A program made the translations under genes and the position numbers. The notes under the pieces were generated by a model. That model was not told where the DNA came from, did no database searches, and saw only the letters and a program-made list of their open reading frames with translations. From positions 1 through 25,885 of the IMG/VR virus record IMGVR_UViG_3300048837_001311: 25,885 bases of DNA; one strand, given 5' to 3'. The DNA comes from a virus. Position 1 is the stretch's first letter. Each line of letters starts with the position of its first letter. This document shows positions 1 through 25,885 of the stretch, piece by piece.

Positions 1-26
1 GCCCACGAGGCGGGTTCGTCGTTTTT
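1..26 (+). terminator. Right half of a terminator cut by the window start
   Basis: Bases 1-3 (gcc) can pair with 9-11 (ggc) around a short loop, and 12-14 (ggg) would pair with bases outside the window. A T run follows at 22-26. It looks like the end of a rho-independent terminator closing the gene before the lysis cassette. The left arm is missing, so this is tentative. Confidence 0.25.
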
Positions 27-36
27 GGAGACTGCC

Positions 37-339
37 ATGACCGAAGAAAAACAACCCGCCGCACTGGTCGAGAACATGCTGCTTCTGCGCAAAGAGGACT
101 TCGACGAACTGCTCGACCGTGCCGCCGAACGCGGAGCCGAGCGTTGCCTTGCCAATCTCGGGCTGGAGAACGGCAGTGCCGCGAAGGACATCCGCGAACT
201 GCGCGATCTGCTGGAAGCGTGGCGCGATGCCCGCCGAACGGCGTGGCAGACCACCATCAAGGTCGTGACCACCGGCATCCTGGCCGCGCTGCTGGTGGGG
301 GCCGCCATCAAGTTGAAGCTGATGGGAGGCGTGCAATGA
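37..339 (+). CDS. DUF6127-like small phage membrane protein
   Basis: A 100-residue protein with an acidic/charged N-terminal two thirds and one C-terminal hydrophobic segment (about residues 76-93, in the stretch TTGILAALLVGAA). The N-terminal part has the alternating charged helical pattern I associate with DUF6127 phage proteins found beside lysis genes. I chose ATG 37 because a GGAG sits 6-7 bases upstream; an in-frame TTG at 25 is less likely. The gene overlaps the next one by ATGA, so the two are probably translated together. Its position at the head of the lysis cassette suggests a role in the membrane during lysis or late morphogenesis. Its biochemical function is unknown. Confidence 0.75.
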   Translation: MTEEKQPAALVENMLLLRKEDFDELLDRAAERGAERCLANLGLENGSAAKDIRELRDLLEAWRDARRTAWQTTIKVVTTGILAALLVGAAIKLKLMGGVQ

Positions 340-563
340 CTGCCAAGCCGAAGATCTGCCTTCTGGACGACTGGCGGCGCGTGTTGCGACGGGCCTGGAG
401 CATCCGCTTCTCGCTGCTGGCCGCTGCCTTCACGGCTGCCGAAGTCGTGGTGCCGCTGTTCGGGGACGTACTACCGCGCGGCGCGTTCGTGCTGCTGGCC
501 TTTGCTGCCAGCATCGGCGCAACCGTGGCTCGCATCGTGGCTCAGCCGGAGATGCACCGATGA
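336..563 (+). CDS. Putative holin (DUF7940-like)
   Basis: A 75-residue protein with a short basic N-terminus (DDWRRVLRRAW) and two hydrophobic segments, about residues 22-40 and 46-68, ending in a short polar tail. Small size, two transmembrane segments and position directly before a lysozyme are what a holin or pinholin shows. It resembles the DUF7940 phage holin-like group from memory. ATG 336 overlaps the upstream stop (ATGA) and has a GGGAGG ribosome site. Its own stop overlaps the lysozyme start (ATGA at 560-563). The holin call is inferred mainly from topology and position. Confidence 0.7.
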   Translation: MTAKPKICLLDDWRRVLRRAWSIRFSLLAAAFTAAEVVVPLFGDVLPRGAFVLLAFAASIGATVARIVAQPEMHR

Positions 564-1069
564 CCCGGCCACCATCACCAGCGATGCGCAGGACGGTGGC
601 CGGACTGACGCTGTCCGCTGCCGCCCTGGTCGGCATCGTGCTGCACGAGGGCTACACCGACCGTGCAGTGATCCCCGTCAAGGGCGATGTACCGACCATT
701 GGTTTCGGCACCACCACCGGAGTAAAGCTGGGCGACATCACCACGCCGCCAAAGGCGCTGGCTCGGGCTCTCACCGATGTGCAGCAGTTCGAGGGAGCGC
801 TCAAGCAATGCGTGTCCGTGCCGCTGGCCCAACACGAGTATGACGCGCTGGTGAGCTTTTCCTACAACGTCGGCAGCCGCGCGTTCTGCCAATCCACGCT
901 GGTCAGGAAACTCAACGCCGAGGACTACGCGGGAGCCTGTACCGAGCTGCTGCGCTGGCGCTTCTTTCAGGGAAAAGACTGCGCGCTGCCCACCAACGCG
1001 CGACTGTGCGGCGGGCTGGCTACACGGCGAGAAGCTGAATACCGGCAGTGCATCGGGGAGGCGTCGTGA
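560..1069 (+). CDS. Phage endolysin, GH24 lysozyme with SAR-like N-terminus
   Basis: A 169-residue muramidase that would cut the glycan strands of peptidoglycan. Residues 12-28 form a weakly hydrophobic Ala/Gly/Leu-rich segment directly before the catalytic site. This is typical of signal-anchor-release (SAR) endolysins such as phage P21 R21, which reach the periplasm through Sec and are freed when the holin depolarises the membrane. The catalytic triad of the family is visible as E30 (HEG), D43 (KGD) and T46 (PTIGFG). Six cysteines suggest disulfide control in the periplasm. ATG 560 overlaps the previous stop and has a GGAG eight bases upstream. The last codon overlaps the spanin start. Confidence 0.92.
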   Translation: MTRPPSPAMRRTVAGLTLSAAALVGIVLHEGYTDRAVIPVKGDVPTIGFGTTTGVKLGDITTPPKALARALTDVQQFEGALKQCVSVPLAQHEYDALVSFSYNVGSRAFCQSTLVRKLNAEDYAGACTELLRWRFFQGKDCALPTNARLCGGLATRREAEYRQCIGEAS

Positions 1070-1563
1070 GCGTGATTCCGTGGCCATACCGGCTGCTGGC
1101 CCTCGCGGCGCTCGGCGTCGCCCTGGTTGGCTTTGGTTGGATCAAGGGGGCGAGCCACGTTCAAGCGCGATGGGATGCCGCCATCCAGCAACAAGCCCTA
1201 CAGACCGCAGCTATCCGCGAGCGGCAGGCGCAAGCCGCCGTCAAGGTCGTGACCCAGTACGTCGACCGCGTCCGCATCGTCCGCGAGAAGGGCGAAACCA
1301 TCATGAAGGAGGTTCCCGTCTATGTCCCCGTTCAGGCCGATGCTGCTTGCACTATCAACCGTGGCTTTGTGCGCCTGCACGACGCTGCCGCCGCCGGTGA
1401 ACTGCCCGAGACCGCCCGAGATGCTGATGCGGCCGCCGCAGGCATTGCGCTCTCTGCCGTCGCCGGAACCGTTGCCGCCAACTACCAAACCTGCCACGAG
1501 AACGCCGAGCAACTGAGGGCGCTGCAGGCGTGGGTCAATGAGATGACAACGAGCATCAAGTAG
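1066..1563 (+). CDS. Rz: Rz-like inner-membrane spanin (i-spanin)
   Basis: A 165-residue protein with a cytoplasmic stub, one N-terminal membrane anchor (about residues 8-26, LLALAALGVALVGFGW) and an Ala/Gln/Glu-rich helical periplasmic part that could form coiled coil. This is the architecture of Rz proteins, which join an outer-membrane lipoprotein (Rz1) to fuse the two membranes at lysis. I chose GTG 1066, which overlaps the lysozyme stop (GTGA) and follows GGGGAG. A second reading frame inside it encodes the Rz1 partner, which strongly supports the call. A remnant of another lysozyme follows directly. Confidence 0.88.
   Translation: MSVIPWPYRLLALAALGVALVGFGWIKGASHVQARWDAAIQQQALQTAAIRERQAQAAVKVVTQYVDRVRIVREKGETIMKEVPVYVPVQADAACTINRGFVRLHDAAAAGELPETARDADAAAAGIALSAVAGTVAANYQTCHENAEQLRALQAWVNEMTTSIK
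1322..1516 (+). CDS. Rz1: Rz1-like outer-membrane spanin lipoprotein, nested in Rz
   Basis: A 64-residue protein in the +1 frame within the Rz gene. It starts with a basic N-terminus and hydrophobic stretch ending in a lipobox (V-A-L-C-A-C, lipidated Cys at residue 19). The mature part is rich in proline (TTLPPPVNCPRPP and further PP pairs), as in Rz1 proteins. It is entirely embedded in Rz, the lambda-like nested arrangement. Its ATG overlaps coding sequence, with GGAGG about ten bases upstream. The lipobox plus the proline-rich mature chain in this position makes the assignment firm despite the short length. Confidence 0.88.
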   Translation: MSPFRPMLLALSTVALCACTTLPPPVNCPRPPEMLMRPPQALRSLPSPEPLPPTTKPATRTPSN

Positions 1564-1570
1564 TGGCTGG

Positions 1571-1816
1571 GTGTTGGCCCCCGAGTCCAAGTGGTGGTTC
1601 TCAGCCTTCGTGGACTTCACGTTCAACCTTGGTGCGGGGCGTCTGCCAATGTCGATGCTGCAGCCAAGGGTGAATCAGCGGTACGGGTTAGCTGCCAGTC
1701 AGGAGGGCTGCCGATGGGTCTTTGGCGGCGGAGCAGTGCTTCCGGGGATTGTCGCAAGACGGAACACAGCACTGATCGTCTGCAGTGGCGACCGATTGTT
1801 GTGTGCAACTATCTGA
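1571..1816 (+). pseudogene. Decayed C-terminal remnant of a second GH24 lysozyme
   Basis: The open frame reads FSAFVDFTFNLGAGRL, then RWVFGGG, then VLPGIVARR. These are the conserved C-terminal landmarks of lambdoid/P22-type phage lysozymes (alignment made from memory). The N-terminal half with the E/D/T active site is absent, there is no usable start or ribosome site, and the last 15-20 residues have drifted. It lies directly after the Rz stop and directly before the AT-rich block. It is probably the residue of an endolysin lost when the cargo block arrived or when lysis modules recombined. Confidence 0.65.
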
Positions 1817-1827
1817 AACCGTAGAAT
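1799..1827 (+). promoter_or_regulatory. Possible sigma70 promoter for the HNH gene
   Basis: TTGTGT at 1799-1804 and TAGAAT at 1822-1827 are separated by exactly 17 bases. The -35 match is poor. The site lies about 60 bases before the HNH start, at the point where the sequence becomes AT-richer. No clear ribosome site precedes ATG 1890. Weak evidence only. Confidence 0.2.
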
Positions 1828-1889
1828 GATTGTATTTGTCAACATGGCGCACGTTCATTCCGCAGCGCGCCCAAAAATAGTGAACATCT

Positions 1890-3293
1890 ATGGTAAAGCT
1901 TCCGGGGAAAACTGCATATTCCGGCGTACGGCGTCCAATGACAAGAGAGTCTGGATTCTCATCGCACCCTGATTCAACTGGTGGCGAGTGGAAAAAAGAA
2001 AGCTCTAAAACCCTTAAACTCCAAGCCGGGGAAACTGTGGAAATTGTTTTCACAATCCCGGATCACACACCAAATACGTGGATAGCGTTCGGCGGATGGT
2101 ATTGTGCAGATAAATGCTTGGCAATTGAAATTACCTCCCCAAATCCAAAGCACACATTATCAGAGCCAGCATCGCCGAATTGGTCGAAATTTGGAAGCAT
2201 GTGGCAGGGAGATGGCAAAGGAGTTACTGCCACCGTCTCTATGACTGCGAATAAAAACGCAAGTATCTCTCTTTGGAATATAGCTTGTGGGCTCGTTGAA
2301 CAGCCGGGCTGCCATACCGGCGGCAAGTTCGAAGTATGTACTGCTCCGGGATATCTAAGCAATTTGCACCTGCTTTCACCGGAGGCGCACTTTTGGAGCA
2401 CCAAAGGGGAAACTGAGATCGCACTGCTTGGGTCGACAGAAGTACTGGAACTGAGCGACGCTGGTGAGCATATTTTTCTAAAAACTTGCAATCGATGTGC
2501 ACGCTTTCTTCCGATAAATGTAAATGACGAGCGCGTTCAACTAAGCTTCTCCAATCATTGTGTTGCTCGCCGACCGTGCATACACACAGGCTTTGGAAAA
2601 CTAAAGAATGCAGAAACGCAGGAAGTCCTCCAGCTTGACTACGGATACCAGCTTGAGTGTAGATTCTGCAAGAAGTATTGCGTCAATGCAGCCCATAATA
2701 AAAATAGAACTGGCGCTCAGATGAAGGAAGACGGCGCTCGCCGTAGGCATTTTGAATTGTTGGTTACCGAGCTCTATCAAATGAGCAGGCAGATGGCGTT
2801 CAAGCACCGAACCGGTGTTGAACTGTCTGATTACATCTGGAAAAAATTTAGCTGCAAGTGCTTCAATTGCAACGCAGATCTTCCGACTGTGAAGTCGATG
2901 GCGCTAGATCACACTAGGCCACTAGCACTGCTTTGGCCGCTTGATGAAACTGCGACTGCATTATGCGGATCATGCAACAGCTCCAAAAGCGATCGCTATC
3001 CGAGGGAATTTTACTCGGATGATCAGTTAGTGAGGCTCAGCGCTCTAACTGGCATTCCCGTTGATCAACTTAACGAGCCCACTCCGAACGTCGAGGTCAT
3101 AACCGAGCTTGTTAAGCGCTTAGATTGGCTTTTTGATACGTTTCTAATGCGAGCTGAAATGGTCAGAGTTCGAGATGGAAAGATAACTGGCGAGTTAGTG
3201 GTAAAGGCACTCCAGAAAGCCTTTGATGCTGCCCCTGGAGGCGCGCCGGTCGATCTTGTTGCGGAATATGAATTACGACGGCAGAAAAAATAA
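1890..3293 (+). CDS. HNH endonuclease, putative restriction enzyme
   Basis: A 467-residue protein. The C-terminal third carries an HNH/beta-beta-alpha-metal nuclease: zinc-type cysteines C322/C324/C327, the catalytic pair D340-H341 (LDHTRPL), then C359/C362 followed by N363 and K366 (CGSCNSSKSDRYP). An earlier Cys cluster (CNRC near 200, CRFCKKYC near 260) suggests a second metal-binding module. The first 190 residues look beta-rich (for example VEIVFTIP, WIAFGGWYC) and I do not recognise them; they could recognise DNA. The gene converges on a tandem methyltransferase and shares its AT-rich composition, so the two likely form one R-M system. HNH restriction enzymes such as MnlI and Eco31I are known. 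ATG 1890 has no obvious Shine-Dalgarno; ATG 1938 is an alternative. A solitary defence nuclease is possible. Confidence 0.75.
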   Translation: MVKLPGKTAYSGVRRPMTRESGFSSHPDSTGGEWKKESSKTLKLQAGETVEIVFTIPDHTPNTWIAFGGWYCADKCLAIEITSPNPKHTLSEPASPNWSKFGSMWQGDGKGVTATVSMTANKNASISLWNIACGLVEQPGCHTGGKFEVCTAPGYLSNLHLLSPEAHFWSTKGETEIALLGSTEVLELSDAGEHIFLKTCNRCARFLPINVNDERVQLSFSNHCVARRPCIHTGFGKLKNAETQEVLQLDYGYQLECRFCKKYCVNAAHNKNRTGAQMKEDGARRRHFELLVTELYQMSRQMAFKHRTGVELSDYIWKKFSCKCFNCNADLPTVKSMALDHTRPLALLWPLDETATALCGSCNSSKSDRYPREFYSDDQLVRLSALTGIPVDQLNEPTPNVEVITELVKRLDWLFDTFLMRAEMVRVRDGKITGELVVKALQKAFDAAPGGAPVDLVAEYELRRQKK

Positions 3294-3323
3294 TAGCCAC
3301 TATGGTTTTTCTATAAATGCACC

Positions 3324-3353
3324 GTACCCATCAAGCAACAGCTTGATGGGTAC
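3324..3353. terminator. Bidirectional terminator-like hairpin between convergent genes
   Basis: A perfect 13-bp inverted repeat (gtacccatcaagc and its complement) closes a 4-base loop (aaca). It lies between the stops of the HNH gene (3293) and the methyltransferase (3415). There is no long U run on either side, so termination would be imperfect or factor-assisted. Its position between converging genes fits transcript separation or 3'-end protection. Confidence 0.55.
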
Positions 3354-3414
3354 TGAGAAATTGTTGCAGGCCTTATGAATTCACCACTTCATCAAAAAAT
3401 AAAGATACTACGCT

Positions 3415-5967
3415 TTATTTCTGAAGAATAAGGTACTGATGTCCTGTGGTGGTTCCTTTGTCACGAATGCCATGACTCTCGCAATGTCCTACTGATTCGG
3501 TAGCGATGTCCAGTACATTAAAAAGTCCGTTGACCTGCTTGGTCAACTCCATTGCCATATCACATTTGTGACTTAGCCCAAGGTGCAGCACAGCCAATCC
3601 GCCAGGCTTTAGGCGGGCATGAAACTGCTCAAAAATCCCTCGATAAACATCGAAGGTTTTCTTCTGAAGCGATTCGACGAATTCATTCGCGCGGGTATCG
3701 TAATCACTTCTTGCCCATCCGCAGAACCAGAATCTCATCCAGTTTGTTATATAGAAGCGTGTCGAGTCGTAGAATGGCGGCGATGTGATGATGGCATCTA
3801 TATCTCGGAGTTCTGCCGGCCATTCAGAACAAATATCACCTTGAAAGCATCGCCCAGTGGGGAGGTCGTCTGTCAACTGAGAGGCCAAGCTTTTCTCAAC
3901 TTTCGCCCTGACCTTTTCTACAACAGATTTTTTTATGAAATCTCCTGTGGGTGCATATGGGGTTATAGGGTGGCTGTTTCTACTTAAAGCGTAAGGCCTG
4001 TTGCCATGCAGGACATGAAGCATGCAGGCCATGACCAGATGCCACTCCGGCGAATCACTCTGGTTCGCCGCAAAGAACTCGCGTGCAGATAGCACCTCCT
4101 GGTACGTATCAGGATGGAAATACTCCGCAAGAGCCCCATTGAACCTAATCTCCTCCGCTTGCCGCAGTGTGCCGGAGGTAGCCTTGTTATTCTTAATCCA
4201 CAAATCTAGCTTATCGATTAAATGGCGCACCTTTTGTTCGTCAGCACGCATTAGCTTTGCATTGGATACGGCAGTGCCCAGCAGACTAATTTCCAAGCCG
4301 TATCCCTCGCGCCCCATCAAGCATGCCTCAAATGGAATCGTTCCAGACCCACTAAATGGGTCGAGGACCTTGTCACCTCTGCGACTGAATACATCAACCA
4401 AATGGTGCGCTAAGGCAGGCTTCATTTTTGCCTGATAAGAGCAAACCGAGTGCAGTTGGCTACCCCAGTTCCGTTTTGAGTACGGCTCCTTCTGGTGTGG
4501 CAATACATCTTTGAAATTTTCCCATCGAGAAAGAAAATCTCCTTTATCTTCCGCTTCATGGAAAGGCTCATTTGTTAAAGACGGATCTGGCTTTAAGCCT
4601 GCGCTATCCTTTTTTCTGAACACAATCAGCGATTGAGACAATACGCTGCGATCCTTTGATATCCTGCTCCTCAGATGCAACGTCTCGATGTGCTCAAGGC
4701 CAATATCAACTCCCAGCGACTCAAGAATCTCATGCGTGGGAACATGTATCCCGCCATATCGACTATCGCCAATATCAATGCAGATCGGCGCTCCTGGTTT
4801 GCAGCTATGCATTAGCCCCTGAAGGACAAGCCTCATGTCTTCGAAATAGCCTGCCACCATTCTAGGAATTCTCTGGTCGTAGGCGTTCTCAGAGAGCTTA
4901 TCAACCAGCATCTGAATCGATTTGTGGACAATCTTTCTACCCTGCGCCACACCAACATCATTAATGCCGGAAGTAATTGCAGCATCCCTGTAGGATCTTA
5001 GAGTCGTTCCGTTTGACAGAAAGCGCCCATACCAAAGCTCTAGCTTTGTATTTCTAAAGTAATTTGTTCCATTTAGGTAAGGCGGTGAAGTAATGACCCC
5101 ATCAGCATCAAATGATGCCGTCTTCAAAAGATCGCGAGCGTTGGCTGTAATGATGCCAACAGACGCCGTCAGATGGTCGGCGGCCAAACAATCCCCCGAT
5201 ATGAGAAGGAGATGGCTTGAGACCTCACCGATGAGATCTGGAATGCCTTTCTGAAGTTCTTTTTCTGTTTTGTATCTAACGTCACCAGACCGCTTCAACA
5301 TTGAGCAAATGACGAGTTTCGCCATCACTGCAATGGTGAATAAATTTCCAATCAACTCGTCTTCTTTTGCAACATCATCATTGACAGTCCTGAGAGAAAG
5401 CACTGCAGCCATGCCGACATCGTTGAAGAATTGACTTCCCTCAAAGTTAACTTTGTAGTCATCCTGTAAAGCTTTGTCCGGTTGCGCTGCTTTTACTAGA
5501 TCTCGGAGGTTTTCGGCAATAACCTGAAGTCTTGAGGCAATTTTCTTTCGACGCGTCATTGTGGCAGAGCCAAGCGCCATCTTCGCTTCGACGACGAGCC
5601 GCATAGCGGGATTCACTTCGCAGTAGCCACAATCAATGCCAAATGCAGCCAAAGCCACAGGGGTTGTCCCTGTCCCAGCAAAAGGCTCAATTATCTTTTT
5701 GGCATTCGGCATGTATTTCGCAAGAACAAACTTGACAAATTCTGATGAAAATCCTTCTAGGTATGGGTACCAGTCATGAAAGGGCTCTCCTTTACCACCT
5801 TGATGGGTTACTTGTGTGGCAGCTAACGTTTCCAGGCCAGATAGACTGAGTTGCATTTGATTTGATTTTTTCTTGAATTTTCTAGAGCAATTAGCGTCAC
5901 CAGAGCCCCTAAGCATTTCTGTGCAAGAGGAAACAAGGCGCTTCTCGTTAGTAATGATTTCGGTCAT
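3415..5967 (-). CDS. Tandem-domain DNA methyltransferase (TSPPY/TSPPF)
   Basis: An 850-residue protein with two SAM-dependent amino-methyltransferase modules. Module 1 has the SAM motif EPFAGTGT (94-101) and catalytic TSPPY (293-297). Module 2 has DPFSGSGT (536-543) and TSPPF (728-732). (T)SPPY is usual for N4-cytosine enzymes, whereas DPPY/NPPY is usual for N6-adenine, so m4C is the better guess. Fused tandem methyltransferases such as M.FokI protect both strands of asymmetric type IIS sites. With the convergent HNH gene this suggests a type IIS-like R-M pair. The motif order I-IV-I-IV could also be read as a beta-class core (IV 293, I 536) inside a larger protein. The start overlaps the stop of the upstream RHH gene (ATGA), so the two are coupled. 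Codon use is more AT-rich than in the phage genes. Confidence 0.85.
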   Translation of the reverse strand: MTEIITNEKRLVSSCTEMLRGSGDANCSRKFKKKSNQMQLSLSGLETLAATQVTHQGGKGEPFHDWYPYLEGFSSEFVKFVLAKYMPNAKKIIEPFAGTGTTPVALAAFGIDCGYCEVNPAMRLVVEAKMALGSATMTRRKKIASRLQVIAENLRDLVKAAQPDKALQDDYKVNFEGSQFFNDVGMAAVLSLRTVNDDVAKEDELIGNLFTIAVMAKLVICSMLKRSGDVRYKTEKELQKGIPDLIGEVSSHLLLISGDCLAADHLTASVGIITANARDLLKTASFDADGVITSPPYLNGTNYFRNTKLELWYGRFLSNGTTLRSYRDAAITSGINDVGVAQGRKIVHKSIQMLVDKLSENAYDQRIPRMVAGYFEDMRLVLQGLMHSCKPGAPICIDIGDSRYGGIHVPTHEILESLGVDIGLEHIETLHLRSRISKDRSVLSQSLIVFRKKDSAGLKPDPSLTNEPFHEAEDKGDFLSRWENFKDVLPHQKEPYSKRNWGSQLHSVCSYQAKMKPALAHHLVDVFSRRGDKVLDPFSGSGTIPFEACLMGREGYGLEISLLGTAVSNAKLMRADEQKVRHLIDKLDLWIKNNKATSGTLRQAEEIRFNGALAEYFHPDTYQEVLSAREFFAANQSDSPEWHLVMACMLHVLHGNRPYALSRNSHPITPYAPTGDFIKKSVVEKVRAKVEKSLASQLTDDLPTGRCFQGDICSEWPAELRDIDAIITSPPFYDSTRFYITNWMRFWFCGWARSDYDTRANEFVESLQKKTFDVYRGIFEQFHARLKPGGLAVLHLGLSHKCDMAMELTKQVNGLFNVLDIATESVGHCESHGIRDKGTTTGHQYLILQK

Positions 5968-6203
5968 GCCCCTGCTCCTGTCGAAGGGGCGGGTGATTGC
6001 GGCTTCACTTCACCTAGCGTTGGTGCGGAGCTTGCATTTGAAAATGACAAAGGCAATTGGTTGTTTGCCGTCATGTAGCTCTCAACATTTCTTAAAAACC
6101 AATCTTTTAGAGTCAAACCATCCCGAGCTAGGGCGGCGTAGAGCAGCCGCTTGGATTCAGGCTCAATCTCAATGACTATGCGACCGCTGCTACCAATACT
6201 CAT
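5964..6203 (-). CDS. Small ribbon-helix-helix regulator coupled to the methyltransferase
   Basis: A 79-residue protein. Residues 8-14 (RIVIEIE) fit the RHH DNA-contact strand, 15-29 and 32-46 fit the two helices (SKRLLYAALARDG, then LTLKDWFLRNVESYM), and the rest is a Pro/Ser/Ala-rich tail. RHH proteins bind DNA as dimers and often repress their own operon. Its stop overlaps the methyltransferase start, so it is the first gene of that operon. It faces mcrB across a short region holding an 11-bp inverted repeat, its likely operator. In an R-M setting it could act like a control (C) protein. It could also be an antitoxin-like RHH, but no toxin gene is next to it. Confidence 0.65.
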   Translation of the reverse strand: MSIGSSGRIVIEIEPESKRLLYAALARDGLTLKDWFLRNVESYMTANNQLPLSFSNASSAPTLGEVKPQSPAPSTGAGA

Positions 6204-6217
6204 GGAAGAATCCGTGA

Positions 6218-6249
6218 CAATGTAATGTGCTGGATGTTACATTACATTG
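6218..6249. promoter_or_regulatory. 11-bp perfect inverted repeat, likely RHH operator
   Basis: CAATGTAATGT (6218-6228), ten bases, then ACATTACATTG (6239-6249). Each arm contains TGTAATGT, a short near-symmetric motif of the kind RHH dimers bind. It lies 15 bases upstream of the RHH start and 110 bases before the mcrB start, so one bound complex could control both divergent units. Confidence 0.6.
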
Positions 6250-6263
6250 AGGGGGAAGGGAAA

Positions 6264-6288
6264 GCCAAGGCCGATCTTGGCCCTTGGC
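6264..6288 (+). other. Hairpin in the mcrB leader
   Basis: GCCAAGGCC and GGCCCTTGGC pair over nine base pairs with one bulged C and a six-base loop. It sits between the inverted-repeat operator and the mcrB start, so it would form in the mcrB 5' leader. No U run follows. A role in attenuation or stability is only a possibility. Confidence 0.3.
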
Positions 6289-6359
6289 CGAAGATGGAGC
6301 CTGATGGGCCGAAGGGGCACATCGGCGATTTCGCTCTAGAACGTAAAAGAGGACTTGCT

Positions 6360-8150
6360 ATGGCTCGCTATTCGGAACACGACACAAACAAGATCTACCG
6401 AGCAGCAGACTCATTTCGCGCCAACTGCCTCCTGCGTGACGGCTCGCTACTGTTCGCCGACGATTCTGTTTGGCGTCCCGACGTGCTGGAGCGCATCCAC
6501 AAAGCCTTCGTTGCCACCCCCGACGAGGGCGACCGTACGTTCATCGACAAGTTCAAAGACCAAGTCGGAAAAGCCGGACAGGACGTATCACGTCTTGCGG
6601 CAGAGATCTTGAGCGTGTACTTCCTTTTCCCATCCAGTGTCGGTGGCGTGCGCAAGCGGCAGGTCGTGAACGAGGTGCTCGGCTGGGGCGGCGACAGCCT
6701 TCCAGAGTCACACCCTGTTTCGGCAGCCTTCGCTAACGGGATCGGCAGTGGCGGTCAAGGCTACAACACCCGCCGACCCTTCGAGATCGCCTTTCTGATC
6801 GAGCTCGCCATCGCGTGGAAGAAGCTGCCACAAGATCGGCAGGTAGAGGTGGCGGCCGATCCGAGGCTCTTTCAAGAGGTTGTGGACAGCATTGAGGATG
6901 CGGAGTCGAAGCAGCTGCGGCATATGCTTCTTCATCTCTTGTTCCCCGAACACTTCGAACGCATAGCAAGTGGAAATCACAAGCGCAGAGTCATCAAGGC
7001 TTTCTCGGGGCTAGTCACTGCCGAAGCAGAGGATGATGACCGGGCGATATTGGCCATCCGCCAGGAGCTCGAAAAGCTGCTTCCCAACCAGGAGCTGGAC
7101 TTTTACTGGTCACCGCTGGTCGAGGCTTGGTACGACGATAGCGAGGGCGCATCTGAAGGCGCGCCGCTGGAGATCATCCAGCACAAGAAGCAGATCGTCC
7201 TCTATGGCCCACCGGGTACTGGCAAAACTTTCCGCGCCAAGAAGCTGGCTGAGAGGGTCATCCGATCTGAGGCACTGAGCCAAATGGGCCCGGCTCGCTA
7301 CTTCCAGTCGCAATCTGCTATCGAAGCCGCGATCCGCGACAACGTGCATCGACTCCAGCTGCACCCGGCCTACAGCTACGAAGACTTCATTCGCGCACTC
7401 CACATTTCGAATAGTGGTGGCACGGAATATCGAGCTGGCTACCTTCCAAAGCTGATTGAGGACATCGAGCAGCAGCCACGCGCTGAACGTCTGCCGCACA
7501 TCCTGATCCTGGATGAAATGAACCGGACGGACCTGAGTCGGATGCTCGGCGAGTGCTTCTCCTTGCTTGAGGATCGCAATCAGACGATTGAGCTTCCGGC
7601 ACGAAATGGTGACGGGGCGGCAATGAAGCTGCGCATCCCCGACGATCTGTACGTGATCGGAACCATGAACCTGATCGACCAGTCCATCGAGCAGATCGAC
7701 TTCGCGCTGCGCCGCCGTTTCCTGTGGCTACTTTGCCCGTTTGACGCCGAGGCTCTAGTGGGTGCCGCCGAATTCAAGTGGCAGGTTCTGAAATCGGGCC
7801 TGGAGTGGGATCGCATCGAACCGGACTTCCGCAAATTGGCTGCAGCGGCGGCGGCGTTGAACAGGCAGATTCACGACAGCCCGCTGCTTGGCTCGCAGTA
7901 CGAGATCGGGCACACCTACCTGCTAGATGTGGTCGTGTTCCTGCGCAATTTCCTCGGTGCTCGACCTACACGCAAGCAGAACTACCTTTGGAACAAAAAG
8001 GGTGAGGCGCTGGAGCCCGTCGTGCAGGTGTGGAATCTGTCCCTTCGCCCGTTGCTCGAGCAGTATCTCGCCGGGCTGGACGCGACCGCGCGCAACACGG
8101 AGCTCGACCGGCTCTCCAAGGTTCTTCTCAAGCCGTCGGTGGCCGAGTGA
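6360..8150 (+). CDS. mcrB: McrB-like AAA+ GTPase motor of an McrBC restriction system
   Basis: A 596-residue AAA+ protein. Residues 1 to about 250 form a family-specific N-terminal region, expected to read modified or specific DNA. The motor follows: Walker A GPPGTGKT (283-290), the HPAYSYEDF motif, Walker B LILDEMNR with D385/E386, and the sensor GTMNLIDQS before FALRRRF. McrB proteins assemble as hexamers and drive the McrC nuclease to cut DNA with modified cytosines. The usual McrB MNTADRS motif reads MNLIDQS here, so nucleotide choice may differ. I chose ATG 6360 (AGAGGA upstream); ATG 6225 lies inside the operator and is unlikely. Its stop overlaps the mcrC GTG. Divergence from an RHH-methyltransferase operon recalls LlaJI, where McrBC-like subunits pair with methyltransferases. 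Confidence 0.88.
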   Translation: MARYSEHDTNKIYRAADSFRANCLLRDGSLLFADDSVWRPDVLERIHKAFVATPDEGDRTFIDKFKDQVGKAGQDVSRLAAEILSVYFLFPSSVGGVRKRQVVNEVLGWGGDSLPESHPVSAAFANGIGSGGQGYNTRRPFEIAFLIELAIAWKKLPQDRQVEVAADPRLFQEVVDSIEDAESKQLRHMLLHLLFPEHFERIASGNHKRRVIKAFSGLVTAEAEDDDRAILAIRQELEKLLPNQELDFYWSPLVEAWYDDSEGASEGAPLEIIQHKKQIVLYGPPGTGKTFRAKKLAERVIRSEALSQMGPARYFQSQSAIEAAIRDNVHRLQLHPAYSYEDFIRALHISNSGGTEYRAGYLPKLIEDIEQQPRAERLPHILILDEMNRTDLSRMLGECFSLLEDRNQTIELPARNGDGAAMKLRIPDDLYVIGTMNLIDQSIEQIDFALRRRFLWLLCPFDAEALVGAAEFKWQVLKSGLEWDRIEPDFRKLAAAAAALNRQIHDSPLLGSQYEIGHTYLLDVVVFLRNFLGARPTRKQNYLWNKKGEALEPVVQVWNLSLRPLLEQYLAGLDATARNTELDRLSKVLLKPSVAE

Positions 8151-9472
8151 AGCTAGTCGCGCGTGACTGCTCGCCGCTTGTCCCGCAACCGACAGCGGCA
8201 GAGGCGAACTGGCTCCGTAAGCTCGCAACAAATGTCCGAGCATCGGATCTTGTCGTTCCCATCTCTGGCGAGAGGGATGAGGACGAACCCATCGTCTACT
8301 GTGAATGGGACGGCACCTGGTGGGCTGGCAGGTACGTCGGCTCGATTTCCTTCGAGGGGCACAGCCTGACCATTGAGCCACGTTTTGGTCTGGCCGCGCT
8401 TCGGAATTGGCTTTTTGAAGCAACCTCAGTCGTGCTGACCGACGCGCCAGGAAAGCTCCGGGAGGACGAATCGTTCATTGCCCAACTCCTCGCGTCCGTT
8501 TGGGCCCACGGCTTCGTCGAGGCGGCTCGGCATGGGCTGCCCGCACTACGCCGCGACGTGGCGACGAAAGGCGTGGCGGTTAGGGGACGGCTTGATGTCC
8601 CTGCATCACTGCGCATGATCGCCGCAGGCGGTGGGCAGGTCGTGTCTATCCGTTCGGAGCGGTCGTTGGATCACGCAGCCTCCGATGCCATCGTCGCCGC
8701 TTACGAGGTTCTGCGACGGTGGCTTGGGGTGCCTGATGAAAAATGGCTGCCGACACGTGCCAAGGAGCTTCTTCCCCATTTGATGGCTGTCACCGGTGCG
8801 CGACCACGCGTGCCTACGAAGGCCGAACTGGACAGGATTCGCTACACACCGATCACGGCGGGCTTCGCCCACATCGCGGAGCTTTCGCGGCAGATTGCAA
8901 ACCGAAGGGGGCTCGCTGCCGATATTGATGCCAGCGGCGATACGAAAGGTGTGCTGCTCGACGTGGCCGAGCTGTGGGAGATGTACGTCCTCAGCATTCT
9001 GCGGAAGGCCGCCGCACCGCTGACGGTGACTCACGGCACCCGAGATAAGTCTGTCACCAAGAAACTGCTCCACAGCGATGTCTCCGGCCAAGGTTTGGGC
9101 ATGTTGATACCCGACGCCATACTGTTCTCAGGCTCCACCATCAGAGGGGTGGTTGATGCCAAGTACAAGTCCCTTCATCCATCTGCCAGCTCACCAAATG
9201 GGCCGCAGCGCGACGACCTGTATCAGATGGCCGCCTATCTGGGACGCTTTCAGTCTCCTGCCGGAATGGTGATCTGGGGCCTTTTGGCGTATCCCTTCGA
9301 CCCATCAAAACCTGGTACGCCCAATGCCGAGCAGAGAAGCCCATGGAGCCTTGATGACCGAAAGAAGATCGGCTTTGCCACGTTGCCCCACAACCCCGCC
9401 GACGCAGTGGCCAAGTTACGCTCCTTGGTCATGCAAGTAGCCACTCCTGCTGCTTGGCCTGCAAGAGCGTGA
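8147..9472 (+). CDS. mcrC: McrC-like PD-(D/E)XK nuclease subunit
   Basis: A 441-residue partner of McrB. The N-terminal beta-rich half (for example WDGTWWAGRYVGSI, LTIEPRFG) matches the McrC region that contacts the motor. The C-terminal half holds the nuclease core: D323 (LIPDAIL) and D337-A-K339 (VVDAKYK), with a supporting YQMAAYLGRF helix. McrC is the catalytic subunit that cuts DNA when McrB translocation stalls. GTG 8147 overlaps the mcrB stop (GTGA), so the pair is co-translated; a longer in-frame extension back to 8030 would lie wholly inside mcrB and is rejected. Downstream is about 390 bases of non-coding sequence. Confidence 0.87.
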   Translation: MKLVARDCSPLVPQPTAAEANWLRKLATNVRASDLVVPISGERDEDEPIVYCEWDGTWWAGRYVGSISFEGHSLTIEPRFGLAALRNWLFEATSVVLTDAPGKLREDESFIAQLLASVWAHGFVEAARHGLPALRRDVATKGVAVRGRLDVPASLRMIAAGGGQVVSIRSERSLDHAASDAIVAAYEVLRRWLGVPDEKWLPTRAKELLPHLMAVTGARPRVPTKAELDRIRYTPITAGFAHIAELSRQIANRRGLAADIDASGDTKGVLLDVAELWEMYVLSILRKAAAPLTVTHGTRDKSVTKKLLHSDVSGQGLGMLIPDAILFSGSTIRGVVDAKYKSLHPSASSPNGPQRDDLYQMAAYLGRFQSPAGMVIWGLLAYPFDPSKPGTPNAEQRSPWSLDDRKKIGFATLPHNPADAVAKLRSLVMQVATPAAWPARA

Positions 9473-9570
9473 AGTTCCGGCGACCACGGCTTGCACGATG
9501 ACCGAACACAGTTGGCCAAATCGTCGAATCCACGCCCTCAAGGCCAATGCGTTACTATCTGGCTCGGCAA

Positions 9571-9604
9571 ACGGACGCGGGTTCGGTTCCGTGTTCCACC
9601 ACCA
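9571..9604 (+). other. tRNA/tmRNA 3'-end-like remnant
   Basis: The stretch CGGACGCGGGTTCG followed by TTCCACCACCA resembles the T-arm and acceptor end of tmRNA (E. coli ssrA has GGACGCGGGTTC and ends in CTCCACCA) or of a tRNA. A strong terminator follows ten bases later, as after real RNA genes. The T-stem pairs imperfectly and I could not fold a full tRNA or tmRNA upstream, so this is at most a fragment. It could mark a past integration site. Confidence 0.35.
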
Positions 9605-9610
9605 ACATTT

Positions 9611-9642
9611 AAAAAACCAACCGTTCTCGGTTGGTTTTTTTT
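9611..9642 (+). terminator. Strong rho-independent terminator
   Basis: AAAAAACCAACC and GGTTGGTTTTTT form a 12-bp perfect stem around a six-base loop (gttctc), followed by further T residues. It would end transcripts from mcrBC or from the RNA-like stretch just upstream. The A-run on the left also gives a U run on the minus strand, so it may work both ways. Confidence 0.8.
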
Positions 9643-9653
9643 CGCCCGTTCCC

Positions 9654-9802
9654 CCCAGTGCTGGCGCGGGTTCGGGCCTCGCTGCGAAGGACGCCGCAGC
9701 CCCGGACACCCCGGTTTCGGGTCGTTTTCCGTTCTCAGATGCCGCCCATTCTCTGTTTCTGCGAAGGAGGACTTCGCACCCGCCCCAGCACTGGCGCGGG
9801 TT
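9654..9802. repeat. Pair of 19-base imperfect direct repeats in a non-coding region
   Basis: cccagTGctggcgcgggtt (9654-9672) recurs as cccagCActggcgcgggtt (9784-9802) with two differences, 130 bases apart. A 7-bp hairpin (tgcgaag/cttcgca, 9760-9778) lies between them. No open frame in 9473-9862 looks real. The repeats could be relics of an insertion junction or a small repeat family of the host. Confidence 0.45.
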
Positions 9803-9823
9803 TCCGGCGGCTTGTTCGTCAGG

Positions 9824-9844
9824 AAAACCGCCCTGACGCGGGCG
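9824..9844 (-). terminator. Terminator of the QueC operon
   Basis: On the minus strand CGCCC, six bases, GGGCG and then GTTTT follow the queC-like stop by about 20 bases. The stem is short but GC-rich and the T run is in the right place for rho-independent termination. Confidence 0.5.
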
Positions 9845-9862
9845 ACCCGACCCCGGGCGGGG

Positions 9863-11974
9863 CTACTCGTTGACGATGGGGCGGACGTCCCAGACAACGG
9901 GCGTTCCGGGCCGGTAGACCACCTCGTTGCCGTGCTTGATGCTGGCCTTCAGATGCTCGGCCAGGGGTTTGTCGTACTTCCCGATGGCCGTGATCGCCCG
10001 GTTGACGGCGTTGCGGAAGGCGTCCCGGACATTTTTTCGCTTGTCGCCAGCCTTGCGGAGCTTGCCGCCCTTGCCGACGCCCGCCGTGAGCGCATCGGCG
10101 ATCTGGGCCAGCTCGTCCTCGATTTCCTCCACACGCTGGTGGTCGCCGTCTTGCTCGGCTTCCGCCTTCTCGATCACAAGTAACTGGTACTTGGCCCGGT
10201 ACTGCTCGACTGCCTTCCTGTCCACCACGACGCCTGCGTCGCCCAGCGGCGCTCCTGTCGTAACCTGGAAACCCTCCTCAATGTCATCGTGCTCCAGTCC
10301 GGAACTCGCCTGCTCGGCGACGCCCAGCGCGTAGCCGCAAACGACTTCGTAGACGGATGCCTCCCGATCCGGATGCGCCAGCAGCAGGTTGATGTACTCC
10401 GCGCCCTTATCCACGCCGACGATGTTGATCCTGTTCCCGCGATTGAACCGAGCCTCCCAACCGCCGCCGCGCTTGCGAAAGAAGTTGTCCGGCTGCTTCT
10501 CCTTCGACGACACCGCTGGCACCGAGATCACCGATGCGGACTCATGCACCGTGCGCAGCAAGGCGTCGCCTGGCATGGTGCGCTCACGAATGGCCGTCGC
10601 ATGGCGGCGAACCATCTCATCCGACGCGGCGTTCACCTCGCCAGCGTGGCGCTTGTAGAGATCGAACACGCGCTGGGCAGCCTGCGCCGTGCTTCCGCCG
10701 AGGAAGCGCAATACCCGGTTCACCTCGGCGTACTTGGCAAGAAACTGCCCGACGTTCTCCAGCGCTCCCACTTGGTTGGCCCGCTCCAAGTAGGACGCGG
10801 ACATGATCTTGTCGTCGTCCTTGTTCCGGCTCTGGGTGAACACATCAGCCTTGTAGTGATCAATCGGGTCGTACTGGTCGGCCTTGGCGGCGATGACCGC
10901 AAAGCGTCGGTCGATGCACTGCGAACACAGGCCGCAGTGGGTGTGCTGGTTCGTCATTTCCCACGTGTGCGTGCAGGTCATCGAATGCTTGATCAGATCG
11001 GCGCAGCCTACCTTGACGATCTGTTCGACGACTTCGGCCTTGGTTTTCCAGATGTACGGGTTCTCGACCGTGAATGGCGCTTCGGCCACCAGCGTCAAGA
11101 TGTCTTGGAAGCCCTTCATCACCTTGGGGTGCGTCGTCCGGGTGGCGCGGCCGCCGACGACCTGAGCGCACACCGGCAGGTTCAGGCTGATCACGCCGTT
11201 CTCGTAGAAACGCACGCTGCTCAGGCCGAGCATCTTGGCGATGGTTGCGCCAATCGAGACGAACAGGAACGAGCGGCTGCGCTGCGTGTATTCCCGGTTC
11301 ATTGGCTTTTTCTTGTGAACGCGCACGCTGATCTGATGCGGCGCGTTGTCTCCGGCCTTCTGCGCCAGCAGGTCTCGAAGCGTCTTGTGCCGGGTGTTGA
11401 GCTTGGGCGTGGCCTTGTGCGTGACCAGCACCACGCGTCGCTGCTGGCTCAACACCTCGTCGAGCGCACCCGCCAGTGAGTCGAGGCCGCCAGAGAACAT
11501 CACCACTTGCTCCGGCTTGCCGTAGATGGCCTGCGCGTCGTTGAACTCCAGATAGTCCTGGATCGAATGATCCTGCGCCAGCTTGACGAAGGTGAACTCG
11601 TAGTTGTCGTCCGACAGAAAGCCCAACGTCGAGGTCAGTGCGCTCTTCATCTCGGCGCTGTTCCAGAAATCCGGGTTGCGCACCGGCACCACGAAATGAA
11701 GATCGCGCCGCCACCCATCGCCGAAGTTATCAACATCATCTGCGCCGCGCAGAATGACCTGATCGGCGCTGTAAACGTAGGTGGCAATCTCCAGCAGGTC
11801 GTGGAACTTGGCCGGCACGCTGCTGAACATCTTGCTGTGGATGTCCTCGATGCGCAGCGTGATGTTGCCTTCACCCTGCACGCCAGAAAGCCGAAGGCGA
11901 GTGTCGTTCTTCGGATCGTCGCTGATGCCCTTGGCCGAAGCGTTTCCGCAAATGATGAATTTCTTAGTTTGCAC
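9863..11974 (-). CDS. QueC-like PP-loop enzyme fused to a regulator-type C-terminal domain
   Basis: A 703-residue protein. QueC makes preQ0 (7-cyano-7-deazaguanine) by ATP-dependent amidation; relatives occur in defence systems (QatC, Cap9 of type IV CBASS). Visible here: the PP-loop SGGLDS (161-166), ENGVISLNLP near 260, and zinc cysteines C334, C347, C350 and C353 (CGLCSQC). Residues 1-150 are an extra N-terminal region. Residues about 503-697 form a further domain (GGGWEARF, AEYINLLLAHPDREA, a coiled coil at 590-635, then GKGGKLRKAG, AEHLKASIKHG) that I associate with the C-termini of actinobacterial regulatory ATPases. Housekeeping QueC is only about 230 residues, and no queD/E/F gene is nearby. 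GTG 11974 has GGGAG upstream and a 10-base overlap with the preceding gene; ATG 12001 is the alternative. Confidence 0.8.
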   Translation of the reverse strand: MQTKKFIICGNASAKGISDDPKNDTRLRLSGVQGEGNITLRIEDIHSKMFSSVPAKFHDLLEIATYVYSADQVILRGADDVDNFGDGWRRDLHFVVPVRNPDFWNSAEMKSALTSTLGFLSDDNYEFTFVKLAQDHSIQDYLEFNDAQAIYGKPEQVVMFSGGLDSLAGALDEVLSQQRRVVLVTHKATPKLNTRHKTLRDLLAQKAGDNAPHQISVRVHKKKPMNREYTQRSRSFLFVSIGATIAKMLGLSSVRFYENGVISLNLPVCAQVVGGRATRTTHPKVMKGFQDILTLVAEAPFTVENPYIWKTKAEVVEQIVKVGCADLIKHSMTCTHTWEMTNQHTHCGLCSQCIDRRFAVIAAKADQYDPIDHYKADVFTQSRNKDDDKIMSASYLERANQVGALENVGQFLAKYAEVNRVLRFLGGSTAQAAQRVFDLYKRHAGEVNAASDEMVRRHATAIRERTMPGDALLRTVHESASVISVPAVSSKEKQPDNFFRKRGGGWEARFNRGNRINIVGVDKGAEYINLLLAHPDREASVYEVVCGYALGVAEQASSGLEHDDIEEGFQVTTGAPLGDAGVVVDRKAVEQYRAKYQLLVIEKAEAEQDGDHQRVEEIEDELAQIADALTAGVGKGGKLRKAGDKRKNVRDAFRNAVNRAITAIGKYDKPLAEHLKASIKHGNEVVYRPGTPVVWDVRPIVNE

Positions 11975-12752
11975 TGGTGCGCGCTCCCGCTTGCAATTCA
12001 TTCTTCATCTTCTTCAGCGCATAGCCAGCAAAGCCATCGGACGATTTTCTTGAAATGTCGCCGCCTTCCTCGTAGCGGTGCTTTGAGAACCAGTCGGACG
12101 AGTAGTCGCGGACTATCAACGATGCTTCCCGCGTATGCGTGTCCAGCGCATGATCGAATTGGGACTTTTGGTTCATCGTCGCAAAACGCATTCCTTCACC
12201 CACTTGGGTCGACAGCGTCTTGGACAAAAAATACTGAAGGCTCTCGTTGGTGAGCCGGTCAAAGAACGAGCGCGACAGGTCGCCGAACTCCTTTTGCTTT
12301 CCGAGATTGGAAAGCGCTGCGCGCATCGTGTCCTTGTCGTTCGGAAAAAGCCCGTTCAAGTGAGGCTGAAGCGCGTCGGCCACTGCGCTGATCAGCGCGC
12401 GCCCGGAGATTTCAGCCAGATCGGAACGCCTATAGGAACTGTCGACGACACGATCCAAGGCATCTGAGATGCCCACCGTCACGTCAGACAGGGTTGCATC
12501 GTCTGGCAGAGAAATGCCGACGGATCGAAGATGAGCGTAGGGATCGTCCTTCTTGGCAGCGATGGCCAGTTGCGTCATCAGCCACACAGCTTCCGTGTAG
12601 CCCTTGTCATCCATCACGAAGGAGAAGGCCTTTTCGGCAGCGGTGATGGTGGCGTTGGCGACCTGGGACACGTCAGCGCCAGCGGCGATCAGACCGACGA
12701 CCTCCTTCCACGCCTTCGTTCTTGGCAGTACCCCGAGCCGAACATGCCCCAT
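11964..12752 (-). CDS. Unknown partner protein starting Met-Gly, linked to the QueC-like enzyme
   Basis: A 262-residue, mostly helical, soluble protein with no motif I can assign. Striking parts are the N-terminus MGHVRLGVLPRTKAW and the C-terminal EFGDLSRSFFDRLT, LQYFLSKTL and FAGYALKKMKNEL. I recall similar proteins beside QueC-like fusions, but not a named family. It sits as the middle gene, 35 bases after the repressor and overlapping the QueC-like gene. Size and position resemble QatB, the poorly understood partner of QatC, though I see no sequence match. The Met-Gly start would leave an N-terminal glycine after Met removal, a possible modification site for the neighbouring enzyme (inference). 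ATG 12752 follows a GAGG site. Confidence 0.7.
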   Translation of the reverse strand: MGHVRLGVLPRTKAWKEVVGLIAAGADVSQVANATITAAEKAFSFVMDDKGYTEAVWLMTQLAIAAKKDDPYAHLRSVGISLPDDATLSDVTVGISDALDRVVDSSYRRSDLAEISGRALISAVADALQPHLNGLFPNDKDTMRAALSNLGKQKEFGDLSRSFFDRLTNESLQYFLSKTLSTQVGEGMRFATMNQKSQFDHALDTHTREASLIVRDYSSDWFSKHRYEEGGDISRKSSDGFAGYALKKMKNELQAGARTSAN

Positions 12753-12787
12753 CCAGGATTCCCCTCAATGAAATCAAAGCATCGTGG

Positions 12788-13021
12788 TCATTCGTTGCGC
12801 TTCACGATCACGATGCTCCGCGCTTTTCTTTCTTCTTTCCTCAAGTACCCCTTGCGCACCAGCTGCGCGATTTGTTCATGAGCGCTGGCGTGGCTGATCC
12901 CCAGCGCTTCTGCCAATTCCTTGACGGTGGGCGGCAGGCCCGTGCTGTCCAGGATTTGGCAGATTGCTCTCAACGTTCTTGTCTGCGGTTCCGTAATGCC
13001 TTCGGTTTTTCGCTTGCTCAT
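12788..13021 (-). CDS. LexA-type DNA-binding mini-repressor of the QueC operon
   Basis: A 77-residue protein that matches only the winged-helix DNA-binding half of LexA: the PPTVKELAEALGISHASAHEQIAQLVRKGYL region carries the helix-turn-helix and wing start. The autocleaving S24 peptidase half of LexA is absent, so it cannot respond to RecA by self-cleavage. I chose ATG 13021: GAGGAG lies seven bases upstream, and a frame extension to 13048 would start inside the -10 region. It is the first gene of the operon, and a perfect palindrome in its promoter is its probable operator. Autoregulation of a defence operon is the simplest reading. Confidence 0.8.
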   Translation of the reverse strand: MSKRKTEGITEPQTRTLRAICQILDSTGLPPTVKELAEALGISHASAHEQIAQLVRKGYLRKEERKARSIVIVKRNE

Positions 13022-13046
13022 GGCATGGCTCCTCACCGATTTGAGC

Positions 13047-13075
13047 AATATATGACCTGATGAACATCAGGTCAA
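13047..13075 (-). promoter_or_regulatory. Sigma70 promoter with embedded 22-bp palindromic operator
   Basis: On the minus strand TTGACC (13075-13070), a 17-base spacer and TATATT (13052-13047) form a near-consensus promoter. The perfect palindrome at 13053-13074 (half site TGACCTGATG, two central bases) covers most of the -35 box and the whole spacer. A protein bound there would block RNA polymerase. The LexA-type repressor is the first gene downstream. Confidence 0.8.
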
Positions 13076-13109
13076 TGGAGGCGACCCAAGACGAACCACA
13101 CTCTCCCGG

Positions 13110-13244
13110 CTACCGCCGGGATGTGTGTCGCCAGTCCCACGGTGCCGTCGGATTGGCATCCCGCCACAACCCGGCACGGCGATTGCGCGCCTCCTGCTCG
13201 GCAGACTGCTCCCGCGCGTACTGGCGGTACCACCACGCCATTCC
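13110..13244 (-). pseudogene. C-terminal remnant of a staphylococcal-nuclease-like protein
   Basis: The frame reads GMAWWYRQYA, then RNRRAGLWRDANPTAPWDWR. This matches the C-terminal end of SNase-type thermonucleases (G-x-AWWY, then RRGLW-D-x-P-x-PPW-WR), from memory. The beta-barrel with the active site is not in this frame; a neighbouring frame upstream holds FCTARTYPKT, which may be another piece. No start is present. Nothing else in 13075-13442 looks coding. It is a decayed gene between the QueC operon and the integration module. Confidence 0.6.
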
Positions 13245-13442
13245 GGTTGTAGCTGCGCCAGCCCGTCGTCCACGGTCTTGGGGTAAGTGCGTGCGGTGCA
13301 GAAGGGATCGGCGATCAACGCCGCCCAAAAAAATCTGCTGGAAATCTCGCTCTCCCTATCTGATGAGCCCTGAAACGGGATACCCCGACCGCCCTGTGTG
13401 CATATTCTTCGTAACGGTCTGACAACTTTACTGGCTACCGAA

Positions 13443-13631
13443 ATGACCGTCGAACAAACACTCCCCGAAATGATGTCGCCCCTACAACGGGCACGCGAAG
13501 CCGCAGAAATCATTGCAGCCGCCATTGCGCGATTGCATTCCACGCGTCCGCGCGACAGCGATATTTACCTTGGCTTCTCGGCACCCGAGCGCGTTCATTC
13601 AAACCCGTCTACAGAAGGAGTTTGCAAATGA
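13443..13631 (+). CDS. Small conserved protein of the DUF2924-recombinase module
   Basis: A 62-residue protein with an amphipathic helix (AREAAEIIAAAIARL) and a tail with GFSAPERVHSNPSTEG. I recall small proteins with a similar helix and a -VH-NP- tail upstream of DUF2924/recombinase gene pairs in Proteobacteria. Its stop overlaps the DUF2924 start (ATGA), supporting a real, coupled gene. No strong ribosome site precedes ATG 13443, so the exact start is uncertain. Function unknown; it may assist the recombinase. Confidence 0.55.
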   Translation: MTVEQTLPEMMSPLQRAREAAEIIAAAIARLHSTRPRDSDIYLGFSAPERVHSNPSTEGVCK

Positions 13632-14089
13632 ACGCATCAACCACTGCCCCGTCGCTGGCGGCGCAAATCGCCAGCCTGCCCAACTTGGACATGAAGGACT
13701 TGTGGGTGCTCTGGGACAAGTATTTCCCGCAGCGCCCACCCCACAACAACCGGGCCTATGTCGAAGGCCGCGTCGCCTACAAGATTCAGGAGGAGGCGCT
13801 GGGCACCAAGCTCGTCGTGCAGGCGCAAATGGCGCGAATCGGCGAAGCGCAGTCCAACATCAAGACGCAGCGCGGCGTCGAAGTGCAAGTGATCCCCGGC
13901 ACAGTGCTGGTGCGGGAATTCGACAACCGCGAACACCGCGTCACCGCGCAGGCGGATGGCTCCTTCGAGTACGAAGGTCGCCGCTTCAAGAGCTTGTCCG
14001 GGGTCGCCCGCCACATCACCGGCACCCAGTGGTCAGGGCCGCTGTTCTTCGGAATCACCAAGAACAAGCCGAAGCGAGGTGCCCAATGA
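13628..14089 (+). CDS. DUF2924 family protein
   Basis: A 153-residue protein with the DUF2924 pattern: LPNLDMKDLWVLWDKYF, RAYVEGRVAYKIQEEALG, then a beta-rich C-terminal half ending in FEYEGRRFKSLSGVARHITGTQWSGPLFFG. The last part resembles the small fold that follows YEGR-x-F-x-SLS-x-A in many phage and transposon proteins. These proteins nearly always precede a large serine recombinase, as here, and may be DNA-binding accessory factors. AGAAGGAG lies upstream of ATG 13628. Both ends overlap neighbours by ATGA, so the module is one translational unit. Confidence 0.85.
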   Translation: MNASTTAPSLAAQIASLPNLDMKDLWVLWDKYFPQRPPHNNRAYVEGRVAYKIQEEALGTKLVVQAQMARIGEAQSNIKTQRGVEVQVIPGTVLVREFDNREHRVTAQADGSFEYEGRRFKSLSGVARHITGTQWSGPLFFGITKNKPKRGAQ

Positions 14090-15453
14090 ACGCCGTCGTC
14101 ACCAAGAAGCGCTGCGCCGTCTACACCCGCGTCTCCACCGACGAACGCCTCGACCAGTCCTTCAACTCCCTCGACGCCCAGCGCGAGGCAGGCCAAGCCT
14201 ACATCGTGAGTCAGCGGGCCGAGGGCTGGTTGCCGGTGGGCGACGACTACGACGACGGCGGCTACTCGGGCGGCAACGTGGAACGTCCGGCCTTGAAGCG
14301 CCTGATGGCCGACATCATCGCCGACCAGATCGACATCGTGGTGGTCTACAAGATCGACCGCCTGACTCGCAGCCTGACCGACTTCGCCAAGCTCGTGGAC
14401 GTCTTCGAGCGCCACAAGGTGTCGTTCGTGTCGGTCACGCAGCAGTTCAACACCACCACGTCGATGGGCAGGCTGATGCTCAACATCCTGCTGTCCTTCG
14501 CCCAGTTTGAGCGCGAGGTTACCGGCGAGCGCATCCGCGACAAGATCGCCGCCAGCAAGCGCAAGGGGCTGTGGATGGGCGGCTACACGCCGCTGGGCTA
14601 CGAGATCAAAGACCGCAAGCTGATCATCGAGGAGAAGGATGCGCAAACCATCCGGCGCATCTTCACCCGCTTCACCGAGACGCGCAGCATCACAGACATC
14701 ATCCGCGAGATGGGGCTGGAGGGCATCACCACCAAGCCCAACCGCCTGAAGGACGGCAGCGTGCGCAACGGCACGCCGATGGACAAGAAATACATCTCCA
14801 AGGTGCTGCGCAATCCGATCTACGTGGGCGAGATTCGCCACAAGGGGACGGTGTATGCCGGTCAGCACGAGCCGATCATCACCCGGCAGTTGTGGGATCG
14901 GGTGCAGGACATCCTGTCCGAGGACGCCCATCAGCGCATGGGCAAGACCCAAACGCGGCACAAGACCGACGCGTTGCTGCGTGGCCTGATGTACGGCCCC
15001 GACGGTGGCAAGTACCACATCACCTACAGTAAGAAGCCCTCTGGCAAGAAGTACCGCTACTACATCCCCAAGGCGGACAACCGCTACGGCTACCGCAGCA
15101 GCGCCACCGGGATGATCCCCGCCGACCAGATAGAGGAAGTGGTGGTCAACCTGCTGGTCGGCGCGCTCCAGTCGCCCGAAACCATCCAGGGCGTCTGGAA
15201 CACGGTGCGCAAGCAATACCCGGAGGTTGACGAGCCGACCACCGTGCTGGCCATGCGCCGCATCGGGGAGGTCTGGAAACAACTATTCCCAGCTGAACAG
15301 GTGCGGCTGGTCAACCTGCTGATCGAGCGCGTCCAGCTCCTCTCCGACGGCGTCGACATCGTCTGGCGCGAGTCGGGATGGCGCGATCTGGCCGGTGAGT
15401 TGCGGGCGGACAGCATCGGCGGCGAGATGCTGGAAATGGAGGTGGCCCCATGA
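14086..15453 (+). CDS. Large serine recombinase (integrase)
   Basis: A 455-residue site-specific recombinase. The N-terminal resolvase domain (1-155) has AVYTRVS with nucleophile S17, the YKIDRLTRS motif and the LSFAQFERE helix. The recombinase domain follows (ISKVLRNPIYVGEIRHKG; LIITRQLW-like PIITRQLWDRVQ). The zinc-ribbon region (LMYGPDGGKYHITYSKK to YYIPKADN) lacks the cysteines seen in many relatives. It is probably the integrase of this element and reads toward the replication genes. No attP core could be proved in the 13245-13442 region. It is coupled to both neighbours by ATGA overlaps. Confidence 0.93.
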   Translation: MNAVVTKKRCAVYTRVSTDERLDQSFNSLDAQREAGQAYIVSQRAEGWLPVGDDYDDGGYSGGNVERPALKRLMADIIADQIDIVVVYKIDRLTRSLTDFAKLVDVFERHKVSFVSVTQQFNTTTSMGRLMLNILLSFAQFEREVTGERIRDKIAASKRKGLWMGGYTPLGYEIKDRKLIIEEKDAQTIRRIFTRFTETRSITDIIREMGLEGITTKPNRLKDGSVRNGTPMDKKYISKVLRNPIYVGEIRHKGTVYAGQHEPIITRQLWDRVQDILSEDAHQRMGKTQTRHKTDALLRGLMYGPDGGKYHITYSKKPSGKKYRYYIPKADNRYGYRSSATGMIPADQIEEVVVNLLVGALQSPETIQGVWNTVRKQYPEVDEPTTVLAMRRIGEVWKQLFPAEQVRLVNLLIERVQLLSDGVDIVWRESGWRDLAGELRADSIGGEMLEMEVAP

Positions 15454-15926
15454 ACCGCTCGTCCAAGACGCTGGTCGGCGATGGCAAACCCCACGAGCGC
15501 CGCCACCCGCTGGAAGGCGGCGGTGTCCGGATCACCACGTTCGTGCCCTTCCATTTCAAGAAGCGCGGCATCAAGAAGGTGATCGTCGCACCGGAAGGCG
15601 TCAGCCAGCCAATTGCCGTCACCGATACGCCGATGCTCACCCCCGAACAGGATCGCCCGCTGCTCAGGGCTATGGGGCGCGGCATCTACTGGCAACAGCT
15701 GATCGACAGCGGCAGACTGGCCAGCGCCACGGAGATCGCCGAGCGGGAGTGCATCCACCGCTCCACGGTCAGCGATCTGCTGCGGCTGGCGCTTCTCGCC
15801 CCCGACATTGTGCAGGCCGCCTACGAAGGACGGCTTCCTCGGGCGGTGTCCTTGGAGGCGCTCCTGCGGGTCAAGGTGCCCTTGGATTGGAATGAGCAAC
15901 GCCGGTTGATTGCGTCCCTCGGGTAG
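15450..15926 (+). CDS. HTH protein of the recombinase module
   Basis: A 158-residue protein found after DUF2924-type recombinases in my recollection of Proteobacteria. Residues 31-47 (PFHFKKRGIKKVIVAPEG) form a basic strand region. Residues 70-120 hold a ParB/KorB-like helix-turn-helix (YWQQLIDSGRLASATEIAERECIHRS and on, given in part). It ends with LEALLRVKVPLDWNEQRRLIASLG. It may direct recombination or regulate the module. GGAGGT precedes ATG 15450, which overlaps the recombinase stop. Confidence 0.7.
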   Translation: MNRSSKTLVGDGKPHERRHPLEGGGVRITTFVPFHFKKRGIKKVIVAPEGVSQPIAVTDTPMLTPEQDRPLLRAMGRGIYWQQLIDSGRLASATEIAERECIHRSTVSDLLRLALLAPDIVQAAYEGRLPRAVSLEALLRVKVPLDWNEQRRLIASLG

Positions 15927-15952
15927 CGGAGGGAGCGCAGAAATATTTTTCC

Positions 15953-15990
15953 GCTACGCCAAAAGTAGCTGTTGCTACGCCGGATGTAGC
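15953..15990. promoter_or_regulatory. Tandem operators GCTAC-N7-GTAGC
   Basis: Two identical inverted repeats, GCTAC-N7-GTAGC at 15953-15969 and 15974-15990, are offset by exactly 21 bases, about two helical turns, so bound dimers would lie on the same DNA face. Even the first spacer bases (GCC) are shared. They sit in the 159-base gap before the early operon, next to a short AT-rich run (aaatattttt). They are probably phage repressor or activator sites; the binding protein is not identified. Confidence 0.65.
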
Positions 15991-16085
15991 GCCTTCCCCG
16001 ATGAAGGCGTGAAACGGCATCAACGGCTGGTACTGGACTGGCCACCGCTCACGCCTCCATCCCTGAACGGGAAAGGAGCATGGCA

Positions 16086-16397
16086 ATGGCCTATTCAATG
16101 GCACTGTCCCCTGGCTTCGGTGGCGCACCGAGCCAGCATTCCGGCGTCGACTTCAGCTCGACGTCCGCCCCCAAATCCTCGGAATTGTCCGAGCGACGCT
16201 TCCTCAACGAGATCGAACTGGCCAATCGCTGGGGTATGTCGCCCAAGACGCTCACGCGCTGGCGCGGTATGGGTCGAGGCCCTGTCTTCAACAAGTTCTC
16301 GAAGAAAGTGGCCTATCCCCTCGATGGCGAAAACGGCGTGCTCGATTTCGAGAAGCGCCACGTCTACGCCTCCACGTCCGAACGCGTGCCGGTTTGA
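16086..16397 (+). CDS. Excisionase-like helix-turn-helix DNA-binding protein
   Basis: A 103-residue protein with a MerR/excisionase-type helix-turn-helix near residues 36-62 (RFLNEIELANRWGMSPKTL, then TRWRGMGRGP), followed by the wing-like KVAYPLDG. The first 35 residues are low-complexity Ser/Pro/Ala. I chose ATG 16086: AGGAG lies seven bases upstream, while ATG 16080 is too close to it. It is the first gene after the tandem operators and may be the directionality factor for the serine recombinase or an early regulator. Confidence 0.75.
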   Translation: MAYSMALSPGFGGAPSQHSGVDFSSTSAPKSSELSERRFLNEIELANRWGMSPKTLTRWRGMGRGPVFNKFSKKVAYPLDGENGVLDFEKRHVYASTSERVPV

Positions 16398-16408
16398 GGA
16401 GGATGACC

Positions 16409-16891
16409 ATGAGCGATCTGACCATCTTTCCCGCCGACCTCGCGGCCATGAGCATCGCCCAACTGGTGGCGCTGCCGATCACCGACTTCGTCGATGCCGA
16501 GCGCAATGTCGATGAAGCCGTTGCCTACCTCAAGCAGCTTCGCACGAAACTGGATGCCGCCAAGCTCCAACGCTACGGCGAACAGGCCCGTACTGCGCTG
16601 CGCGACTCGGGCCGCGATTTCGGCACCGCCCACGTCAACGACGGCGCACTGCACGTCAAGTACGAACTCCCCAAGAAGGTGACCTGGAGTCAGGCCATCC
16701 TCAAGGAGATGGCCGAGCGCATCGTTGCCTCCGGCGACAAGGTCGAGGACTACATCGACATCAAGCTGTCGGTGTCCGAGTCCCGGTACACCAACTGGCC
16801 CACGGCTCTGCAAGAACAGTTCGCCGCTGCGCGCACGGTCGAGGAAGGCAAGCCCTCCGTCACCCTGACGCTGGATGGAGGTGCCGCATGA
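16409..16891 (+). CDS. Unknown early phage protein
   Basis: A 160-residue helical protein with no recognised domain. The first half is a helix with coiled-coil character (ERNVDEAVAYLKQLRTKLD to KLQRYGEQARTALRDSGRDF). The second half contains a beta-rich stretch (NDGALHVKYELPKKVTW) and a C-terminal SESRYTNWPTALQEQF segment. GAGGAGG six bases upstream fixes ATG 16409 rather than 16403. It overlaps the Sak4-like ATPase start by ATGA, so it may take part in recombination or replication. Confidence 0.65.
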   Translation: MSDLTIFPADLAAMSIAQLVALPITDFVDAERNVDEAVAYLKQLRTKLDAAKLQRYGEQARTALRDSGRDFGTAHVNDGALHVKYELPKKVTWSQAILKEMAERIVASGDKVEDYIDIKLSVSESRYTNWPTALQEQFAAARTVEEGKPSVTLTLDGGAA

Positions 16892-17730
16892 CTCTCCCCA
16901 TCATCTCCGCGCAGCAGCGCATGGCCGAGCGCAAGGGTGTGAAGTTGCTGATGCTGGGAAAATCCGGCATCGGCAAGACCTCCCGGCTCAAAGACCTCGA
17001 TCCCACCACCACGCTGTTCCTCGACATCGAGGCCGGGGATCTGGCGGTGGCTGACTGGCCGGGCGACACCATCCGCCCGGCCTCGTGGCCGGAGAGCCGC
17101 GACTTCTTCGTGTTCCTCGCGGGGCCGGACAAGTCGCTGCCGCCGGAAGCCGCGTTCTCGCAGGCGCACTACGACCACGTCATCGAGAAGTTTGGCGACG
17201 CGACCCAGCTCGACCGTTACCAGACCTTCTTCCTCGACTCGATCACGCAGCTGTCCCGCCAGTGCTTCGCGTGGTGCAAGACGCAGCCGGGTGCCGTCAG
17301 CGACCGCACCGGCAAGCCTGACATGCGTGGCGCTTACGGCCTGCTCGGGCAGGAAATGATCGGCGCGTTGACCCACCTGCAGCACGCACGCGGCAAGAAC
17401 GTGGTGTTCGTGGCGATCCTCGACGAACGCCTTGATGACTACAACCGCAAGGTGTTCGTGCCGCAGATCGAAGGCAGCAAGACCAGTCTGGAGCTGCCCG
17501 GCATCGTCGACGAGGTCGTGACACTGGCCGAGATCAAGGCCGAGGACGGCAGTGCCTACCGCGCCTTCGTCACCCACACCCTCAATCCCTACGGCTTCCC
17601 GGCCAAAGACCGCAGCGGTCGTCTCGACCTGCTGGAGCCGCCGCATCTCGGCGCGCTGATCGCCAAGTGCGCAGGCACGTCCGTGCCCGCCAGCGCCGCC
17701 ACCCCGAACACCACCGAATCCAAGGAGTAA
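16888..17730 (+). CDS. AAA_24-type phage ATPase, Sak4-like recombinase
   Basis: A 280-residue P-loop ATPase with Walker A GKSGIGKT (24-31) and Walker B FFLDSITQLSR (D117). The RecA-like core and the partner gene directly downstream fit Sak4-type single-strand annealing recombinases, which work with an SSB-like protein encoded next door. AAA_24 is the Pfam family for such short RecA-like phage proteins. Cysteines at CFAWC (126-130) are of unknown meaning. It probably acts in phage recombination-dependent replication or repair; a plain ATP-binding phage protein is the conservative call. Confidence 0.8.
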   Translation: MTLPIISAQQRMAERKGVKLLMLGKSGIGKTSRLKDLDPTTTLFLDIEAGDLAVADWPGDTIRPASWPESRDFFVFLAGPDKSLPPEAAFSQAHYDHVIEKFGDATQLDRYQTFFLDSITQLSRQCFAWCKTQPGAVSDRTGKPDMRGAYGLLGQEMIGALTHLQHARGKNVVFVAILDERLDDYNRKVFVPQIEGSKTSLELPGIVDEVVTLAEIKAEDGSAYRAFVTHTLNPYGFPAKDRSGRLDLLEPPHLGALIAKCAGTSVPASAATPNTTESKE

Positions 17731-17735
17731 TCGCC

Positions 17736-18362
17736 ATGTTGTCCAACTATTTTGATTTCCAAGATGCCGACCCCCAACAGTCCGGCTTCGACCTGATCCC
17801 CAAGGGCACCACTGTCCCGGTGCGCATGACCATCAAGCCCGGTGGCTATGACGATCCGTCGCAAGGCTGGGGCGGCGGCTACGCCACCGAGTCCTTCGAG
17901 ACCGGCTCCATCTATCTCGCCGCCGAGTTCGTGGTCACTGCGGGCGACCACGCCAAACGCAAGATGTGGTCGAACATCGGCCTGCACTCCAAGAAGGGGC
18001 CGACTTGGGGCCAGATGGGGCGCAGCTTCATCCGCGCCGCGCTCAACAGCGCCCGCAACGTCCACCCGCAGGACAACAGCCCGCAGGCAGCCGCCGCGCG
18101 CCGCATCCAGGGCTTCCACGAGCTGGATGGCCTTGAGTTCCTCGCCCGCGTTGACATCGAGAAGGACGGCAAGAACCAGGATCGCAACGTGGTCAAGGTC
18201 GCGGTCGAACCCGACCACCCCGACTACGCCCCGTTGATGGGCGTGCCGCCCAAGACCTCGGGCGGCGGCACGTCCGGCGCTCCGGCGCAGGCAGCGCCCG
18301 CGTATCAGGCACCGGCTCCGCAACGCGCTCCCGTGACGGGCAAACCGTCGTGGGCGCAGTGA
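17736..18362 (+). CDS. SSB-like phage protein
   Basis: A 208-residue protein with a beta-rich core (FDLIPKGTTVPVRMTIKPGG, YLAAEFVVTAGDHAKRKMWS, LEFLARVDIEKDG) that fits an OB-fold-like single-strand-binding domain. A flexible Gly/Ala/Pro-rich tail ends in GKPSWAQ, as SSB-type proteins often have disordered tails. Placement after a Sak4-like ATPase matches known recombinase/SSB pairs. It may belong to a DUF669-like group; I am not certain. AAGGAG lies eight bases before ATG 17736. Confidence 0.6.
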   Translation: MLSNYFDFQDADPQQSGFDLIPKGTTVPVRMTIKPGGYDDPSQGWGGGYATESFETGSIYLAAEFVVTAGDHAKRKMWSNIGLHSKKGPTWGQMGRSFIRAALNSARNVHPQDNSPQAAAARRIQGFHELDGLEFLARVDIEKDGKNQDRNVVKVAVEPDHPDYAPLMGVPPKTSGGGTSGAPAQAAPAYQAPAPQRAPVTGKPSWAQ

Positions 18363-18373
18363 GGGAGGCCGCC

Positions 18374-19228
18374 ATGAACGCATCCATGCTCACTGCCAGC
18401 CACTACGGCGTCGTGCATTTCGGCGACCTCGACTGCGAGGCCGTCGTGCTCACCACCGGCGAACGCGGCTACGTCCGCAAGCAGGTGGCCAAGCTGCTCG
18501 GCATCCACGAGAACAACACGGGTCACCGTTTTCGCCAAATCCTGGCCGATTTCTCACCTAAGTCATTGTCGGAACTGGATAAATTTCAGTCACCGATTTT
18601 GCTTCCCAGTGGTCGGCGGGCGCAGTTTTTTCCGGCGGGCGTGATCACCCAGATCGCATCCGGCGTGATCGACGCCGCCCTCGATCACACGCTGCACCGC
18701 GCACGCCGGAAGCTGGTGCCCAACTGCATGAAGATCATGCGCTCCCTTGCCACCACCGGTGAGGTCGCGCTGATCGATGAGGCCACCGGCTACCAGCATC
18801 ACCGCGCGCCGGATGCGCTACAGGAGTTGATCTCCAAGCTGCTGCGTCAGTCCTGCGCGTCGTGGGAGCGCCGTTTCCACCCGGACTACTACCGCGCGCT
18901 GTACCGCCTCTTCAACTGGCGCTACCAGGGGCACGAGCAGAACCCGCCGCACGTCATCGGCCAGATCACCTTGCGCTGGGTCTACGGGCCGGTGCTGCCG
19001 GAGGACTTGCTGGGCGAGATCCGGAACCGCAAGGGCATCTCGCAGAAACACCACCAGTGGTTGTCGGATCAGGGGCTGGCGCATCTGGAATCACAGATTC
19101 ACGCGGTCACGGCGATTGCGCGCAGCTCGATGAGCTACCACGACTTCAAGCGCCGCTGTGAGGCCGCCTTCGCTGGCGCTGCCCTGCAGTTGGGCCTGCT
19201 GCTCGATGAACTCGAGGAGGAGGCGTGA
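18374..19228 (+). CDS. P63C domain phage protein
   Basis: A 284-residue protein. Residues 1-110 resemble an antirepressor/Bro-N-like region (ERGYVRKQVAKLLGIHENN). Residues about 135-265 match the P63C domain: QELISKLL, WERRFHPDYYRALYRLFNW, PPHVIGQIT, WVYGPVLPEDLLGEIRNRKG and the following HQWLSDQGLAHLESQIHAV. P63C proteins are common in phages and mobile elements; their function is unknown, with an antirepressor-like role suspected. GAGGGAGG precedes ATG 18374. The stop overlaps the next gene's GTG. Confidence 0.85.
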   Translation: MNASMLTASHYGVVHFGDLDCEAVVLTTGERGYVRKQVAKLLGIHENNTGHRFRQILADFSPKSLSELDKFQSPILLPSGRRAQFFPAGVITQIASGVIDAALDHTLHRARRKLVPNCMKIMRSLATTGEVALIDEATGYQHHRAPDALQELISKLLRQSCASWERRFHPDYYRALYRLFNWRYQGHEQNPPHVIGQITLRWVYGPVLPEDLLGEIRNRKGISQKHHQWLSDQGLAHLESQIHAVTAIARSSMSYHDFKRRCEAAFAGAALQLGLLLDELEEEA

Positions 19229-19701
19229 AATGCTGGGTCTGCAAACGACAGGCACGCGGCTACGGCCACACGGACGGTCGCTTCAAGACCGCCGACCCGC
19301 GCCGCTACGTGCTCGACTGGGTGTTCTGCTCACGCCGTTGTCAGGACGCGTTTCACGCGCTGTATGGCAACTGGCAGCGCGCCAAGGACGGTCGCATCGA
19401 CCGGACGGAGGTCGCCATGATCGATCCGTCTGATGTCGAGAAGGCCGCGATGCGCCAGTGCCTCAAGGCCTTCGGCGAGGCAGCGGGCGAGATCGGCTTT
19501 GGCAAACCGCTGGGCGACTACGCCGAGGCCGAAGCGCTGCGCGTCATCGACGCCATCGTCACCTGCTGGTCGGAGGCGATGGTCGCGCACCACGAAAAAA
19601 CCAAGTTCCCACCCGTGCGCGGCATGCCATCGACACCCGATCCGTTGGCTCCCGATGCGGCGAATCCGTTCGCGGATTTCGACGATGACATTCCATTCTG
19701 A
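19225..19701 (+). CDS. DUF6511-like zinc-finger phage protein
   Basis: A 158-residue protein with an N-terminal CxxC...CxxxC zinc motif (CWVC at 3-6; FCSRRC near 34-39), typical of what I recall as DUF6511. The middle is helical (GEAAGEIGFGKPLGDYAEAEALRVIDAIV). The C-terminus is acidic (FADFDDDIPF), similar to SSB-type protein-interaction tails. GTG 19225 overlaps the P63C stop and has GAGGAGG upstream. It may bind DNA or a replication partner. Confidence 0.7.
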   Translation: MKCWVCKRQARGYGHTDGRFKTADPRRYVLDWVFCSRRCQDAFHALYGNWQRAKDGRIDRTEVAMIDPSDVEKAAMRQCLKAFGEAAGEIGFGKPLGDYAEAEALRVIDAIVTCWSEAMVAHHEKTKFPPVRGMPSTPDPLAPDAANPFADFDDDIPF

Positions 19702-19711
19702 GGAGGCAGCG

Positions 19712-20446
19712 ATGCTGGATTTCAATTCATCTTCAAGCCTCTCTGATCGTGTCACGGCGTTGGTGGACATCGGCATGCAGCACGTTCGTGGGCAGCAGGC
19801 CGCACGCGACTATCTCGGCGTGTCGCGTCTTGGCGTGGCCTGCGAGCGCGCGCTGCAGTTCGAGTACGCCAAAGCGCCGGTCGATCACGGGCGCGACACG
19901 CAGGGGCGAATGCTGCGTATTTTCGAGCGCGGCCACGTTATGGAGGACTGCATGGTGGCGTGGCTGCGCGACGCGGGTTTCGATCTGCGCACGCAGAAAC
20001 CCGACGGCGGCCAGTTCGGCTTCTCCGATGCACACGGTCGCCTGCGCGGTCACGTCGATGGCGTGATCGTCAGTGGGCCTGACGGCTTCCACTATCCCGC
20101 GCTGTGGGAGAACAAGTGCCTCGGCGCGAAGTCGTGGCGCGACGTGGAATCGAAAGGTCTGGCCGTCAGCAAGCCGGTCTATGCCGCACAAATCGCGCTG
20201 TATCAGGCGCACCTGCAACTGCACGAGCACCCGGCGCTATTCACCGCGATCAACGCCGACTCGATGGAGATCTACGTCGAACTCGTGCAATTCGATCCCG
20301 CGCTGGCGCAGCGCATGACCGACCGCGCGGTGAAAGTCATCACCGCGACCGAAGCCGGTGAATTGCTGCCGCGCGCCTTCAACGATGCCACTCACTTCGA
20401 ATGCCGGTTCTGCGCATGGCAAGACCGCTGCTGGAGGACGCAATGA
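19712..20446 (+). CDS. Cas4/RecB-like PD-(D/E)XK exonuclease with probable Fe-S cluster
   Basis: A 244-residue nuclease. The catalytic motifs are H114/D116 (GHVDGVIV) and E133-N-K135 (WENKCLG), followed by the RecB-type helix AAQIALYQ (Q160, Y164). One cysteine near the N-terminus (C44, VACERA) and three at the end (C231, C234, C240; CRFCAWQDRC) reproduce the four-cysteine Fe-S arrangement of Cas4 and AddB. It may resect DNA ends to feed the Sak4/SSB pair. GAGGAGG lies just upstream of ATG 19712. The stop overlaps the next start. Confidence 0.82.
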   Translation: MLDFNSSSSLSDRVTALVDIGMQHVRGQQAARDYLGVSRLGVACERALQFEYAKAPVDHGRDTQGRMLRIFERGHVMEDCMVAWLRDAGFDLRTQKPDGGQFGFSDAHGRLRGHVDGVIVSGPDGFHYPALWENKCLGAKSWRDVESKGLAVSKPVYAAQIALYQAHLQLHEHPALFTAINADSMEIYVELVQFDPALAQRMTDRAVKVITATEAGELLPRAFNDATHFECRFCAWQDRCWRTQ

Positions 20447-20655
20447 ACCATACCCAACCAAGAGCACTGGCAGTGGAGCCGATGGTGGGTGCGCGTCATG
20501 CCGCCCGTCTGTTGAATCTCCCGCTGTACTACTTCACCAAGCCGCGATCTCGTATCTCGAAGCGCATTCCGCACTACCGGATCGGCCAAATGGTTCGCTT
20601 CCGAATGTCGGAACTCACGGCGTGGGCAGCCACGCAAGGAGGCGCACATGAGTGA
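20443..20655 (+). CDS. Small AlpA/excisionase-like HTH protein
   Basis: A 70-residue protein whose core (VGARHAARLLNLPLYYFTK, RIPHYRIGQMVRFRMSEL) follows the HTH_17/AlpA pattern: a helix-turn-helix, then the short PHYRIG-x-x-VRF strand pair. Such proteins are excisionases or phage regulators. ATG 20443 overlaps the nuclease stop (ATGA) with GGAGG upstream. Its end overlaps the sigma-like gene by eight bases. Confidence 0.72.
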   Translation: MNHTQPRALAVEPMVGARHAARLLNLPLYYFTKPRSRISKRIPHYRIGQMVRFRMSELTAWAATQGGAHE

Positions 20656-21244
20656 CTACCGTGTTCGCATCTCCGTGCGCAACGCCCGTCTGCTGCGTGC
20701 CATCGAGCAGGCCGGGCACCGCCCCGGTGCGCAGTTCGCAGCAGAGGTCGGTATCAGCTACAGCCGCGCGCTGCTACCGTACCTCAATCTCACGCGCTCG
20801 CCGCTGACGCCAGATGGATTGCTGCGGGAATGCGCGTGGAATCTGTGCGACTTCCTGAACGCATCGCCTTCCGATCTGTGGTCGGACGCCCAGCTCCAGC
20901 CATTGGAGAGGAATCATTCCAGCATCGATCTGGATGCGGACAGTGTGCAGGCGCTGGCCTGTGGAACGGCGACCGTTGACCCGCTGCGGCTCGCGAGCCA
21001 CGCACAGGCCGGTCGCATCATTGAAGGTGCCATCGACTCGCTGACGGAACGTGAAGCCTATGTGATCCGCGAGCGCTTCTTCTCAGAGACAACTCTGGCA
21101 GATCTCTCCGAAAGGATAGGACTTACACGCGAGCGCGTCCGCCAGATCGAAAAGAAGGCTCTGCGCAAGCTGCGTCACGTATCACGCATTCCGCGTGAAC
21201 TGGCGGGTATCGCCGACGTGATCGGAGGTGCCGCCGATGCTTGA
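20648..21244 (+). CDS. Phage regulator with sigma70 region 4
   Basis: A 198-residue protein. Residues 130-178 match sigma70 region 4 (SLTEREAYVIRERFF, TLADLSERIGLTRERVRQIE, KKALRKLRH), the -35-binding helix-turn-helix. Residues 13-78 look like an XRE-type HTH (RAIEQAGHRPGAQFAAEVGIS, SPSDLW). Regions 2 and 3 are missing, so it cannot act as a full sigma factor. It could recruit RNA polymerase, or compete with the host sigma factor, at late phage promoters. AAGGAGG lies just before ATG 20648. It overlaps the primase gene by eight bases. Confidence 0.82.
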   Translation: MSDYRVRISVRNARLLRAIEQAGHRPGAQFAAEVGISYSRALLPYLNLTRSPLTPDGLLRECAWNLCDFLNASPSDLWSDAQLQPLERNHSSIDLDADSVQALACGTATVDPLRLASHAQAGRIIEGAIDSLTEREAYVIRERFFSETTLADLSERIGLTRERVRQIEKKALRKLRHVSRIPRELAGIADVIGGAADA

Positions 21245-23528
21245 CTTCAACGACACCCCCAAGCCAGTCCAGACCCGGCGCATCCTTGATGACAGCGAGC
21301 GCGAGGCGCTGCGGGCAGGCTTGATCGCCAGTCTGCCTTCGGTGCTGGCCACATTGTTCCCGGCAGGCAAGACGCGCCGGGGCAAGTTCCTGATCGGCGA
21401 CGTGCTGGGCAGCCCCGGCGACAGCCTCGAAGTGGTGCTCAACGGCGACAAGGCAGGACTGTGGACGGATCGCGCCACGGGCGACGGCGGCGATACTTTT
21501 TCGCTGATCGCCGGTCATTTAGCGGTATCCATCCACACAGACTTCAATCGTGTACTGGATGCCGCCGCCGACCTGCTCGGTCGCGCCCGGGAAAAACCTG
21601 CGCGCAAGGCCAGCAAGAAGGATGCGCCCGTCGACGAACTCGGCCCCGCCACTGCCAAGTGGGACTACCTCGACGAGGCAGGCCATCTCATCGCTGTCGT
21701 CTACCGCTACGACCCGCCCGGGCAGAAAAAGCAGTTCCGGCCTTGGGACGCCAAGCGTCGCAAGATGACACCGCCCGATCCACGCCCGCTCTACAACCAG
21801 CCGGGGATGGCCAGCGCCGCGCAGGTGGTGCTGGTCGAAGGCGAGAAATGCGCGCAGGCACTGATCGACGCGGGCATTGTCGCCACCACGGCGATGCACG
21901 GTGCGAACGCGCCGGTCGACAAGACCGACTGGTCGCCGCTGTCCGGCAAAGCTGTGCTGGTCTGGCCTGACCGAGACAAACCGGGCTGGGAGTACGCCAC
22001 GTTGGCGGCGCAGGCCATCCTGTCGGCGGGTGCGAAGTCGTGCCACATCCTGTATCCACCCGAGGACGCCGCCGAGGGTTGGGACGCGGCGGACGCCATC
22101 GCCGAGGGCTTCGATGTCGCAACCTTCCTCACCCACGGCCCGCGCCTGCAGATGCACGACGTGGCCGATGACGTCGATCCAGTGGTCAGCAGCGACGAAT
22201 CCGTCTGGGGCACCGAGGATGCGCTGGCGCTGTCCTTCACCCGCCGCTACCACCGCGACTGGCGCTACGTGGCGGCTTGGGGTCGGTGGCTGGTGTGGGA
22301 CGGTCAACGCTGGCGCACCGAGGACACGCTCGCCGCCACCGACCTAATCCGCAGCGTTTGCCGCCAGGCCGCCGTGCGCGCCGACAACCCCAAGGTCGCG
22401 GCGAAGCTGGCCAGCGCCAGTACGGTCGGCGGTGTCGAGCGGCTGGCGCGCGCGGATCGCAGGCACGCGGCCACCACCGATGAATGGGACGCCGATCCGT
22501 GGCTGCTCAACACCCCCGGTGGCGTGGTCGATCTCAAGACCGGTCGCAAGCGCGCGAACGACCGCGCCGATCGGATGACCAAGATCACCACCGCCACGCC
22601 GGGAGGCGACTGCCCGCAATGGATGGCCTTCCTGTCCGACATCGCGGGCGGCGATGTTGATCTGCAGTCCTACCTGCAGCGGATGGTCGGCTACTGCCTG
22701 ACCGGTGTCACCAGCGCCCACGCACTGTTCTTCCTGTACGGCACCGGAGCCAACGGCAAGAGCGTGTTCGCCAACGTCATCAGCACCATCCTCGGCGACT
22801 ACGCCGCCACCGCGTCGATGGACACCTTCGTCGAAACCCGTGGCGACCGCCATCCGACCGATCTGGCGGGCCTGCGTGGCGCGCGCTTCGTGACGGCCAT
22901 CGAAACCGAACAGGGTCGTCGCCTGAACGAGTCCAAGGTCAAGGCCATCACCGGCGGCGACAAGATCTCCGCACGCTTCATGCGCCAGGACTTCTTCGAG
23001 TACACGCCGCAGTTCAAGCCGGTGATCGTCGGCAACCACAAGCCCGCCATCCGCAACATCGACGAAGCGATGAAGCGGCGCATGCACATGATCCCCTTCA
23101 CGGTGACGATCCCGCCCGAACGGCGCGATGGCCACCTGACCGAGAAGCTGCTGGCCGAGCGCGACGGGATTCTGGCGTGGGCGGTGGCGGGATGCCTTGC
23201 GTGGCAGCGCGAAGGCTTGAAACCGCCTGCCTGCGTGGTGTCGGCGACCGAGGAGTATTTCGAGTCCGAGGACGCGCTGGGCCGCTGGCTGGACGAACGC
23301 TGCGAGCGTGACGTCAACGCGAAGTCACTGACCGCCGAACTGTTCTCCGACTGGAAGCATTGGGCGGAAACATCGGGCGAGTTCATCGGCTCGCAACGAC
23401 GCTTTTCCGATCTGCTGATCACGCGCGGGATCGAGAAGTGGCGCAACGGTGTGGGCGTGCGCGGGTTCCGGGGCATCGACCTCAAGTACCCGCCCATGCC
23501 CGCTTACACCCCCTATGCCGACAACTGA
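21237..23528 (+). CDS. P4-type primase-helicase
   Basis: A 763-residue replication protein. The N-terminal region (about 40-95) resembles a primase zinc-binding/CHC2 fold without its cysteines. A Toprim catalytic domain follows (VEGEK with E201; WPDRDKPG with D245/D247). The C-terminal half is a P4/D5-type superfamily 3 helicase: Walker A GTGANGKS (502-509), Walker B near VTAIETEQ, and sensor VIVGNHKP, then a winged-helix-like end. Such proteins unwind and prime at the phage origin. GGAGGT lies seven bases before ATG 21237. A long inverted repeat follows directly downstream and may be the origin. Confidence 0.9.
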   Translation: MLDFNDTPKPVQTRRILDDSEREALRAGLIASLPSVLATLFPAGKTRRGKFLIGDVLGSPGDSLEVVLNGDKAGLWTDRATGDGGDTFSLIAGHLAVSIHTDFNRVLDAAADLLGRAREKPARKASKKDAPVDELGPATAKWDYLDEAGHLIAVVYRYDPPGQKKQFRPWDAKRRKMTPPDPRPLYNQPGMASAAQVVLVEGEKCAQALIDAGIVATTAMHGANAPVDKTDWSPLSGKAVLVWPDRDKPGWEYATLAAQAILSAGAKSCHILYPPEDAAEGWDAADAIAEGFDVATFLTHGPRLQMHDVADDVDPVVSSDESVWGTEDALALSFTRRYHRDWRYVAAWGRWLVWDGQRWRTEDTLAATDLIRSVCRQAAVRADNPKVAAKLASASTVGGVERLARADRRHAATTDEWDADPWLLNTPGGVVDLKTGRKRANDRADRMTKITTATPGGDCPQWMAFLSDIAGGDVDLQSYLQRMVGYCLTGVTSAHALFFLYGTGANGKSVFANVISTILGDYAATASMDTFVETRGDRHPTDLAGLRGARFVTAIETEQGRRLNESKVKAITGGDKISARFMRQDFFEYTPQFKPVIVGNHKPAIRNIDEAMKRRMHMIPFTVTIPPERRDGHLTEKLLAERDGILAWAVAGCLAWQREGLKPPACVVSATEEYFESEDALGRWLDERCERDVNAKSLTAELFSDWKHWAETSGEFIGSQRRFSDLLITRGIEKWRNGVGVRGFRGIDLKYPPMPAYTPYADN

Positions 23529-23547
23529 CCCCCATGAAATTCACGCC

Positions 23548-23644
23548 GTCTGACACATCGGGCGCATTTGAACGTAAGTCTCTATACGCGCGTACGCGCG
23601 CGCTTCACGGAGAGTTACGTCAAGCTGTGCCCGATGCGTCAGAC
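23548..23644. repeat. Long nested inverted repeat between primase and RuvC-like gene
   Basis: Outer arms of 16 bases (23548-23563 and 23629-23644) pair with one mismatch. A second stem (ttgaacgtaa with ttacgtcaa, one bulge) and a third (ctct/agag, 23580-23583 with 23611-23614) lie inside. The centre holds the 14-base palindrome CGCGCGTACGCGCG (23587-23600). It fits a cruciform or strong RNA hairpin in a non-coding gap. Candidate origin or regulatory structure. Confidence 0.7.
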
Positions 23645-23665
23645 CGGCCCAACAGGACTGACACC

Positions 23666-24142
23666 ATGACCACCACCATCCTCGCCCTCGATCTGGGCAC
23701 CACCACCGGCTGGGCGCTGCGCGGCAGCGACGGCCACATCACCAGCGGTTCCGAGAGCTTCCGGCCGCAGCGCTTTGAAGGCGGCGGAATGCGCTTCTTG
23801 CGCTTCCGTCGCTGGATTTCTGAAATTCAGAAATCAATTCCTGAACTTCAGAATTTGTACTTCGAGGAAGTCCGTCGCCACGCAGGCGTCGATGCGGCGC
23901 ACGCCTACGGCGGATTCCTGGCCACGCTCACCGCGTGGTGCGAGCACCACCAGATTTCGTACCAAGGCGTTCCGGTCGGCACGATCAAGAAGCACGCCAC
24001 CGGCAAAGGCAACGCGGGCAAAGGGGATGTGATCGCATCCGTCACCGCGCGTGGCCACGCCCCGGTCGATGACAACGAAGCCGATGCGCTGGCACTGCTG
24101 CACTGGGCTATCGAGCAGCACGACGTGGAACAGGGGGTGTGA
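23666..24142 (+). CDS. RuvC-like Holliday-junction resolvase
   Basis: A 158-residue protein of the RNase H fold. The acidic active site of RuvC-type resolvases is visible: D9 (LALDLGTTTGWA), E67/E68 (LYFEEVRRH) and the C-terminal DDNEADALALL with D136 and D140. Such phage enzymes trim branched DNA before packaging. I chose ATG 23666 (AGGA upstream); the frame is open back to 23534, but that part lies in the inverted repeat and looks non-coding. An AT-rich patch at 23816-23852 contains a 9-1-9 palindrome. Confidence 0.8.
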   Translation: MTTTILALDLGTTTGWALRGSDGHITSGSESFRPQRFEGGGMRFLRFRRWISEIQKSIPELQNLYFEEVRRHAGVDAAHAYGGFLATLTAWCEHHQISYQGVPVGTIKKHATGKGNAGKGDVIASVTARGHAPVDDNEADALALLHWAIEQHDVEQGV

Positions 24143-24143
24143 C

Positions 24144-24539
24144 ATGGCACGCACCAACTGGACGATTGACGACGTGGCCGCACGCTACGAGGAAGCAGCC
24201 AGCACCGGACGACGCCTGCCACCCGTGCGGGTGCAGGGCTACTTCAACGTCTGGCCCATCATCGTGCGCCAGCAGTGGGAGCGCCTGTCAGCTGACGAGC
24301 AGCCACGCCACTACTTCCCGCCCAGCCCTGAAGCGGTTGATCGGATGCTGGAGACGATGCGCTGGATGCAATGGCTGGACGTTGAGCAGCGCCACCTCGT
24401 GTGGATGCGCAGCGACCGCCAACCGTGGCGCAAGATCTGTGGTCGCTTCGGCTGTGACCGCACGACAGCGTGGCGACGGTGGCAGAAGGCCTTGCAGACG
24501 GTGGCTGACCAGCTCAACGGCTGCGTTGTCGCGGGATAG
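24144..24539 (+). CDS. DUF6362-like protein with C-terminal HTH
   Basis: A 131-residue protein that follows the pattern I recall for DUF6362: WTIDDVAARYEEAASTGRRL, PPVRVQGYFNVWPIIVR, PPSPEAVDRMLETMRWMQWL, then RQPWRKICGRFGCDRTTAWRRW. The last part is a helix-turn-helix. These genes precede the terminase region in phages and resemble late-gene regulators or small-terminase-like DNA-binding proteins. It starts one base after the resolvase stop. After it the sequence is non-coding for about 370 bases. Confidence 0.78.
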   Translation: MARTNWTIDDVAARYEEAASTGRRLPPVRVQGYFNVWPIIVRQQWERLSADEQPRHYFPPSPEAVDRMLETMRWMQWLDVEQRHLVWMRSDRQPWRKICGRFGCDRTTAWRRWQKALQTVADQLNGCVVAG

Positions 24540-24651
24540 TCTTTGAGCGCGAATGGTCGCGGATGAGCTGCCATGCGCTGCCATCAGCTATCACCAGCGG
24601 TTTTTGCCCCTGCAACAAATCACCCCGGTCGAGGGTAGTATTTCATCCATG

Positions 24652-24703
24652 CTCGGGATCAGTGGCTTTGAGGCGACAGTCGCTTCGAAGCCACGCTCCC
24701 GAG
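24652..24703 (+). ncRNA. Two-stem hairpin, possible structured RNA
   Basis: Outer stem CTCGGGA/TCCCGAG (24652-24658 with 24697-24703), a small internal loop, then a 15-bp stem (24662-24676 with 24680-24694, two G-U pairs) around a three-base loop. The region is non-coding and a terminator-like hairpin follows 40 bases later. It could be a small RNA or a leader element before the ParB-methyltransferase. No known RNA family is recognised. Confidence 0.45.
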
Positions 24704-24740
24704 GCGAAATGGGCCCTTCCTGGCCAATAACCCATGCGGG

Positions 24741-24763
24741 GGGCGCGAGCGCGGCGCTTTTTT
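24741..24763 (+). terminator. Terminator-like GC hairpin with T run
   Basis: GGGCGC, seven bases and GCGCTT can pair (two G-U), followed by TTTT. It lies downstream of the two-stem hairpin and could end a short transcript or the early operon. Confidence 0.4.
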
Positions 24764-24782
24764 AGCGTCAGGACGCGGGCAA

Positions 24783-24837
24783 GGTTACCAGTCGGCAGGT
24801 TACCGGCCTCGGTTACCACCCCACGACACGGTTACCA
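24783..24837. repeat. Four GGTTACC iterons
   Basis: GGTTACC occurs at 24783, 24798, 24811 and 24830, three times followed by A, with start spacings of 15, 13 and 19 bases. Clustering of a seven-base word in 55 bases of non-coding DNA suggests binding sites, for example for the packaging or ParB-like protein. Confidence 0.55.
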
Positions 24838-24860
24838 CCGTCCAGATTCATCATTCACTC

Positions 24861-24898
24861 AACCCGCCCGGCGGCAACGCTCGGCGGGTTTTGCTTTT
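24861..24898 (+). terminator. Terminator before the ParB-methyltransferase
   Basis: AACCCGCC (24861-24868) and GGCGGGTT (24883-24890) pair around a 14-base loop, followed by TTGCTTTT. The T-rich end supports intrinsic termination just upstream of the next gene, though its closeness to the TTG start could also mean leader control. Confidence 0.55.
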
Positions 24899-24910
24899 GG
24901 GACTTCCACT

Positions 24911-25885
24911 TTGAACACGCTCAACGTCGAGTACCGCAAGGTCGAGGCGCTGATTCCCTACGCCCGCAATCCGCGCACGCACGCCGAAGGCCAGATCGCC
25001 AAGATTGCGGCCAGCATCGTCGAGTACGGCTGGACGAACCCGATCCTGGTCGATGGCGACAACGGCATCATCGCCGGGCACGGGCGTCTGGCCGCTGCCC
25101 GCAAGCTGGGGCTGGATCAGGTGCCGGTGATCGAACTGGCGCACCTGAGCGTCGCGCAGAAGCGCGCGCTGGTGATCGCCGACAACCGGCTGGCGCTCGA
25201 TGCTGGTTGGGACGAGGAAATGCTGGCGCTGGAACTGGCCGACCTGTCCGAGGCCGGGTACGACCTTGCGCTGACCGGCTTCGAGGATGCCGAGATCGAG
25301 GCGCTGCTCGCCGGTGATGTGCTGGCCGCCGATCCTGACACCGAGGCGGAACCGGACGACGAGCCAGATGCTGCTGACGATGTGCCGGACGCGCCCGTCG
25401 TGGCGGTGTCCCGCCCCGGTGATGTCTGGGCCATCGGCCAGCACCGCCTGATCTGTGGCGATGCCACCGACCGGGACGTGGTCGCTGCGCTGATGAGCGA
25501 CGACACCGCGCGGCTGTGCTTCACCTCGCCACCCTACGGCAACCAGCGCGACTACACCTCGGGCGGCATCACCGATTGGGATGGCTTGATGCGCGGCGTG
25601 TTCGCGCACCTGCCGATGGCGGACGACGGTCAGGTGTTGGTCAACTTGGGCCTGATCCACCGCGACAACGAAGTGATCCCGTATTGGGATGCGTGGCTGG
25701 GGTGGATGCGAAGCCAAGGCTGGCGGCGCTTCGCGTGGTACGTCTGGGATCAGGGGCCGGGGATGCCCGGCGACTGGCAGGGCCGACTGGCTCCGAGCTT
25801 CGAGTTCGTTTTTCACTTCAACTTTGAGGCCCGCAAGCCCAACAAGATCGTGCCTTGCAAGCACGCCGGGCAGGAATCGCACCTG
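24911..25885 (+). CDS. ParB-domain DNA methyltransferase, cut by the window end
   Basis: 325 codons are present with no stop. Residues 1-100 are a ParB/sulfiredoxin-type domain (VEALIPYARNPRTH, then GWTNPILVDGDNGIIAGHGRL). An acidic linker near 140-160 leads to a methyltransferase domain with WAIGQHRLICGD and TSPPY (205-209). This fusion is a common phage gene just before the terminase genes. It probably methylates phage DNA against host restriction; TSPPY suits m4C or m6A. I chose TTG 24911 because the ParB homology starts there and no ATG fits upstream. The rest of the methyltransferase domain lies outside the window. Confidence 0.87.
   Translation, partial: MNTLNVEYRKVEALIPYARNPRTHAEGQIAKIAASIVEYGWTNPILVDGDNGIIAGHGRLAAARKLGLDQVPVIELAHLSVAQKRALVIADNRLALDAGWDEEMLALELADLSEAGYDLALTGFEDAEIEALLAGDVLAADPDTEAEPDDEPDAADDVPDAPVVAVSRPGDVWAIGQHRLICGDATDRDVVAALMSDDTARLCFTSPPYGNQRDYTSGGITDWDGLMRGVFAHLPMADDGQVLVNLGLIHRDNEVIPYWDAWLGWMRSQGWRRFAWYVWDQGPGMPGDWQGRLAPSFEFVFHFNFEARKPNKIVPCKHAGQESHL

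What the first reader, a model, noticed from the sequence alone, without database searches (positions are those of the whole stretch)
9863..13075. Compact QueC-like operon: LexA-type repressor, Met-Gly partner, QueC fusion
The sequence shows a self-contained operon with its own promoter and terminator: a 77-aa LexA-type DNA-binding protein, a 262-aa unknown protein and a 703-aa QueC-like enzyme, placed in a defence cargo region. QueC homologues are established in Qat (QatC) and type IV CBASS (Cap9), but Qat's ATPase (QatA) and TatD nuclease (QatD) and the CBASS CD-NTase are all absent, as are queD/E/F. I infer a minimal, possibly undescribed deazapurine-based defence or protein-modification system.
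Basis: partly seen in the sequence, partly recalled or inferred. Interest (0 to 1): 0.85.

Follow-up and report, generated by a model that had tools for sequence, protein, structure and literature searches.

The report
Mini-Qat: compact QueC-type phage-defence cassette
A prophage carries a self-regulated gene pair whose enzyme belongs to the QatC branch of anti-phage proteins and probably tags the front end of its partner protein; unlike known Qat systems it lacks the other two Qat genes, has an unrelated-looking partner, and carries an exchangeable module on the enzyme's tail.

Summary
On the minus strand lie a 77-aa LexA-type DNA-binding protein (13021-12788), a 262-aa unknown protein "B" (12752-11964) and a 703-aa QueC-like fusion "QC" (11974-9863, GTG start). 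A conserved promoter with an embedded 22-bp near-palindrome precedes them. QC residues ~53-395 are QatC-type by HMM, fold, active-site signature and tree; they are neither metabolic QueC nor Cap9. B matches no family. Its first 15 residues (MGHxxLGxxPxxxxW) are far better conserved than the rest, as expected of the N-terminal tail that QatB presents to QatC.

The same cassette recurs in many prophages beside a serine integrase, at the attachment end and often near other defence genes. Distant B+QC pairs (22-35% identity in B) occur in other proteobacterial elements and a Leptospira plasmid, without QatA/QatD nearby. QC's C-terminal module varies: a STAND-ATPase-type tail here, a winged-helix-like domain elsewhere, a DpnII/MboI nuclease-like domain in Leptospira. 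Two hosts carry intact pairs but show no queD, queE or canonical queC, so a host-made deazaguanine substrate is doubtful.

Verdict: an undescribed two-protein variant of the QatBC kind, probably phage defence by N-terminal protein modification. No function was tested.

The parts
13047..13075 (-). promoter TTGACC-N17-TATATT; 22-bp inverted repeat TGACCTGATGTTCATCAGGTCA (13053-13074, 20 of 22 positions symmetric) fills the spacer: likely autoregulatory operator
   Evidence: present in 25 of 26 homologous loci, normally 25 nt before the HTH start codon; only promoter-like site in 9400-13300 (expected by chance 0.8)
12788..13021 (-). 77-aa LexA-type winged-helix DNA-binding protein without protease domain (predicted autorepressor)
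   Evidence: PF01726 51.7 bits, cut-off 23.7; 100-83% identical in homologous cassettes
11964..12752 (-). B, 262-aa all-helical partner protein, predicted substrate of QC
   Evidence: no family hit; AlphaFold2 pLDDT 80, pTM 0.82, ten helices and an unstructured N-terminus
12708..12752 (-). B N-terminal motif MGHVRLGVLPRTKAW (residues 1-15)
   Evidence: pairwise identity 65% here versus 28% elsewhere among 6 divergent members; 7 of 17 invariant columns, P = 6e-6
9863..11974 (-). QC, 703-aa QatC-type enzyme with C-terminal module (GTG start overlapping the end of B)
   Evidence: start conserved; homology
10790..11818 (-). QatC-like catalytic region of QC (residues 53-395)
   Evidence: PADLOC QatC E 5e-59; NCBIfam QatC 225 bits, below cut-off 280; Foldseek QatC 9y01_B E 2e-15
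11477..11494 (-). SGGLDS ATP pyrophosphate loop (residues 161-166)
   Evidence: sequence; invariant in clade
11126..11149 (-). RATRTTHP (residues 276-283) holding the QatC-type Thr278/Thr280 in place of the QueC/Cap9 Tyr/Asp
   Evidence: alignment to PDB QatC
10904..10975 (-). zinc site C334 ... CGLCSQCIDRR (C347, C350, C353)
9866..10492 (-). C-terminal module of QC (residues ~495-703), like the C-terminus of actinobacterial STAND/AAA-TPR proteins
   Evidence: (33% over 120 aa, E 2e-8); swapped alleles among homologues
9573..9642 (.). tRNA/tmRNA 3'-end-like sequence (9573-9604) and stem-loop with T runs (9617-9642): phage attachment site and possible bidirectional terminator
   Evidence: in host genomes the prophage end downstream of QC abuts tRNA-Ala or tmRNA
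14086..15453 (+). large serine integrase, divergent neighbour of the cassette
   Evidence: phrog_95 E 6e-109; adjacent in homologous prophages

Best explanation
A two-protein anti-phage module of the QatBC kind, carried as prophage cargo and kept in check by a small autorepressor. Shown by sequence: QC has a QatC-type ATP-pyrophosphatase core with all QatC signature residues, B always accompanies it, and B's N-terminus is the best-conserved part of the partner. Inferred: B and QC form a complex; after removal of Met1 the Gly2 end of B enters the QC active site; QC adenylates a carboxylate group on a small molecule and ligates it to Gly2; infection changes this state; and the C-terminal module of QC (STAND-type tail here, winged-helix-like or DpnII/MboI nuclease-like in relatives) acts on nucleic acid or senses infection, replacing the separate QatA and QatD of classical Qat. 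The ligated group is probably not host-made 7-carboxy-7-deazaguanine.
For: QatC homology by HMM, by sequence to solved QatC (E 3e-32 and 8e-26, versus 1e-3 for QueC) and by fold (QatC E 2e-15, TM 0.74 by target length). QatC signature motifs named in PMC13329287 are present: D-x4-R, WxR, DxYxxxF, RxRxxxF, ExG, HP, Px4TK, CGxCxxCxxRR; so is the QatC-specific loop with Thr278/Thr280, whose mutation abolishes Qat defence (PMC13279940). QatB+QatC alone protect E. coli from lambda-vir, and QatB Gly2 plus the region around its conserved Pro16/Trp18 are needed (PMC13279940); B has Gly2, Pro10 and Trp15 invariant across 11 members, some only 22-35% identical to the window's B. QC enzymes with an MGH partner form one clade, 97/98 support, apart from Qat QatC. 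Neighbouring defence genes: McrBC (window, L050), HmaA/HmaB (L086), Avs1b-like (L046), DrmD-like helicase plus type III methylase (L008), Cas9 (L091). C-terminal modules differ between relatives, and alleles are exchanged between near-identical cores. QatA is absent from 10 of 12 genomes that carry the cassette.
Against: B is not recognisably QatB: hhalign probability 4%, and no QatB match by Foldseek although QatB-QatC structures are in the library. The N-terminal tail is ~12 residues, against 30-90 in QatB. No phage assay exists. The C-terminal module was not resolved by AlphaFold (pLDDT ~25 for residues 481-587), so its role as effector or sensor is inferred from its exchange alone. Genomic neighbourhood shows company, not function.
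Confidence: 0.6

Rival explanations
1. A toxin-antitoxin-like or abortive unit in which QC's C-terminal module (or QC as a whole) is toxic and B, or the modification of B, holds it inactive; the HTH gives the usual autoregulation. Defence, if any, would be a by-product of stabilising the prophage.
For: Small autorepressor with promoter-embedded operator; two overlapping genes; nuclease-like domain in the Leptospira fusion; location at the end of a mobile element.
Against: No known toxin fold in the window copy; QatBC shows defence without reported toxicity (PMC13279940); the catalytic core is more conserved than the tail, unlike most toxins.
Confidence: 0.17
2. A phage life-cycle or superinfection-exclusion device: the HTH and the B-QC pair act on the phage's own lysogeny or on related phages only.
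For: Fixed position beside the integrase in a family of related prophages.
Against: The pair without that HTH and phage background occurs next to HmaAB in a bacterial island (L086), in a Leptospira plasmid (L024) and in elements with Cas9 (L091).
Confidence: 0.12
3. A nucleic-acid base-modification enzyme (queuosine, archaeosine or deazaguanine-DNA pathway).
For: PF06508 match 34.5 bits, cut-off 22.
Against: No queD/E/F, tgt or dpd genes found nearby; the Tyr/Asp substrate motif is replaced by QatC-type Thr residues; two hosts show no queD, queE or canonical queC; QatC does not restore queuosine in a queC mutant (PMC13329287).
Confidence: 0.03
4. A decayed Qat locus that lost qatA and qatD and is drifting.
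For: Missing qatA and qatD; one homologue (Comamonas, L011) has a broken B and one (L086) a stop inside QC.
Against: Purifying selection on all three genes; intact in many prophages and distant lineages; distinct partner family; single clade.
Confidence: 0.03

Closest known systems
Qat (qatABCD), core pair QatB-QatC (Gao et al. PMC13279940; NCBIfam NF041924 and NF041925)
   Same: Partner gene directly before the QatC-type gene, overlapping; QatC signature, QatC loop and Thr278/Thr280; helical partner with Met-Gly start and conserved Pro and Trp in the tail; works (inferred) as a two-protein core.
   Different: No QatA and no QatD beside it; partner not homologous to QatB by any test run here; N-terminal motif MGHxxLGxxPxxxxW instead of MGTS...PxW; extra C-terminal module on the enzyme; QatC model score 225, below the curated 280; separate clade.
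Type IV CBASS Cap9 (N-terminal deazaguanylation of a CD-NTase; PMC11996544)
   Same: QueC-fold ATP enzyme next to a Met-Gly partner.
   Different: No CD-NTase and no Cap10; Cap9's Tyr/Asp deazaguanine pocket absent; QatC-type extensions present.
Canonical QueC (preQ0 synthase; PDB 3bl5)
   Same: SGGxDS loop, zinc cysteines, Rossmann core.
   Different: YPDC/VPxRN motifs absent, large extensions, no que genes found beside it, wrong clade.
STAND/AAA-TPR regulators of actinobacteria (C-terminal module only)
   Same: Same C-terminal ~120-200 residues (E 2e-8).
   Different: No NTPase or TPR part in QC.

Membership tests
Qat (qatABCD) | QatC: score above NCBIfam NF041925 cut-off (280 bits) | tested here: not met
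   225 bits for the window, 214 L062, 188 Leptospira
Qat (qatABCD) | QatC catalytic signature and QatC-specific loop with Thr278/Thr280 | tested here: met
   Leptospira has Ser at 278
Qat (qatABCD) | QatC fold including N- and C-terminal extensions | tested here: met
   Foldseek 9y01_B E 2e-15, 475 alignment columns over a 428-residue target
Qat (qatABCD) | QatB homologue | tested here: not met
   no NF041924/PADLOC match, hhalign 4%, no fold match
Qat (qatABCD) | N-terminal Gly2 with MGTS motif in the partner | tested here: inconclusive
   Gly2 invariant, but motif is MGH, not MGTS
Qat (qatABCD) | QatA KAP ATPase in the operon or genome | tested here: not met
   none beside the cassette; absent from 10 of 12 cassette genomes; one host has a separate full-score QatA, one a weak partial hit
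Qat (qatABCD) | QatD TatD-type nuclease in the operon | tested here: not met
   flanking genes in window and homologues are integrase, McrBC, host genes; TatD was not searched genome-wide
Qat (qatABCD) | Anti-phage activity needing Gly2 and ATP site | not testable with these tools
   needs plaque assays
Type IV CBASS | CD-NTase partner modified at N-terminal Gly | tested here: not met
   B matches no CD-NTase family; all-helical model
Type IV CBASS | Cap9 Tyr/Asp deazaguanine-binding residues | tested here: not met
   Thr/Thr at those positions (with PMC13279940)
Canonical QueC | TIGR00364 above cut-off, que gene neighbours | tested here: not met
   30 bits against 150.3; no que neighbours found
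LexA repressor | LexA DNA-binding domain | tested here: met
   PF01726 51.7 bits, cut-off 23.7
LexA repressor | self-cleaving S24 protease domain | tested here: not met
   protein ends at residue 77; TIGR00498 matched only over positions 2-71 of 203

The most novel reading that the evidence does not exclude
A new branch of defence systems built on N-terminal protein tagging by a QatC-type enzyme, in which the tag is not a deazaguanine (hosts that cannot make it carry the system), the tagged partner is a new protein family, and one fused, exchangeable C-terminal module (nuclease-like, winged-helix-like or STAND-tail) replaces the separate Qat effectors.
Probability: 0.3. Interest if true: 0.85.

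Novelty: new variant of a known kind. Interest (0 to 1): 0.63.

Why it matters
What QatC actually attaches to its partner, and how tagging stops phages, are stated open questions (PMC13279940). This clade offers a natural two-gene version with the likely effector fused to the enzyme. It includes a nuclease-like fusion and hosts that appear unable to make the deazaguanine precursor. These give direct tests of both questions: mass spectrometry of B's N-terminus from such a host, and mutation of the fused nuclease. It also widens the rule that QueC-fold defence enzymes come with a partner whose conserved N-terminus is the probable substrate.

Tried and rejected
B as QatB: profile-profile comparison, Foldseek against PDB and viral models, and PDB sequence search with single and profile queries gave nothing credible; the top PDB hit (ornithine transcarbamylase, E 0.012) is a short helical match and was dismissed.

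712-aa start of QC: rejected, because the upstream frame has a stop in most homologues.

Widening the family by viral-contig scans with the L062 and Leptospira B proteins: only self or nothing. A relaxed DNA pattern for the N-terminal motif did find L062; one of its other hits (L060) was chance.

Structure of the QC tail: AlphaFold gave pLDDT ~25 over residues 481-587 with the 17 sequences allowed, so no fold was claimed.

NA-iREase2 hit in the L062 tail (E 0.067): below cut-off, not used. DUF7260 hit in QC (E 0.036): below cut-off, not used.

Rfam scan of the cassette: nothing.

Papers: five searches found no description of a QatBC-like pair without QatA/D or of QatC fusions; the library lacks most subscription papers and preprints, so this is not proof of novelty.
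Full report
WHAT IS THERE. The window is a 25,885-base IMG/VR virus record, probably a fragment. It holds phage genes: endolysin, serine integrase, Sak4-like annealase, Cas4-type exonuclease, primase and a ParB-methyltransferase. On the minus strand, between the integrase and a McrBC pair, lie three genes. HTH (13021-12788, 77 aa) is a LexA-type DNA-binding domain alone. B (12752-11964, 262 aa) matches no family. QC runs from a GTG at 11974 to 9863, 703 aa; homologues show that the upstream ATG is not the start. Purifying selection acts on all three. A promoter TTGACC-N17-TATATT at 13075-13047 encloses the inverted repeat TGACCTGATGTTCATCAGGTCA, and both are kept in 25 of 26 homologous loci, so autorepression by HTH is likely (inference).

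WHAT QC IS. Its residues ~53-395 are of QatC type. PADLOC QatC gives E 5e-59, and NCBIfam QatC 225 bits, under the curated cut-off of 280. Solved QatC chains match at E 3e-32 and 8e-26, QueC only at 1e-3. The AlphaFold core matches QatC 9y01 at E 2e-15. The QatC motifs listed by Libby et al. (PMC13329287) are present, as is the QatC-only loop with Thr278 and Thr280 at the same numbers as in the Pseudomonas protein. Gao et al. (PMC13279940) showed that these threonines replace the deazaguanine-binding Tyr/Asp and that changing them to Ala or to Tyr/Asp abolishes defence.

WHAT B IS. AlphaFold gives a confident all-helical model, ten helices with a short free N-terminus. I could not connect it to QatB by sequence, profile or fold. 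Its N-terminus is nonetheless remarkable. Among six divergent members the first 15 residues are 65% identical pairwise, against 28% for the rest. Seven of 17 invariant columns fall there (P 6e-6), giving MGHxxLGxxPxxxxW. QatB needs Gly2 and the stretch around conserved Pro16 and Trp18 (PMC13279940). I take B as the functional counterpart of QatB, not as a proven homologue.

WHERE IT OCCURS. The same three genes sit divergently beside the serine integrase in many related prophages of Rubrivivax, Rhodocyclaceae, Caldimonas, Stenotrophomonas, Tepidicella, Extensimonas and others; some virus records duplicate the genome records. In several host genomes the prophage end just past QC abuts tRNA-Ala or tmRNA, so the cassette is cargo at the attachment end. 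Distant B+QC pairs were found in L062, G349, G723 and G687 and on a Leptospira noguchii plasmid. In the tree all QC with an MGH partner form one clade (97/98), apart from Qat QatC. The family is rare: 3 of 369 genomes of one class beyond none but the centre itself included (4 matches with the centre), and 3 of 398 of the phylum, centre included. Defence genes are frequent neighbours: McrBC, HmaA/HmaB, an Avs1b-like protein, a DrmD-like helicase with a type III methylase, Cas9. QatA is absent from 10 of 12 cassette genomes.

THE C-TERMINAL MODULE. Past residue ~495 the proteins differ. The window's tail resembles the C-terminus of actinobacterial STAND/AAA-TPR proteins, with two further proteobacterial relatives in other contexts. 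The Leptospira fusion has a DpnII/MboI-type nuclease domain (PF18742, E 1e-9). L062, L091 and L092 end in what reads like a winged helix with a C-terminal GYRL-type motif (judged by eye, below any Pfam cut-off). Within the window's own clade, cores 91-93% identical carry tails only 63-64% identical, and L046 shows the reverse, so the tail alleles are exchanged. Exchange of this kind fits a sensor or effector under phage pressure (inference).

SUBSTRATE. Tepidicella (G005) and G687 hold intact cassettes and a tgt gene, but no QueD/PTPS match, no QueE above background and no canonical QueC. These are draft assemblies, so absence is not proof, but several independent genes are missing while tgt is found. 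With the Thr/Thr pocket this makes a host-made 7-carboxy-7-deazaguanine substrate unlikely.

MECHANISM AND VERDICT. Most likely QC ligates a small acyl or nucleobase-like group, ATP-dependently, to Gly2 of B, and the complex, through the fused module, blocks phage. Shown: homology, motifs, recurrence, company, regulation site. Inferred: complex, modification, trigger, effector action, defence itself. It fails membership in Qat proper (no QatA, no QatD, no QatB homologue, score below cut-off) but works, as far as sequence can say, like QatBC. Novelty: new variant of a known kind.

Noticed in passing
L027 (Bradyrhizobium japonicum USDA 123 plasmid) 2004-7757: Another QatC-like enzyme (446 aa) follows a partner starting MGSGSFGGGSGS... 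and a 1041-aa protein with a weak CHAT (protease-like) domain, then an ASCH protein: possibly a further QueC-type system.
   Followed up: partly
L025, L103, L104 (Rhizobium plasmid, G517, G558): A third recurrent set: ~190-aa partner with MSDGP... start, divergent QueC-like enzyme with SDGxDS in place of SGGxDS in two of three, then a ~400-aa XRE-type protein (the Rhizobium one carries an HExxH metallopeptidase-like motif). Separate clade in the tree (100/100).
   Followed up: partly
L028 (Listeria phage LM 4-14-1) 4219-6762: Compact set: 206-aa partner starting MGTNRARID, 400-aa QatC-like, 245-aa TatD-like; no QatA-sized ORF among those listed in the 7.7-kb stretch.
   Followed up: partly
L091 (G723) 3-10685: Mobile element carrying a 923-aa Cas9 homologue, a large ORF where the serine recombinase is expected and the B+QC pair.
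   Followed up: no
L086 (G349) 6904-8865: QC copy with an in-frame TAG after residue 448; a 180-aa open frame continues the tail. Sits beside HmaA/HmaB.
   Followed up: partly
L011 (Comamonas granuli) 8001-8391: B is broken (residues ~81-207 missing, frame shifted) while QC is intact.
   Followed up: no
window 6225-9472 (+): McrB-like AAA protein and McrC-like protein as a divergent restriction pair; homologues also beside the cassette in L050.
   Followed up: partly
window 3415-5967 (-) and 1890-3293 (+): 850-aa protein with two DNA-methylase regions, and a 467-aa protein with a weak HNH/endonuclease VII-like match: more possible defence cargo.
   Followed up: no
L126, L127 (G434, G455): The same C-terminal module as QC's tail ends a TPR protein and a 420-aa protein that lies beside a phage-type primase frame: an unnamed module shared by signalling proteins and mobile elements.
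   Followed up: partly
G005 (Tepidicella) and G687: Hosts with tgt but no queD, queE or canonical queC in the assemblies: likely queuosine salvagers.
   Followed up: partly
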